From positions 1 through 55,213 of the forward strand of contig CALGTK010000133.1 of assembly GCA_937904325.1 (NCBI GenBank): a DNA stretch of 55,213 bases, given 5' to 3'. The position numbers and the translations under genes are program-made. The notes under the pieces were generated by a model. The model made no database searches. It was not told the DNA's origin and saw only the letters and a list, made by a program, of their open reading frames with translations. Source of the stretch: an uncultured Planctomyces sp. Its GTDB lineage: Bacteria; Planctomycetota; Planctomycetia; Planctomycetales; Planctomycetaceae. Positions 1-55,213 of the stretch are shown piece after piece. Each line of letters begins with the position of its first letter. Position 1 is the stretch's first letter.

Positions 1-47
1 ACAAATGGGCACCAATCCCCGACAGTATTCGTGCTTATTCCTGTCAA

Positions 48-1643
48 TTAACGGTTCTTTTTTACCAGGACACCAGTCATGTCCCGTGCTGTTGAATCGG
101 CAAGTCCAGTTTCCGGATAACTGATCTTTGAAGGGACGACGATCGCGACCCCGATACGAACTGGAGCAAGTTCCGCCGCGGTATGAGATTCAAGCGCTAA
201 CGGCGTCGCAAAACGAGTGTTCGGAAAACGGCGAACGATGCTTTCCTGGTAGTCACTGTCTCCTTCGAATTTCGTCCAGACAATAACTCCGCCACGCTGA
301 TTCATTTCCTGATCGGTGACCCACGGATTGATCGACTCATCCAAGTCTGCAAACACGCTGGCAGAATTTTTACCGTAGAAAGCGACATTTGCCGCTTCCC
401 ACCACGAACCACCGACAATCTCAAGAGACTCGCCCGTGGCCTGGTGGTACAATTTATCCACTTCCGCCGCGAGTTCTCGACCTGGAAAATGGATTCGCGA
501 TGCTTTACCACGGACGTGTGGTAAAGCGCAGTTACGGCCGGCAAAAACAAGAGCAACCAGACCAGCACAAATGGCGCTGCGCATCAGTGTCTGGCGAATC
601 GTTTCCCGGTTAAGATTGAGCTGAAGGAAAAACAAGAGGGCGACGCCAGAGTACGACCACATCGCCGTACCCCACATCGATTGAATTCGCACGCCCAGTA
701 GCAACCCGACGATCTCGACGAGAATGAACGGTCCAAACGCAAACCAGATGAGAAAGTCGCGATTGAAGCGATCTTCGGCAGTCTCAAGTTTTCGGAACTT
801 CCAGCGAAAGCCGATCAACGGAACAGCCAGGATCAACATCGGCAGAACGGCTCCGGCTTGAGCGGCCGCGAACTTCAGTGGAAGAATGAAGTGCGACGAC
901 CATTCGTGCTCGCTGCCCGAACGGTTCAGAAAGTAGCTGACCGTCGGAAAGTCGTTATTGAACAGCCAGACGACATGCGGAGAGAATACCGCCAGAGCAG
1001 CGATCAGGCACGCTGCCGGTCCTGGAGTTTTCCAGCACTTTCGGCCGGCTGGATGGATGACAGAAAATGCCGCCATCACGATTGCCAGGATCGCTGTGTC
1101 ATACTTGCTGAGCATGCCCAGCCCCAGACACACGCCGGCCAGACTCCACGCCGATAATTGCTGCCGCTTGACGCCACGATAGACAAAGAGAATCGTCAGA
1201 GTCCACCACACTCGAGACGTCACGTTGTTGTTGAACTCGGTCGTCGTGAAATTATAGTAGTAGCATCCTTCGAGCAGAGCGACAGCCAGCACTCCAGTTA
1301 TGTTGCCCCGCATCTCGCGGCCGATCTGAAATGCTCCCCAGAAACAGCCAAGCGTCGCAAACTGACAAAGCACGTATGTCGGCCAAACGTCGCTGGTGCT
1401 GAACGAGCAGGAAAACTCAGCCAGCCAGGCCGGTAGCGGCGGATGTTTGTAGTAGCCGGGCTGCCATTCGTGCCCCCAGTAAATCATCTCCAGGGTATCG
1501 AGTGGCGCATTCGGCTGAGTAAGAACGGGAAGGATTGTCCACAACGTGGCATGACATAATGCAAAGAGCATAAAGCAGCGAACTGGGTATCGTTCGAGAA
1601 AACCCGCAGCGTCATTTGGGGCGGTATGCAATGTCGCATCCAT
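48..1643 (-). CDS. GT39/ArnT-like membrane glycosyltransferase
   Basis: Predicted polytopic GT-C glycosyltransferase of the PMT_2 (GT39) family, which moves a sugar from a polyprenyl-phosphate donor onto a lipid or glycan on the outer face of the inner membrane. An N-terminal membrane segment is followed by a loop containing Asp49 in PLDTLEMIYWG, the usual place of the catalytic acidic residue, and then the YYKHPPLPAWL motif (about 64-74) typical of ArnT-like enzymes. Several hydrophobic helices follow. The frame stays open to 1862, but that would overlap the upstream glycosyltransferase by over 150 bases. The ATG at 1643, preceded by AAGG at about 11 bases, gives a normal 531 residues. The neighbouring DPM1-like GT2 could make its lipid-linked donor, as ArnC does for ArnT. 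The acceptor is unknown. Confidence 0.85.
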   Translation of the reverse strand: MDATLHTAPNDAAGFLERYPVRCFMLFALCHATLWTILPVLTQPNAPLDTLEMIYWGHEWQPGYYKHPPLPAWLAEFSCSFSTSDVWPTYVLCQFATLGCFWGAFQIGREMRGNITGVLAVALLEGCYYYNFTTTEFNNNVTSRVWWTLTILFVYRGVKRQQLSAWSLAGVCLGLGMLSKYDTAILAIVMAAFSVIHPAGRKCWKTPGPAACLIAALAVFSPHVVWLFNNDFPTVSYFLNRSGSEHEWSSHFILPLKFAAAQAGAVLPMLILAVPLIGFRWKFRKLETAEDRFNRDFLIWFAFGPFILVEIVGLLLGVRIQSMWGTAMWSYSGVALLFFLQLNLNRETIRQTLMRSAICAGLVALVFAGRNCALPHVRGKASRIHFPGRELAAEVDKLYHQATGESLEIVGGSWWEAANVAFYGKNSASVFADLDESINPWVTDQEMNQRGGVIVWTKFEGDSDYQESIVRRFPNTRFATPLALESHTAAELAPVRIGVAIVVPSKISYPETGLADSTARDMTGVLVKKNR

Positions 1644-1708
1644 GCGCAACAAAACCTTGTCTATCGTCTTGCGAAATTCAATCCTCGGGACGACCGATAC
1701 GCCACCAG

Positions 1709-2605
1709 TCAAGCTGTCCTGCGAAGTGGTTCCACCAGCTCTGAAGCGTCTACCACCACTCGGTAATTCGGCGACTGTTCCTGAATGACGTTGCCGAACT
1801 CTTGATGATCCAGCATCAGCCGTTCTTTGACTTTTCCCGGAAAGACACGATACCGCAAGCACAGATCGGTCAGTTCGACGGTCGCTCGCAGAAAGTCCGT
1901 CATGCGCAGACGAGACCCGGGGATTTCGTACCAGGCATCAACCGGGAATTCATACAGAGTCTTCTGAACAGGCAGGCCGCCAGTTGATTTCAGCAGAACA
2001 TCGAGTCGCGCGAGGATCTCAACATCAAAGATCCATCGCGAACTGAACGGTCGAGCGAGAATAGTATCCAGCATCACCCCTGTCCGAAACATCTTAGCGC
2101 CGCAGAGTGCGTCTCGAATTCCAACACCAACTGCAGCCGCACTCGATGCAGAAAACAGTTTTCCGGTCTGACGCCGAATAGCATCGCGATCAATCGTATG
2201 GCCCATCAACGGAAGCCGCGTGCCCCAGACGACTTCGACATTAGAATGTTTCGTAAGCACGTCAAGAAAGGCCGAAATCGTGCCCAGCGGTGTTGCCAAA
2301 TCCGCATCCCAGAATGCAATCGCTGAAAAATCACGTTGAGCGGCCCACCGCATTCCCTGACGAACGGCCTCCGCTTTTCCGCAGTTCACATCCATCCGCA
2401 GAACACTGACTGACGAACCGGCCCTTTCACTGACAGCCTGAGCTGACTGCAACGTGGCATCGGTGCTTCCGTCGTCGACAAAGATCAGCTCGATGTCGTC
2501 GGTATCACAAACGAATTCGGCAAATACATCAACATTCAGCCGGTCCGCTTCGTTGAAGCACGGTACGACAACAGCGCATGTGACTGGTTTGAAGGGAAAC
2601 TTCAT
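1709..2605 (-). CDS. DPM1/ALG5-like family 2 glycosyltransferase
   Basis: GT-A fold glycosyltransferase of the polyprenyl-phosphate hexose synthase type. The N-terminus has the nucleotide-binding start VVPCFNEADRL (about 13-23), then FVDDGSTDAT (about 42-51), a GKAEAVRQGM helix (about 76-85), and a DAD metal site at 100-102. Those are the standard landmarks of dolichol- or undecaprenyl-phosphate sugar synthases. There are no C-terminal membrane helices, so it is the soluble DPM1-like form. It lies directly upstream of the GT39 gene on the same strand, about 65 bases apart, which suggests it supplies the lipid-linked sugar that the GT39 enzyme transfers. The sugar cannot be read from the sequence. 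Confidence 0.88.
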   Translation of the reverse strand: MKFPFKPVTCAVVVPCFNEADRLNVDVFAEFVCDTDDIELIFVDDGSTDATLQSAQAVSERAGSSVSVLRMDVNCGKAEAVRQGMRWAAQRDFSAIAFWDADLATPLGTISAFLDVLTKHSNVEVVWGTRLPLMGHTIDRDAIRRQTGKLFSASSAAAVGVGIRDALCGAKMFRTGVMLDTILARPFSSRWIFDVEILARLDVLLKSTGGLPVQKTLYEFPVDAWYEIPGSRLRMTDFLRATVELTDLCLRYRVFPGKVKERLMLDHQEFGNVIQEQSPNYRVVVDASELVEPLRRTA

Positions 2606-3011
2606 GACTCGGTCTCAGTTAAAGTTTGGTCGGGGCGTAATGCGGTCGGAGAGTAATCGACGGAACCTCAATCCGGTGAGTGGGCCTATCAGGTTTATAG
2701 TTGCGAATTTTAAAACGCCGCAATGTCAGCTGAATCGATGGACCGCCCTCTCGGGCGAAATTGCAAGATCTGCAGCACAGTTAATCGTTTATGAGAATTC
2801 CGCGAGAAGCCGCGCGGCGATGACTCGCCTGGTTTTGACAGCAATGCTCTGGAAGCCAGGTACGTCTTGACCGATTTCTAGGATTCCCGATACCGTCAGC
2901 TCCCGTCTGCTCAGCATCGGTTCTCTGCCTCTGAGCTGTAAAATACCGGATCAGCGTTGCGCCGCTCGCTTCCCGCCCCGGCACAATTCCGAAGATGAAA
3001 ACTAACTGGCG
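2606..3011. other. divergent intergenic region
   Basis: About 400 bases separate the minus-strand GT2 gene from the plus-strand WaaP-like kinase. It must carry the promoters of both transcripts. I saw no convincing ORF, RNA gene or strong hairpin. An AT-rich patch near 2695-2715 is the only compositional feature noted. Confidence 0.5.
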
Positions 3012-3923
3012 ATGAGCAAAATCACCGAAACGGTCTGGCCTCATGGCTTTGCGGAATTGGATGAAGGCCGGATGAAGGTGCACCCGGGTCTCGTCAGCCA
3101 TTTTCGAGCACAAGGCTGGCACACGCTCGACGACGTTCTGCGGGATTCAGACGTCAGCGTCACCGAAGAACGCGATATTAGAGACAACTGCACAGTCGTG
3201 CTGCAGAACGAGGAGTCGGCTGACCACATCCGAGTTTATCTGAAACGACACCGGGATCAGCGGAGACCGCACGAGGCGGCTGCAGAAGCCGACGCGGTGG
3301 AGACATGTCGCAAAGCCGGTGTCGCCTGCATGAGCATCGCGGCTGTCGGGCAGCGACCGGTGGGACATCAATCCGGCGCATCAGACGGCGATTGGCACTC
3401 GTTTTTCATGAGCGTCGAGATCGGTGACGGGAAGTCGGCCTATCACAAGGCGGCCGAATTCAGCTCACTTCCGGCTGACGATCGCGAACGGGGATTGACT
3501 GGTCTACTGAGCGAAATCGCCAGCGTGATGGTGCAGCTGCATGGCTCCCGGCTGTTCCACCGAGACTGCTATCTGCAGCATTTCATTCTGGAATCTTCCG
3601 ACGATGCAAAACCGTCAGTAAGGCTGATCGACCTGCAGGGCACGAGGCAGCTGTCCGGAACCAAAGCGGTCTACGCTCAGATCAAGGATCTGGAACACCT
3701 CGCTCATTCCATGCGCGGCCTCGGCTTGAGCAACGACGAAATTCAGGCATGGTATCGAATTTACTTTGGCCAGCTCGCCGGACAGAATTCTTCAGCAGCA
3801 ACTCGAATATTGATCAGAAATGCCGTCGTTCTGCGAGGAGTCTGGCGACGTCAGAAAAACGGAATCAGCCGCTTGAAGAGAATCTGTAAGGGACTTCTGA
3901 GACCCGCCTCAGTTGCGACTTGA
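3012..3923 (+). CDS. WaaP/InaA-like lipopolysaccharide core kinase
   Basis: Small eukaryotic-type kinase fold related to WaaP, KdkA and InaA, which phosphorylate heptose or Kdo in the inner core of lipopolysaccharide at the cytoplasmic face of the inner membrane. Visible landmarks are a putative ATP-binding lysine in VYLKRH (Lys78), a downstream glutamate in ADAVETC (about 97), the catalytic-loop motif HRDCYLQHF (183-191, matching HRDxYxxHF of the family), and the metal-binding IDLQG (206-210) in place of DFG. The length of 303 is slightly longer than WaaP. It is the first gene on the plus strand of the polysaccharide locus, which fits a role in lipid A-core modification. The exact acceptor is inferred from family only. 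Confidence 0.82.
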   Translation: MSKITETVWPHGFAELDEGRMKVHPGLVSHFRAQGWHTLDDVLRDSDVSVTEERDIRDNCTVVLQNEESADHIRVYLKRHRDQRRPHEAAAEADAVETCRKAGVACMSIAAVGQRPVGHQSGASDGDWHSFFMSVEIGDGKSAYHKAAEFSSLPADDRERGLTGLLSEIASVMVQLHGSRLFHRDCYLQHFILESSDDAKPSVRLIDLQGTRQLSGTKAVYAQIKDLEHLAHSMRGLGLSNDEIQAWYRIYFGQLAGQNSSAATRILIRNAVVLRGVWRRQKNGISRLKRICKGLLRPASVAT

Positions 3924-3959
3924 AATTTTGACTCCGGCAGGCAACAGCCGGCGATCAGT

Positions 3960-4502
3960 CAATATTCCACACGCCGGCCAGGACACAATGTCCCGGTCCA
4001 ATTTTACGGGCAACCATGCGACATGGACACGATCATGGCGCTGGCTGGAAAACACGGTCTGGACGTTGTCGAGGACTGCGCTCAGGCCATCGGAGTCAAA
4101 TGGGAAGGCAAAGCAGTCGGTTCGTTCGGCGATACCGGCTGCTTCAGCTTCTTCCCGAGTAAGAATCCTGGAGCGGTCGCAACCAGCCAGAACGCACCGA
4201 ACGCGAACCTCACGACCGTTTATCACCAGTTCGCAGTGCAGATCGAAAATCGCGGCCAAATTCAACAGTCGCTGTCTCAGGCAGGCGTCAGCTCGGTCGT
4301 CTACTACCCCGTGCCGCTGCACCTGCAGAGGGTGTACGCGAATCCTGGTCACTCGGCCGGCAGCTTCTCCGTTGCTGAGCAGGCCCGCACATGGTGTCGA
4401 AGCCTGCCGATGTTTCCACACAGGACTGACGAGCAGATTCAGACGTCGGCCACCCCTCGTATCGAAGCTGTCTTCGAATCCCGAACCAGCGTTGCCGCAT
4501 GA
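3960..4502 (+). pseudogene. decayed DegT/DnrJ/EryC1 aminotransferase remnant
   Basis: Remnant of a PLP-dependent sugar aminotransferase. The open frame begins without a start codon near 3960. It reads through PVQFYGQPCDMD and DVVEDCAQAIG to the PLP-lysine loop CFSFFPSKNPGA. It then jumps straight to the C-terminal part, VYHQFAV, the SSVVYYPVPLHLQ motif and RSLPMFPHRTDEQI. In intact DegT proteins more than a hundred residues separate those blocks, so an internal deletion has occurred, and the N-terminal third is missing too. The reading frame is still open, and an ATG at 4023 could start a 159-residue product, but it could not fold as an aminotransferase. It sits between the kinase and rfbF and suggests the locus once handled an amino sugar. 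Confidence 0.85.
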
Positions 4503-4633
4503 CCGGTGTGATCTGCTCAGGCCCGACCGGGAACGCAGATCCAACTGACCGGCTTATCTGCCCTTGTGGCTATCTTCATCGCAAATTATCCTCCTCTGAC
4601 CTTCGATGGACCGAAGCGGCACGACCTCGCTGC

Positions 4634-4651
4634 ATACTGATTGGTCAGTAT
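4634..4651. repeat. perfect 7-bp inverted repeat upstream of rfbF
   Basis: ATACTGA and TCAGTAT flank a four-base loop (TTGG), about 75 bases before the rfbF start codon. No T-run follows, so it is not a typical intrinsic terminator. It could be an operator or a leader hairpin for the deoxysugar operon. The function is unknown. Confidence 0.45.
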
Positions 4652-4724
4652 TGGCTGCTTAGATGTCCGATTCGATGAGCTGAATTCAGTTATCAAGAGC
4701 CTGACGCCAGCAAGGAAGCGTAAT

Positions 4725-5543
4725 ATGCGAGTTGTTATTCTCGCGGGTGGCATGGGTACACGTCTCCAGGAAGAGACCACCGTTCGCCCGAAACCGATGG
4801 TTGAAATCGGTGGCAAGCCGATTCTCTGGCACATCATGAAGCACTACGCTCATCATGGATGCGACGATTTTCACATCGCCCTGGGTTACATGGGCGACTA
4901 CATCAAGAACTACTTTCTCAATCAGTACAACCTCAGTGGCGACCTGACAATCGACTTCTCGAAGGGGATGGTCAGTCGCGAAGATCGTGAAACCGAGGAC
5001 TGGTCGGTCAAGCTGATCGACACCGGCCTGCACTCGATGACGGGCGGCCGACTGCTTCGTCTGAAACGCTGGCTTGGGGATGAAACATTTTTGCTGACCT
5101 ACGGTGATGGAGTCAGCAATGTCGACATCACTGAATTGCTGGCTTTCCATAAAACTCATGGCAAGCTTGCGACAATGACCGCCGTTCGCCCGCCCGCTCG
5201 CTTCGGCGGACTCGTAATAAACGGCGACATCGTCGAAAACTTCACGGAAAAACCAATCACCGGTGAGGGCTGGATCAACGGCGGATTTCTTATTCTTGAA
5301 CCGGGCGTATTCGATTTCCTGAAGACCGATGCCTGCAGTCTGGAATCAGACGCGTTGACTCAAATTGCGGCTGGCGGACAGCTTGTCGCGTACCGGCACG
5401 ACGATTTCTGGCAGTGCATGGACACGCTTCGTGATAAGAACTACCTCGAAGGCCTGTGGCAGTCGGACAACGCTCCCTGGAAAACCTGGAACGACAACAA
5501 TGAGGCACGTTTGCAACTGATGCCTCAAAACAAAGCGGCATAG
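4725..5543 (+). CDS. rfbF: glucose-1-phosphate cytidylyltransferase
   Basis: Makes CDP-glucose from CTP and alpha-D-glucose 1-phosphate, the first committed step to CDP-deoxysugars. The N-terminus carries the nucleotidyltransferase signature AGGMGTRLQEET (7-18) followed by RPKPM (21-25). The protein then continues with the RfbF-specific blocks HIALGYMGDYIKNYF and GDGVSNVDI. The 272 residues are close to the usual length of about 257. The frame is open from 4641, but the ATG at 4725 has the strong Shine-Dalgarno AAGGA about 8 bases upstream and starts exactly at the conserved MRVVILAGG. rfbG follows after a gap of about 80 bases, and both steps are cytoplasmic. Confidence 0.96.
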   Translation: MRVVILAGGMGTRLQEETTVRPKPMVEIGGKPILWHIMKHYAHHGCDDFHIALGYMGDYIKNYFLNQYNLSGDLTIDFSKGMVSREDRETEDWSVKLIDTGLHSMTGGRLLRLKRWLGDETFLLTYGDGVSNVDITELLAFHKTHGKLATMTAVRPPARFGGLVINGDIVENFTEKPITGEGWINGGFLILEPGVFDFLKTDACSLESDALTQIAAGGQLVAYRHDDFWQCMDTLRDKNYLEGLWQSDNAPWKTWNDNNEARLQLMPQNKAA

Positions 5544-5621
5544 TCAGAGCCGGTTCCGACCGGCCAGGAAGCTTTGAAATATCAGTTAGCCGGTGGAAAC
5601 CGGCCCGCTTTGGGGGGAACC

Positions 5622-6662
5622 ATGGACGGAACCATCAATCAGGATTTCTGGCGAGATCGTCGAGTCTTCGTCACCGGCGCCACTGGCCTGGTCGGAGGCT
5701 GGCTTGTTCGACGTCTGCTAGAAGCGGAAGCCGACGTTGTCTGCCTGGTCCGCGACTGGACTCCGCAATGCGAGCTTGTTACCAGCCGCATGATCGATCG
5801 GGTGACCGTCGTCCGAGGCGACATCTGCGACCAGAATGTGCTTGAACGGGCGCTCGGCGAATTCGAAGTCGAAACGGTGATGCACCTGGCGGCGCAGTCG
5901 ATCGTGGGCATCGCAAACCGCAACCCCGGCTCAACATTTGAAGCCAATATTGGTGGCACATGGAAGCTGCTGGATGCCTGCCGGCGAAGCCCGAAAGTCA
6001 AACAGATCATCACAGCATCATCTGACAAAGCCTACGGTGATGCCCCGGTTCTGCCGTACAGAGAAGACACGCCCCTGAATGGTCAGCACCCGTACGATGT
6101 CAGCAAATCGTGCAGCGACCTGCTCGCTCAGACGTATGCCAAATCGTACGGCTCGCCCGTCTGCATTACTCGTTGTGGTAATTTCTACGGCGGCGGCGAT
6201 TTCAACTGGAATCGAATTGTTCCAGGCACCATTCGATCGTTGCTGCGTGGTCAGCAACCGCTGATCCGTTCGGATGGCTCGTTCATTCGCGACTACTTTT
6301 TTGTTGAAGACGGAGCCGCGGCGTACATGCATCTGGCAGAGCAGTTGGCCGAGAAGCCGGAACTCGCTGGCGAAGCGTTCAATCTTTCGAACGAGATCCA
6401 GATGTCAGTGCTGGACCTCGTGGCGAAGATCGCCGACGTGATGGGGACGGACCTCGAACCTGTGGTGCTCGGCGAGGCTTCCAACGAAATCAAACACCAG
6501 TATCTCGATGCCGCCAAAGCGCGCGATCTGCTCGATTGGCAGCCTCTTTTCACGCTGGAAGAAGGACTTTCCAGGACAATCGCATGGTACAAAAATTATC
6601 TCACAGCGAATCAGCAGACTGCGAATCCATTGAATGTCGTGCCTGTGGCAAAGTCGGCTTGA
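5622..6662 (+). CDS. rfbG: CDP-glucose 4,6-dehydratase
   Basis: Short-chain dehydrogenase/reductase that converts CDP-glucose to CDP-4-keto-6-deoxyglucose. The NAD-binding motif GATGLVGG lies at 19-26. The dehydratase active-site block SSDKAYG is at 133-139, and the catalytic Tyr158 and Lys162 are in YDVSK. The overall length of 346 is normal for RfbG. The ATG at 5622, just after a GGGGGG purine tract, is preferred to the earlier in-frame start at 5574, because it places the Rossmann fold at the usual distance. The 3' end overlaps the next methyltransferase gene by 79 bases in another frame, which suggests translational coupling. Confidence 0.95.
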
Positions 6663-7846
6663 CGCCGGTTCTGTCGCTGGGTGAAACGCCACTGGCCAAT
6701 CGCCTGCTGACTGACGAACAACTCGATACCCCCGAACCCACCTGGCCGCTCGATCTGGCATGGTGTCCTGCGTGCGCGCTCGTCCAGATCACTGAGACTG
6801 TGCCACCGGAGACGCTGTTTTCGGACTATGCGTACTTCTCGTCGTTCTCGGACACAATGGTGGCGCACGCGCAGTCGATCGCACAGCGTCTGATGTCCGA
6901 CCGGGAACTCGGTGCGGAGAGTCTCGTCGTCGAAGTCGCCAGCAACGATGGCTATCTTCTGCAGTGGTACCGTGAAGCTGGTGTCCCGGTCCTTGGCATT
7001 GAGCCAGCACAGAACATTGCGAAAGTCGCGAGAGAAGAACGCGACATCCCGACGATCTCTGAGTTTTTCGGAAAAGATGTAGCCAAACGGCTCGCCAGCG
7101 ATGGTCAACGCGCGGACGTCATTCACGCGAACAATGTCCTCGCCCATGTGGCAGACCTGAATGGCGTCGTCGCTGGCTTTCGCGAGATGCTCAAGCCGAA
7201 CGGAGTCGCCGTCGTCGAGTGTCCTTACCTCAAGGACCTTATCGATCACGTCGAATTCGACACGATCTATCACGAGCACCTTTGCTATTTTTCCCTGACG
7301 GCGCTGGATCGACTCTTTAGAAGCCACGACCTGGAAATCGTTCACGTCGAGCGACTCGAAATTCATGGTGGATCTATTCGAATTCACGCCACGCCACCTG
7401 GAGCCGAACCTGTTCGCGAGTCGGTAAGGTCGTTACTCGCCGAGGAATCCAAGTGGGTCGACAACTCCGAGTCGTATGCGAGTTTCGGAACACGCGTCGA
7501 GAACCTGCAAAAAACGCTGGTCGGGCTACTTGAAAAACTCAAATCAGACGGCAAGCGAGTCGCAGTTTACGGTGCTTCGGCCAAGGGCAGCACGCTGCTG
7601 AACTTCTTCGGCATCGGCAAAGACCAGATCGACTACGTCGTCGACCGCAGCACAGTCAAGCAGGGCCACTACACGCCTGGAACTCACTTGAAGATTTACG
7701 ATCCAGAGCGTCTCACCGAAGACCAACCGGATTACTGCCTGTTACTCACATGGAACTTCGCTGAAGAGATTCTGCAGCAACAGCAACAGTTCCGAGACCA
7801 GGGCGGCCAGTTCATTATTCCAATTCCCGAAGTGCGGGTCGCTTGA
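6584..7846 (+). CDS. zinc-finger sugar C-methyltransferase (TylC3-like)
   Basis: SAM-dependent methyltransferase of the Methyltransf_13/Methyltransf_14 architecture used for C-3 methylation of NDP-4-keto-deoxyhexoses, for example TylCIII in mycarose synthesis. The N-terminal zinc-binding domain has Cys18, Cys21, Cys61 and Cys64 in CRAC and CPAC. The SAM-binding motif [10 protein letters not shown] is at about 117-126. The C-terminal Rossmann-like domain contains [10 protein letters not shown] and ends with IIPIPEVRV, as in the family. The gene starts inside rfbG (ATG at 6584), and no later start would keep the first zinc pair. Placed directly after rfbF-rfbG, it probably methylates CDP-4-keto-6-deoxyglucose or a derivative. 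The position methylated is inferred from relatives. Confidence 0.9.
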
Positions 7847-7859
7847 GAGATCATTCGTC

Positions 7860-8408
7860 GTGAAATTTCTCCCCACGAAATTTGATTCGGCCTGGCTGAT
7901 CGAAGCCGATCGTCACGAAGACGAACGAGGATTCTTTGCGCGGACCTGGTGCCAGCGGGAATTTAAAGAGTACGGGCTCAATCCAGACCTGGTTCAGTGC
8001 AACATTTCGTACAACAGCAAACAAGGGACGCTAAGAGGAATGCACTTCCAGACGGCTCCCTATGAGGAAGCCAAGCTGATCCGGTGCACGACGGGATCAA
8101 TTTATGACGTCATCGTCGATCTGCGACCACACTCACCAACATACATGAACTGGCAGGGATTCGAGTTGTCGGCAGAAAATCGGAGCATTTTGTATGTTCC
8201 TGAGGGAGCAGCGCACGGATTTGTGACGCTCGAACCTAACAGCGAGGTCTTCTATCAGATGTCGCGAGTGTACGAGCCCGAAGCCTCGTCCGGATTCCTT
8301 TGGAAGGATGAGAAGATCGCGATTGACTGGAAGTATCCAGTTAAAATCGTTTCAGACCGAGACTCGAATTTACCGTCGTTTAACACACTCATTCAATCAG
8401 CGGCTTGA
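7860..8408 (+). CDS. RfbC-like NDP-4-keto-6-deoxyhexose 3,5- or 5-epimerase
   Basis: Cupin-fold epimerase of the RmlC family. The general base His62 is in GTLRGMHFQ, the DLR block is at 87-89, GAAHGF follows at about 116-121, and the active-site tyrosine is Tyr132 in VFYQMS. The 182 residues match RmlC length. It uses a GTG start at 7860, 14 bases after the methyltransferase stop. Because the upstream genes make a CDP sugar rather than dTDP-glucose, the substrate is probably a CDP-4-keto-6-deoxyhexose, and the enzyme may epimerise only C-5 if C-3 is already methylated, as in mycarose pathways. Classical dTDP-rhamnose synthesis is less likely because rmlA, rmlB and rmlD are absent here. Confidence 0.88.
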   Translation: MKFLPTKFDSAWLIEADRHEDERGFFARTWCQREFKEYGLNPDLVQCNISYNSKQGTLRGMHFQTAPYEEAKLIRCTTGSIYDVIVDLRPHSPTYMNWQGFELSAENRSILYVPEGAAHGFVTLEPNSEVFYQMSRVYEPEASSGFLWKDEKIAIDWKYPVKIVSDRDSNLPSFNTLIQSAA

Positions 8409-8450
8409 ACGGAAACTCCAGAGAGACCGGCCAACAGCAGCGAGGCAGAA

Positions 8451-9398
8451 TTGCAGACTCACGGCGACCACCATGTGAAACGTGTCCTGGTAACTGGCGC
8501 GACAGGATTCCTCGGACGGCATACGTTGCCATTCATGACCGAGTTGGGCTACGACGTCCACATCGTTTCCAGACATTCGAATCTGAATCAGCCAAAAGTC
8601 ACGGCTCACTGTTGCGACATTTTGGACCCGATGAAATCGACGCAACTACTGGACAAAGTAAGACCGTCCCATTTGCTTCATCTGGCTTGGTGTACGGAGC
8701 CAAAGACTTTCTGGAACACTTCGGACAATCTCCGCTGGTTCAGTGCATCAACTCATCTGTTTTCGTCGTTCGTCAAATTCGGTGGACACCGCATCGTTGG
8801 CTGCGGCAGCTGCGCCGAATACGAGTGGGTCGACGGCCGTGTCTGCCATGAACGGAGCACGCCGACCAGACCTGCAAGCAACTATGGCCGTGCCAAGTTG
8901 TCGACCGGCAACTGGCTTGACACTTTCGCCACGGCGAATGGGATCAGCGCAGCATGGCCACGAATCTTCTACCTTTTCGGCCCCTGGGGACACGAACAGC
9001 GAATGCCTGGATGCATTATCGACGCACTTCTCGACAATCGGCCGGCGAAGTGCTCAAGTGGAACGCAAGCTCGAGACTACATCTACATCACAGATGCAGC
9101 GATAGCGTTGGCAACTTTGCTGGAGAGCCCGGTTGAAGGGCCAGTCAATATCGCGACGGGACAACCAGTACAAATCCTCAAGATCGCGGAGCAAACCGCG
9201 GAGCTCCTGAATCGCCGCCATTTGCTACACGTTGGGGCGTTGCCCGATTCACCGGTGAATAACCCCAACTGGCTGGCCGCCGACGTTACTCGGCTGCGGG
9301 AAGAGGTTGGCATCATCCCACGTGTCAATCAGAATGAAGGTTTGCAGCATACGATCAACTGGTGGAAACACGCCCGACAATCACGTGCCGCATCGTAA
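8451..9398 (+). CDS. NAD(P)-dependent sugar epimerase/4-ketoreductase
   Basis: Extended short-chain dehydrogenase/reductase. The Rossmann motif GATGFLG is at 16-22, and the catalytic Tyr145/Lys149 pair is in NYGRAKL. A likely role is the final C-4 reduction (or an epimerisation) of the CDP-4-keto sugar made by the preceding genes. Two starts are possible. TTG at 8451 has GAGG five bases upstream. GTG at 8475 gives the more family-like N-terminus MKRVLVTGATG but has no visible ribosome binding site. It follows the epimerase after about 40 bases and continues the operon. The exact reaction cannot be read from sequence. Confidence 0.85.
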   Translation: MQTHGDHHVKRVLVTGATGFLGRHTLPFMTELGYDVHIVSRHSNLNQPKVTAHCCDILDPMKSTQLLDKVRPSHLLHLAWCTEPKTFWNTSDNLRWFSASTHLFSSFVKFGGHRIVGCGSCAEYEWVDGRVCHERSTPTRPASNYGRAKLSTGNWLDTFATANGISAAWPRIFYLFGPWGHEQRMPGCIIDALLDNRPAKCSSGTQARDYIYITDAAIALATLLESPVEGPVNIATGQPVQILKIAEQTAELLNRRHLLHVGALPDSPVNNPNWLAADVTRLREEVGIIPRVNQNEGLQHTINWWKHARQSRAAS

Positions 9399-9441
9399 TC
9401 TGTGACTCAGTAAAGATTCGAAACCCAACAAAAGGTCTGAC

Positions 9442-10674
9442 ATGACGACCACGCCCTGCCCAGTATGCGACAGTTCTAAGACGGTCGAATTTCTACGTCG
9501 CGATTCCGTACCGGTTCATCAGAATCTACTGCTGGCAACTGCCGAAGCCGCACGTTCGCTCTCGTCTGGACAACTGGCCATGACCATGTGCGAACAGTGC
9601 AGTTTCGTCTTTAATAGCGAATTCGATCCGTCTCTGCTCACCTACGGAACGGATTACGACAATTCTCAAACTTTCTCACCGGCTTTCGACAATTACGTCG
9701 GTGAACTCGTGGACCACCTCGTCAATGAGCAAGGCGTCCAGCAATCTTCGATTGTCGAAGTCGGCTGCGGCAAAGGCGACTTTCTCCGGCGACTTGTCTC
9801 GGTCGAGACGCTGGGAAATTCCGGACACGGGTTTGACCCCGCATATGTCGGTCCCGACGTCGACTTGGACGGTCGACTTCAGTTTCATCGGCAGTTCTAC
9901 GATGCGGAATGTTCCCGCACACCGGCTGATGTGGTGATCGCAAGACATGTGATCGAGCATGTCGCCCAGCCTCGCGAACTGCTTTCAAGCATACGAGCCG
10001 CACTGAACTCGAATCCCGACGCGCGAGTCTTTCTCGAGACGCCTTGCGTCGAGTGGATTCTGAGACATCGGGTCGCCTGGGACTTTTTCTACGAGCATTG
10101 CTCGCTCTTCACGGTCGAATCACTTTCGACGGCTGCCGAAGAATCCGGCTTCGACGTCAAATCAGTCCGACACGTCTTTGGCGGCCAGTACCTGTGGCTG
10201 GAAGCCACTCCGGCCTCGCCAGCTCAGACACATACTTCGGCGACCAGCCGAACAGTTCCTTCAAACGGAGCCGGGCTAACAGACTCGCACGAGCTTCTGC
10301 AACTGGCCCACGAATATGGAATAACAGAGGCACATCGCAATGCTGCCTGGCAATCGCGTATTCGCGAGAATGCTCAATCCTCTGGTCTGGCACTATGGGG
10401 GGCCGGTGCCAAAGGGGTGACGTTCGCCAACCTTGTTGATCCACACCGAAGGCTCATCGATTGCCTCGTAGACGTGAATCCTAATAAACAGGGTCAGTTT
10501 CTCGCCGGAACTGGCCATCCCATTGTCAGTCCCGAGTCTCTCAGTCAGCGCAATATCCGCACAGTCGTTGTACTGAATCCTAATTATTGTCACGAAATCC
10601 GCCAGCAACTGGCACAGGCGAATATGCCTGTGACTGTTGTGGATCTTATGAACGAAGGAGTCAAAGCCGCATGA
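9442..10674 (+). CDS. second zinc-finger class I methyltransferase
   Basis: SAM-dependent methyltransferase with the same three-part layout as the protein at 6584-7846. A zinc-binding N-terminal domain has Cys6, Cys9, Cys50 and Cys53. The SAM motif is VEVGCGKGDF (105-114). The C-terminal domain contains LWGAGAKGVTFAN and LVDVNPNKQG. It is clearly divergent from the first copy rather than a recent duplicate. The region around VIARHVIEHV is a typical class I motif following the SAM site. The stop overlaps the start of the next gene (ATGA), so the two are translationally coupled. It may methylate another carbon or another sugar of the same glycan. Confidence 0.87.
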   Translation: MTTTPCPVCDSSKTVEFLRRDSVPVHQNLLLATAEAARSLSSGQLAMTMCEQCSFVFNSEFDPSLLTYGTDYDNSQTFSPAFDNYVGELVDHLVNEQGVQQSSIVEVGCGKGDFLRRLVSVETLGNSGHGFDPAYVGPDVDLDGRLQFHRQFYDAECSRTPADVVIARHVIEHVAQPRELLSSIRAALNSNPDARVFLETPCVEWILRHRVAWDFFYEHCSLFTVESLSTAAEESGFDVKSVRHVFGGQYLWLEATPASPAQTHTSATSRTVPSNGAGLTDSHELLQLAHEYGITEAHRNAAWQSRIRENAQSSGLALWGAGAKGVTFANLVDPHRRLIDCLVDVNPNKQGQFLAGTGHPIVSPESLSQRNIRTVVVLNPNYCHEIRQQLAQANMPVTVVDLMNEGVKAA

Positions 10675-11438
10675 AACTCAACATCGACACTGACAACAGC
10701 AGAGTGACGCACGAACAAAATGGAGTCGAAAGGGAATTGCCACTGTATTCCAGGGAGGCATTCGAAGTCCTGTCAGACCTTTGGGTCAAGGTCGGCTGGG
10801 ACCAGAAGTATTCTTACACGTTTTCCTGGATGGGACGTCCTGTGATCCAACTGCCAGGGGATCTTATCCGGACACAGGAGGTAATTTACGATCTGCGTCC
10901 GGACGTTATTGTTGAAACAGGAGTCGCGCACGGCGGCTCGCTCATCTTCTACGCAGGACTGTGCTCGTCCATGAATCACGGACGCGTAGTCGGCGTAGAC
11001 ATCGAAATACGTCCACACAATCGACAAGCTATCGAAGCTCACGAGATGGCCGGGCTTATCACCTTGATCGAAGGTGACTCAGCCTCCCCAGAAACGGTCA
11101 ACCGAGTACGTTCACTGATTAAGCCTGGCGAGAGTGTTCTGGTAATCCTCGATTCGTGTCATACGCGACAACACGTGCTCGCTGAACTAAATGCCTATCA
11201 CGAACTGGTAACACTTGGATCATGGCTGGTCGCAACCGACGGAATTATGCGCGACGTGCATGACGTACCACAGGGTTCTGCAGACTGGAAGACGGACCAT
11301 CCAGCGGCAGCAGCACAGGACTTTCTACAAATCCACGATAATTTCGTACTCGAACAACCCGAATGGCCATTCAATGAAAGCGACCTGGAAAAGAATATCA
11401 CGCACTGGCCCGGAGCCTGGTTGCGCCGCGCCGCATGA
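10671..11438 (+). CDS. CmcI/rhamnosyl O-methyltransferase-like protein
   Basis: Member of the CmcI family (Pfam RMNT_CmcI), which includes rhamnosyl O-methyltransferases and the cephalosporin hydroxylase-associated methyltransferase CmcI. The SAM-binding loop is VETGVAHGGSLIFYA. A GVDIEIRPHNR strand and the acidic metal-binding LVILDSCHT block follow, as in the family. The ATG at 10671 overlaps the upstream stop by four bases and gives 255 residues, the normal length. Coupling to a sugar methyltransferase makes O-methylation of a deoxysugar the most likely job. Many database entries call such proteins cephalosporin hydroxylase, which is probably a misnomer here. Confidence 0.87.
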   Translation: MKLNIDTDNSRVTHEQNGVERELPLYSREAFEVLSDLWVKVGWDQKYSYTFSWMGRPVIQLPGDLIRTQEVIYDLRPDVIVETGVAHGGSLIFYAGLCSSMNHGRVVGVDIEIRPHNRQAIEAHEMAGLITLIEGDSASPETVNRVRSLIKPGESVLVILDSCHTRQHVLAELNAYHELVTLGSWLVATDGIMRDVHDVPQGSADWKTDHPAAAAQDFLQIHDNFVLEQPEWPFNESDLEKNITHWPGAWLRRAA

Positions 11439-11498
11439 CCTCGCTTTCCACAAAGCCTTGAAACGCGGTCGCCGAACTTTCAAGGAGCAGGACATTTC

Positions 11499-12557
11499 AT
11501 GATGCCAGCCTCGACTATAATCATTCCCACCCACAATCGGCCACAGTTTCTAAAACGTCTGTTACTGTTTCTTTCCCGTGTTCAGTGTCCGTCATCTATC
11601 GTTGTCGTCGATTCCAGCGACTCCAGTAACGCGAGCCTGTCTGCGGTAGTCGTCGATGATGTCCAGTCTCAACTTCCCATAAACTACATTCACAACCGAC
11701 AGCGTTTCGAAGTGAAGTGTATGGAGACGCTTCAGGCAACCCTGACTCCGTATGTCGTTTTGTGTGCCGATGATGATTTTATTAATCCGTTCGCCATAGA
11801 ACCCTGTATATCATTCCTGGAAGATAACCCCGATTACGCAATTGCAAGGGGAGTGCAGTTCATTCAGACAACTGACCGGGAACGCCGAATTAAGCCGGCC
11901 AGGTTTCGTGACCTTGATGTGAGCGATCCTGCCAGGCGATTCTCCTACTTTTCCGATAACTGGTACTCAACATTTTATTGTGTCCATCGCACACCTGAAT
12001 TACTGAGCGATTTTCAAATTACGTGCGAGCACACAAACTCAGAACACTCAATTATTCTCCCAGAGCTGCTGCTGACGTACCTCAGCGTCATTCGAGGCTG
12101 CACACGATATCTGCCACACTTCTACGGGATGCGGCAGTCGCACGCGAATGCTGCCAGCTGTATCGCCCCCAAGATTACAGACACAACTAACTACGACGCA
12201 CATTATCGGCGCTTCACGCAATGCGTCGCTCGTGAATTGTCCGCAGCTTCTACGTTGAGTCAGGACGAGTCCAATCGACTGGTTGAGCGTTGTCATGGTC
12301 GGAACAGAGCCACCTGGGAGTCCGGTGCAGGAAAGAAACAATCAGGCATGGCTGGCGTGATACGTGAAATAGCTCGGCCACTTCGTAAAGCAGTCAGCAT
12401 ATTTCGGCACGGAAGTATGCGACACAACTGGAGGACCCACCCCAATCTCAAAGGTCTGGAGAACGACGACATCTATCGGTTGATGGCACAGCTGATTGAT
12501 ACGTTTCCAGGTGGTTGTGACATCGATCCAGACTGGAAAAACGGTGAAGCTGCGTGA
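11499..12557 (+). CDS. TIGR00180-type glycosyltransferase
   Basis: GT-A glycosyltransferase. The N-terminus has the nucleotide-binding strand STIIIPTHNRPQFLKRLL followed by VVVDSSDSS. CADDDF supplies the DxD-type metal motif at about 90-95. The remainder of the 352-residue protein is less conserved and lacks membrane helices. ATG codons at 11499 and 11502 are both possible. AAGGAG lies about 11 bases upstream, so either works. It follows the CmcI-like gene by 60 bases and probably transfers one of the sugars made by this cluster to a growing polysaccharide in the cytoplasm. Confidence 0.83.
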   Translation: MMPASTIIIPTHNRPQFLKRLLLFLSRVQCPSSIVVVDSSDSSNASLSAVVVDDVQSQLPINYIHNRQRFEVKCMETLQATLTPYVVLCADDDFINPFAIEPCISFLEDNPDYAIARGVQFIQTTDRERRIKPARFRDLDVSDPARRFSYFSDNWYSTFYCVHRTPELLSDFQITCEHTNSEHSIILPELLLTYLSVIRGCTRYLPHFYGMRQSHANAASCIAPKITDTTNYDAHYRRFTQCVARELSAASTLSQDESNRLVERCHGRNRATWESGAGKKQSGMAGVIREIARPLRKAVSIFRHGSMRHNWRTHPNLKGLENDDIYRLMAQLIDTFPGGCDIDPDWKNGEAA

Positions 12558-12824
12558 AAACTGTGCACTACGCGGACCACGCAAAAATACGATGGCACTT
12601 TCCGGCAAGACGATTGCAACAACGGCTGTGGCGCCGGGTGACCCACAAGACGAATCTGTTGAATCGAATCCAAAGCCGATGAGTCTGGCGACAAGACCTC
12701 TCCGGGTTTCCTGAAATTCTGTGGCCGGTCGCGACGTCGACGCTGGCTCGACTCATGGGAATTCGAAAACTACCCGTTGAACGAGCGGCGCAATTCTTTC
12801 CTTGAAGACGAACTGGCACGCGAT

Positions 12825-13880
12825 ATGCGAGTTTTACTGGCGGGCAATTTTCAGATACGGAGATACGGCGAAGTTCGAATCCTCTCCGATCGAAAACTGT
12901 ACTACGGTCTCGTCCGAAACGGGCATCAGGTACTCGATTTCAGCGACCGCGATATCGCCGCCTTCAACGCGCCGTTTCGATTGCGGGATTTTGGTCGAAA
13001 TGCGGCGAACCGGAGGTTTCTGGAGACCTGCCGCAAGTTCCGTCCAGAACTGATCATCGTTAACCACTGTGACATCATCACAAACGATTCGCTTCTGAAG
13101 GCCAGGCAACTGGATCCGAATGTTCGAATCGCGTTTCGAAACGTTGACGCTCTTTTCCTGAAGTCCAACGTACAGCGAATTTTCGATCGACTCGAATGCG
13201 TCGACCATGTTTATGTCACGACTGCCGGTACACCGCTGGACCAGTTTCGAACTGGCGGTGCCAGTGTTTCTTTCATTCCAAACCCCGTCGACATCAGTAT
13301 CGAAACGGAAGACAACTCTCGAAAGCCACCAGCGGAACTGGATGTTGACCTGCTGTTCTGTGGTAACGGCCGTCCTGGGTGTCCTCGACTGGAGTATGTG
13401 CAGCACTTGAAAAAGAACTTGCCTCAAAACTGCCGTTTTGAATCGTATGGTACCATAGGGCATCCGCCAGTGTGGGGATATGAATACGAGCAGTTGCTTG
13501 CGAGAACTCGAATGGCGCTGAATCTGAATCGCGAAGAATGCGGTAACCTCTATACGTCGTCGCGCGTTGCCCAGTTGATGGGTAATGGAATCCTGACATT
13601 CATTCATCGGGCGAGTGATCTCGAACGATTGTTCGGTAAAGACCGCGCCGCGTACTTTGATTCAGAGGACGAACTGCTCGAAACCGTGCTGCACTTTCAG
13701 AACAACGACGAAGAGCGACAGCGAGTCGCAAGTGCCGGCCGCGTGTATTCGTTTGAGCATTTTTCCTCGGATGCGATTTCGCAGTTCATAGTTGAAAAAA
13801 CAATGCAGTTGCCGATGTCGCGTGAGTACGTCTGGGATGCCGACTCACTGCCAAATGCAACCGGACAAAATGCTGCATAG
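12825..13880 (+). CDS. CgeB-like GT-B glycosyltransferase
   Basis: Predicted GT-B fold glycosyltransferase similar to the CgeB/Glyco_trans_1_2 group. The N-terminal domain starts RVLLAGNFQIRRYGE and has the YRNVDALF-like strand FRNVDALF. The C-terminal domain starts at DVDLLFCGNG and has the donor-binding region LNLNREECGNLYTSSRVAQLMGNG-type helices (summarised by ALNLNREE and SRVAQLMGNG). ATG at 12825 gives 351 residues with the conserved MRVLLAGNF start but no good Shine-Dalgarno. The same frame is open back to about 12661 with protein-like sequence and a TTG at 12777, so the true start or an upstream frameshift is uncertain. It is the last gene of the polysaccharide cluster. Confidence 0.82.
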   Translation: MRVLLAGNFQIRRYGEVRILSDRKLYYGLVRNGHQVLDFSDRDIAAFNAPFRLRDFGRNAANRRFLETCRKFRPELIIVNHCDIITNDSLLKARQLDPNVRIAFRNVDALFLKSNVQRIFDRLECVDHVYVTTAGTPLDQFRTGGASVSFIPNPVDISIETEDNSRKPPAELDVDLLFCGNGRPGCPRLEYVQHLKKNLPQNCRFESYGTIGHPPVWGYEYEQLLARTRMALNLNREECGNLYTSSRVAQLMGNGILTFIHRASDLERLFGKDRAAYFDSEDELLETVLHFQNNDEERQRVASAGRVYSFEHFSSDAISQFIVEKTMQLPMSREYVWDADSLPNATGQNAA

Positions 13881-13887
13881 CACTTCT

Positions 13888-13931
13888 GAAACCACGAATA
13901 ACGACTGAAATTCGTGTCCATTAGTGGTTTC
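13888..13931. terminator. nested inverted repeat between convergent genes
   Basis: GAAACCAC (13888-13895) pairs with GTGGTTTC (13924-13931), and inside or alternatively CACGAAT pairs with ATTCGTG (13893-13899 and 13910-13916). A short T-rich stretch follows. It lies just after the last polysaccharide gene, which converges with hisD, so a bidirectional terminator or a dispersed palindromic repeat is likely. Confidence 0.45.
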
Positions 13932-14042
13932 TTTGCTCGAAGGCCATCGTCTCAGAAGAGAGCGATCAAAATGGCATCGCTGTTTCAGAATCCGGGAGGC
14001 AGCTGGCGAAACTCTGCTGAGCCGGCATTCCACGAATGCCGG

Positions 14043-15413
14043 TCACTTCCGCAAGCGGATGTCGACACTTTCACTGTGAGCGGTCAAACCTTCCTTGCCG
14101 GCCACCAACCGAAGATCCTCGGCCCCCGCTGCCAGAGCGGCTTCGTTGTACCAGATGACGGACGACCGTTTGAGAAAGTCGTTCGAGCAAAGACCGTTGG
14201 CAAACCTCGCCGTTCCTCCAGTTGGAAGAACATGCGACGGCCCGGCGATGTAGTCGCCAACCGCGACCGGAGTGTAGTGTCCGAGGAAAATCGCTCCCGC
14301 GTTCTGGACGTTGTCCAGCATTTTTTCCGGTTCGGCCGTTGAGATGTGAAGATGCTCGGGCGCCATCAGGTCGGTCAATTCGGCCGCCTCTTCGGCATCC
14401 TTTGCCAGAATCAACGCTCCGTAGTCCAGCAGACTGATTCGCGCCAAGTCGCCCCGCGGCAAAAGACGCAGTTGCTTCATAAGTTGTTCGCGAACGGCTT
14501 CGATCAACGGCTCGTGCCAGGTGATCAGGACTCCCGACCCCGGGCTATGCTCAGCCTGCGAGATTAAATCCGCCGCGACGAAATCAGGACGAGCCGTTTC
14601 GTCAGCCAGCACGATAACTTCGCTTGGTCCCGCAATACTGTCGATGTCGACTTCGCCAAAAACGTGCCGCTTAGCGAGGGCAACGAATAAATTTCCTGGG
14701 CCAACGATCTTGTCGACTCGCCTGATGCCGGACACTCCGTAAGCAATTGCTGCTACGGCCTGTGCTCCGCCCATGCGGTAAACTTCCGTGATACCGAGCT
14801 CATGGCACGCTGCGAGAAGATCCGTGTTGTAGCCACCGAAGTCGGTCGGCGGCACAACGACGACGATTTCTTTAACACCCGCAACCTGCGCAGGAACGGC
14901 CGTCATCAACAGAGTCGACGGATACGCGGCAGCCCCACCGGGAACGCAGATTCCCACACGCTGGAGCGGCAAATATCGCTGGCGGAGTTCAATTCGAGTG
15001 TCGCCATTCTCGCGAATCTGGCCGACGTCCTCGGAAAGTATGGCCTGCTGAAACTCGACGATATTGTCTCGGATGCGCCGAATCGTGGCGAGGTACGCTG
15101 GATCGGCAGCTTCGTGAGCCACTTCGAACTCTGCCGCCGAAACACGAATTGTCTGCTCAGTTAGTTCTTTGCCATCCAGCTTCTTCGAATATTCAAGCAC
15201 GGCAGCCAGACCGTCAGCTCGAACATCATCACAGATTTTTTCAACAACCTGTTGTGGTGACAGCGGCTCACCAAACAGGTCGATCGTGCGCTGACGCCCT
15301 GCTTCGGACACGATATTGCCGCCAGGGCTCAGCTTATCTCGTAACCTGTTCAGGGCCTCTTGCGCGTCGTTGTGGCGGCAGTAAATTGTCTGAATCGAAA
15401 GAACATCGCTCAT
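14043..15413 (-). CDS. hisD: histidinol dehydrogenase
   Basis: Zinc- and NAD-dependent enzyme that oxidises L-histidinol to L-histidine in two steps, in the cytoplasm. Family landmarks include KIVGPGNLFVALAKR, the SIAGPSEVIVLAD block and the catalytic QAEHSPGSG with its histidine. The metal-site region APEHLHI and the GDYIAGPSHVLPTGGTARF signature near the C-terminus are also present. The frame is open to 15431, but the ATG at 15413 (MSDVLSIQ) gives 456 residues, close to the usual 430-440. It stands alone: no other his genes are adjacent, which is common in planctomycetes. Confidence 0.96.
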   Translation of the reverse strand: MSDVLSIQTIYCRHNDAQEALNRLRDKLSPGGNIVSEAGRQRTIDLFGEPLSPQQVVEKICDDVRADGLAAVLEYSKKLDGKELTEQTIRVSAAEFEVAHEAADPAYLATIRRIRDNIVEFQQAILSEDVGQIRENGDTRIELRQRYLPLQRVGICVPGGAAAYPSTLLMTAVPAQVAGVKEIVVVVPPTDFGGYNTDLLAACHELGITEVYRMGGAQAVAAIAYGVSGIRRVDKIVGPGNLFVALAKRHVFGEVDIDSIAGPSEVIVLADETARPDFVAADLISQAEHSPGSGVLITWHEPLIEAVREQLMKQLRLLPRGDLARISLLDYGALILAKDAEEAAELTDLMAPEHLHISTAEPEKMLDNVQNAGAIFLGHYTPVAVGDYIAGPSHVLPTGGTARFANGLCSNDFLKRSSVIWYNEAALAAGAEDLRLVAGKEGLTAHSESVDIRLRK

Positions 15414-15625
15414 CAAACTATCCGAATACAAAAACCTCAGAACTGGTCACAGAAGGGGATGATAGGCGGACAAAACAGCTCTGCCAGTAAGTCAATGCAA
15501 ACAGTTGAAGTCCGTCCTTCACTCGCTGCATAACAGGCAGGATTGAACATCGCATCGAACCAAATCCCTGCGAATCCGTCTGTGAAACTCCGTATCTGAA
15601 CGTTTCCTCGCAAATTGCTGGAGCG

Positions 15626-17161
15626 TCAGGTGGCCGCCAGTGTTTTGAGTTGCCGAATGATCAACCACTGAAAGAAGATCGCCAAAACGAACGTACATAC
15701 TCCGATTGCTGCAAGGGTGGTGTTTGACGCATTCCGGCCCGTGGTTGCCATAAAAATCACGTTTGGAACAACAACGACTGAGATCCCGAACGGAACAGCC
15801 CCCCACTTTACGACGAGTGAAAGCAGCACGATCACGTGCACTGCCAGCAGGTATTGCAGCATCCAGTACCAGCCGTCTTCCCGGATGAAGATCCGCTTGA
15901 AAAGGTAGTTCTCGAAGAACTTCGGCGCAATAAAGGCACCGACGACAAATACGATGATCGCCGGTAAAAATGCCGGAGCGACTCCGGCCAGCTTTCCCAA
16001 AGCGACGCGGGTCGTCGTCTTCGGAAGCAGCGCCAGGCACGACCAGGTCTGCCAGCGAAGCTCTTCTCGAAACAACCGAGAAAGATAAATCGGAATTTCC
16101 ACAATCAACGCTGTAAGCATCGACGCCATAAGTGTTGCGCCAACGTTGTCTGAAACATCGGTACGAACGCGTTTCGAAATCATCACACTCATCGCGCCCA
16201 TCAGAATGGAATAGGCGAGCAACTTGATGACAACCGCCGTAACGCCTCCGGTCAGAAAGTTAAAATCCTTCCAGACGATCGCGTGGTTCCAGACACGGCT
16301 CTGCGAAGCGACCCGTTTCGAAAACATAGCCATCATCCCACGAGCAGGCGTACTGACTGCTTCGTTGCGTGTAAACACATCAAAGAGCAGCCATGCAAAC
16401 AGAAAGAAGACTGCACCGCAGCTCAGATCAACAATCACCTGGAAGCTAAGTGGATTGCCGTTAAAACCGGTCGTCAGGATCACGTCGAGGGACCCCAGTG
16501 GCGTTGTCTGCTCAACCGTTTCCGCAACCTCGTAAATTGCTTCTCTTGTCGTGACGCTGATTTCTTTGTCCCGATACATCTCCCGCCCGGAATCACGTAG
16601 CAGGTAGGGCGTAATGAAAACGGTGGCGAGTGCCGTCGTCGTCAGCGACGCCGCCAGACTCGAACGCGCGCAGACGGTCGAAAGAAATGCGCCCATACCG
16701 GCCATCAAAACAGCAAATGCCAGCAGCGCCACATAGGCCGCGAAGATTTGGTTGATCGAAACTCCGCCGAGCGTAATTGCCAGAATCGTGAATGGCAGTT
16801 GAACAGAAAGCAGCAGTACGACGCCCAGTAAACGCGGAGTCACTTTTCCGAGCAGAATGCCGACCGGACTGATTCCAGCCATGCGCAGGAGGCCAAGCGT
16901 TAATTCTTCTTTCTCTTCGGTAATGACCGTCGAAAAGAAACTGACTCCGGCAAGGTTCAGCAGAAAAAAGTTGACCCAGCACATCGAACGAAAAACGTCG
17001 CGACCAGGCGCGTTGTAGTTTGAAATGTCACTCTGAACCTGCACAACGAACAGCAGAATCAGCGCCGCAAATCCAAGACGAATCAGATGCGTGCGTGCCA
17101 GCCGCGTGTCCACTCGCATCGCTCGTTCGACGAGTGCAAAGGTACCGCGAGCAGCCATCAA
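15626..17161 (-). CDS. ABC-2 type transporter permease
   Basis: Membrane subunit of an ABC exporter, 511 residues. About a dozen hydrophobic segments can be seen. They include one close to the N-terminus (LIRLGFAALILLFVVQV, about 26-42) and a cluster at the extreme C-terminus (IGVCTFVLAIFFQWLII). The start codon overlaps the stop of the ATPase gene (ATGA), so the two subunits are made together. The order on the minus strand is membrane protein 18160-20172, ATPase, then this gene. The substrate is unknown. The layout recalls GldF/GldA- or Nod-type transporters but the partner protein is not recognisably GldG. Confidence 0.82.
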   Translation of the reverse strand: MMAARGTFALVERAMRVDTRLARTHLIRLGFAALILLFVVQVQSDISNYNAPGRDVFRSMCWVNFFLLNLAGVSFFSTVITEEKEELTLGLLRMAGISPVGILLGKVTPRLLGVVLLLSVQLPFTILAITLGGVSINQIFAAYVALLAFAVLMAGMGAFLSTVCARSSLAASLTTTALATVFITPYLLRDSGREMYRDKEISVTTREAIYEVAETVEQTTPLGSLDVILTTGFNGNPLSFQVIVDLSCGAVFFLFAWLLFDVFTRNEAVSTPARGMMAMFSKRVASQSRVWNHAIVWKDFNFLTGGVTAVVIKLLAYSILMGAMSVMISKRVRTDVSDNVGATLMASMLTALIVEIPIYLSRLFREELRWQTWSCLALLPKTTTRVALGKLAGVAPAFLPAIIVFVVGAFIAPKFFENYLFKRIFIREDGWYWMLQYLLAVHVIVLLSLVVKWGAVPFGISVVVVPNVIFMATTGRNASNTTLAAIGVCTFVLAIFFQWLIIRQLKTLAAT

Positions 17162-18129
17162 CGGACTCCCTTTTCCGTCAGATCCATGAAAGCCTGATTC
17201 AGATGTCGCTGTGCTCGCGAAAATCCTGTGACTGTAATCCCGGCGTCCATTGCCGCCCGAAGGACGCCGTTCGAATCAACCTGCTCAGGATCAAATGCGA
17301 CACGCACGTCGTGTGAACCTTCGACTTCCTCGATACTTATGATCCCTGTGGTCTCGCCGAGTTTCTCTCGCAATCCATTCAGTGGTTCCGATGGAGTCAA
17401 CCGGTACGTTGGATAGTCGGCCCGATGATCCAGTAATCCCTGCATCGTCCCGCAGTAGCGGATCGTACCTCGGTCGATGACCGTGACGCTGTCGCAGAGT
17501 TCAGCCAGTTCACTGAGAATGTGCGAACTGATAATGATTGTTTTGCCCATGCTACGAAGCGCTCGCAGCACGTCCATCAGTTCAATCCGTGCGCGAGGGT
17601 CAAGTCCCGACGCCGGCTCGTCAAGCAGTAGAATGTCCGGATCGTTGACCAGAACTCGCGCCAGTCCGACGCGCTGTTGCATTCCTCGAGACAGTCCGTT
17701 GATCAGGTCGGTCCGTTTTCCGCCCATGTCCGTCAGCTCGAGCACGTCATCGAGAACTTTCGTGCGAGTCTCGACCGGTAATCCGTAAGCGGCAGCGAAG
17801 AAGTCGAGATACTCATAAACCGTCATTTGCCGATACATACTGAAATGATCCGGCATAAATCCGAGCCGGCGGCGAACGGCGAGGTAGTCGATCGCAACGT
17901 CTCGGCCGAACACTTCAACCTTTCCCGTTTGTGGCTTCAGCAGCGTACAGATCAACTTGAGGACTGTTGTTTTGCCGGCACCATTCGGACCAACGAATCC
18001 GTGCAGCGACTGAGATGGGACATCGAAATTGATGTCGACCAGCGCCTTGAATTTGCGAAACGAATGCTGCACGCCACGAAGTACGACTGCAGGTTTATCC
18101 GATTCCGATTGTTTCTGAGTTGATGTCAT
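17158..18129 (-). CDS. ABC transporter ATP-binding subunit
   Basis: ATPase of an ABC-2 exporter. The Walker A motif is GPNGAGKTT (about 49-57), the signature is NGLSRGMQQRV, and Walker B is ILLLDEPASGLDP. A switch histidine is present in IIISSH. The roughly 100 residues after the ATPase core form a C-terminal extension of the type seen in multidrug/drug-resistance ATPases of this class. It pairs with the overlapping permease gene and lies 30 bases after the 670-residue membrane protein. Residues for ATP binding and hydrolysis all look intact. Confidence 0.94.
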   Translation of the reverse strand: MTSTQKQSESDKPAVVLRGVQHSFRKFKALVDINFDVPSQSLHGFVGPNGAGKTTVLKLICTLLKPQTGKVEVFGRDVAIDYLAVRRRLGFMPDHFSMYRQMTVYEYLDFFAAAYGLPVETRTKVLDDVLELTDMGGKRTDLINGLSRGMQQRVGLARVLVNDPDILLLDEPASGLDPRARIELMDVLRALRSMGKTIIISSHILSELAELCDSVTVIDRGTIRYCGTMQGLLDHRADYPTYRLTPSEPLNGLREKLGETTGIISIEEVEGSHDVRVAFDPEQVDSNGVLRAAMDAGITVTGFSRAQRHLNQAFMDLTEKGVR

Positions 18130-18159
18130 GATGGCTTCGGAACATTCCAGGAAAATTAA

Positions 18160-20172
18160 TCATTGTGATGTTATCGCGTCGGGCGGAATGTACAGGTCGA
18201 TGCGGTAAACAATCCGTCCTTTGTGGCTACCAAACGGAGCTTCCGGGTCAGCAGCATTCTGACAAACCAACTCGCCGGGCAGATCTGCATGGACATAGAG
18301 CCGTGCTTCGCCGGCAGGCAGCCGAAGATCCGCAATGTCGGCTCGCCGACGAAGTTGAAGATCGCGAGCGATCATCCATTTCGAGAACTGATCCAGTACG
18401 TCGTCAGGAGTTGTCATTCGATTGCGCGAAAATCGTTGAAACTGCCGCGACAGGTTGAACTCAACTGAAAACCGCAAACCAGACTCGTCGATGATGCTTC
18501 CGGCTCCAGACTGCAAGGCTTTCACATTAACTCGGTACATCGAGTCTCCATGCAGGATCAAAGCACTTCGAATTTCGCTTGCGAGAATTCCTTCAGTTTC
18601 AATCGTTAACGACCGCAGCCGCTTTGAATCGTCTCCTTCGCCTGGCTCCGAGGCGTCATCACTCGACAGCGGCTCTGAGGCGGCAACCCTTGCGTTCACA
18701 ACCTTAGCTCGAAACTCACCCAAAGACACTTCGGCTCTGCTGGCAAACGTACGATATGTAAACGGTGGCATGTCGACGGCGAACTGTCCGTCTCGGCCGT
18801 TCTTCAGCACTCCAGAGACACGTTCGAGATTTTCGACCGTTGAGACAATCGGGAAACTACCAGCAGCTCGGATGGCGTAATCGCCACCCGACGTCACGAA
18901 CAGGCTGTTCCATTGCTCAACATCCCACCGCCCATCCGGCAACTGCCTTGCCGTAGCCACCGACGTTGTCGACGTCGACTCGCCGTACCCTCGTGCCCCC
19001 ATCACTGAAAACAACCAACTGAAACCGGCAACCACGATGATCAGCGCGAGCAGACTGTAGCGGTAATCAATTTTCAATCTGACCACTAGATATCCGCCTG
19101 GGAATAATGCCAGCAGATAAACGCCAGAAAGCATGTAAATCAGCGGCCACTCGTGATTCGGTTTGAGAAACTCTTTAAGCCGCGTCGGGATCAACCGATC
19201 GCTGTCCCACTCGGCATACGCTTCGAAGAACTCTTCGTCACGTCGAATGAATTCAGTTGACGTCGGATCGATATCGAATGTTGAACCGTTTCGATCGACA
19301 ACTGAAACCAAATCCTGACTCGTTGCATACATCTTCTCGTAAATGTAAGCCCGACTGAGCTCATCGCGAGTCATGTCGTGCCAGTAAATCTTTCCGGATC
19401 CAAACCTCTCCGGTCGCGGATCGCTGTTCAACGCTGGAACTGGCACTTCGGGGTACCGACCAGTCGACTCTTTAAGAACGTGCAGAATTCCGCCACGAAA
19501 TAACCAGTCGCGAAAAGCGTCTCGACGAGGCTCTTCCCATCGCGGAGCGTGATCCATCACCACCAGCCGCAAAGCATCTGTGGCAACAACGCTGACAGGA
19601 AACCAGTTGTCGGGAAACCCCTTGAGTCCCTGCTTGATCCCGCTGTTTGCAATCGGGTCGTTCAGAATGACTCGGGAACCACTTGTTAACTGAGGGCGTT
19701 CTGTTTGGAAGGCGTCTTCCAGCCCGCCACCCCAGCGAAGCTCCCAGACTTCACCTTCGTCAAGCATGTATGGGTAAAGCTGCAGGATCCGCTTCGAAAA
19801 CGGCGCAATGTAGATATCCTGCAAGATCTCTGCGCCCGACCAGCTGCCTGTTGCCGATAGAAGCCGATGACACCGAAGCGTCCCTTCAAACGGCGTGTCG
19901 CCCCGATTCTGGACACCAACGGTCAGCAGATTGAACGTTCGAGGAACGGCACGCCCGTCGAATCCCCATTCAGCGTATTCGACTTCGATCTCAGTATTTG
20001 CGATCACCTCGTTCGGCAGGACAATCAGCCACGCAAAAAAGCAGAGACCAACGTGCCACCACTCGTACCTGACACCTCGACGTCGTGCTGCGTAACTGCT
20101 CCAAGTGAATACGACGGCTCCGGAGTTTTTCGTCACAAAATCGGCCGGTCTGTTTAGTTGGCGAAAAGACAT
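18160..20172 (-). CDS. 670-residue membrane-anchored protein of ABC unit
   Basis: No family recognised. A hydrophobic segment near residues 40-57 is probably a signal anchor. A large extracytoplasmic part of about 280 residues follows. It contains a region (RLVVMDHAPRWEEPRRDAFRDW) resembling the GATase1-like/DUF4350-type folds found in partners of exporters. Two further membrane segments come near the middle (IYMLSGVYLLALFPGGYLVV and LLALIIVVAGFSWLFSVMG), then a second soluble domain. It is the first gene of a minus-strand unit with the ATPase and permease, only 30 bases upstream. By analogy with GldG-type proteins it may be a periplasmic partner of that exporter, but this is inference from position. 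Confidence 0.7.
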   Translation of the reverse strand: MSFRQLNRPADFVTKNSGAVVFTWSSYAARRRGVRYEWWHVGLCFFAWLIVLPNEVIANTEIEVEYAEWGFDGRAVPRTFNLLTVGVQNRGDTPFEGTLRCHRLLSATGSWSGAEILQDIYIAPFSKRILQLYPYMLDEGEVWELRWGGGLEDAFQTERPQLTSGSRVILNDPIANSGIKQGLKGFPDNWFPVSVVATDALRLVVMDHAPRWEEPRRDAFRDWLFRGGILHVLKESTGRYPEVPVPALNSDPRPERFGSGKIYWHDMTRDELSRAYIYEKMYATSQDLVSVVDRNGSTFDIDPTSTEFIRRDEEFFEAYAEWDSDRLIPTRLKEFLKPNHEWPLIYMLSGVYLLALFPGGYLVVRLKIDYRYSLLALIIVVAGFSWLFSVMGARGYGESTSTTSVATARQLPDGRWDVEQWNSLFVTSGGDYAIRAAGSFPIVSTVENLERVSGVLKNGRDGQFAVDMPPFTYRTFASRAEVSLGEFRAKVVNARVAASEPLSSDDASEPGEGDDSKRLRSLTIETEGILASEIRSALILHGDSMYRVNVKALQSGAGSIIDESGLRFSVEFNLSRQFQRFSRNRMTTPDDVLDQFSKWMIARDLQLRRRADIADLRLPAGEARLYVHADLPGELVCQNAADPEAPFGSHKGRIVYRIDLYIPPDAITSQ

Positions 20173-20488
20173 CAGGTTGCGAATTTAATCCCTGTACAAA
20201 TCCTGCATGTACGAATGCGATACTGAACGCCCAATGTCGAAGAACGTCAAGAAACACTTCGACCAGAACTCACTCTAAAATGACCTGGCAGCGCGGGGTT
20301 GTCGAGTGAACCACAATCGTTCGACGAAATCGACCCATCTGGCTGGAATCAACGTGGCCAATCCCACTATCCTGAACTCAGTTGTTCACCTTTCCAACTA
20401 GAGAACGCTCGACTGATCTCCCTGAAACACCTTACACAGATTCGTGCCGCTTCATAACTTGAGGACGGCCGCTGTCAGGAACTTTCCC
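20173..20488. other. divergent intergenic region
   Basis: About 315 bases between the minus-strand exporter unit and the plus-strand secreted orphan. It should carry the promoters for both directions. No ORF, RNA or strong hairpin was seen. TGTAC occurs twice about 12 bases apart near 20198-20214, without a known meaning. Confidence 0.4.
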
Positions 20489-21223
20489 ATGACCACAGCA
20501 TGCAGTTTCACGACCAGGCTCAAGCCAACCGTCCTGTCGCTCACCTGCGGAGTACTCGTTGCCGGGTTCTCCATTGAAGCATCTGCTCAGTTAAAGCCAC
20601 AGCAACCGACGGTTACCAAAGGGACGGTGGCAGAAGTCATCCGAAAAGGACGAGCCACATCTTTGATGATTATGAGTGAGGCTGGCGGAGACCCGATCTC
20701 CGTCCCAATCACGCCCCGCATCCAATTTGCCGTCCAGGCCAAAGGTGACCTTGGTTTTCTCACTGAGAAGCAGGTCGTATCTGGGAAAGGAACGCTGACC
20801 AACAAATCATTGTTCGTCAAAGCGTGGACGGTCCACGTAGGTCTGTCGGCGAAGAAAATCAAACCCTTCGTCAAAGAGTCGGCCAAAGCAATCGGCCAGA
20901 GCCGGAATAGCTACGACTTTGCCGGAACAATCTCGTCACGTCAGCAGGACAAAGATTATCCCGACTTCGAAACCGTGATCACCAACATTCGCCAGTTGAA
21001 GAACGGGCCAGTTTACATTGACAAAGGAGCAACCGTCACAGTCTCAATGACAGAGACAGAACTCGTCGAAGAAGGAGCTAAAGTCGAGTTCATCGCTAAC
21101 TTCCTCAAAGGTGGCCGCATTCAGGTCGTCGGTCTCAAAGTACTTCTCGACAAGCCGTTAAAGTCCGAGGAATTCTTCAAAGAGTCCGAGAAAAAAACGA
21201 CCAGACGCCGCACCAGCTCATAA
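20489..21223 (+). CDS. secreted protein of unknown function
   Basis: No family recognised. A clear Sec signal peptide (hydrophobic core TVLSLTCGVLVAGFS, cleavage likely after EASA near residue 33) leads to a mature protein of about 210 residues rich in beta-strand-type sequence and lysine. The last 20 residues are basic (SEKKTTRRRTSS). The ATG at 20489 has AGGA about 9 bases upstream and starts a normal signal peptide, so it is preferred to the GTG at 20444. It lies just before feoA on the same strand, but nothing in the sequence points to iron. Probably a periplasmic or envelope protein. Confidence 0.7.
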   Translation: MTTACSFTTRLKPTVLSLTCGVLVAGFSIEASAQLKPQQPTVTKGTVAEVIRKGRATSLMIMSEAGGDPISVPITPRIQFAVQAKGDLGFLTEKQVVSGKGTLTNKSLFVKAWTVHVGLSAKKIKPFVKESAKAIGQSRNSYDFAGTISSRQQDKDYPDFETVITNIRQLKNGPVYIDKGATVTVSMTETELVEEGAKVEFIANFLKGGRIQVVGLKVLLDKPLKSEEFFKESEKKTTRRRTSS

Positions 21224-21296
21224 CGAGTTGTCATAATCTTCGGGGTTGGTCTACGAAACAGCCCGCCATCCGTATGCACAAACTCGGAATCTGCTT

Positions 21297-21527
21297 GTGA
21301 CAACGCTCGACTTATTGAATGAAGGCCAGAAAGCTCGCATACTCGACGTGAGTGGCGAGGACGCCATTGCGATACGTCTAATGGAGATGGGCCTGACCGA
21401 CGGCGAAGAAGTCGAGCACCTTGGATGCGCTCCGTTAGGCGACCCGATAGAGTTTCTGATCAGAGGGTATCGGCTGTCGTTGCGATCGACCGAGGCAAGC
21501 AGGGTCATCGTCGAACGAATTGTCTGA
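21297..21527 (+). CDS. feoA: ferrous iron transport protein A
   Basis: Small SH3-fold cytoplasmic accessory protein for FeoB-driven ferrous iron uptake. The core ARILDVSGEDAIAIRLMEMG (about 12-31) and the typical GYRLSLRSTEASRVIV near the C-terminus match the family. The GTG at 21297 gives 76 residues, the usual FeoA length. The earlier TTG at 21246 would add 17 residues outside the domain. No strong ribosome binding site is visible for either. feoB follows after about 150 bases on the same strand. No clear Fur box was found upstream. Confidence 0.87.
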   Translation: MTTLDLLNEGQKARILDVSGEDAIAIRLMEMGLTDGEEVEHLGCAPLGDPIEFLIRGYRLSLRSTEASRVIVERIV

Positions 21528-21678
21528 CTGAAGAAACCCACTCGATCTATTGCATGTTCGGCGTCACTTTAACGGCCAACATTCGCGACTGATGTCGCAG
21601 TCTGGCTCACGCACCGCAGGCAGCGGCGTTTGTGCTGGCTATATTTTCGATAACGCCTCTCAGAATCCCACCAAACTC

Positions 21679-23919
21679 ATGCCCGTAACCGACTCCCCCG
21701 TCAACGCCACACTTCGCAAAGTGGCTGTCATCGGAAATCCGAATACCGGAAAAAGTACGCTGTTCAACGCGTTGACCGGAATGCAGTCTCGGACGGGCAA
21801 CTTCCCTGGCGTTACCGTCGAGAAAAAAGTCGGACGACTGCATATCGAAAACCACATCGTCGACCTGATCGACCTTCCTGGAACGTACAGCCTTTCGCCG
21901 AGAACTCCGGATGAAATGGTGTCCGTCGAAGTTCTCCTCGGCCGGCAACCGGATGTTGGAGAAATCGACGCCGTCGTCTGCATCGTAGATGCATCAAACC
22001 TCGAACGGAATTTCTACCTGGTCAGTCAGGTACTGGACCTTGGCCTGCCAACGATCCTCGTTCTTAACATGTGGGACGTTGCACAGGCACGACAGGTCAG
22101 CATCGATGTTGAAGGTCTGCGTCAACGACTCGGGCTGCAGATCATCGTCTGCGAAGCTCACCGCCGGATGGGAGTTCACGAACTTCGCCAGGCAATCATC
22201 CACTCCGATTCACTCATCACCCCTGAGCGACCAAAACCGTTTCCCGAAAAGTTCTACTCCGAATGCAAGCTCCTTGAAAAAACGCTGTCAGCTCTGGGAA
22301 GTCGCAAGCTTCCGTTCTACATCGTCGAACGACTCCTGATCGATGTTGGCGGATATGTCGAAAAGCAACTGGCTGATCAACATGGTGAACTACTCACATC
22401 GTCTATTTCAGGTGCGAGAACGCGGCTGAAAGAATCCGGATGTCGCGTTCCAATGGTCGAGGCAAAGGCTCGCTACAAGTGGGCACGCGAGACTCTGGAA
22501 GGATTCGCGTCCGCACCAAACACACGAGTCAGTACGCGAAGCGATCGAATCGACAGAGTGCTGACTCACCGATTTATCGGTCTCGGAGTTTTCGCTGCAG
22601 TCATGTTTGTGGTCTTCCAGGCAATCTACACATGGTCCGGCCCGCTGATGGACACCATCGGTTCCGGACAGGACGTTGCCGCGAATCTCATTTCGGCAAA
22701 CGTGCAGCCTGGCCCCATGCGAAGCCTGCTAGCCGACGGTGTCGTCGCCGGCGTTGGCGGTGTACTGATATTTCTTCCTCAGATTGCGTTGCTGTTTTTC
22801 TTCATCGCTGTGCTGGAAGACTGCGGCTACATGGCACGTGCCGCGTTCGTCATGGACAGGCTGATGACAAAGCTCGGGCTCAGCGGCAAGTCATTCGTTC
22901 CGTTGATGTCATCATTCGCGTGTGCAATTCCCGGAGTAATGGCAACTCGCGTTATCGAAAACCGCCGCGACCGTATGGTGACGATCCTGGTCGCTCCGCT
23001 GATGAGTTGCTCAGCGCGACTCCCAGTTTACATCCTGATGACGACAGCGTTTGTTCCACCAGTCATGTACGCAGGAGGCTGGGTATCACTCCGTGAAATT
23101 GTGCTGTTCGTTATGTATCTCGTCGGAATCGTCGTTGCTGTCCCGGTCGCGTGGCTGCTGCGCAAGACATTCTTCAAAGGTGAGACGCCACCGTTCGTCA
23201 TGGAACTACCCCCCTATAAGTGGCCGTCGTTAAGAATCGTGATGGCACGTGTCTACGACCGCTCAAAAGCATTTGTAGTCCGCGCTGGCACGCTGATTTT
23301 TGCGACGACCGTTCTCGTCTGGGCGGCGGGCTACTTCCCAGCCGACCATAATGAACTCCACGGGCTACAATCGCAGATTGAAAATACCGAAGCGCGAATC
23401 GAACAGCTCGATGTTCAAAGCGACCATGAAGAATCCAAGTTGGCAACTGCTGAGCTAGCTGGCCTGATCGAACAACAGAATCAGCTTAGCAGTGCTCTGA
23501 TCGAAACCAGCTTTCTCGGGCGAATGGGCCATGCGATCGAACCTGTCGTCCGACCGCTTGGCTGGGATTGGAAGATCGGCGTCGGCGTCATCGCTTCCTT
23601 CCCCGCTAGAGAAGTGATTATCGCGACGCTGGGCACAATCTACAGTCTGGGCGGCGATGTTGGGGAAGAAGACGCCAGTCTCACTGAACAGCTTCGTGCT
23701 GCGAAACATGCAGATGGCACCCCGGTTTTCAATGTCGCTGTCGCCTGCTCAATTATGGTTTTCTTCGCACTGTGTGCTCAGTGTGCGGCCACTCTGATGG
23801 TCATCCGCCGGGAAACTAATTCGTGGCGTTGGCCAATGTTCACGTTTGGCTACATGACTGCCCTGGCGTACATCGGAGCCTTGATCACCTACCAGGTCGG
23901 CATGCTGTTGCTGACGTAG
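21679..23919 (+). CDS. feoB: ferrous iron transporter B
   Basis: Inner-membrane Fe(II) uptake protein with an N-terminal G-domain. The P-loop is GNPNTGKST (about 17-25), G3 is DLPGTYSL and G4 is NMWD. A helical insulator domain and two nucleoside-recognition-type gate repeats follow. The first gate motif is near SFACAIPGVMATR and the second near SFPAREVIIATLGT. Between the gates lies an acidic, coiled-coil-like soluble loop (about residues 556-600), longer than in E. coli FeoB. The frame opens at 21550, but the ATG at 21679 (MPVTDSPVN) starts right before the G-domain and gives 746 residues. It follows feoA; no feoC is seen. Confidence 0.94.
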   Translation: MPVTDSPVNATLRKVAVIGNPNTGKSTLFNALTGMQSRTGNFPGVTVEKKVGRLHIENHIVDLIDLPGTYSLSPRTPDEMVSVEVLLGRQPDVGEIDAVVCIVDASNLERNFYLVSQVLDLGLPTILVLNMWDVAQARQVSIDVEGLRQRLGLQIIVCEAHRRMGVHELRQAIIHSDSLITPERPKPFPEKFYSECKLLEKTLSALGSRKLPFYIVERLLIDVGGYVEKQLADQHGELLTSSISGARTRLKESGCRVPMVEAKARYKWARETLEGFASAPNTRVSTRSDRIDRVLTHRFIGLGVFAAVMFVVFQAIYTWSGPLMDTIGSGQDVAANLISANVQPGPMRSLLADGVVAGVGGVLIFLPQIALLFFFIAVLEDCGYMARAAFVMDRLMTKLGLSGKSFVPLMSSFACAIPGVMATRVIENRRDRMVTILVAPLMSCSARLPVYILMTTAFVPPVMYAGGWVSLREIVLFVMYLVGIVVAVPVAWLLRKTFFKGETPPFVMELPPYKWPSLRIVMARVYDRSKAFVVRAGTLIFATTVLVWAAGYFPADHNELHGLQSQIENTEARIEQLDVQSDHEESKLATAELAGLIEQQNQLSSALIETSFLGRMGHAIEPVVRPLGWDWKIGVGVIASFPAREVIIATLGTIYSLGGDVGEEDASLTEQLRAAKHADGTPVFNVAVACSIMVFFALCAQCAATLMVIRRETNSWRWPMFTFGYMTALAYIGALITYQVGMLLLT

Positions 23920-24091
23920 GTAAACGGCCACATTGGACGGCGTGCGAACCGTCGAGCACCTACCAGATCATCACGTAACGCTCGCTTGACTGCGCCGAAA
24001 AATACGCATTCATTACATCTGACATCGTTGCTAACATTCGTGGTCAAAGGATAAACAGAAGTCACCACAATCAACGCATGCAGGCGGGCGA

Positions 24092-25246
24092 GTGACCGGA
24101 TCAGAACTCAACGCCAGGATGGATGAAGCCGCGTTTGCCTTCCGAGGCTACAACGTCACCAATCTTGGCCGCACGCCCGAACTGCTCGAACACCCCGCTT
24201 ACGGACCGATCGTCGAGAAGCACCTGGAAGAAGCTTCTGAAATCTACACGGCGGCTACTCTACAGCGAGTCGACCTGATCAAGCGAGTGCGGCTACGAGA
24301 AGAAACCAGTCTGGAAACATACTCCGAAGCCGTCAGCCTGATTACCGCCGTCGAAGCGGCTCAACTCGCACTGCTCAAAGAATTCTTCGGGATCGAATTC
24401 ACGCAGGCGTCGCGAGCGTTTGGTTACAGTCTTGGCGAAATCGGCGCGCTGATTGCCGCAGAAGTTTACGAACCCGAGGCGTTGCTGACTCCCATTCTGA
24501 AACTCGCGGGAGACTGCGTCGAACTTGCGCAGAATATTCGCATGGGCATTGTCTTTTCGCGCGGGCCAGAACTCGACGTCCCGGCCATCGAAAAACTTTG
24601 CGTTGAAACTACAGCGAGGAACCAAGGCACTATCTGCATCTCCAGCTACGTGGCCCCGAACACAGTCCTGGTTCTGGGCCAGGGTGATTCAATCGAGCTC
24701 TTTCGCCAGACGATGAAGGAGCGATTCAACAGACAAATTCACTTCAAGAAGAACCCCGACAGGTGGCCGCCAATTCACACCGCCATCGTTCGACAACGAA
24801 ACGTCCCTGACCGCGCCAGTGTGATGCTGGAAACGGTTCCCGGCGGCATGAAAGCTCCGACAATTCCCATCATCTCGTGTATCACAGGAACGGAATCCTA
24901 CAACGACTACAACAGCCGGCAGACACTTTACGATTGGGTCGACCATCCTCAGAAGCTCTGGAGTGTCATCGAGCGTGCCCTGGCAACAGATATCCACACG
25001 CTTATTCATGTCGGCCCGGAACCAAACATTATCCCGGCGACCCTCAGCCGCCTGAGCATGAACATCGATTCACAGCTCAACGCTCGATCAATCTCTGGCT
25101 TCGGGCTGCGAGCTGTTTCAAGCATCGTCCAGCGTCGCCCCTGGCTGGCGAAATATCTGTCGAAGAATGCGTCGCTCCTTCGAGCGCCGCTGCTTGAACA
25201 TGTCATCCTGGAAGACTGGCTGCTTGACAACGCGGCGGCCATATGA
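24092..25246 (+). CDS. FabD-like ACP S-malonyltransferase homologue
   Basis: Acyltransferase-fold protein related to malonyl-CoA:ACP transacylase. The nucleophile elbow is GYSLGEIGAL (serine near residue 113), in the expected place, and a histidine lies in the PPIHTA stretch near 224. At 384 residues it is longer than FabD (about 310), with an N-terminal extension of roughly 80 residues before the usual core. The GTG at 24092 is used; an internal ATG at 24119 is an alternative. There are no fatty-acid genes next to it: feoB lies upstream and a convergent DUF1501 gene downstream. So it may serve a specialised ACP or polyketide-like system rather than bulk fatty-acid synthesis. Confidence 0.75.
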   Translation: MTGSELNARMDEAAFAFRGYNVTNLGRTPELLEHPAYGPIVEKHLEEASEIYTAATLQRVDLIKRVRLREETSLETYSEAVSLITAVEAAQLALLKEFFGIEFTQASRAFGYSLGEIGALIAAEVYEPEALLTPILKLAGDCVELAQNIRMGIVFSRGPELDVPAIEKLCVETTARNQGTICISSYVAPNTVLVLGQGDSIELFRQTMKERFNRQIHFKKNPDRWPPIHTAIVRQRNVPDRASVMLETVPGGMKAPTIPIISCITGTESYNDYNSRQTLYDWVDHPQKLWSVIERALATDIHTLIHVGPEPNIIPATLSRLSMNIDSQLNARSISGFGLRAVSSIVQRRPWLAKYLSKNASLLRAPLLEHVILEDWLLDNAAAI

Positions 25247-25270
25247 CACGCCTCGACACAACCGCGGATG

Positions 25271-26608
25271 TCATACGAGCTCCGGCATTGGCTGATGGTC
25301 AAGCAAATACTGCGGCCGTCCCGCCAGGTCGTGCAGTTTGACGTTTTTCGCGTCGACGCCCAGATTGCCGTACAACGTCGCGAGTACCTCGCCGAAGTGA
25401 ACCGGACGTTCAACGGCTTCACCGCCAAGCCTGTCCGTTGCGCCAATAACCTGTCCGGTTTTCATCCCGCCGCCAGCGAGCAAGCCACCGCCGACACGCG
25501 GCCAGTGGTCTCTGCCAGCGTCTTTGTTGATCCGCGGCGTTCGGCCAAATTCACCCCAGGCGACAACTGACACATCGTCAGCAAGGCCGCGTTCATGCAG
25601 ATCTTCAACAAGCGTTGCGATGCCACGATCAAAGATTGGCAGATGGGTATCTTTAAGGCCGCTGAAGTTATTGCTGTGAAAGTCCCAGCGTCCAAAATTC
25701 AACGAAACAACTCGGGCACCGGCTTCGACAAGACGTCGCGCCATTAAAAAGTGCTCGAGATTTCTAGGAGCTCCGTCGCCGTAGTTTTTGGACTCACCTT
25801 TGCCGTAACGTTCCCGGACTTCAGGATCTTCTTTCGAAAGATCAAGAGCGTCAGCGAGACGGCTGGATGTGAGAATCCCAAACGCCTGCTGAATAATCGT
25901 GTCGAGTCCTTCCAGCGTTCCCGAGGCATCAACATCCCGTCGAAGATTATCGAAATCGCTCAGTAGACTCTGTCGGTCACCAAGACGGTCCATCGATATG
26001 CCGTTAAGAACCATGTCTTTACGAGCCGGCCCTGAAGGCCGAAATGCTGCGTGAGCAATTCCCAGGTATCCAGGATGCCCCGGCGAGCCGTATGGTGGGT
26101 GGCCAGTATCCGGCGACAAACCAACGAACGGAGGAACGGACTCGTTTGTCGAGCCGAGGACTCGGGACGTCACGGAACCGACCGACGGCCAGCCACCTGG
26201 TGGTTGATTCTGAGTCGTATGCCCGGTGTAGCAGATGAACGAATCATGCGAACCGCTGGGCGAACCCACGACCGATCGAAGCGGGACAAGCTTGTCCATG
26301 ATCGCAGCCGTACGAGGCATGTGCTCGGAAACTTCGATGCCTGGAACGTTCGTCGGTATTGGACGAAACTCGCCGCGAATCTCCGCCGGAGCGTCCATTT
26401 TCAAATCGTACATATCCTGGTGCGAAGGTGCTCCGCACATGTAGATCATGATGACGGCTTTGTGCGAATTACTCTGCCCGGATTGAGCATCAGCACGCAG
26501 CAAGTCAGCCAGCGTCAAACCGCCTGCTCCGAGAGCACCAATCCGCAGCGCCTCGCGGCGAGAAACGTTGTCACAAAGGCGATGCTTGTTTCCGAAAATC
26601 GTTAGCAT
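25271..26608 (-). CDS. DUF1501 domain protein with twin-arginine-like N-terminus
   Basis: Member of the DUF1501 family (PF07394), a sulfatase/alkaline phosphatase-superfamily-like group that is greatly expanded in planctomycetes. The N-terminus has SRREALRIGALGAGG (about 16-30), a Tat-like signal. The mature part has the family blocks IMIYMCGAPSHQDMYD, MPRTAAIMDKLVPLRS and the C-terminal VAWGEFGRTPRINKDAGRDHWP. The length of 445 is typical. DUF1501 genes usually sit beside a DUF1549/DUF1553 partner; none is present here, as it converges on the FabD-like gene with a 24-base gap. Function unknown; probably periplasmic. Confidence 0.9.
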   Translation of the reverse strand: MLTIFGNKHRLCDNVSRREALRIGALGAGGLTLADLLRADAQSGQSNSHKAVIMIYMCGAPSHQDMYDLKMDAPAEIRGEFRPIPTNVPGIEVSEHMPRTAAIMDKLVPLRSVVGSPSGSHDSFICYTGHTTQNQPPGGWPSVGSVTSRVLGSTNESVPPFVGLSPDTGHPPYGSPGHPGYLGIAHAAFRPSGPARKDMVLNGISMDRLGDRQSLLSDFDNLRRDVDASGTLEGLDTIIQQAFGILTSSRLADALDLSKEDPEVRERYGKGESKNYGDGAPRNLEHFLMARRLVEAGARVVSLNFGRWDFHSNNFSGLKDTHLPIFDRGIATLVEDLHERGLADDVSVVAWGEFGRTPRINKDAGRDHWPRVGGGLLAGGGMKTGQVIGATDRLGGEAVERPVHFGEVLATLYGNLGVDAKNVKLHDLAGRPQYLLDHQPMPELV

Positions 26609-26845
26609 GTCGGGACTCCGGGAGGAGCAATGAGGCGGGACATCAACTGCACAGGTCTTGCACTCGTTATTTATCGGCAGAAACAGTTAGTGCATAGTAC
26701 CCGCACACCGAGAATCGCGTCAACGAGTACTTATATGTTCGCCTGATCGTCGTCATGAAGTGACGACGATTCCGAAAATACCGGTCAACACACGACAGCT
26801 ACGTAACGTCCATTTCATTTAGAGACAATCTCATATTCCGCCGCG

Positions 26846-28498
26846 TTACAGGAACATCGCTTCAAGTTCGACGAGTTCAACGCTGATTTGAATCAACAAC
26901 TCGTAGATGTGGTCGCGGTCTGGCGCATCGCAATCAGCAATGTGACGATGAAGCAATTCCCACTCGGAATAGATCGTCGCGCAGTGGCCACGCAGAACCT
27001 CTTCCGGCGTGTCATGGACCAACGCGGCATGTAACTGCCGAGAGGCCGTTCTGAAATGCGAGCAATGTTCAAGCATTTCCTTGCGCTCGCCTGCGAACTT
27101 CGATGCTCCACGCAGCCAGCTTTCAATGTCGACATGTAAATGATCGGCAAGGCGTTCGATGGCCCCGGCTCGCTGACGAGCATTGTTCGCATCAAAGCCT
27201 CCGGGAATGCCAAGCGGTTCACGAAGCGCGACCAGTCGCGCTTCAATTTCGGTCAGCGAGTGCCGGATTCCGTCATGCTGTACTTTGCGAAAATGCCGCG
27301 AAAACGAAACCCATGCCGACGGCAAATAGTCATAAGCATCGACCAGCTCATCGATATCATTTTCCTGCTCCACGCAGTCGGAAAAGTGCTGGCAGATACC
27401 GTGAAAATCGGAAGCGGAACTCGGCACGTCTTCATAACCTGGCAGTTGAATCAGCAAGCTCAATGAAACCGAATCGAAAATCCGATCAACTTCCGTCGTG
27501 ATGCCTCGCGTTAATTGAATCAGCAATTCCCGGTCGAGCCCGCGCGGCAGCCAGAGCAGTTCATGCATGGACTGATCCACGTTTTGAATTCGCAAGACCG
27601 TGCGTTCGATAAAACGACTTTCAAAGGAGCAGAGTTCTCGAACCAGCGGATTCCACTTTCGCAGAAATCCTTTGTAGTCAGCGACTAACGCCAGATAGGG
27701 TCGGCCGGCGGAAACGGAGTCAGAGAACCCAACGGCCGCCTGATGAGCCTGGCTGGTTTTGAGCATCAACGCGTTTCGAGACGAAGAACGACGAAGCTCG
27801 TAAGCAATATCATCACTCAGACCGTGGAGGTAAACAACGAGACCTTCGCTCTGCCGCTGCAGCGTTCGGCGATCGATCTGTGGCTCAATCGAAAGCACAT
27901 CGCACAACTCTACATCGAACCGGTCGAGCTGCCCGATACACGTTCGGCACGGCTGCGAGAGATTTGGAACCTGTTGAAGCCGATATGAAAACCGACGCCA
28001 GTCGCTGTCGAGTCTCTGCACGTCCTGCACTATGAAACGATGATTCGGGACTGCACGACTCCGCTGCGAAATTGCGTCTGCTCGAGCCTGAAGTTGCACA
28101 GCATCCGCGATCAATGACCGCAATCCGGCGTTGGTTGTCGACTCTTTTTGAAGCAACGTACTTAGCGTGATGCTCTCTTGCCGAAACGACTGAACCGATA
28201 CGCGAGCTCTGCCAAGTTCGGGAGTTGCTCTAACGCCAGGACGCGGTGCCCCCGGACGAAGCTGCTGTTGATTCGGACCGCCTTGCCCTCGCATCTGAGA
28301 TTCCACAAGGATCTTCAGAATACCACCGACGATCTTCTTCGTCTTGTCATCGGCGGACGTTGAATCAACTCGCAGCAACAACGTTGCAACTACTGCGGCA
28401 AGAGCGAGAGCAAACGATCGCCGCCGCCGCGGGTCACTCACTCCATTTCGTGAAACGAATCGTGAGAGCACGCCTTCCGAAAGTTCTGTGGCAACCAT
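26846..28498 (-). CDS. secreted helical protein of unknown function
   Basis: No family recognised. The ATG at 28498 has GGAGAA eight bases upstream and is preferred to the longer frame from 28537. It gives 550 residues. After a basic stretch (RRRRSFALALAAVVATLLL) a signal peptide is probable, with cleavage near STSA. A Gln/Gly/Pro-rich linker follows and then a long, largely helical mature part with many charged residues. It carries one CRTCIG pair about a third of the way in. The repeated heptad-like helices suggest a coiled, periplasmic scaffold. No neighbouring gene suggests its role. Confidence 0.7.
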   Translation of the reverse strand: MVATELSEGVLSRFVSRNGVSDPRRRRSFALALAAVVATLLLRVDSTSADDKTKKIVGGILKILVESQMRGQGGPNQQQLRPGAPRPGVRATPELGRARVSVQSFRQESITLSTLLQKESTTNAGLRSLIADAVQLQARADAISQRSRAVPNHRFIVQDVQRLDSDWRRFSYRLQQVPNLSQPCRTCIGQLDRFDVELCDVLSIEPQIDRRTLQRQSEGLVVYLHGLSDDIAYELRRSSSRNALMLKTSQAHQAAVGFSDSVSAGRPYLALVADYKGFLRKWNPLVRELCSFESRFIERTVLRIQNVDQSMHELLWLPRGLDRELLIQLTRGITTEVDRIFDSVSLSLLIQLPGYEDVPSSASDFHGICQHFSDCVEQENDIDELVDAYDYLPSAWVSFSRHFRKVQHDGIRHSLTEIEARLVALREPLGIPGGFDANNARQRAGAIERLADHLHVDIESWLRGASKFAGERKEMLEHCSHFRTASRQLHAALVHDTPEEVLRGHCATIYSEWELLHRHIADCDAPDRDHIYELLIQISVELVELEAMFL

Positions 28499-28660
28499 GA
28501 TCGTTGTTCTCCATGGTCCATGTATATTGCGATGCAAAAGCTGACTCCGCAGTTCCGTACGTCGGGATGATGAGCGATGATGGTGCCTCAGGTCAAAACA
28601 AGACTGAAGAGTACGATCGCCGACAGCCTGTCACATTGAGCAGCCTGAATAACCGAAACA

Positions 28661-29105
28661 TCATTCAGCTGAATCAGTAAGACTTCCCAGAGGCACGCTT
28701 GGACTGGGATCCGCCAGCACGTCGGCCAGAGTCGAATTGCGAAACTCTTCTTCCACGAAACTCATCGCGTTGTCCAGTCTACGATGCAAATCGCACAGTT
28801 TGACGCAATGCTCTCGAAGACCGAGCGGGCACGATTCGATTCTCTGCAACGGGTCTACGACACTCACCACGTCGACGATGGTCGACGATGGTCAACTCAT
28901 CCGGATCCGGCACGAGGGTCATTCCGCCACCGATTCCGCGTTGAGACCGGACGATGACGGCTCGCTCAAGACCCTGCAGAACTTTCGACAGGCAGGCCGC
29001 CGGAACCTGCGGCGCGTCAGCAATCTGAGCCGTCGTGTGAAGCTCACCCTCGCGTGCCAGAAACACGACCGCCCGCAGCGCATATTCCACAGATCCCGAA
29101 AGCAT
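28661..29105 (-). pseudogene. Rrf2-family regulator interrupted by 10-bp duplication
   Basis: The first 72 or so residues form a normal Rrf2 winged-helix domain (MLSGSVEYALRAVVFLA, the TTAQIAD helix, SKVLQGLERA and GIGGGMTL wing). At the junction the frame is broken. The sequence GTCGACGATG occurs twice in tandem at 28871-28890. Removing one copy joins ELTIVD to VVSVVDPLQRIESCPLG and gives exactly 144 residues with the usual Rrf2 C-terminus. The three cysteines (ESC, EHC and LC, with 7 and 3 residues between them) could bind an Fe-S cluster, but their spacing is not that of IscR or NsrR. It is divergent from the protoglobin gene. Confidence 0.85.
28871..28890. repeat. 10-bp perfect tandem duplication
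   Basis: Two copies of GTCGACGATG lie side by side within the Rrf2 gene. Ten is not a multiple of three, so the second copy shifts the frame. It could be a slipped-strand mutation, a reversible phase switch or an assembly error. Confidence 0.9.
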
Positions 29106-29339
29106 TCATTGCCCGAGCTGAACTCGACCTTTACGTCCGATTTGAACCCTGCAATACATAAACCAAACTGGATATTTGGGTCCGATTTATTCAGTACCAC
29201 AAAAGCATGCAAGTACACTGCCAGATATGCCGGCCGATCGGAAGCCTGATTCAGCACAAAACTCGTGAGACAGGGAGAAACCTGATTAGGAGCATCGACG
29301 AACAGAAACTGGGATCAGATCTGGGTTACCGATTCGGCT

Positions 29340-29819
29340 ATGTCACCGACATTCATCGGCTTTGGCGAGGATGACATCGCGGCAATCCACGGTTCTGCCG
29401 CACATCTCGCACCGATAGTCCCCCAACTGGTCGACGCCGTATACGACAAGCTGTTTTTGTATGACGCGACCAGGCGTCAGTTTGTGCCGAGACAATCAGG
29501 CTACGAAGGTGACGTCCCGGAAAACGTCGAAGCCTTGCTGATGAATCACGAAATGATCGAAGTCCACAAGCTGCACCTGGGCCGCTACCTCGAACGACTC
29601 GTAACGAAGCCGTTCGACGGAAACATGCTCAACGATCTCGACCTGGTCGGAAAAATGCATACGCCAAAATCCGGAAGCAAGGAACTCGATATCCCGCTTG
29701 TTCAGATGAATGCTCTGATGGGATTTATGTCGGACGCATTGATCGACACGATCCTCAGCCTGGACCTCGATGCCGAAACAACCAGTCGGACCTTGCGAGC
29801 ATTCAACAAGCTACTCTGA
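29340..29819 (+). CDS. protoglobin-family haem protein
   Basis: Single-domain globin of the protoglobin family (PF11563), whose members bind O2, CO and NO and often act as gas sensors. The sequence starts with the family pattern TFIGFGEDDIAAIHGSAAHL and has the proximal region EVHKLHLGRYLERLV (histidine near residue 80-85) and KMHTPKSGSKELDIPLVQMN. The length of 159 fits the globin domain alone, with no attached output domain. It is divergent from the Rrf2 gene across about 230 bases, the classic regulator-target arrangement. It is followed by a small membrane protein and HemQ on the other strand. No strong ribosome binding site is seen before the ATG. Confidence 0.8.
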   Translation: MSPTFIGFGEDDIAAIHGSAAHLAPIVPQLVDAVYDKLFLYDATRRQFVPRQSGYEGDVPENVEALLMNHEMIEVHKLHLGRYLERLVTKPFDGNMLNDLDLVGKMHTPKSGSKELDIPLVQMNALMGFMSDALIDTILSLDLDAETTSRTLRAFNKLL

Positions 29820-30065
29820 CTGCAGAACGATCTAATCACCCGACACTATCAGGCAAACGGAGCAGCGATGTTCCTCAGTCAACTGTAGTAAGTCCACCCT
29901 GGTTGTCTGGGCGACGCGTGGCGAGCCGCGGGTTTTTAATTCTTTCCAGATTCGCTTCTTGCCAGGCTTTACACACATCAGCAATCGCCGATAGAAAGCA
30001 TTGAAATGCCTCGTCGCCGGTATGAGGCTGGAGCTCCCCACCCCTGAATCTCCACAAGCACATCC

Positions 30066-30326
30066 ATGCTGACTCAGATCACCGAACGCATCCCGCCTCT
30101 TTCCATTCTGCTTCCCATACTACTGACCATTTGGGCTGTAGCTTGCACCTGGCTGCACGGCCCGGCGATTGTGGCGTACATCCTGCTGCAGGCAGCGACG
30201 TCTGGAATCTTCGCGCTCAGTATGTACCGGATCAGTAGTCTTCATTCGCGGTCGCCGGAAAAGCCAAGTGACAGTAGCGAAAAGTCTGCCGCGAAAAATG
30301 AAAAACGACCGATCACAACATCGTGA
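30066..30326 (+). CDS. small two-helix membrane protein
   Basis: An 86-residue protein with two predicted membrane segments (about LSILLPILLTIWAVACTW and AIVAYILLQAATSGIFALSM) and a charged Ser/Lys-rich cytoplasmic-type tail. No family recognised. It begins about 250 bases after the protoglobin gene, and its last codons overlap the hairpin that terminates the convergent hemQ transcript. Position suggests a link to the haem genes, but there is no direct evidence. Confidence 0.6.
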   Translation: MLTQITERIPPLSILLPILLTIWAVACTWLHGPAIVAYILLQAATSGIFALSMYRISSLHSRSPEKPSDSSEKSAAKNEKRPITTS

Positions 30327-30331
30327 CCGGT
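30308..30331 (-). terminator. intrinsic terminator of hemQ
   Basis: ACCGATCAC and GTGACCGGT form a nine-position stem with one mismatch around a six-base loop. Read on the minus strand it is followed by CGTTTTTCATTTTTC, a T-rich tail. That suits a terminator about 35 bases after the hemQ stop. The stop codon of the plus-strand 86-residue gene lies within the stem. Confidence 0.6.
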
Positions 30332-30367
30332 TCGTTTAATTGGTTGAGTATCGAACTGTCGCGTCAG

Positions 30368-31216
30368 CTACAGTCGGACGTGCGTGATGGTGTCTTCTGG
30401 CGTGGCAATATAGCTGATGAAGAACGGTCCGAACTCGGCATATCGAGCCGAAGCTTCGTCAAAACGCATCTTATAGACAATTTCTTTGATGTGCTCTGGA
30501 GCTCGTCCCCACAAAGTCACACCCCACTCCCAATCATCAAAGCCGGTTGATGCAGTAATAAGCTGGCTGACGCGGCCGGCGAATGCGATCCCGCTCGTAG
30601 CGTGTTCAGCCATCAGGGCTGACCGCTCGCTGAACGGAATGACATACCAGTTGGCGTGTGGGTCTCGAATTTTGTTCATCGGGTAGAAGCTGCAAACTGG
30701 AAACGTCGGAAAGTCCGGATAAGTTCGCTGCTTGTTCATCATGGGTAGCCGCTGCTCGTACGCTCCGACCTTCGCAGCAAACGACGGATTATCTGGTCCG
30801 GTTCCATCGGCAATCAGTCTTTCTTTGTACTGTTCGACCGTCGGTACGTACTCAGAAACTTCGGTAATCGACACAAACGAATAGGTCGGTTTCAGAGCAA
30901 CTCCCAGCCGAGACGCACGAATTTCCTGCTTCACTCGATCAATGACCAGCGGGTCCGGGTCCATAATCATCAGAGCAATATCGCCTCTTCCACCAGAAAG
31001 GATCGAAGTCTGCAGTCTCTCGGGCGCGCCTTCGCGTTCGGGGTTCAGGATTTGGGCAAGCTGCTCGCGGCCTTCCGCCCGTTGGTGCTCATGCACTGAG
31101 TTCAAAGCGGCCTGGTCGACTTGATAATTGATGTGCAGACAATGCCAGCCCTCGGTCAATCTGATCGTCGGATCGGGCAGGTTCTGAGCCCCGCGAGTAT
31201 GTGCTGGTCGGTTCAT
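30368..31216 (-). CDS. hemQ: HemQ/ChdC coproheme decarboxylase (chlorite dismutase family)
   Basis: Chlorite-dismutase-family protein of the HemQ type, which performs the last step of the coproporphyrin-dependent haem pathway: H2O2-driven decarboxylation of iron-coproporphyrin III to haem b. The HemQ signature YPMNKIRDPHANWYVIPF (catalytic tyrosine and nearby lysine) is present. FSERSALMAEHATSG contains the proximal haem histidine, and the C-terminus has TLWGRAPEHIKEIVYKMRFD and EFGPFFIS. The 282 residues are a little longer than usual because of a hydrophilic N-terminal extension. It lies beside the protoglobin and opposes it. A dedicated terminator follows. hemB is 11 kb away. Confidence 0.9.
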   Translation of the reverse strand: MNRPAHTRGAQNLPDPTIRLTEGWHCLHINYQVDQAALNSVHEHQRAEGREQLAQILNPEREGAPERLQTSILSGGRGDIALMIMDPDPLVIDRVKQEIRASRLGVALKPTYSFVSITEVSEYVPTVEQYKERLIADGTGPDNPSFAAKVGAYEQRLPMMNKQRTYPDFPTFPVCSFYPMNKIRDPHANWYVIPFSERSALMAEHATSGIAFAGRVSQLITASTGFDDWEWGVTLWGRAPEHIKEIVYKMRFDEASARYAEFGPFFISYIATPEDTITHVRL

Positions 31217-31315
31217 GAGTCCACTTTCTATGAGGTAATTCTCTGGAGAATCGAGATCGGCAGCCCGTAAATGATGCAGCCATCTTCTCGGCGTGCTTCG
31301 CGGATTCTATTCGGT

Positions 31316-32971
31316 CTACTCCGGCGCCGCGATGGATGTGGATGGCTCTTCAGGGCCAGCCCAATCGGGCAGACCGCCAGTCGAGAGTCCGAGATGCGGA
31401 ACGAGGTAAAAAACCGTTCCCAACGTCAGCAGCGTCACTCCGATGAGATTCAGCAGGAATCCTTTCCGAGCCATGTCGCCCATCGAAAGCACGCCCGAGC
31501 TGAAGACAATTGCGTTCGGAGGAGTCCCTATCGGCAGCATGAACGCACAACTCGCAGAGGCCGCTGCCGGCAACATCAGCAGTCGCGGATCGATATTCAG
31601 TTTCAGCGACGCCTCGGCAAGGACCGGCATGATAACACTGACGACGACGACGTTCGTCGCAAACTCAGTCAAAAACGTTAGTAAAAAACAGATCGCCGCG
31701 ACCAGAGCCCAAATTTGCCACCCGTCGACTGTTCCGGCAAAAGCATCGCCCACCCACTCGGCCAGTCCGGTTTCCTTGAAGGCACTCGCAATAGCAAAAC
31801 CACCGCCGACCAGCAGCAGAATTGCCCAGGGCAATTTTTGAGCAGTCTCCCAGTTCATCAGCCGCTGTGGCTGGCCGCCGACCGATCGCTCGCCGGGCAG
31901 AGCAAACATCAGGACGGCCATTCCCACAGCGACGGTCGAGTCATGCACAACGCCTTTGGGAAACGTTGCCGGGTTCGCATGCAGTGTTTCAAACAGGAAT
32001 GACTTGACGAGAGCTTCCCAGCCGCCAAGCAACGTGGTATCGCCAAACTCGAGTGGCCGCCGAAACGTCCAGAGCATCGCGGTCGCCATAAAAATTGCCA
32101 ACATCATCCATTCGGAGCGTGATGGCTTGCCGATTGCCTTCAGACGATCGCTGAAGAACTGCCGGTTCACTGCATTTTTTCCCGGAGTCGGCATCCGAAA
32201 CGTAAGAATGCCCCACGTCACAAACAGCATGACGATGCCGATCGGGCCAAAAGCGGCCAGCCACCCTCCCGCCGAAATCTGTGGACCGTCTGCAAAACGG
32301 CTTTCCCAAAGACTGACAAACTGCACGTTGGTGACCGTTCCAACGAGCGTTGTCATCCCTCCGATGCTGGCCGACCACGCAATGCCCAGCATCAGCGAAA
32401 TGCCAAACGGTCCCAACGGTCCGTTTCGATCGATCCTGTTGTCAATTGCTTTTGAATTGCCATCCGCACGACTGCTTAAAGCGTCCTGCAGCGAGACCAC
32501 CAACGCGACAGCGATCGGCGTCATCAGCAGCGTCGACGCGGTATTGCTGATCCACATCGACAAAAACGCCGTCGCGACCATGAATCCAAGGATCACCTTT
32601 CGCAAGCTTGTTCCCAACACTCGCACAATGTGTAAAGCAATCCGCTGATGAAGGCCCCAGCGTTCGATACCCAGCGCAATGATGAATCCACCAAGAAACA
32701 GGAAGACCAGTTTATTGATATAGGCTGAGCTGACCGTGTCCGGGCTTTGAATTCCGAGCAGCGGGAACATCAGCACCGGAATCAGGCTGGTCGCGGCGAT
32801 CGGAATTGCCTGAGTCAGCCACCAGGCAGACATCAACGCCGTCGTCGCCAGCAGTCGCCGAGCTTCAACGGTCATTCCAGCCGGCAACGGCATCCACAGA
32901 ATCGTTGCAAAGAGTACGGGGCCGATGACAAGGCCAACACTGGCGGCACGATCATTTCCGGAATTCGACAT
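31316..32971 (-). CDS. SLC13/DASS family sodium:carboxylate symporter
   Basis: Polytopic inner-membrane transporter of the divalent anion:sodium symporter family, which takes up succinate, citrate, tartrate or related anions (sulfate in some members). The first hairpin motif SNTASTLLMTPIAVAL and the second signature FMLPIGTPPNAIVFSS near the C-terminus mark the two sodium/substrate sites. About 11-12 hydrophobic segments are visible. The 551 residues fit the family. Downstream on the minus strand is hemQ about 100 bases away, and no metabolic gene for the substrate is adjacent. Confidence 0.9.
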   Translation of the reverse strand: MSNSGNDRAASVGLVIGPVLFATILWMPLPAGMTVEARRLLATTALMSAWWLTQAIPIAATSLIPVLMFPLLGIQSPDTVSSAYINKLVFLFLGGFIIALGIERWGLHQRIALHIVRVLGTSLRKVILGFMVATAFLSMWISNTASTLLMTPIAVALVVSLQDALSSRADGNSKAIDNRIDRNGPLGPFGISLMLGIAWSASIGGMTTLVGTVTNVQFVSLWESRFADGPQISAGGWLAAFGPIGIVMLFVTWGILTFRMPTPGKNAVNRQFFSDRLKAIGKPSRSEWMMLAIFMATAMLWTFRRPLEFGDTTLLGGWEALVKSFLFETLHANPATFPKGVVHDSTVAVGMAVLMFALPGERSVGGQPQRLMNWETAQKLPWAILLLVGGGFAIASAFKETGLAEWVGDAFAGTVDGWQIWALVAAICFLLTFLTEFATNVVVVSVIMPVLAEASLKLNIDPRLLMLPAAASASCAFMLPIGTPPNAIVFSSGVLSMGDMARKGFLLNLIGVTLLTLGTVFYLVPHLGLSTGGLPDWAGPEEPSTSIAAPE

Positions 32972-33142
32972 CGGTGCTGATTCTACAGAGGCTTCGGCAA
33001 CTGCCCGAACTCAAGCGTCGAGCGAGTCAAAAAGCATAACGAACCGGTCGCAGCGAGACACCATGACGCCCCTTCGAATCCGAGTGCCGCTGCTCGTGTT
33101 TCCACATCCTGAGCAGAAACAACTGAGCGACTCTACCAAGAC

Positions 33143-34441
33143 TTACGAATCCACAACTGACAGGCCGACCTGTCGTGCTCGTTCTCTCACGATGGCTGAC
33201 TTGCGTTGCTCGATCGTTGCTTCGTGAAGGTGCCGTAAGAGCCGTTCCTGCGCGAGTGTCAGATCATGGCCGCGACGATCCATCGCGGCTCGAGCAGTGT
33301 CCAGGGCCGATTCAAGATTGAGATCGTTATCGAGGTCGCCGTGCCAGACTCGGGCAAACGAAGGCACAAATTTCGGTAGCAGCTCGCCGCCTGGCAGTAA
33401 CATCGTCATCACGCCAATGGACGTTCCAGTGTTGAACAGGCTGCACACCGCGGTCTTTGAATGGTCGCCGATGAAGCAGCCAACTTTCGTCGATCCAGAA
33501 TCGATCGATTCACCGCTCAACGGAACCCGGACCGTTGAGTAGTCGTTCTTCAGATCGCTGTTCGTCGACAAAGCTCCCATATTGACCCACGGGCAAACAT
33601 AGCCATGCCCCAGGAAACCGTCGTGATACTTGTTCGCGTACCCGTGCAAGATCGAGTTTTCAATCTCACCGCCGACTCGGCAGACAGGACCGATCGTCGT
33701 GCCGGCTTTAACATTGGCCCGGAAGAGCTGACTGTCATAACCGATGTGGCACGGACCTTCGATTCGGGTGTAAGCCTGAACTTTGACACCAGATTCAATT
33801 GAAACCGGGCCGCTACGAGCATCGATCACGACGAACGGGTCGATATCAGCACCCCGGCTGACGAAGACGTTCTGGGGCTCTCCCAGCACGGCGATCTGCG
33901 GCCCGAAGTCCGTCTGCCCGTCCGTGAAATCTCTCGAGCGAAAATCCACTTCCAATTGTTCCGGGTTGAAGTCAACCAGGTCCCACGGATGGCTGATTGT
34001 TTTTCCTTCAGCTGGAACAGCGTTTCGCATCCCCGCGATTTTGAGCAGCGGATCGGCCCATTCGGTGTCGGTCACTAGCGAAGATTCAAACGTGTCGACG
34101 ACCAGAAACGCGAGCATGTCGCCGCAAAATCCGGCGGCGTCGCTGTCCACTGCGGAAAGTTGCTCAATCGCATCCGGTGTCGGCAGCCAGCGAGCGTTGA
34201 TCAGCAAAGTCGGTTCTTCGCCCAGCCAGACGCAGTCGTTGACGAACGCTTCCGGGCTGAATTCTCGATAGGACGACTGAAGGTAAGGGCGAATGAAGAC
34301 GCCCCATTCATGAACATCCAGAAAACGAATCAGCCGCTCACGCAGACTGAACTGCCCGCAAAGAAGCTCGAACACCGGCCGAGTCAGAGCGATCGGCGCA
34401 AATCCGTCCGCACCGTCATCTTCGAAAAATGCGATCCGCAT
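33143..34441 (-). CDS. GlmU-like sugar nucleotidyltransferase/acyltransferase
   Basis: Protein of the NTP_transf_4 (PF13562) type, often annotated as GlmU family or putative sugar nucleotidyltransferase. The N-terminus MRIAFFEDDGADGFAPIALTRP replaces the usual GlmU nucleotidyltransferase P-loop. The C-terminal half has the hexapeptide rhythm of a left-handed beta helix (for example VFVSRGADIDPFVVIDARSG and GPCHIGYDSQLFRANVKAG). GlmU proper keeps LAAGxGTRM, which is absent here, so a normal UDP-GlcNAc role should not be assumed. It is divergent from the large surface-protein gene. Start chosen at 34441, the longest ATG. Confidence 0.85.
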   Translation of the reverse strand: MRIAFFEDDGADGFAPIALTRPVFELLCGQFSLRERLIRFLDVHEWGVFIRPYLQSSYREFSPEAFVNDCVWLGEEPTLLINARWLPTPDAIEQLSAVDSDAAGFCGDMLAFLVVDTFESSLVTDTEWADPLLKIAGMRNAVPAEGKTISHPWDLVDFNPEQLEVDFRSRDFTDGQTDFGPQIAVLGEPQNVFVSRGADIDPFVVIDARSGPVSIESGVKVQAYTRIEGPCHIGYDSQLFRANVKAGTTIGPVCRVGGEIENSILHGYANKYHDGFLGHGYVCPWVNMGALSTNSDLKNDYSTVRVPLSGESIDSGSTKVGCFIGDHSKTAVCSLFNTGTSIGVMTMLLPGGELLPKFVPSFARVWHGDLDNDLNLESALDTARAAMDRRGHDLTLAQERLLRHLHEATIEQRKSAIVRERARQVGLSVVDS

Positions 34442-34511
34442 AGTCCCGTCCCTGGGAGGCCCACCAATGCAACGAGGTCACTTAGCAGCCATCCGATCCC
34501 TGGACGAACCT

Positions 34512-34655
34512 CGTAAGAAGCCAGAAATCTAATGGTTTCTGCAGAATCGCGGAAAGACCGGTTCTGCTTCTCCGCACTCCGTGCGGAAATCTTCGACGCG
34601 GCTGACGCGTACCAAGTCGCGTGCTTCCTCCGAAAATACGAACTGGTTTCTTACG
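34512..34655. repeat. nested inverted repeat with three internal hairpins
   Basis: A 13-position stem (CGTAAGAAGCCAG with CTGGTTTCTTACG, one G-U wobble, 34512-34524 and 34643-34655) encloses three consecutive hairpins. They are GCAGAATCG/CGGTTCTGC (34541-34567, one wobble), the perfect TCCGCAC/GTGCGGA (34571-34587, 3-base loop) and ACGCG/CGCGT (34596-34610). This is the shape of a four-way-junction RNA or of a mobile palindromic element with terminal inverted repeats. It matches no class I know. Which strand matters is not decided by the pairing. Confidence 0.7.
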
Positions 34656-34711
34656 CGAGCCCAGCAGTGCATCCGCCCAATTGCACCCATCTTAACTCCC
34701 AGCCGGAATAA
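34532..34711 (+). CDS. possible 59-residue small protein
   Basis: An ATG at 34532 opens a 59-codon frame ending with TAA at 34709. The translation looks protein-like over its first half (for example SRKDRFCFSALRAEIFDAAD and VACFLRKYELVSYASP) and less so later. There is no good ribosome binding site. It overlaps almost entirely with the nested inverted repeat, so the pairing could be fortuitous conservation of structure or the ORF could be fortuitous. It might also be a fragment of a lost gene. Not recognised. Confidence 0.35.
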   Translation: MVSAESRKDRFCFSALRAEIFDAADAYQVACFLRKYELVSYASPAVHPPNCTHLNSQPE

Positions 34712-34797
34712 TCGGAAAAGTCGACCTAATCTTCCAATTCCGACGCAATAAGCAAGGTCCCGCGGACCGATGATGTCCGAAGTCTCTCCTGCCAGGA

Positions 34798-37700
34798 ATG
34801 CGCGAGTTCATGTTCCAGCTTCCGTCGACAACATTCCGATTCTTCGCAATTCTGTCCACGATCGCTTCGGCGATTGTGTGGGTAGAGAATTCCGCGAATT
34901 GCCAGGGGATCAACGTCGGGTATGCAGAAGGACCTGCCATCCGCGGTACGAACATGGCGATGCCACTACCACTTGGAAATCCTGGTTACGGCAGGCCGTT
35001 GCAACAGCCCCGGATGATCCATCCGTCGGCATCTCCGTACCTGTTTCAGTCAGGAACAGCCAACGACGTCATTTATCCAGGTGCAAATACGTCGGCGTCG
35101 TTTCCCGTAACGAGTGTGGTCGACGTTCCGCCTGAGTCGGTTCAGCAGCTTGGCTATTCGCAATCTCAGCAATTTGCGCCACTCGGCAACTGCAACGCCT
35201 GTATGTCCGATAGTTGCGGTGGATGCTCAACCGGAGTGTGCGGCAGCCTCGGCGACCTGATGCCGTTTCACTGGCTTCAAGCCGTTGGCGGCGATGAATA
35301 CGGAGTCGCTCAGAACTGGTATTCACAGTTCGGTATTTTTGCTCCGTTGATTATTCTGCCGGATGAAACTGGACTCAGCTTTCTTCAGGCTAGTGGAACA
35401 GTCTCTGAAGGCAGCGTTTACGGAGCTAACGTCGGCTTCGTCACACGGTATCAGGACATGGCTTCTTACTGGTTCTTCGGTTCGAATTTCTGGTACGACT
35501 ACGAATCCACTCCTGACCAGGACCTGCATCAAGTGGGAATTGGTTTCGAAGCACTTTCTCGATTCATCGAGGTCCGAGCCAACGGCTACCTGCCGATTGG
35601 CACAACGTCGCGTTTCGAGTCAGTCAATCCGCAGCTCCAGGGACGCAACATACTGCTGGGCTATGACAATCTTGCCCTGGCCGGAGCAGACATCGAAGGT
35701 GGAGTGCGACCGTTCGAAAAACCCGAATTGTGGTTCTTCCTCGGCTATTACTTTTACACTGACCAGGACGACATCCTGAACGAAGACCCCCTCGAAGGTC
35801 TGCGTGGCCGCGTCGAAATGCGCCCCAACCGAAACCTTACGCTCGGCGTAACTGTCTCACAAGACGACGTTTACGACACGCAGGTTTTCGCCAGTGCCAC
35901 CTTCGCATTCCGTAGTTTTTCAGACATCCTTTCAGCTCCGGGCGGATGCAACGCTGAGCCACAGTTCACGCAACTGGTAACTCGCAAGTCTCGAATCACG
36001 ACACAGCGACAGGATCGCCTGGCGGCCAGCCCCGTAAACGGCGCACCACTGAATATTGTGCAGGCCAGTTCGACAGCCGCAGCAGGCGGAACCGGCACGG
36101 TTCAGCAACCATTTAACACACTCGCAGCAGCCGTCACCGCCGCTGGCGAAAACGGCATCATCTTCGTGCAGAACGGCACGTTTAACGAATCCATCAACCT
36201 GCTGAACGGCCAGCGACTTCTGGCTGACGGATTTCTCGACACAACGCCTCACGTTTTCAGCACGCAGAGCGGAATCATCACTCTGCCAGGCCAACAAACT
36301 CGAGCCCAGGTTCCCAGGCCTTCCATCACGTCGAACGACCTGCTCGGCACAGTCAAACTGTGCCCTGATGGCAACTTCGTCGACAACGTCGAGATTCGCG
36401 GATTCGACGTCGCAAACACAGTCGGCAGCGGCATTGTCGGCTTCCTGAACGATGGCCTGACCATCCGAGACAACGTCGTCAGCAACAACGCTGGATTCGG
36501 CATCGCCTTGTTCAACGCTTCGGGCGACGCCGTTAATTCGCCGACCGCTTCGGTTTCTGCATTCAGCATTCAGGACAACGAACTGAACCAGAATAATCAG
36601 GGAGGGCTACTGATTGTCGATGCAGATCTTGCGTCGTTCGACTTCGCGCCGACGGGTTTGAACATCAATTCCAAGGGTGTTTCATTCGCTGATCGCGGCG
36701 ATCTGACAGTGCAGGTTTCCGGCAACACGATCAGCGACAACGCGACCACAAGCACGTTATCTCCGCTTGGTCAGGGGTTAGCAAACGCGACGCTGCGAGA
36801 CGATCGGTACGGCGTTCAAGTCGTCGGTCTGACCGGATCTTCAATGACCGTGAATTTTGAATCCAACACGCTCGAACGAAACGGTATCTCTTCGGCACTT
36901 GGGCGATTCAGTTCGGCAGGCGGCCTCGCTGTTCTGGCCGGCGGAACGTCCACCGTCAACACGAACGTTACTGAGTCGACGTTTAACCGAAACGCCGGCA
37001 TCGACATCCAGGCAACCGTTGGAGACGGGCCAACGACTCTGGCAACAGCAACCGCAAACCTGAAGGTCGTCCGTAGCCTGCTGCAGAACTCTCAGCTTTC
37101 GGAAACTGATGATGGTGTGCTGGCTTCGGGAATTCGTCTGAACGCAGATCAAGGACTGCTCAATGCGACCATCGACAGCACGGTCATCCTCGGCGACACG
37201 ACAGTTCTCAATAGTGCGTTCGATCGGATGGAAGCTGTTTACGCGATCGCCGACGGCAGCGGCCGGATCAACACGACTATCTCTGGAACGGACCTCAATG
37301 CATTGACACGAACTGGCAATGAGTTCATCAACTGGCACGTCGGAGTCGGGTCAAACGCTGAAGACCTGGGAATTTCGATCGTCGATATCAGCGACACACT
37401 GCTCGATGCCGAGTGCGTGTTGAAGTTTCATACGGGCGAATTCGGCGATCCAGCGGTTTCGGCACTCTCCGCCACCGTACGACGATCTGAACTCGTCGCA
37501 CGTCTGCCGGAAAGTTCGCCGTTTGACGGCATCCGGGCGGAAGCCCTGGGCGGTTCCGACATGAGCCTCTCAATCCTCGATTCCGAATACCGCTTCGAAG
37601 GAACTGTTTCGGGATCGAATCCTGCACGATCATGGTTGAACGGCGACGTCAGCGACTCAGCCGACCTCACCTTGTTGATCGAAAACGGGATGCCCAGAAA

Positions 37701-38277
37701 CTCGATGGCCGGCTTCACCAACTTCATTGATCTGGCATCGGAAGATTCAGGAACTATCACCACAACGATTCGAAATACCACGATCGGTGACACAATCGGC
37801 CAGGGAATTGACATCGAAGCGTTCGACACTTCGCGAGTCACGCTCGACGTGATTGGCTCGACGCTCTCGAACAGTGGAGCCGGATTACTGGACGTATTGG
37901 CCAATGACCAGGCCGTTGCATCAAGCACGCTGACTTCCAACACACTGATCAACCCCGCCAATCGTGCCATCACGTTGCTGAGCAAAGCGACCAACTCGAC
38001 AGACAACGCCCGCGTCGGTGCAACGCTGACGTCAAACCAGTTTCAGGCACTTTCCGGAGCACTTCGAGCAACCAGCGACACTGACGACGGGCTCGCCGAA
38101 CTTCGGCTAAACATGACGAACAACACGTCGAACGGTCTTTACCTGCTGGAGCAACTTGAAGCTCCGCCTGGTACCGCCGCTATCACTCTGTTTGACGGCG
38201 GCGGCAACTCGCCCACTCAGACAACATCAGGAACGATCGGCACGTCCACAACCACGCTGGATATCAATTTTCCGTAG
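34798..38277 (+). CDS. giant outer-membrane/surface protein: barrel plus beta-helix
   Basis: An 1159-residue exported protein. The N-terminal signal peptide (STTFRFFAILSTIASAIVW, cleavage near NSANC) is followed by a Cys-rich linker (NCNACMSDSCGGCSTGVCG, about 131-149). A beta-strand-rich part (about 173-375) resembles an inverse-autotransporter/intimin-type barrel, for example NWYSQFGIFAPL and GVRPFEKPELWFFLGYY. From about 438 a right-handed beta-helix begins (PFNTLAAAVTAAGENGIIFV). It continues with many short Ile/Asn/Thr-rich turns to the end. The likely design is a barrel anchor with a long surface stalk. The ATG at 34798 leaves no room for the AGGA just upstream; an ATG at 34810 fits the Shine-Dalgarno better. 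Function inferred: adhesion or surface layer. Confidence 0.8.
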   Translation: MREFMFQLPSTTFRFFAILSTIASAIVWVENSANCQGINVGYAEGPAIRGTNMAMPLPLGNPGYGRPLQQPRMIHPSASPYLFQSGTANDVIYPGANTSASFPVTSVVDVPPESVQQLGYSQSQQFAPLGNCNACMSDSCGGCSTGVCGSLGDLMPFHWLQAVGGDEYGVAQNWYSQFGIFAPLIILPDETGLSFLQASGTVSEGSVYGANVGFVTRYQDMASYWFFGSNFWYDYESTPDQDLHQVGIGFEALSRFIEVRANGYLPIGTTSRFESVNPQLQGRNILLGYDNLALAGADIEGGVRPFEKPELWFFLGYYFYTDQDDILNEDPLEGLRGRVEMRPNRNLTLGVTVSQDDVYDTQVFASATFAFRSFSDILSAPGGCNAEPQFTQLVTRKSRITTQRQDRLAASPVNGAPLNIVQASSTAAAGGTGTVQQPFNTLAAAVTAAGENGIIFVQNGTFNESINLLNGQRLLADGFLDTTPHVFSTQSGIITLPGQQTRAQVPRPSITSNDLLGTVKLCPDGNFVDNVEIRGFDVANTVGSGIVGFLNDGLTIRDNVVSNNAGFGIALFNASGDAVNSPTASVSAFSIQDNELNQNNQGGLLIVDADLASFDFAPTGLNINSKGVSFADRGDLTVQVSGNTISDNATTSTLSPLGQGLANATLRDDRYGVQVVGLTGSSMTVNFESNTLERNGISSALGRFSSAGGLAVLAGGTSTVNTNVTESTFNRNAGIDIQATVGDGPTTLATATANLKVVRSLLQNSQLSETDDGVLASGIRLNADQGLLNATIDSTVILGDTTVLNSAFDRMEAVYAIADGSGRINTTISGTDLNALTRTGNEFINWHVGVGSNAEDLGISIVDISDTLLDAECVLKFHTGEFGDPAVSALSATVRRSELVARLPESSPFDGIRAEALGGSDMSLSILDSEYRFEGTVSGSNPARSWLNGDVSDSADLTLLIENGMPRNSMAGFTNFIDLASEDSGTITTTIRNTTIGDTIGQGIDIEAFDTSRVTLDVIGSTLSNSGAGLLDVLANDQAVASSTLTSNTLINPANRAITLLSKATNSTDNARVGATLTSNQFQALSGALRATSDTDDGLAELRLNMTNNTSNGLYLLEQLEAPPGTAAITLFDGGGNSPTQTTSGTIGTSTTTLDINFP

Positions 38278-38764
38278 ACGTCGACTGTCAGTCGCCTGCT
38301 CCAGGTCACAAACAGAAACTCGTTCTTTTCGTTGGTCAACCTGCTAACTAACCCTGGTATTCGCCGCCGACTGTCGCCTGTATTCGTATTCCAAACAGCG
38401 AGTCCATCTCAAGGGGATTGCTGCCATAGCTGTTGATGACGAGTTAGAGCAGATTGCTGAATGGCTGAAGACTGAAAAAGGATATCCTGATCTCGAAATT
38501 GAAAAAACATCCTTCACCTTCGCCATTACGAAGAGAACACAAAACTGAATTCCGTCATGGATTTAATCGGCTCCGGATCGCTCAACCTCACTGCGATCAT
38601 CAACCAGGCCTTGTCGGATGAAAGCGAGCAATAACGTGAGCAGCGCTCACTAATCGTAGACACCTTCCAATGAAACAGCTCTCCGGACTCAGTGTCTGGC
38701 GGGATGTTTTCGATTCTGAATGGTCTTTCGGACAGTGCCGACTCCAAGGCAAAATCCAGGCAAA
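38278..38764. other. 487-base gap with an orphan reading frame
   Basis: The only notable content is the startless open frame at 38348-38548, listed separately, and a 25-codon ATG frame at 38557-38634 of no evident meaning. No RNA or strong hairpin was seen. Confidence 0.4.
38348..38548 (+). pseudogene. startless protein-like fragment
   Basis: A frame open for 66 codons between two stops reads as convincing protein at its C-terminal end (HLKGIAAIAVDDELEQIAEW, then KTEKGYPDLEIEKTSFTFAI). It has no ATG, GTG or TTG start, so it looks like the 3' remnant of a deleted gene. It is somewhat AT-richer than its neighbours. No family was recognised. A minus-strand 60-residue frame over the same bases is less protein-like. 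Confidence 0.4.
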
Positions 38765-39361
38765 TCAGGATTCGAGTTCGACGTTCCAGTAAACCTCGCT
38801 GACGAACTTCGACCAACTGTCGATACGGATTCCGATCGCTGCGTAAATCGGCTTCCATTCTGGTTGAGCCGGTTCCCGTTTCAGAGGCATGTGGGCCTGA
38901 GCCGGCGTGCGGTTGGCTTTGCGGGAATTGCAATCAACACACGCCACGACGCAATTCTCCCACGTTGTGTCTCCACCGTGCGACCGAGGCACGACGTGAT
39001 CGATCGTCAGCTCCTCGCTGCCAGGCCGTCTCGCACAATACTGACACGTAAACTTGTCCCGTTTAAACATATTTCGACGGCTGAACGCCACCGACCGATT
39101 CGGAACACGGTCGTACTTCGTCAGTGTGATCACTTCCGGAACTCGCAAACGCAGACTACTCGTCTGAATATACGGCTCGTCGTCGACCGGCTGCTGCAAC
39201 GCCCAATCAGACCACGAATAGATCTGGTAATCATTGGGATCGACAACGCGGGCCGTGCCGTTCCAAAGCTTGACGAGAGTGCGTGAGACGGTCGCAATCC
39301 CGACGGGTTGCCAGTTCCGATTAAGAACCAGCGTCGGGCGACTAAGCAGCCCAGCGGTCAT
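38765..39361 (-). CDS. HNH endonuclease
   Basis: A 198-residue HNH-fold nuclease. The zinc/metal motif starts with CQYC (about 118-121) and the catalytic block is DHVVPRSHGG. WENCVVACVDCNSRKANRTP then supplies the second Cys pair and the final Asn/His-type ligands. The N-terminal 100 residues (TLVLNRNWQPVGIATVSRT) match the widely distributed stand-alone HNH protein of planctomycetes and cyanobacteria. Its biological role is unknown and there is no adjacent methylase or restriction partner. Likely a housekeeping or DNA-repair-associated nuclease rather than a restriction enzyme. Confidence 0.93.
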   Translation of the reverse strand: MTAGLLSRPTLVLNRNWQPVGIATVSRTLVKLWNGTARVVDPNDYQIYSWSDWALQQPVDDEPYIQTSSLRLRVPEVITLTKYDRVPNRSVAFSRRNMFKRDKFTCQYCARRPGSEELTIDHVVPRSHGGDTTWENCVVACVDCNSRKANRTPAQAHMPLKREPAQPEWKPIYAAIGIRIDSWSKFVSEVYWNVELES

Positions 39362-39638
39362 CCAGAGTCTCCTGGTTACGGTGCGTTTGTGGCGGTCCGT
39401 AGCAGCGTCAGCTCATAATTCACGATGGGGAACATCCCTGAATGGGCCGAAATGCGTCATCGCGAAAAAGCACCATAGCTGCCCGAAACGGGTTTGTGGA
39501 GAGACTTTTCCTCGAGGCCCGCCGGCTTCAGCATGCACTCGCCAACCTGGCCGTATCGCGAAACTTGTCGCGTCAGTATGTGAATCCAGCAATTGAGTGC
39601 CAGGGCAATGAGGCCACGGCACTTCATATCCAGGCTCA

Positions 39639-39977
39639 TCATGCCTTCCATGCCTTGGCAGGGACTATCTGGCGAGCAATTTCATGAGCGCGCAGCACCA
39701 ATTTTCGGGCATGAACGTTCCGATTGACTTCATCCAGCATTCCCTCGAGGTCAAGAACGTCGATCACAACATTCCCCGTCGCCCGCAGCGACCATCTGAA
39801 ACCTCGCTCCCGCAGACTTTCAACGATGCCAGCTGCGACGAGTTCATCAAATTTGTATATCGAATCAACGTCGCCGCAAGATCGATCGGAATCACAGTGC
39901 AGATTGGCTTCGGGTACCAACCACGCGTATCCGGAATCCATAATGGGGTGCTCTTTGGTGAGCAGGCTGGCAGCCAC
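39639..39977 (-). CDS. small hypothetical protein
   Basis: A 112-residue protein of no recognised family, acidic in the middle and helical towards the end (GMLDEVNRNVHARKLVLRAH). The open frame runs to 40025. The GTG at 39977 is chosen because AGGAGA lies six bases upstream, while the later ATG at 39941 and the frame-opening TTG have none. It has no signal peptide. Its neighbours are the HNH nuclease and a possible small upstream gene on the same strand. Confidence 0.55.
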   Translation of the reverse strand: MAASLLTKEHPIMDSGYAWLVPEANLHCDSDRSCGDVDSIYKFDELVAAGIVESLRERGFRWSLRATGNVVIDVLDLEGMLDEVNRNVHARKLVLRAHEIARQIVPAKAWKA

Positions 39978-40006
39978 TGTTGTTCTCCTGGTTGTTGTAG
40001 GTTTTA

Positions 40007-40330
40007 CTAGATTTTTCTGACACAAAAGTTTTGTTCGGGTCCCGAAATCACGTTGAACGTCTCGGAGACTTCGAAGGCTAACGCCCCATAGATGGACACC
40101 AGAATTAGGGAATCTGGCCGAGCCACGGCGATTTCGGAGGATTCACTTCGGTCCTCAGAGTGCTGCCTCAGCTCATGGCGGTAAGCCTTGAACAACCGAA
40201 AGCTCACATGGCCATGTAAGCCGGCTCCCGAACTGTCTGCCAAGACACGCAACGAACCGATTCGGTTCAGATCATGAGCGCCAGTGGGCAAAGTTCGGAC
40301 CAGTCGAATCACGTCCGAACGCTCCGGCAA
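40007..40330 (-). CDS. possible 107-residue protein
   Basis: A frame open from TTG 40330 to a TAG at 40007, 30 bases before the next minus-strand gene. GAGGA lies about nine bases before the TTG. The sequence (for example GAGLHGHVSFRLFKAYR and ALAFEVSETFNVISGPEQN) could be real but is not recognised and codon use is unremarkable. If real it would form a pair with the 112-residue gene. Confidence 0.25.
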   Translation of the reverse strand: MPERSDVIRLVRTLPTGAHDLNRIGSLRVLADSSGAGLHGHVSFRLFKAYRHELRQHSEDRSESSEIAVARPDSLILVSIYGALAFEVSETFNVISGPEQNFCVRKI

Positions 40331-40494
40331 TCAGCATAATCCTCACAATTTGTCTTTCATCACTTCAATCGGAAAGAGTTCACCAGGCCGCATAACCGAT
40401 ACACATGACATCTCCCGGTACTGCCGGTGCGTCACAATGTCGCGCGGCGTCAGCCGGGCTTCCCGTCCGACGAGCTGGCCTCAGGAATCCAGAT

Positions 40495-41814
40495 ATGACT
40501 GGCCGTTTCGTTTCATTCTGTTCAACAGTTCTTCTCCTTGCCGGAGCGGCTTCCGCACAGGCACAAGGACCTCAGCGATGGGGCGATCCCGGATCGAATC
40601 CCTACGGGGTTCAAGGACCGGCGTGGTACTCGCCTGGCGAGATGCAGGGGCAGGGGCAGAATTCCGGATACCAACCCTGGACACCTCCGTATCAACCCGG
40701 TCCGGCGAACAGGTCCTGGGACAATGCCAGCGGCAATCCTGACAACGGTTGGACATACGAGAACACTCCCCTCGATGAATTCTTAGGTGACGTCGTCAGG
40801 AACTCGTACTTCCGGATGGAGTACCTGGCCTATGTCTTCAAGAATCCCAGCGACCGCTTGCTGGGCTCGGGCATCCTGTCTCAGGCCGATCCAAGTCTCC
40901 CATTTCAGGTCACCGACACGGGTGGTCAATTGGCCGGAGAAGCACGAGTACCAACCACCAGCGATCTCCAATACCCGGACGGATCAGGCATCCGTGGCAC
41001 GATCGGAATCCCACTGATCGGCGGAGTCCTGGAAGCTAACATCTTCTACTTCGATCAGGTTGAAGACCCCAGCTTCATCGATCGACTTGGAGATCAAATC
41101 GCAAACAACCCGCTCGACCCACTAGCGTTACCGCAGTTTATTGCCACCAGCACTCTGACCAATGGCCAACTCGGTAACAACCTGTTCATCTACGATGATT
41201 CCTTTAGCTCGGCCACGAAGGCTGAGTTGTGGGGCTCTGAAATCAACTACGTCTTCGACGCCTACCTGCCCGAACCGATGTTTCAATTACGCCCATTGGT
41301 CGGGTTCCGATACCTCGATTTCAATGAAGAACTCCATCAGGTCGGCGTGTTCGATCAGCAGGACCTGCTGGTCACTCCACTGGTCAGTCGAATTTCTTCG
41401 TACTCCGAAAACAGCGTCTACGCTCCACAGATCGGACTGCGTGCGGAAATGGTCAGCCGATGGTTGACACTGGGCATCGAGCCAAAGCTGGCTGCAGGCG
41501 TGAACGTTTATGAAACATCGGTCGTCACACAGTCGCTCAGAAGTCCCGGCGACCCTCTGACAAAGACAACGCAGGCCGGCGAGGAGTTTTCATTCGTCGG
41601 AGAACTCAGCCTGTACGCCAAACTTCACATCCGACAGAACTTCGCAGTCACTGTCGGCTACCAGGCAACCTTTATGGACCAGATCGCCCGACCACACTCC
41701 AGCATCCTCTACAACGACAACGGATCAAATGCTGACCCGGCAGTTGTGGCTAAATCGTCGCACGAACGATTCGATTTCGGTGGCATCAACGTTTCCGGAG
41801 AACTTCGCTTCTAA
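40495..41814 (+). CDS. BBP7-type outer-membrane beta-barrel protein
   Basis: Planctomycete outer-membrane barrel of the BBP7 family (PF07585). The signal peptide is RFVSFCSTVLLLAGAASA with cleavage after AQA near residue 23. A Gly/Pro/Gln-rich linker precedes the start of the barrel (YFRMEYLAYVFKNPSDRLLG). Later strands show LRPLVGFRYLDFNEEL and SYSENSVYAPQIGLRAEM, and the protein ends in the barrel-closing pattern GELRF with a terminal Phe. The ATG at 40495 has AGGA nine bases upstream and gives 439 residues. An intrinsic terminator follows. Function in the outer membrane is unknown. Confidence 0.86.
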   Translation: MTGRFVSFCSTVLLLAGAASAQAQGPQRWGDPGSNPYGVQGPAWYSPGEMQGQGQNSGYQPWTPPYQPGPANRSWDNASGNPDNGWTYENTPLDEFLGDVVRNSYFRMEYLAYVFKNPSDRLLGSGILSQADPSLPFQVTDTGGQLAGEARVPTTSDLQYPDGSGIRGTIGIPLIGGVLEANIFYFDQVEDPSFIDRLGDQIANNPLDPLALPQFIATSTLTNGQLGNNLFIYDDSFSSATKAELWGSEINYVFDAYLPEPMFQLRPLVGFRYLDFNEELHQVGVFDQQDLLVTPLVSRISSYSENSVYAPQIGLRAEMVSRWLTLGIEPKLAAGVNVYETSVVTQSLRSPGDPLTKTTQAGEEFSFVGELSLYAKLHIRQNFAVTVGYQATFMDQIARPHSSILYNDNGSNADPAVVAKSSHERFDFGGINVSGELRF

Positions 41815-41842
41815 TCGAGAAAGTACCGGATCGACTCGCATA

Positions 41843-41878
41843 AAGGCCGCCCTGCAAATCGCCAGGCGGTCTTTTTTG
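41843..41878 (+). terminator. intrinsic terminator after the BBP7 gene
   Basis: GGCCGCC pairs with GGCGGTC (one G-U pair) around a short loop and runs directly into TTTTTT. It ends the transcript of the BBP7-like gene before hemB. Confidence 0.8.
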
Positions 41879-42006
41879 TTAGCAGCGAACGATTGCTTCG
41901 TGAGACGATGCTTCACAGAATCTCGCGATGCTCGTCACAACCGACTCGTTGGTTCTGTACGAGGACGTATAAAGAGTTCGTGTGTAAAATCTGGAGATTG
42001 CCCTGA

Positions 42007-43032
42007 ATGTCAACTTTCGATTTCGTAGCCGGCGGTGACCCGGATCTTATTTCACGACCTCGCCGCAATCGTCGCACGTCAGCTATCCGTTCGATGTGCC
42101 GCGAAACGAAGCTTGAAGTCAGCCAACTCATCTACCCGATGTTCCTGCACGCTGATGCGGATGACGTTCCAATTGCATCGATGCCTGGTCAGACCCGCTG
42201 GTCGCTTGAGGGCCTGGTCGGCGAAGTAAAACGAGTTTACGACCTTGGCATCGACAAAGTTGTCATCTTTCCAAAGATAGACGAGTCGCTGAAAACTCGA
42301 ACGGGCGACGAAGCATTCAATCCGGACGGATTAATTCAAGAAGTAATTCAGCGAATCAAAAATGCATCCCCCGACACCTGTGTAGTGACCGACGTCGCCC
42401 TCGACCCGTACAGCAGCGACGGTCACGACGGAATCGTTTCCGACGATGGCGAAGTTCTAAACGACGAAACCGTCGCCGTTCTTTGCGAGCAGGCGCTTTC
42501 TCATGCACGAGCCGGTGCCGACATTGTCGCCCCCAGCGACATGATGGATGGCCGAGTCGGCAGCATTCGAGCTGTACTCGATCAGGAAGGCTTCTCACAG
42601 ACGTCAATCATGTCTTACACGGCCAAGTATGCCTCAGCGTTTTATGGCCCGTTTCGTGGAGCCCTGGATTCGGCACCGAAAAAGTCAAGTGATCGACCGA
42701 TCCCCAAAGACAAGTCAACCTACCAGATGGATCCAGCAAACGTTCGTGAAGCGCTACGTGAACTGGAACTCGACGAAGGCGAAGGCGCCGACATCGTTAT
42801 GGTTAAACCCGCAGGCGCTTACCTCGACATCATCAGAACATTGCGGGACGAAACAAACCTGCCCGTCGCGGCGTACCAGGTCAGCGGCGAATACCTGATG
42901 ATCAAGTCCGCAGCCGAAGCTGGCTGGCTGGACGAAAAAGCTGTCGTCCTGGAATCGCTTCTCGGCATTCGACGAGCCGGCGCAGACATCATCCTTACTT
43001 ACTTCGCACCGCAGGTCGCTGAGTGGCTGTAA
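42007..43032 (+). CDS. hemB: delta-aminolevulinic acid dehydratase (porphobilinogen synthase)
   Basis: Condenses two molecules of 5-aminolevulinate to porphobilinogen in the cytoplasm, the first common step to tetrapyrroles. The Schiff-base lysines are in SYTAKYASAFYGPF and VMVKPAGAYLDI. The metal loop reads DVALDPYSSDGHDG. It has Asp where zinc-type enzymes have Cys, so a magnesium- or potassium-dependent enzyme is expected. The 341 residues are normal, and GGAGA precedes the ATG by about eight bases. It is alone on the plus strand and convergent with aroDE. HemQ in the same window handles the last haem step. Confidence 0.96.
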   Translation: MSTFDFVAGGDPDLISRPRRNRRTSAIRSMCRETKLEVSQLIYPMFLHADADDVPIASMPGQTRWSLEGLVGEVKRVYDLGIDKVVIFPKIDESLKTRTGDEAFNPDGLIQEVIQRIKNASPDTCVVTDVALDPYSSDGHDGIVSDDGEVLNDETVAVLCEQALSHARAGADIVAPSDMMDGRVGSIRAVLDQEGFSQTSIMSYTAKYASAFYGPFRGALDSAPKKSSDRPIPKDKSTYQMDPANVREALRELELDEGEGADIVMVKPAGAYLDIIRTLRDETNLPVAAYQVSGEYLMIKSAAEAGWLDEKAVVLESLLGIRRAGADIILTYFAPQVAEWL

Positions 43033-43085
43033 CCCGGTAGCGGGCTACCACACCTCAAGCCTTCGCTCTCGCTACTCGGCTCATC

Positions 43086-44582
43086 CTAAGGCAGATCACC
43101 CAGCGGAGAGATTGCACGCCGAACGGTCATGCGCATCTGATCGAGCGGGCCGGGTTGGCCGGTAAACATCTCGAACTGCTGAGCCGCCTGCCGGACAAAC
43201 ATCTCGATACCGGAGACGGTTCGACACCCTTTGGCGTTAGCGTCCTTGATAAGCAATGTCGTTTCCGGATTGTAGACCGTGTCGAAGACAACCATGTTTT
43301 CGGTCAGCCAATGCTCAGCATACGGAGTGTCATCAACGTTGGGGTGCATCCCGACTGGCGTGCAGTTGATGAGAATGTCAGGCTCGCCAGCTCCTCGGTT
43401 TTCCCAACTGCAATGCTGGCAGCCGATCTCGTCCGCCAGCGCGATCGCCCGTTTGTGAGTCCGGCCAGCGATCGTAACGATCGCTCCTGAGCGAACCATA
43501 GCCAGTGCGACGGCTCTAGCGGCCCCGCCCGCGCCAAGGAGTATCACTTTCTGCCCTGCAAGGCTTGCTTCGTTTGGATTCCCCTTGTCGATGCCAAGTA
43601 AGACGGACGTAAGCGCCGCGTCGTAATCGGTGTTCTCTGAGTGCCAATCATCAACTTCACTGCGAAGCAATGTGTTAGCGGCACCGATGGCCCGAACAGA
43701 CTCCGATGAAACCTGCGAGTAGTCAGCAGCAGCCTGTTTATGCGGAATCGTGACGCTGAAACCTCGCATGCCAATACCGTCGAGGTCATCCAGTGACTTC
43801 GCGAGTGTGTCCTGCGGAACACGCAACGGCAAATATACGGCATCGATGCCGGCCGCCTGAAACGCAAAATTATGAACCAGCGGACTGAGACTGTGACCAA
43901 TCGGATCTCCAATTACTCCAAAGATCCGGGTGTCCGGTGTAATTTCGTCGTATCGAAAAATATCTCGCATTTCTTCAAACGAAAGCTGCCCCGGGGCGAG
44001 TTCCCGATCGCGGCTGAACGTCGCGTAAGTGATCGGTGAGCCAAATCGTCCGCAGAGAATTCGACTGAAAAGTCCCATCTCGCCCATACAGAATCCGATA
44101 GTCGGGATATCCGAACTCTTCGAAATCTCTAACATCTTCGCCGCGTCACCAGGCGAGTTTGCCATGGTCACGATCTTGATGATGTCCGGATCGAGCTTGT
44201 ACATTCGAGCGTGAATCTGCTCGATGTCGGCTGGCGTTTCTTCAAAGTTGTGATAGCTGATGATCCGCTTGGTATCACCGTATCGCGGGACGGATTTCGC
44301 AATATCTTCTTCGATGTCGACGTAATCAACGCCGGCAACAATTGCAGAACGCAGAACCGTCATTCGCTGATCTTCATTCCCTCGCCATCGCCCTCCGTCT
44401 TCCCGACGGCGGCAAGTAATGATGACGGGCGTCGGACGGTTATCGATCAGACGCCCAAGATCGGGAAGCCGAGACAGCCAGTCCAGCCGCAACTCGACGA
44501 GCTTCGCTCCTCGATCGGCAAGGGCGCGGTGCTCGAGGGTTATCATCTTGTGCCGAGTTCGGCCGATACTAACGCAAATCAT
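43086..44582 (-). CDS. aroDE: fused 3-dehydroquinate dehydratase / shikimate dehydrogenase
   Basis: Bifunctional shikimate-pathway enzyme. The N-terminal type I dehydroquinase (about 1-210) has the catalytic His111 in ISYHNFEET and the Schiff-base Lys136 in DIIKIVTMA. The C-terminal shikimate dehydrogenase (about 220-490) has GVIGDPIGHSLSPLVHN, the catalytic Lys282 in SVTIPHKQAA, and the NADP-binding loop GAGGAARA. Together they convert 3-dehydroquinate to shikimate. This fusion is best known from plants and Chlamydia and also occurs in planctomycetes. The 498 residues equal the sum of the two enzymes. It converges on hemB. Confidence 0.95.
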   Translation of the reverse strand: MICVSIGRTRHKMITLEHRALADRGAKLVELRLDWLSRLPDLGRLIDNRPTPVIITCRRREDGGRWRGNEDQRMTVLRSAIVAGVDYVDIEEDIAKSVPRYGDTKRIISYHNFEETPADIEQIHARMYKLDPDIIKIVTMANSPGDAAKMLEISKSSDIPTIGFCMGEMGLFSRILCGRFGSPITYATFSRDRELAPGQLSFEEMRDIFRYDEITPDTRIFGVIGDPIGHSLSPLVHNFAFQAAGIDAVYLPLRVPQDTLAKSLDDLDGIGMRGFSVTIPHKQAAADYSQVSSESVRAIGAANTLLRSEVDDWHSENTDYDAALTSVLLGIDKGNPNEASLAGQKVILLGAGGAARAVALAMVRSGAIVTIAGRTHKRAIALADEIGCQHCSWENRGAGEPDILINCTPVGMHPNVDDTPYAEHWLTENMVVFDTVYNPETTLLIKDANAKGCRTVSGIEMFVRQAAQQFEMFTGQPGPLDQMRMTVRRAISPLGDLP

Positions 44583-44641
44583 GATGGCAATTTATCTTGG
44601 AGCCGAGTGATATACCGACGATGCCCTTGCAAAGCCGCCAG

Positions 44642-44740
44642 TCAAAGACCATAGCTACCCACGTCGACGATACCAATCGGAACAACCGTCGGAGCAACCG
44701 TCGGAACAATCGTGATTGACGACCACATGACAGGCATCAT
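44642..44740 (-). CDS. 32-residue coupled small ORF with tetrapeptide repeats
   Basis: A 32-codon frame starts with two ATG codons (44740 and 44737). The first overlaps the TAA of the upstream 76-residue gene as TAATG, a configuration typical of translational coupling. The product is hydrophobic and has three near-identical tetrapeptides (TIVP, TVAP, TVVP), encoded by a three-copy 12-bp imperfect tandem repeat, before ending IGIVDVGSYGL. No family recognised. It could be a membrane-active or cell-wall-related microprotein, or a chance frame. Confidence 0.45.
   Translation of the reverse strand: MMPVMWSSITIVPTVAPTVVPIGIVDVGSYGL
44679..44714. repeat. three imperfect 12-bp tandem repeats
   Basis: GGAACAACCGTC, GGAGCAACCGTC and GGAACAATCGTG follow one another without a gap. 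Twelve keeps the reading frame, and they encode the TIVP/TVAP/TVVP repeats of the overlapping 32-codon frame. Confidence 0.85.
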
Positions 44741-44970
44741 TAACTTCGCTGGATAGGAATTTCAAAGCTGGCCGATTTCGCATCCGGCCAGGCGATGCCC
44801 GACAGACGCGAACCGCCTAAAGACCTCGCGACATCTTTCGACTGGTCATCGCTGATGTTCAGACGCGAGGTCCCAGGTCGCTCCTGGAATCTGGACATGA
44901 ATCGACGAGCAGCACGCTGATCCGTGACGATCGTGTTGATAAGCGTTCGAAGTTCCTGATCACTTGCCAC
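44740..44970 (-). CDS. 76-residue hypothetical protein
   Basis: A small soluble protein from a GTG at 44970, with AGG six bases upstream. The first half is helical and charged (for example SDQELRTLINTIVTDQRAAR) and is followed by SRLNISDDQSKDVARSLGG. It faintly recalls leader-type peptides with a helical N-terminus and a Gly-Gly, but no family can be named. Its stop overlaps the start of the 32-codon frame. A membrane-protein gene lies 39 bases upstream on the same strand. Confidence 0.5.
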   Translation of the reverse strand: MASDQELRTLINTIVTDQRAARRFMSRFQERPGTSRLNISDDQSKDVARSLGGSRLSGIAWPDAKSASFEIPIQRS

Positions 44971-45009
44971 CGCAACCTGCCTTCCGGGTTTCGAAACCGA
45001 ATTCCGGAA

Positions 45010-45432
45010 TCAGTGAACCGCGGCGTGACCGTGATCCGCCGGCTCTTCGTCTGCATGCTTGAAGCAGATCAGTGATCCGCAGGCACCGCTTAACTGAACC
45101 GATCCGCATAGGAACATAATCGAAAACAGTGCGGTCACGTAAACAGTCTTACCAACGAAGTTGCTCAGGCTGAGGCCAAAAACGTGATGTACACCGTCGA
45201 CCGGTGGCGCGATCAACCCCCAGATCATAATCATTATCAAGCCGATGAACGCCAGCCCCGTCCAGCCACCTTTGAGAAGTACGGCTCGGTACTTGACCCA
45301 GTTGACTGCCAACAGCCAGAACGCCACCCAGGCAACCAGCGGTGTCCAAGGCAGAATCAGATGAAACAGGCTTTCGACGAGATTCCACACTGCGATGATC
45401 AATTCAAGCAGGCTGTTTAGCAGATTTTCCAT
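45010..45432 (-). CDS. small polytopic membrane protein
   Basis: A 140-residue membrane protein with about four hydrophobic segments, from LLELIIAVWNLVESLFHLIL to VTALFSIMFLCGSVQLSG. A short cytoplasmic-type tail (CFKHADEEPADHGHAAVH) is rich in His and acidic residues and could bind metal. No family was recognised. It probably forms a transcriptional unit with the two small downstream frames and possibly aroDE. Confidence 0.7.
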   Translation of the reverse strand: MENLLNSLLELIIAVWNLVESLFHLILPWTPLVAWVAFWLLAVNWVKYRAVLLKGGWTGLAFIGLIMIMIWGLIAPPVDGVHHVFGLSLSNFVGKTVYVTALFSIMFLCGSVQLSGACGSLICFKHADEEPADHGHAAVH

Positions 45433-45786
45433 TTATCTGTGTTCCTGATCTTTTAAATCAAACCAGATCAATCATTTCGTGAACATTACCGGCATACTGC
45501 CGAACAGGTACGCGGTTTATCAGATTGCTCGCTTGCTATCCAGCGAGCAAACGATCCGCACAGGATTCGCCTGGCTCGCAATGACTTTCCCGATCAGGCC
45601 ATCTCAACAGAATCTTCCAGTCAAGCGCGCTACAATGTGCCGGACCAGACGTTTTGGCCGGGCTCGCCTTGCAATCGCTTCACGCGGCGGGTGCAATGGC
45701 ACAATTGCGTCAAAAATCTGACTGGATTTGCGAAAACATTGGAAGAGCGTTGTCAGTCCACACCATTTTTCGTTTCGGTTCCCAGT
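45433..45786. other. divergent gap with perfect inverted repeat
   Basis: Between the membrane protein and the lipoprotein gene. It includes an 8-bp perfect inverted repeat, TTGCTCGC and GCGAGCAA (45525-45532 and 45543-45550), with a 10-base loop. This may be an operator or an attenuator-like hairpin. Otherwise it holds promoter sequence only. Confidence 0.5.
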
Positions 45787-46230
45787 ATGAATTGCGGATC
45801 GACATTACGAAACGCCAGTTGCTGGCTATCCATCGCCGTCGCAACTGCGATTTATGGCTGCGGAAATACCGGCATCCCTCGGCAAGCCCTGCATGGTCGA
45901 ATTGCGGGCGCAGAGGGCCGATCTGGACTTGTCGACTTTGTACCGCGTGAGAGCACCCAAGGACCCGCTGCAAGAGCCTCACTCGTCGATGGCGAATATC
46001 AGTTCAGTCGCTCAGATGGACCAGTTCCGGGAGACTACACCGTCATCATACAACTGGAAGTTTCTCAGGATCTGACTTCCGGAGTCGCCCTATTTAAGGG
46101 AATCGCAATTCCGGAGAATTCTGGAACTAAGATTCCGCAAGAGTATGAATCCGTTGCATCGCTGCCGGTTTCCGTTTTGGATGGCGCCGAGGCGACACTG
46201 CAAGTTGATCTGAAACTGCCAGAAACATAA
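45787..46230 (+). CDS. small lipoprotein
   Basis: A 147-residue protein with a lipoprotein signal ([11 protein letters not shown], lipobox AIYGC near residue 25). The mature part is beta-rich, with [11 protein letters not shown] and [12 protein letters not shown] resembling the carboxypeptidase-regulatory-like domains of planctomycete lipoproteins. The ATG at 45787 is chosen over the frame start at 45637 because it directly precedes the signal peptide. The DUF1559 gene follows 80 bases later; in planctomycetes the two types are often neighbours. Confidence 0.7.
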
Positions 46231-46310
46231 GCATCGCCAGCAACATCTTCCCTGTGACGCGTATTAGATCACAGGCCAAGTATTCTGATTGCGACGGGTT
46301 GTCACAAAAA

Positions 46311-47126
46311 ATGCATTCAGCAAATCGCAAACGTGGCTTTACGCTGATTGAGCTGCTGGTCGTTATCACGATCATTGCGATTCTCATTGCGCTGCTGCTG
46401 CCTGCCGTACAACAGGCTCGCGAGGCGGCTCGACGAAGCCAATGCAAAAGCAACCTCAAACAATGGGGCATCGCGATCCACAACTACCACGATGCTCACA
46501 GCACAATGCCGATGGGAAAAGTCGCACTGCGGCACTGGACGTTTCGATCAATGCTCCTTCCATACGTCGACCAGGCCACGCTGTACGAGCAACTCGACTT
46601 CGAATTCGACCCCGAATGCTTCACCTACGCGTTGGTGACGATGCCCGACAACCCACTCGATGATTTGATCCCTCTCTATAGTTGCCCAAGCGATCCCAAT
46701 TCCGGACGAGTCTCGGACAGTCCACTCGGACAGCACGCTCCCGGAAGCTACCCCGGCGTAAGTGGCGACACCCCCACTTCGAAAAACGGCATCTTCTACG
46801 TCGACAGCGCAACGCGATTTCGCGACGTCATCGACGGTCTCTCCTCAACGATCGCAGTGGGAGAACGCGGTATTCCCAAAGCGTTGAACATTGGCTGGAC
46901 GCTTTGCGGTAGCACGCAGGACTCGTTCGTCGATATGCAGATCGGTCTGATTCCCGGAGATGCCAATGGAACTCACACCGATCACTTCTGGAGCTGGCAC
47001 ACTGGCGGAGCGCACTTTCTACTCGGTGACGGCGCCGTCCGCTTCCTCAGCGACACAACCGACCACAAAGTTCTGGTGGACCTGTCGACGCGATCCGGGC
47101 AGGAAGTCCTTAGTGGTGACTTCTGA
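46311..47126 (+). CDS. DUF1559 prepilin-type protein
   Basis: Type IV pilin/type II secretion-like pseudopilin with an N-terminal prepilin cleavage site ([18 protein letters not shown], cleaved before the Phe). The following [20 protein letters not shown] helix and the DUF1559 body ([15 protein letters not shown]) are diagnostic of the planctomycete family. The C-terminal H-x9-DG motif is [14 protein letters not shown]. The ATG at 46311 gives 271 residues. These proteins are present in large numbers in planctomycete genomes and probably form envelope pseudopili, function unknown. Confidence 0.95.
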
Positions 47127-47134
47127 GATTAAAT

Positions 47135-48031
47135 TCACGCAAGGGGATGCTGGCTGAGAAACTCTGCGACGCGAGGCAGAAATTTCTCGTGAGAATCCTC
47201 GAAGATGTAGTGGCCGCCGTCAGGAATTCTTAGTGTTTCCGCCTTGGGAAATCGCTGCTCAAACTCGTCGAGAAAATTCGTCGTGAAACACCAGTCACGC
47301 TCGCCCCAGACAAGCATCATCGGGTGCTTTTTGAATTGCTTTAGCCCGGCTTCGACATCAACGAGTGTCTGCCACGACGGATGCGACGCTTTCAGTGGAA
47401 TGTCCTTCACGAAAGCATTCACTGCCGCACGGTTTGCCCAGGAATTGTATGGCGCAAGATAGCCTCGTTTAACCGCACAAGTCATCGGTTTCTCGACCGC
47501 CATCGTCAACGCTGCTCGACTGAACGCGTTCAACCCGCGTAAGGCAAACGTTCCCACAAACGGAATCCTGCAGATGGCAATTCTCAACGGGATATTCTGT
47601 GATCGAAACGCCGCTGTGTTAAACAGAGCAAACCTCGAGAATCGTTCGGGAAGTTTTCCGGCCGTTCCCATCCCAATCGCCCCGCCCCAGTCGTGAGCAA
47701 ACAGTGTGATCTGATTCAAATCGAGTTGCGTGACCAGCGACTGAAGATTCGAGATGTGTCCAGCCAGAGAATAAGTGTGACCGTGTGGCTTGCTGGAAAG
47801 TCCACATCCCAGATGATCAATGGCAATGACCCGGTAGTGATCTCTCAGCTTTCGAACAACATTTCTCCATGCAAATGACCAGGTCGGATTCCCGTGGACG
47901 CAGAGGATCGTTTCACCGGAGCCTTCATCGACGTAATGAATCTTTTGACCATCGACGTCGACAAAATGAGACTCAAACGGGTACTCATCCGCGAATCCGT
48001 TTTCCAAAGCAAACTTGTTAGCAGCAGCCAT
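47135..48031 (-). CDS. alpha/beta hydrolase (haloalkane dehalogenase-like)
   Basis: Alpha/beta-fold hydrolase of the haloalkane dehalogenase/OleB group. The oxyanion block is HGNPTWSFAWRNV and the nucleophile elbow is FAHDWGGAIG, with Asp where most hydrolases have Ser. The last acidic/histidine pair is in MLVWGERDWCF and PDGGHYIFEDSHE. The 298 residues fit. An OleB-like beta-lactone decarboxylase cannot be excluded because planctomycetes carry ole genes, but no oleA, oleC or oleD is near. It converges on the DUF1559 gene, eight bases away. Confidence 0.85.
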   Translation of the reverse strand: MAAANKFALENGFADEYPFESHFVDVDGQKIHYVDEGSGETILCVHGNPTWSFAWRNVVRKLRDHYRVIAIDHLGCGLSSKPHGHTYSLAGHISNLQSLVTQLDLNQITLFAHDWGGAIGMGTAGKLPERFSRFALFNTAAFRSQNIPLRIAICRIPFVGTFALRGLNAFSRAALTMAVEKPMTCAVKRGYLAPYNSWANRAAVNAFVKDIPLKASHPSWQTLVDVEAGLKQFKKHPMMLVWGERDWCFTTNFLDEFEQRFPKAETLRIPDGGHYIFEDSHEKFLPRVAEFLSQHPLA

Positions 48032-48872
48032 GTCCCGTCATCCATTTCTCAGTCGCTGCTGCAAAGCAATTCAGCCAGCCACAACTTCTGATTTTATGTC
48101 TTCGATTCTGGTCTCTTTCGCCCGACTCACATGAAAACATCGGTGTACACACAAGTTTGACAAGTCGGCATCCTGGATATTTCACCATTGAAGTACCAGG
48201 CAACGCCCGTGGTTCTGAGCAGCTTTGCTGATATCAACTGAGAATACCGTGAGATTCCTGAAGGACATACGAGCAGTTTCTTTATGAGTAGGTGCCGACG
48301 TGTCGGAAAATGGCATCTCTTCGTTGCTGAGGGATGGGGTGAGACCTAACTTCCCTCAGCAGCAGTCCGCACCTGCGGAATGCTCCATACTTCTTTCTTA
48401 GAGAGCTCCATCCTTCTTTTTCTCACAGAGAATGGCGTTTTGCTTCTCAGACCTGGCGATTCCGGTGAACTTCAAGATGAACAAATTTTCTATTCAACAA
48501 TCACTGGAATGCATCGCCCACGTCCAGACGGTCATCTCACCACATTGACACGTTTCCGGTGTGTTGCATGCTGATAGAAAAACGCTTGAGTTCGTGCTAT
48601 ACGAAAGACCTGCAGTCGTCGCCTGGCAGTCGCGACTGGCTTTGGCTGTTTTGATTCTTCAATCACTCGGGTTGCGTAAAGGTTGATTCTCCAACTTCAT
48701 TGGGAATCATCGCCCGCCGTTGGCGAGCACCGAAACCAGCCCGATCCAATAATTTGAATTGTACGTCTTTGCTGGAAAATCCAGGAAACCATCCGAGTGT
48801 CATTGGCGGCGAATCACGGCTGCCAGCGTTTGAAACTGACATCTGAATCTTTGACAACGATGAGTACTGACC
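48032..48872. other. 840-base gap with three clustered hairpins
   Basis: No convincing gene. A run of three hairpins occupies 48295-48379. A short minus-strand frame near 48663-48857 is protein-like but unrecognised. The first half contains no RNA gene that I could recognise. Confidence 0.5.
48295..48379. repeat. cluster of three hairpins
   Basis: CCGACGTGTCGG (48295-48306), a 12-position stem GTTGCTGAGGGA/TCCCTCAGCAGC with one wobble (48323-48334 and 48352-48363), and TCCGCA/TGCGGA (48366-48379) occur within 85 bases. No T-run follows. This could be a structured RNA or a REP-like repeat. The last hairpin resembles the TCCGCAC/GTGCGGA hairpin at 34571. Confidence 0.55.
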
Positions 48873-49634
48873 ATGGCCTCAAGATTTTTTGTTGAAAACG
48901 ATTTCCGGTCAGGAACGGTCTCGTTCAGCGGTCCTGAGTTCCATCACATGATCCGAGTGACACGACATCAGGTCGGCGACAAAGTTCGTCTCTTCGACGG
49001 CACAGGCAAGGAAGCGGATGCCAAACTGACTTTTGTGACTCGCCACGCAGCAACTCTCGACGTCAGTAAAATCGAAACGGTGCCTGACGTGCCAGGCCCT
49101 CGACTTTCGATTGCTACGCCACTTCCAAAAGCATCACGAGCAGGCTGGCTAATTGAGAAGGCCGTCGAACTCGGTGTCACGAATATCATTCCGCTGAAGA
49201 CATCGAGATCAGTGGTCGATCCGCGAGGATCGAAACTTGACACTCTGCGACAAAGCATCATTGCCGCAAGCAAACAGTGCGTCCGGTCGCGACTAATGAC
49301 CATCTCGCCAGTTGTCGAGTGGTCAGAGTTTCTTAAGAAACAATGCACTGAAAAGAGCGTCGTCGTCGCCCATCCGGGCGGAGTGTCTTTTACTTCGTCG
49401 CTTGTTTCAGAAAGTCTCGCCGAAATTGCCGCTGCCGCTAAAACGAAAAAAGCCGCAACAAATCCTCAGATGACGGCAGTCATCGGCCCCGAAGGTGGAT
49501 TCAGCGACGAAGAAATCACGCAGGCCGTGTCGAAAAACGCTCGCCTGGTAAGCCTGGGCCCCCGACTTCTGAGGATCGAAACGGCCGCCGTGATGATGGC
49601 TTCCGTTTTTGTCTCAGCCCAGCTGGCTGACTGA
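48873..49634 (+). CDS. rsmE: 16S rRNA (uracil1498-N3)-methyltransferase
   Basis: SPOUT-class methyltransferase that adds m3U1498 to 16S rRNA in the small subunit. The N-terminal PUA-like part starts MASRFFVE and has EFHHMIRVTRHQVGDKV. The SPOUT domain shows the family signatures LIEKAVELGV, the AVIGPEGGFSDEEI knot and SLGPRLLRIETAAV. The 253 residues match RsmE. It is alone on the plus strand after a long gap. Intact by eye. Confidence 0.96.
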   Translation: MASRFFVENDFRSGTVSFSGPEFHHMIRVTRHQVGDKVRLFDGTGKEADAKLTFVTRHAATLDVSKIETVPDVPGPRLSIATPLPKASRAGWLIEKAVELGVTNIIPLKTSRSVVDPRGSKLDTLRQSIIAASKQCVRSRLMTISPVVEWSEFLKKQCTEKSVVVAHPGGVSFTSSLVSESLAEIAAAAKTKKAATNPQMTAVIGPEGGFSDEEITQAVSKNARLVSLGPRLLRIETAAVMMASVFVSAQLAD

Positions 49635-50190
49635 TTACGAGACCACGCGATGTTCAAGCTGCGCCGCACTCAATGCTGGCGTTCCTTCGATTCCAGGATC
49701 GCGGAACCTCGCCCTGCACCAGGCGTTACCAGTTTTCGTTGATCGAGTAGCCCCTCAAGTACTCGCAGCTTCAACACCGATGCAAACAAGCATTGCCTCC
49801 GTGTCCTTTAGTTGCTCAGACTTCTTGACACATCCCGGTTTACATTTTGCAGCTCCAGTCTCCGCTGAATGATGCGTATCGACAACGCGATGCAAATGCG
49901 AAACGCCGCGTGAAACACTCATTGGTGCTCAATTGACCATCCACGCCTGGCGTTCCTGACAGACCGTTACAGCCTGACCTCTTTCGAGTTTCGGCACTCG
50001 GTTTGCTTTATTCGTCTGTCACTTGCGGTGAGCTTCCAGCCTGCTGCTTCGCCAACCTGTAGCCCAGAGTTCCCATGCGAGCCTGGTGAACGACTGATTT
50101 TGAGCAACCGTGATCTCAGACACGATCACTGAACCATCACATTATCAGTTGCGAACCAATCGTCTGGGGATTACGTCACCCGGAGCCGAA
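49635..50190. other. 550-base gap, nothing recognised
   Basis: No convincing ORF, RNA, or strong inverted repeat between rsmE and the next plus-strand gene. A frame to 49872 overlaps the end of rsmE and does not look like protein. Confidence 0.4.
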
Positions 50191-51072
50191 ATGTCATTGA
50201 CACTTCGACAGATTACAGAAACCGCAGCGTTCGCGTCGGCAAGATCAACTTTTCTGATCGAGAGCACGGCGGCAATTCCAGACCAGCACTTGCATGACTA
50301 CTGGAAGTGTTGCCGAGGACGCACGATGGACTGGTTCAGGCAGCTGGACGGCCTGATCAGCGAGGCTGGCGTGACACCGCCCGAAGATCATCTTCGACTC
50401 TGGAAGACCGCTGAACCGCTAATCGCTGAAGTCTTTGTCACGGAAATTCTCACACGCGTCTGGGCGGCAATCCTGACAGCGGCAGACCTCCACCGAAAGG
50501 ACGCCGTTGGTGGACCAATCGCTCGACACACGTTGAAAGGACACACCGAAGCCCGCAACCGTTGCCTCACCTTGATGGTCAACACGCTGCAGGTTCCGTG
50601 CGTGAAGATGTCACAGGTCGAACGGCTACGAAGAAAGTCCGAACGTTGGTCAGACCTGTTGATCGGACATCTCGTCCTGAACTACCAACTCGACGCGTTT
50701 GCATTCGAAAACAGCCGATCTCTCGAATTCGGGCAGTCACAGATGAGGGAGATCATCGCAGCAACAGACGAACCTGTCTGGGAGTTCGTTCTTGCCGGCG
50801 TCCGACTGGCATTCTCGTCGGTTGATTCTGTCAATGCGCCTTCTGACGTGTGGAACCGAGGAATCGTTCGCTCTGTGCTCGGGAGTTTCCCTGCTGACAG
50901 CTTTGACGGTACCGGCACCTTCAAGTCCGTCAGGCGAGTCCGTATTGAAAGGCCAACAGCAGACTCCGACAAAGTCTCAGATGCTCTGCTACAGAGCATG
51001 GTGGCGGAAGATCGGCCTGCAAAGCGATCGCAACTGAAATTTTCCGAACTGCGACAGCGTCCCTCAAGATGA
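50191..51072 (+). CDS. hypothetical protein
   Basis: A 293-residue soluble protein of no recognised family. It starts at the ATG at 50191 with GGAG about seven bases before it; the GTG at 50110 would add 27 residues without obvious signal or domain. Much of the body is helical and charged (for example QVERLRRKSERWSDLLIG), with no signal peptide or membrane segment. The stop overlaps the ATG of a 37-codon frame (ATGA). Lacking motifs, the role is unknown. Confidence 0.7.
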   Translation: MSLTLRQITETAAFASARSTFLIESTAAIPDQHLHDYWKCCRGRTMDWFRQLDGLISEAGVTPPEDHLRLWKTAEPLIAEVFVTEILTRVWAAILTAADLHRKDAVGGPIARHTLKGHTEARNRCLTLMVNTLQVPCVKMSQVERLRRKSERWSDLLIGHLVLNYQLDAFAFENSRSLEFGQSQMREIIAATDEPVWEFVLAGVRLAFSSVDSVNAPSDVWNRGIVRSVLGSFPADSFDGTGTFKSVRRVRIERPTADSDKVSDALLQSMVAEDRPAKRSQLKFSELRQRPSR

Positions 51073-51182
51073 GTCGCCCGGTCGACGACGAAAACGCCGC
51101 ACACCAGTTGAAACTGCTCACTCACCACGCACGTGAAAAAAACTGTGAACAAGTGATTTCAGTAATTAATAATTCCAGTTAA
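51069..51182 (+). CDS. 37-residue coupled small ORF
   Basis: The ATG at 51069 overlaps the TGA of the preceding gene by the four bases ATGA, a translational coupling signal. The product begins MSRPVDDENAAHQLKL and is hydrophilic, with His-rich LLTHHAREKN. No family or signal peptide. Probably a real microprotein if the upstream gene is expressed, but no more can be claimed. Confidence 0.4.
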   Translation: MSRPVDDENAAHQLKLLTHHAREKNCEQVISVINNSS

Positions 51183-51444
51183 CGATGTCGCAAACTCGTT
51201 ATTGTGTCGTTCCACTGCTTGACATGCAGTCACTGACAAATGACGACATCCAGATGACTAGTCCATCAGATATTGTGACTTTCAATATAGCTGACTACTT
51301 GTTGACTGACATCCATTCTGGTAATTCGAGATATACAGAGTGGCCAGCTTCATCGCGCGTCAAGAACTGATTGCATCGCGATTCGTGAGTCTGGAAATCC
51401 GACCGTTCGTCGTGTCAGACGACGATTTAAAAACCAAGTAACGC

Positions 51445-52275
51445 ATGACCAATCTTCAAGTGAAACTTAACGAGAGTGTTGAGCACATCCGCAGCTTCTA
51501 CACCGACACACCGGTGGCTGGGGTTGTACTTGGGTCGGGGCTCGGATCACTAAGTGACTCGCTTGACGAAGTCGTCATCATCGACGGAACAGATATCCCG
51601 CATTATCCCCAGGCAACCGCTCCCGGACATCGTGGCCGGTTACTTTTCGGAAAAATCGCAAACCTTCCAGTCTGCCTTATCGACGGTCGTCTTCATCGTT
51701 ATGAAGGTCACGACTTTGATGCCATCGTCTATCCGATTCGACTGATGTTCGCTTTGGGAATTCAGTCACTGGTTGTCTCCAACGCCGCCGGCGCAGTAAA
51801 CCAGAAATATCGTAGCGGAGATGTCGTTATTCTCGATGACCACATCAACATGATGTGGGGCAGTCCTCTGCGAGGCCCGAATGACGACGAAATGGGACCT
51901 CGGTTCCCGGATATGAGCCAACCATACGATCGGCAACTCGCGAGCCGCGCGAAGTCCGCAGCAAAAAACGAAGGACTACGAGCTCATCATGGAATCTACC
52001 TCGCTTTGTCAGGCCCGACTTACGAAACACCGGCCGAGTATCGCATGGTTAGAAAGCTCGGCGCGGACGTTGTCGGCATGTCGACGATTCCCGAAGTAAT
52101 CGCCGCCCAGCATGCTGGCATTCGTGTTCTGGGTCTCTCCGTTGTTTCCAACGTCGCAACAGACGACGACTTTGAAGGCACCTCAAGCGACGATGTCCTT
52201 GCGACAGTCTCCAGCGTCGCCCCCGCCGTTGGCCGAGTCGTGACAGCCGTGCTGGCAGGCGAACAGGCTTCCTGA
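51445..52275 (+). CDS. punA: purine nucleoside phosphorylase (trimeric type)
   Basis: Phosphorolytic cleavage of guanosine, inosine and their deoxy forms to base and (deoxy)ribose 1-phosphate in purine salvage. The phosphate-binding loop is GVVLGSGLGSL (about 26-36) and RLHRYEGHD is the second phosphate site. The base-binding region is LALSGPTYETPAEYRM, with the Glu and following VVGMSTIPE helix of the trimeric (mammalian-type) family. The 276 residues are normal. The start has no strong Shine-Dalgarno. Confidence 0.93.
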   Translation: MTNLQVKLNESVEHIRSFYTDTPVAGVVLGSGLGSLSDSLDEVVIIDGTDIPHYPQATAPGHRGRLLFGKIANLPVCLIDGRLHRYEGHDFDAIVYPIRLMFALGIQSLVVSNAAGAVNQKYRSGDVVILDDHINMMWGSPLRGPNDDEMGPRFPDMSQPYDRQLASRAKSAAKNEGLRAHHGIYLALSGPTYETPAEYRMVRKLGADVVGMSTIPEVIAAQHAGIRVLGLSVVSNVATDDDFEGTSSDDVLATVSSVAPAVGRVVTAVLAGEQAS

Positions 52276-52386
52276 AACAATCTTCCGCGATTCGAGAAGA
52301 CCGTTGCACCCCCGATTAATTTTTGCCACTAACCAGCGTCAATCTCGTTCCGCGACGGGAATCAATCCTCACCGTACAGTCACTCC

Positions 52387-53607
52387 ATGCCTTCCCCTGA
52401 ACGACCATCTGCCGATCCCAATGTGACGGCGGCGTTGCTGACGCCTTCGGGAAGAGGCGCCGTAGCCGTCATCCGTATCCTCGCAGCGAAGCCAGCTAAC
52501 GCTGACCTGCCCACCAGCATTATCGACGCGGCTTTTGTCTCCGTCAGTGGTCGACCACTTTCGCAACACCCGGTCGGACGACTTTGCTACGGTCACTGGA
52601 CAAGCGACTCGACAAGTGAAGATGTCGTCGTGTGCCGGACCGATAAGTATGCCGTCGAAGTCTCCTGCCACGGAGGCCGAGCAGCCGTCAATCGAATCCT
52701 GGAATCGTTGAAGGCAGAAGGAGCTTCAATCGTTGACTGGCAAACTCAACAGGCAATGATCTCTTCGCCCGTCGACCTCGAATTAGCTGATGCGATTTCC
52801 CAGGCAACAACAATTCGAACTGCAGCAATAATGCTCGAACAGGATTCCGGTCGATTAAAAGATGCACTTACGCAGTTGTTACAGCTCGACCTCGCCGAAT
52901 TAACGCCAAGACTGGTCGAACTGCTGGCATACTCACAGCTTGGCCTGCACCTGACACAGCCCTGGAAAATCGTCATTACAGGTCGCCCCAACGTTGGTAA
53001 GAGCACGCTGATCAACGCTCTGCTCGGCTTCGAACGAGCAATCGTTTTTGACCAGCCCGGCACAACCCGTGACGTCGTTACCGGCATGACCGCGTTCGAC
53101 GGCTGGCCGTTTCAACTGGCGGATACTGCTGGAATTCGAAATACAAAAGATGAACTTGAGCAGGCAGGAATTCAACGTGCCCGACGCACGGTAGAATCAG
53201 CTGATCTCGCCTGCCTGCTGCTGGACACTTCCTGCCCACCGACAGCTGAAGATGAGGAATTGCTCTCCTATTTTCATAAGTCAGAATCCGGGGATGAGCC
53301 GCCGGCCATCATCGTTGCGAACAAAGCCGACCTTCCCGATCAATGGCCGGCAGCCATTCCTGATGATGCAGTGCGAGTTTCATCAGTAACTGGACACGGC
53401 GTTGAAAAACTGATCGCCACAATCGTTGAAAAACTGATCCCAGACGTTCCGCCGACAAGTACAAACATCCCGATCTCTTATCGGCAGATTCAATGGCTCG
53501 ACAAAGCCTGGCAGGCCGCCAAAGCCGACAACATTGCTCAGGCCAGATCGGCGATTGCGGATTGCCTGTCGGGATCGGTCTTTGTGGACGAAACTGCCGT
53601 CGCCTGA
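52387..53607 (+). CDS. MnmE/TrmE-like GTPase lacking the C-terminal Cys motif
   Basis: GTPase related to MnmE, which with MnmG modifies U34 of tRNAs. The N-terminal TrmE-like domain is shortened and has the CHGG block (EVSCHGG, where MnmE has EIQGHGG). G1 is GRPNVGKST (199-207), followed by TTRD, DTAG (246-249) and NKAD. Helices around the G-domain match the helical domain. The normal MnmE end, a conserved Cys within FCIGK, is missing. The protein stops with ADCLSGSVFVDETAVA, so it is 406 rather than about 450 residues. It could be a divergent paralogue with a different tRNA or ribosome role. Confidence 0.8.
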   Translation: MPSPERPSADPNVTAALLTPSGRGAVAVIRILAAKPANADLPTSIIDAAFVSVSGRPLSQHPVGRLCYGHWTSDSTSEDVVVCRTDKYAVEVSCHGGRAAVNRILESLKAEGASIVDWQTQQAMISSPVDLELADAISQATTIRTAAIMLEQDSGRLKDALTQLLQLDLAELTPRLVELLAYSQLGLHLTQPWKIVITGRPNVGKSTLINALLGFERAIVFDQPGTTRDVVTGMTAFDGWPFQLADTAGIRNTKDELEQAGIQRARRTVESADLACLLLDTSCPPTAEDEELLSYFHKSESGDEPPAIIVANKADLPDQWPAAIPDDAVRVSSVTGHGVEKLIATIVEKLIPDVPPTSTNIPISYRQIQWLDKAWQAAKADNIAQARSAIADCLSGSVFVDETAVA

Positions 53608-53680
53608 CAGAATTCGTACATCTAACGCTGACGGAATCCGTGATCGATCAGCCGTTGCCCGCACCAATTTGAAAGCGAAG

Positions 53681-54850
53681 ATGAGTCGCAAGAAAAACGA
53701 CGAACCGCTGTTTGAACCGTACGACACAGCGGCGCTCACAAAATTCCGCCGCAGCCTGAAAGCATGGTACGCAAAAAGGGCTCGCGATTTTCCGTGGCGA
53801 AACATTGGCGATCCTTACCGCGTCTGGATCAGCGAAATCATGCTGCAACAAACGACCGTCGCGACGGTCGTTCCGTACTTCGAACGTTTCATCACTCGAT
53901 TCCCGACAATTCACGATCTTGCCAAAGTAGAGCAAGACGAAGTGCTTCGGCACTGGGAAGGATTGGGCTACTACAGCCGGGCTCGCAACATCCACAAGGC
54001 GGCAAAGCTCCTTGTCGAGCTCAGCGACGGCGTCTTTCCCCAGACGACAGACGAACTCATCGCCCTGCCCGGCATCGGTCGCTACACCGCTGGCGCGATC
54101 ATGTCATTCGCGTTTGATCTACCCGGAGCGATTGTCGAAGCCAACACCCTTCGACTGTACAGCCGCCTGTTATGCCTCGAAGAAAATCCGCGAGCAACTC
54201 ACAGTCAGAAAGTTCTATGGGCGTTCGCGGAACATCTTCTGCCGCGAAAAAACGTCGGTCCGTTTAATCAGTCGCTGATGGATCTCGGGGCAACGGTCTG
54301 CACGCCGAACGAGCCGAAATGTCCGGAGTGCCCGTTGCATTCACACTGCAGAGCGGCGACAGCCGACCACCAAAACAAAATTCCAATAGCCGAACAGAAG
54401 CCTGACATCACGCAAGTGGTCGAAGTTTCCGTCGCCATTCAACACGATGATCACTTCCTGTTAAGACGCTACCCCGAAGGACAACGGTGGGCCGGCCTGT
54501 GGGACTTTGTTCGGTTCCCACTGGGCGATGCCAAATCGATTATGCCGACGTCGAGGCTGACAGCAGCCGGCACGGTCCCCCAGAAACTAATCTCGATGAT
54601 TGAACAATCTGTGCACGAAGCAACGGGCACCGACATCGAATTAGATCGCTTCCTCAAAGAAATACGGCACAGCGTCACGAGATACCGCATCAGCCTCTTA
54701 TGTTTTCTTGCCTCGACAAAGTATGCCACTCCTAAAGCGAACGAAGACCTGGCTTGGGTCACTGCCGAGCAACTGGACGACTACCCGTTGTCGACAACCG
54801 GTAGAAAACAAGCCGTACTCGTACAACAAATTCAGCCGACTCTTTTTTGA
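53681..54850 (+). CDS. mutY: A/G-specific adenine glycosylase
   Basis: Base-excision repair enzyme that removes adenine mispaired with 8-oxoguanine. The first catalytic Glu is Glu52 in SEIMLQQTTVATVVPYF. The helix-hairpin-helix is LPGIGRYTAGAI (129-140), and the [4Fe-4S] ligands are Cys207, Cys214, Cys217 and Cys223 (C-x6-C-x2-C-x5-C). At the position of E. coli Asp138 (LDGNV) this protein has Glu153 in VEANT. A C-terminal NUDIX-like domain begins near VVEVSVAIQHDD. The frame opens at 53534, but the ATG at 53681 gives 389 residues of typical length. Confidence 0.93.
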   Translation: MSRKKNDEPLFEPYDTAALTKFRRSLKAWYAKRARDFPWRNIGDPYRVWISEIMLQQTTVATVVPYFERFITRFPTIHDLAKVEQDEVLRHWEGLGYYSRARNIHKAAKLLVELSDGVFPQTTDELIALPGIGRYTAGAIMSFAFDLPGAIVEANTLRLYSRLLCLEENPRATHSQKVLWAFAEHLLPRKNVGPFNQSLMDLGATVCTPNEPKCPECPLHSHCRAATADHQNKIPIAEQKPDITQVVEVSVAIQHDDHFLLRRYPEGQRWAGLWDFVRFPLGDAKSIMPTSRLTAAGTVPQKLISMIEQSVHEATGTDIELDRFLKEIRHSVTRYRISLLCFLASTKYATPKANEDLAWVTAEQLDDYPLSTTGRKQAVLVQQIQPTLF

Positions 54851-54971
54851 ACCGTAAAACGCCATCACAATGCGTGGTTGATTGCGCACAGCCTTCCTAT
54901 CATCAGTCTCGAAATGCAGCACCTACACGCTCTGATGACCAGGCAATGATGGAACGAAACAGGCACCGAGA

Positions 54972-55213
54972 TGGCTGACGGCGATGGAACAGGATCTTCA
55001 GCGGCTGCAGACGGCGATCCCGCCGTGGCCAATACTGCGACCGCGAATTCTGCCATTCCGGATCGAGTTGCCGTTGCCGACCTGAAGCGTCGTTTGATCG
55101 AAGCTGATCGTTTCGGCGACGAAGACCTCCGTGCCCGCTGTAAAACCCTGCAACAACTGAAGGTCGAAGCCGTCGACATCGCGGCACGAGCCGAAGACGG
55201 CAATGTCGAAACG
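54972..55213 (+). CDS. partial gene of unknown function
   Basis: An ATG at 54972 opens a frame that runs off the window end. The first 81 codons give an Ala/Asp/Gly-rich start (ADGDGTGSSAAADGDPAVAN) followed by a helical, charged part (VADLKRRLIEADRFG and TLQQLKVEAV). No family was recognised; no good Shine-Dalgarno was seen. The minus-strand frame over the same bases is less protein-like. Confidence 0.5.

Follow-up and report, generated by a model that had tools for sequence, protein, structure and literature searches.

In the 55,213-nucleotide stretch of planctomycete DNA analysed here (the window), a pseudogene of the Rrf2 regulator family occupies 28661-29105 on the minus strand, and a protoglobin pseudogene lies divergent to it at 29285-29858 on the plus strand. 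The source assembly is a draft of 7.97 Mb in 488 contigs, and its species is represented by one genome. Five congeners (G001-G005), members of the same planctomycete genus, were compared with it; the relatives of the source genome that carry names are Planctomycetaceae and Rhodopirellula genomes assembled from metagenomes. The alignment of the Rrf2-protoglobin region holds the window and four congeners (G003, G005, G004 and G001). G002 lies outside this alignment; its Rrf2 frame is open, and it lacks the neighbouring gene because its contig begins 33 bases before the Rrf2 gene.

The Rrf2 locus is a pseudogene because its frame is broken into pieces of 75 and 69 codons. The first piece (28881-29105, minus strand) retains the N-terminal winged-helix domain, residues 1-75 scoring 61 bits against Pfam PF02082 (cut-off 30). 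The second (28664-28870, minus strand), closed by a TGA stop at 28661-28663, gives a weak rrf2_super match (E 0.081). No continuous frame runs through the C-terminal helix and cluster-binding region, the break falling at 28871-28890. Translation past the frameshift yields a 108-aa frame (28779-29105, minus strand) made up of the winged-helix part and then 33 unrelated residues, and so without the C-terminal helix, which in Rrf2 relatives bears two conserved cysteines (C-x11-C). The corresponding frame is open in all five congeners (144-149 aa, no stop), and the first 75 residues, used as a query, find an Rrf2 match in 55 of the 59 genomes examined. A genome-wide profile search detected no second Rrf2 protein above the cut-off in the source genome; contig C374 has a weak match of 21.8 bits. 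A 170-aa open frame (28737-29249, plus strand) runs antisense to the regulator and exceeds the remaining sense frame in length. An antisense frame is open in G005 too, and codon composition probably accounts for it.

The frame is broken by an exact 10-bp tandem duplication, with GTCGACGATG found twice, head to tail, at 28871-28890. The identity extends three bases further, to 28893, and TRF describes the repeat at 28871-28893 as period 10, 2.3 copies and 100%. An earlier, sequence-only reading had singled out this frameshifting repeat, stated that removal of one copy would leave 144 residues and suggested a check of copy number in close relatives. The repeat and the count are borne out, the two pieces summing to 75 + 69 codons. 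A single copy is present in 4/4 aligned congeners, and the Rrf2 frame is open in all five. Since the aligned congeners carry one copy, the second copy is an insertion. No other exact tandem duplication of period 10-40 is found in the window. Across ten first-order random sequences of window length one such duplication turned up in total, which makes the mere occurrence of one only mildly unusual. A GTC triplet flanks both ends of the 10-bp interval in G003, G005 and G001, not in G004. The duplication most likely arose by slippage during replication between two such triplets, 10 bp apart in a single-copy ancestor. Dating the event from the identity of the copies was rejected, as 10-bp copies offer too few bases; it is possibly late among the lesions at this locus. 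Ordinary bacterial pseudogenes can arise by short tandem duplication. The present case resembles them in the exact duplication between 3-bp flanking repeats, the lost frame and the relaxed selection, and differs in that a regulator and its neighbour decay together; otherwise nothing sets it apart. The duplication is probably an ordinary slippage event, and it is one lesion among several.

The remaining lesions lie in the neighbour. Protoglobins are described as proteins of about 195 residues, and globins were reported from the two planctomycetes sequenced at that time (PMC1457004). In the window the globin domain is recognizable, with 108.5 bits against Pfam PF11563 over 29352-29858 and one TGA inside the match. 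A complete frame with a start codon is missing. The start position (29285-29287, plus strand) reads ATT where the congeners have ATG, and a one-base (C) insertion at 29350, missing in 4/4 aligned congeners, throws the sequence out of frame once ~21 codons have been read. A premature TGA at 29817-29819 (plus strand) replaces the TGG codon of W178 found in 4/4 aligned congeners; tryptophan occupies this position in 20/20 homologues. An in-match stop was flagged for other genomes as well, e.g., G005, and this TGA was judged by alignment instead. The last codons also differ from those of the congeners. The gene is intact in the four congeners whose contig extends to it. Over residues 23-191 the remnant shares 86% identity with the protoglobin of G005; it differs from other protoglobins in the lost start, the frame break, the premature stop and the replacement of conserved residues. 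A 159-aa frame (29340-29819) opens at an internal ATG at 29340 and retains 88.8 bits of protoglobin similarity, and a shortened product may be made from it. No other protoglobin was found by a genome-wide profile search of the source genome. Absence of protoglobin is not rare in the family, as matches occur in 95 of 120 genomes.

Damage of this kind is not general in the window. The window is collinear with a G003 contig at ~81-88% identity. When 44 G003 ORFs were compared with it, the Rrf2 frame was clearly divided on the window side, and the first 22 residues were missing from the match to protoglobin. Several of the 44 were instead split in G003, e.g., feoB, which is a single 789-aa frame in the window. 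On the G003 contig (L052-L054), frame breaks interrupt several long conserved genes that run unbroken in the window; these breaks, feoB included, are probably assembly errors in G003. For two further short ORFs of this comparison two frames appear (matches at 29878-30149 and 38354-38628), and these ORFs may not be genes. Because the other long genes of the window have open frames, indels are not a general feature of it. The nearby HemQ-like haem gene, for example, is intact, with a dN/dS of 0.05 against G003, and shows no sign of an effect.

Loss of selection is apparent in both genes. With G005 as outgroup, each change was placed either on this lineage or on the one leading to G003, the nearest sampled relative. 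In the Rrf2 gene the ratio of replacement to silent changes was 18:10 on this lineage vs. 3:16 in G003 (Fisher p 0.0012). The protoglobin gave 23:13 vs. 5:19 (p 0.0015), its 23 replacements including the start and stop changes. Four neighbouring genes were pooled as controls (26846-28537, 30368-31216, 31316-32971 and 33143-34441), with 87:206 here and 54:206 in G003. On this lineage the pair differs sharply from the neighbours (41:23 vs. 87:206, p 5e-7); on the G003 lineage it does not (8:35 vs. 54:206, p 0.84). A slight replacement excess here relative to G003 is seen in the neighbours as well (p 0.019), a point against the decay reading. Amino-acid relative-rate tests agree with G005, G004 or G001 as outgroup (with G005, 15 vs. 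1 for Rrf2 and 21 vs. 4 for protoglobin), so that choice of outgroup was rejected as the source of the signal. Selection is thus relaxed in both genes on this lineage and not in the four neighbours tested, about as strongly in the protoglobin as in the regulator. The outgroup is needed to see this, because pairwise dN/dS against G003 does not make the pair an outlier. The values are 0.26 and 0.16 for the two Rrf2 pieces and 0.14 for protoglobin, compared with a median of 0.12 (range 0.03-0.87) for 35 other ORFs, a list drawn mechanically that may include ORFs that are not genes. With the pair only mildly raised, pairwise dN/dS was set aside as a sole test. Worked from the lineage counts, replacements stand at ~0.055 per site vs. 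~0.15 silent changes per site in the neighbours; as a rough estimate, selection would have been lost over about one third to one half of the branch.

The residues that changed point the same way. Conservation was scored from 42 rows for Rrf2 and 21 for protoglobin, the latter including a 47-residue remnant from locus L042; these rows exclude the window, duplicate loci, L012 and L049, and the lost start codon and last residue are not counted among the replaced positions. Positions at least 90% conserved make up 6 of the 17 replaced on this lineage in Rrf2 (background 66/144) and 11 of 20 in protoglobin (background 102/191), while none of the six replaced on the G003 lineage is so conserved. Conserved sites were therefore replaced as often as chance would have it, as expected for change without selection. 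In Rrf2, T32P, Y38C and G97C fall at positions invariant in 42/42 relatives. In protoglobin, H65Q, F93V, R94H, Y110F, Y117D, V136I, V148M and W178* all fall where the compared relatives agree.

In many planctomycetes the divergent Rrf2-protoglobin pair is conserved. There were 44 distinct loci with an Rrf2 relative, the window and three duplicates being left out, and at 20 of these a full-length divergent protoglobin is present, with 63-100% identity to that of G005 (itself included). One locus (L012) has a distant protoglobin of 35% identity and one (L042) a remnant. At 22/44 no protoglobin was detected in the available stretch; many of these stretches are 3.2 kb, and L004 ends at the gene. 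L042, from an uncultured Schlesneria, has an intact Rrf2 gene at 5001. Upstream of it, at ~4650-5000, the protoglobin is cut to its first ~44 residues within a 75-aa ORF, and a cytochrome-like gene comes next. Here the globin was lost independently and the regulator retained. At several loci without protoglobin (L038-L040, L043, L047 and L048), the nearest large gene upstream of Rrf2, judged by eye, often encodes ~440-500 aa with CxxCH, a heme-binding motif. At L044 and L046 a glutamine-synthetase-like gene, also named by eye, is found upstream. Genes of both kinds are possible other targets of the regulator.

The interval between the two genes carries a predicted protoglobin promoter. Of the 20 other loci that have the pair, 17 show TTGACA there, one shows TTGACG and two show neither, and 16-18 bases after TTGACA there is a hexamer matching TATAAT at 3-5 of 6 positions. 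In the window the -35 position (29130-29135, plus strand), assigned by consensus match only, reads TTTACG. Downstream of it, a predicted Rrf2 operator position is occupied by the inverted repeat AAACTGGA-N8-TCCGATTT at 29165-29188. This repeat has two mismatches to AAACTGGA-N8-TCCAGTTT, the same number as in the intact G004 and G005. The strict pattern occurs once each in G003, G004 and G005, at the Rrf2-protoglobin locus; a genome-wide search found none in the source genome, G001 or G002. With two mismatches allowed, there are 24 forward matches in the six genomes vs. 21 for a reversed control. Operator decay was therefore rejected as evidence, the mismatches being at the G004/G005 level and the relaxed pattern hardly commoner than its control. 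A second palindrome, seen by eye, surrounds TTGACA in the intervals between the genes. Palindromes over and next to the -35/-10 region, together with the divergent layout, suggest that the Rrf2 protein probably acts on the protoglobin promoter, and the layout would fit repression. Whether the intact pair is a dedicated, self-contained planctomycete unit, whose Rrf2-type sensor has, in this genus, the divergent protoglobin as its sole target and acts by way of twin palindromes that cover the promoter, is evenly balanced on present indications. If so, loss of the whole unit in the window would show that the sensor has no other essential target in the genus. The conserved pair and its likely operator offer a place to test the signal and role of protoglobin in planctomycetes.

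The locus is read here as what remains of a divergent two-gene module, in which an Rrf2-type repressor most likely controlled the protoglobin beside it. Selection on both genes would have been lost on this lineage after the split from G003, and their joint decay would have taken up a sizeable part of the time since; we give this a probability of roughly 0.92. Loss of one gene would have made the other dispensable. Frame-disrupting lesions missing from close relatives and a loss of purifying selection seen with three outgroups are what a pseudogene should show, and ordinary gene loss, with co-decay well under way, is the best reading. In place of a candidate phase-variation switch there is plain gene loss.

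That switch was among the proposals of the sequence-only reading. Alternation between one and two copies would switch the regulator between active and inactive states, and the protoglobin along with it. An exact 10-bp unit, not divisible by three, inside the coding sequence of a regulator speaks for such a switch, and phase-variable genes with coding tandem repeats share a unit of this kind. They differ from the present case, which has 2.3 copies, no second copy in any of the four aligned congeners and damage beyond the repeat. A functional coding sequence at one of the two copy numbers is not found here. The one-copy protein had been called family-perfect; T32P, Y38C and G97C, spread across both frames, and the other well-conserved positions among its 17 replacements contradict that description. 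Because otherwise invariant residues are replaced, reversion to one copy would not restore a normal regulator. These replacements and a replacement:silent ratio far above that of the neighbours also imply that selection has not maintained a working one-copy state. Three coding lesions affect the presumed target itself, so that the neighbouring protoglobin, with its start lost, a +1 insertion and a premature TGA, does not stand as a working target either. A reversible switch is thus extremely improbable. An error of sequencing or assembly, with a true genome that has one copy and a working regulator, is scarcely easier to accept. The assembly is a draft, the named congeners are metagenome-assembled, and G003 has frame breaks of its own. 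However, one mis-assembled repeat could account at most for the duplication and not for the neighbour's substitution pattern, start loss and nonsense change, and the surrounding genes, feoB and the HemQ-like gene included, are open here. A third possibility, very unlikely as well, is recent inactivation of the regulator alone, with protoglobin activity preserved by a start at the internal ATG (29340). The identical repeat copies and the similarity left in the 159-aa frame would suit it, but copies of 10 bp say little on age. The protoglobin has lost its start, N-terminus, conserved tryptophan and -35 hexamer, has replaced F93, R94, Y110 and Y117, which are invariant in 20/20 homologues, and has had its selection relaxed about equally. 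Inactivation, as first proposed, therefore stands; the epithet "recent" does not, given the many lesions and the long-running loss of selection in both genes.

Among characterized proteins, the nearest solved structures to the Rrf2 protein by sequence are 6hsd/6y45 (RsrR) and NsrR (5n07). The winged-helix N-terminal part matches the Rrf2 family as described above; the source-genome frame breaks after residue 75, and an expressed product would differ from the family in lacking the C-terminal part. The ligand positions of NsrR and IscR include a middle cysteine, which the planctomycete Rrf2 relatives lack. NsrR is itself an Rrf2 protein. It is described as controlling NO-response genes in several bacteria, including a truncated-globin operon in Legionella (PMC3820574). 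Among the open-access papers searched, none joins protoglobin with Rrf2, and none joins Rrf2, globin and a planctomycete; three mention protoglobin together with NsrR and five mention it together with a planctomycete.

Elsewhere in the window, near its left end, a segment of ~11.5 kb (2579-14044) is absent from the otherwise collinear G003 contig. Its ORFs, named by eye, resemble a surface-polysaccharide cluster and include a nucleotidyl transferase, a sugar dehydratase, methyltransferases and glycosyl transferases.

What the first reader, a model, noticed from the sequence alone, without database searches (positions are those of the whole stretch)
34512..34655. Nested inverted repeat with three internal hairpins
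A 13-position outer stem encloses three well-formed hairpins in one 144-base element, between a GlmU-like gene and a giant surface-protein gene. It matches no RNA class I know and could be a new structured RNA, a leader element of the surface protein, or a palindromic mobile element. The similar TCCGCA hairpin at 48366 hints that parts recur.
Basis: seen in the sequence. Interest (0 to 1): 0.6.

Follow-up and report, generated by a model that had tools for sequence, protein, structure and literature searches.

The report
Decayed mini-transposon beside a conserved promoter
The apparent nested RNA structure is two unrelated things side by side, the promoter of a sugar-nucleotidyltransferase-like gene and a worn, one-armed copy of a small palindromic mobile element; the element itself belongs to a family in which one transposon-like frame carries many different hairpins.

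Summary
The inverted repeats exist at the stated coordinates, but the 144 bases are not one element. The outer 13-base stem (12/13 paired) is no more than chance: the window has 4 such stems, shuffles 1-10. Four of five genus genomes lack its 3' arm. The left part (34512-34568) is conserved in five genomes and holds the likely promoter of the minus-strand gene 33143-34441; a two-box motif recurs in 14 of 26 orthologue upstreams (shuffle mean 0.01). The right part (34570-34662) is a diverged, left-truncated copy of a dispersed palindromic repeat (E=1e-11, model built without this copy), with about 20 other copies in this genome. The repeat is composite. Its core is a dimer of REP units; the same units flank a REP-associated tyrosine transposase gene in a sister species. 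Its outer frame matches the ends of a 1310-bp ISAzo13-family insertion sequence, with signs of 3-bp target duplications. The same frame carries about 12 different interiors, mostly palindromic, in related planctomycetes; an empty frame exists. So: not a new RNA or leader. 'Palindromic mobile element' fits the right half only: a new variant of known kinds (REP dimers, IS-derived MITEs).

The parts
34570..34662 (+). Diverged, left-truncated copy of the composite palindromic repeat: REP dimer plus the right terminal inverted repeat of the frame
   Evidence: HMM built without this copy hits only here in the window, E 1e-11, model positions 50-138 of 151
34570..34624 (+). REP dimer core: hairpin CCGCAC-TCC-GTGCGG, then a degenerate inverted second unit (ACGCGTACCAAGTCGCGT)
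   Evidence: 82% identity to the family consensus, E 5e-6 in the own-genome search; consensus
34633..34662 (+).
   Evidence: HMM alignment; family consensus
34512..34524 (.).
   Evidence: Conserved in five genomes; chance-level pairing with the 3' arm
34526..34558 (-).
   Evidence: RTCTTY-N20/21-TANATT in 14 of 26 orthologue upstreams, shuffle mean 0.01
33143..34441 (-). Neighbouring gene, sugar nucleotidyltransferase-like (432 aa)
   Evidence: PF13562 NTP_transf_4, E 2.6e-28
34698..34797 (+). Conserved leader of the surface-protein gene, downstream of the element
   Evidence: Alignment of five genomes
34798..38277 (+). Surface-protein gene, inverse-autotransporter-like with beta-helix (1159 aa)
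   Evidence: PF11924 E 2e-9 and PF13229 E 6e-7
48331..48387 (+). Possible relict of the left half of the same repeat
   Evidence: Local score 41 against at most 35 for unrelated places; below HMM threshold

Best explanation
34570-34662 is a fossil of a small non-autonomous mobile element that landed between two divergent genes and lost its left end; 34512-34568 is the promoter region of the neighbouring minus-strand gene. The intact element is about 120-130 bp: an outer frame with the terminal inverted repeats of an ISAzo13-family insertion sequence, and inside it a dimer of inverted REP units with GTGGC heads outward. Shown: membership of a dispersed family; absence from the same site in relatives; near-identity of the frame ends with those of an ISAzo13-family element; REP units around a RAYT gene in a sister species; one frame with many interiors; empty and filled frames in one genome. 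Inferred: frames were moved by an ISAzo13-type transposase that duplicates 3 bp of target; REP dimers were added by REP-associated tyrosine transposases; the copy here is inert (neither transposase family was detected in this genome) and has no RNA role. The outer stem is a chance pairing across the junction.
For: HMM hit E 1e-11 to 34570-34662 with the window copy left out. Dispersed copies in own genome and G003. The site in G003 lacks the repeat and G005 has another gene there. 28-nt units on both sides of a RAYT-like gene in G003. Frame arms in all six genus genomes, 7 to 81 per genome, reversed control 0. G296 arms with 0 and 2 mismatches bound 1310 bp with an ISAzo13 transposase, PF07592 E 4e-106, NF033519 E 3e-116. 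In-genus ISAzo13 element in G001 with related ends and TTA on both sides. Identical 3-bp flanks in 16 of 62 frames, shuffle mean 8.1, reached in 5 of 2000 shuffles; 3-bp duplications are reported for ISAzo13 (PMC10045372). Empty and filled frames in G002. Outer stem at chance level and without partner in homologues. Promoter boxes in 14 of 26 orthologues.
Against: The left frame arm is missing, so no target duplication can be read at this site. The autonomous element with near-identical ends comes from another family of the class, not from this genus; the in-genus element has only related ends. Three-bp duplications are a statistical excess only, and T-N-A next to the arms may partly be palindrome or target preference. 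RAYT involvement rests on one locus; its protein scores below the NCBIfam RAYT cut-off (53.9 of 80 bits) though above the Pfam Y1_Tnp cut-off. No transcript data.
Confidence: 0.85

Rival explanations
1. One structured RNA or cis-regulatory leader of 144 nt, formed by the outer stem and three hairpins.
For: Fold z -5.4 on the + strand; three pairs of hairpin 2 show changes on both sides among five sequences, and the whole structure exceeds most shuffles on covariation (14/500).
Against: Outer stem at chance level and present in one genome only; the signal in hairpin 2 lies in a promoter; the right half is a dispersed repeat; no Rfam match.
Confidence: 0.04
2. A REP dimer only, dispersed by RAYT, with the frame arms being just its extended flanks rather than an ISAzo13 mini-element.
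For: REP units around a RAYT-like gene in G003; single units without frames occur there.
Against: The frame occurs with many unrelated interiors and nearly empty, and bounds an ISAzo13 transposase.
Confidence: 0.08
3. The inserted repeat now has a host role here, for example as an insulator or terminator between the two divergent promoters.
For: It sits between two conserved upstream blocks, about 10 bp from the outer promoter box of the minus-strand gene.
Against: Relatives lack it at this site; the copy is decayed and one-ended.
Confidence: 0.05

Closest known systems
REP dimers (REPIN/BIME) with REP-associated tyrosine transposases (RAYT); PMC3116915, PMC2817692
   Same: Two inverted short palindromic units in one dispersed element; the same units on both sides of a Y1-type transposase gene in a sister species
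   Different: Head is GTGG rather than the usual GTAG; low copy number here; most copies sit inside a longer palindromic frame; no Y1 transposase in the window's genome
ISAzo13-family insertion sequences and MITEs derived from insertion sequences
   Same: Terminal inverted repeats match those of a 1310-bp ISAzo13-family element; sign of 3-bp target duplications, as reported for the family (PMC10045372)
   Different: No transposase gene inside; interiors are unrelated palindromes, not internal deletions of the insertion sequence; the window copy has one end only
REP dimers inserted in long palindromes in Anabaena variabilis and Halothiobacillus neapolitanus (PMC3733652)
   Same: REP dimer nested inside a longer dispersed palindrome
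   Different: There each case is one REP family in its own palindrome, and palindromes without REPs were not found in those two genomes; here one frame has about 12 kinds of interior, a near-empty frame exists, and a transposase family for the frame is proposed

Membership tests
REP dimer / REPIN | Short palindromic units, dispersed in the genome, mostly paired in inverted orientation | tested here: met
   the window copy is a dimer with a degenerate second unit
REP dimer / REPIN | Association with a RAYT gene flanked by the same units | tested here: met
   Met in G003; in the window's own genome no Y1_Tnp match
REP dimer / REPIN | Unpaired GTAG tag recognised and cut by RAYT | tested here: inconclusive
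   The head is GTGG(C), not GTAG; cutting not testable here
MITE of the ISAzo13 family | Terminal inverted repeats shared with an autonomous ISAzo13 element | tested here: met
   For the family: arms with 0 and 2 mismatches in G296. The window copy keeps only the right arm
MITE of the ISAzo13 family | 3-bp target site duplication | tested here: inconclusive
   16 of 62 frames identical against 8.1 expected; not readable at the window copy
MITE of the ISAzo13 family | Mobilisation in trans by the transposase | not testable with these tools
   Needs a transposition assay
Structured RNA (any Rfam family) | Match to a covariance model | tested here: not met
   No hit at the gathering thresholds or up to E 5
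Structured RNA (new) | Compensatory changes in the outer stem among homologues | tested here: not met
   3' arm absent in four of five genomes

The most novel reading that the evidence does not exclude
In this planctomycete genus and several relatives, one ISAzo13-type frame works as a modular carrier or preferred landing site for many unrelated REP-type palindromes, giving two-tier mini-elements whose frame and cargo are moved by different transposases; the window holds a worn copy of one.
Probability: 0.45. Interest if true: 0.5.

Novelty: new variant of a known kind. Interest (0 to 1): 0.36.

Why it matters
For the window, it removes a false RNA candidate and explains the repeat. For the field, the related genomes show a frame-plus-cargo arrangement that ties REP-type palindromes, whose spread is poorly understood, to a DDE-type insertion sequence family. 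It offers a natural set of empty and filled frames in which the order and mechanism of REP insertion can be tested.

Tried and rejected
Rfam search at gathering and permissive thresholds: nothing. 59-codon ORF: spans the conservation boundary. Search for an autonomous element bounded by the frame within the genus: none among 20 extended loci; flanking repeats were sought around three in-genus ISAzo13 genes and only one had related ends. Exact half-unit in viral contigs: none. Literature: only PMC3733652 came close among planctomycete or nested-REP searches. No covariance model was built, because a sequence profile already explained the right half. The first alignments of the G001 site used the wrong strand and were redone.

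Full report
Observation. The arms 34512-34524 and 34643-34655 pair at 12 of 13 positions and the segment folds well as RNA on the + strand (-58.8 kcal/mol, z -5.4; minus strand z -3.2). However, a count of 13-nt arms with at least 12 complementary positions and 20-150 nt between them gives 4 in the window and 1, 9, 7, 3, 9, 10, 3, 5, 5, 7 in ten dinucleotide shuffles. The outer stem is therefore expected by chance. The right half alone folds only slightly better than shuffles (z about -1.7).

Two histories. The window is contig C133 of a planctomycete draft genome of 7.97 Mb; the closest named relatives of its genes are MAGs labelled Planctomycetaceae, Rhodopirellula or Planctomyces. The site aligns with those of four other genus genomes from the minus-strand gene up to about 34568, and the DNA in front of the surface-protein gene is conserved again from about 34698. 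The stretch between is not shared: G003 has about 75 unrelated bases and G005 has a different gene there. So the left arm of the stem lies in conserved flank and the right arm in DNA peculiar to this genome. Pair counting confirms that the outer stem has letters on both sides in one of five sequences only.

Left half. Upstream of the 432-aa NTP_transf_4 gene, 14 of 26 sequences (window and orthologues across planctomycetes) share RTCTTY-N20/21-TANATT at 56-122 bases before the start codon; shuffles give 0.01 on average. In the window this is 34558-34526 on the minus strand. A start of transcription near 34519 is inferred from it. The first two hairpins therefore overlap a promoter. Hairpin 2 has three pairs with changes on both sides among five sequences; an operator-like dyad remains possible and was not pursued.

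Right half. DNA searches returned dispersed matches to 34570-34624 in this genome and in G003. Their consensus is GTGGCTCCGCACTCCGTGCGGAAAGCCC, about 5 variable bases, GGGCTGACGCGACGGAGTCGCGTGCCAC: two inverted 28-nt units. In this genome 19 places are listed at E up to 1 (16 at E up to 0.01) and in G003 26; a longer consensus adds more in this genome. A profile built from the family without the window copy finds 34570-34662 with E 1e-11 and nothing else significant in the window. Model positions before 50 are missing, so the left end is lost. In G003 the 28-nt units lie on both sides of a 226-aa gene that matches PF01797 above its cut-off and the NCBIfam RAYT model below its cut-off. No Y1-type transposase was found in the window's genome.

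The frame. Most copies extend on both sides into GGAACGTGTCCGAAATAACTTCC and its approximate reverse complement. This arm occurs in all six genus genomes, 7 to 81 times each at up to 3 mismatches, with none for the reversed control, in a minority of other genera of the family, and in two genomes of another family in a sample of the class. Between the arms lie many different interiors: 70 distinct ones fell into 12 clusters by sequence, among them the GTGGC dimer, a GTCATTCCCGCGCAGGCGGGAAACCAG dimer and an ACCACAGAGGCACAGAG dimer. The clusters are single-linkage and approximate. Forty-eight of 69 interiors fold with z below -3. In G002 a frame without cargo matches frames that hold an insert of roughly 80 bases between the same subterminal sequences. 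In G296, arms with 0 and 2 mismatches bound 1310 bp with two overlapping reading frames; both match the ISAzo13 transposase model and the longer one PF07592. An ISAzo13 element in G001 has related ends and TTA on both sides. Three-base flanks are identical in 16 of 62 frames against 8.1 expected, in line with the 3-bp duplications reported for ISAzo13 (PMC10045372). G000, G002 and G003 have no ISAzo13 match.

Conclusion. The finding is a junction of a conserved promoter and a decayed, one-ended mini-element. How the interiors came to vary is open: insertion of REP dimers into frames by RAYTs, capture by the frame's transposase, and gene conversion all remain possible. Nesting of REP dimers in longer palindromes has been described in other phyla (PMC3733652). 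What appears new, in the papers that could be searched, is one frame with many cargos and its link to ISAzo13.

Noticed in passing
window 48331-48387: Possible relict of the left half of the same repeat family, the best match in the window outside the element itself (score 41 against at most 35 elsewhere).
   Followed up: partly
L060 1600-2636 (G003:C17): RAYT-like gene with three copies of adjacent REP units around it, in the opposite dimer arrangement (GTGGC heads together) to that inside frames.
   Followed up: partly
L060 5807-5863 (G003:C17): A REP dimer lies inside the reading frame of a 1310-aa protein-kinase-like ORF without breaking it.
   Followed up: no
L292 190-300 against L288 and L289 (G002): A near-empty frame and filled frames with the same subterminal sequences in one genome.
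   Followed up: partly
L263 and L278 (G001, G005): Frames of about 300 bp with a larger composite palindrome inside.
   Followed up: no
L043 (G002:C105): A frame copy flanked on both sides by halves of another palindrome (TTCCCGCGCAGGCGGGAA), as if the frame had entered that palindrome: nesting in the reverse order.
   Followed up: no
window 34541-34567: Dyad overlapping the minus-strand promoter with three pairs changed on both sides among five sequences; could be an operator.
   Followed up: no
window 34698-34797: Strongly conserved leader of the inverse-autotransporter-like gene (CGGAATAATCGGAAAAGTCGACC), also found in G001 and G002 on other contigs.
   Followed up: no
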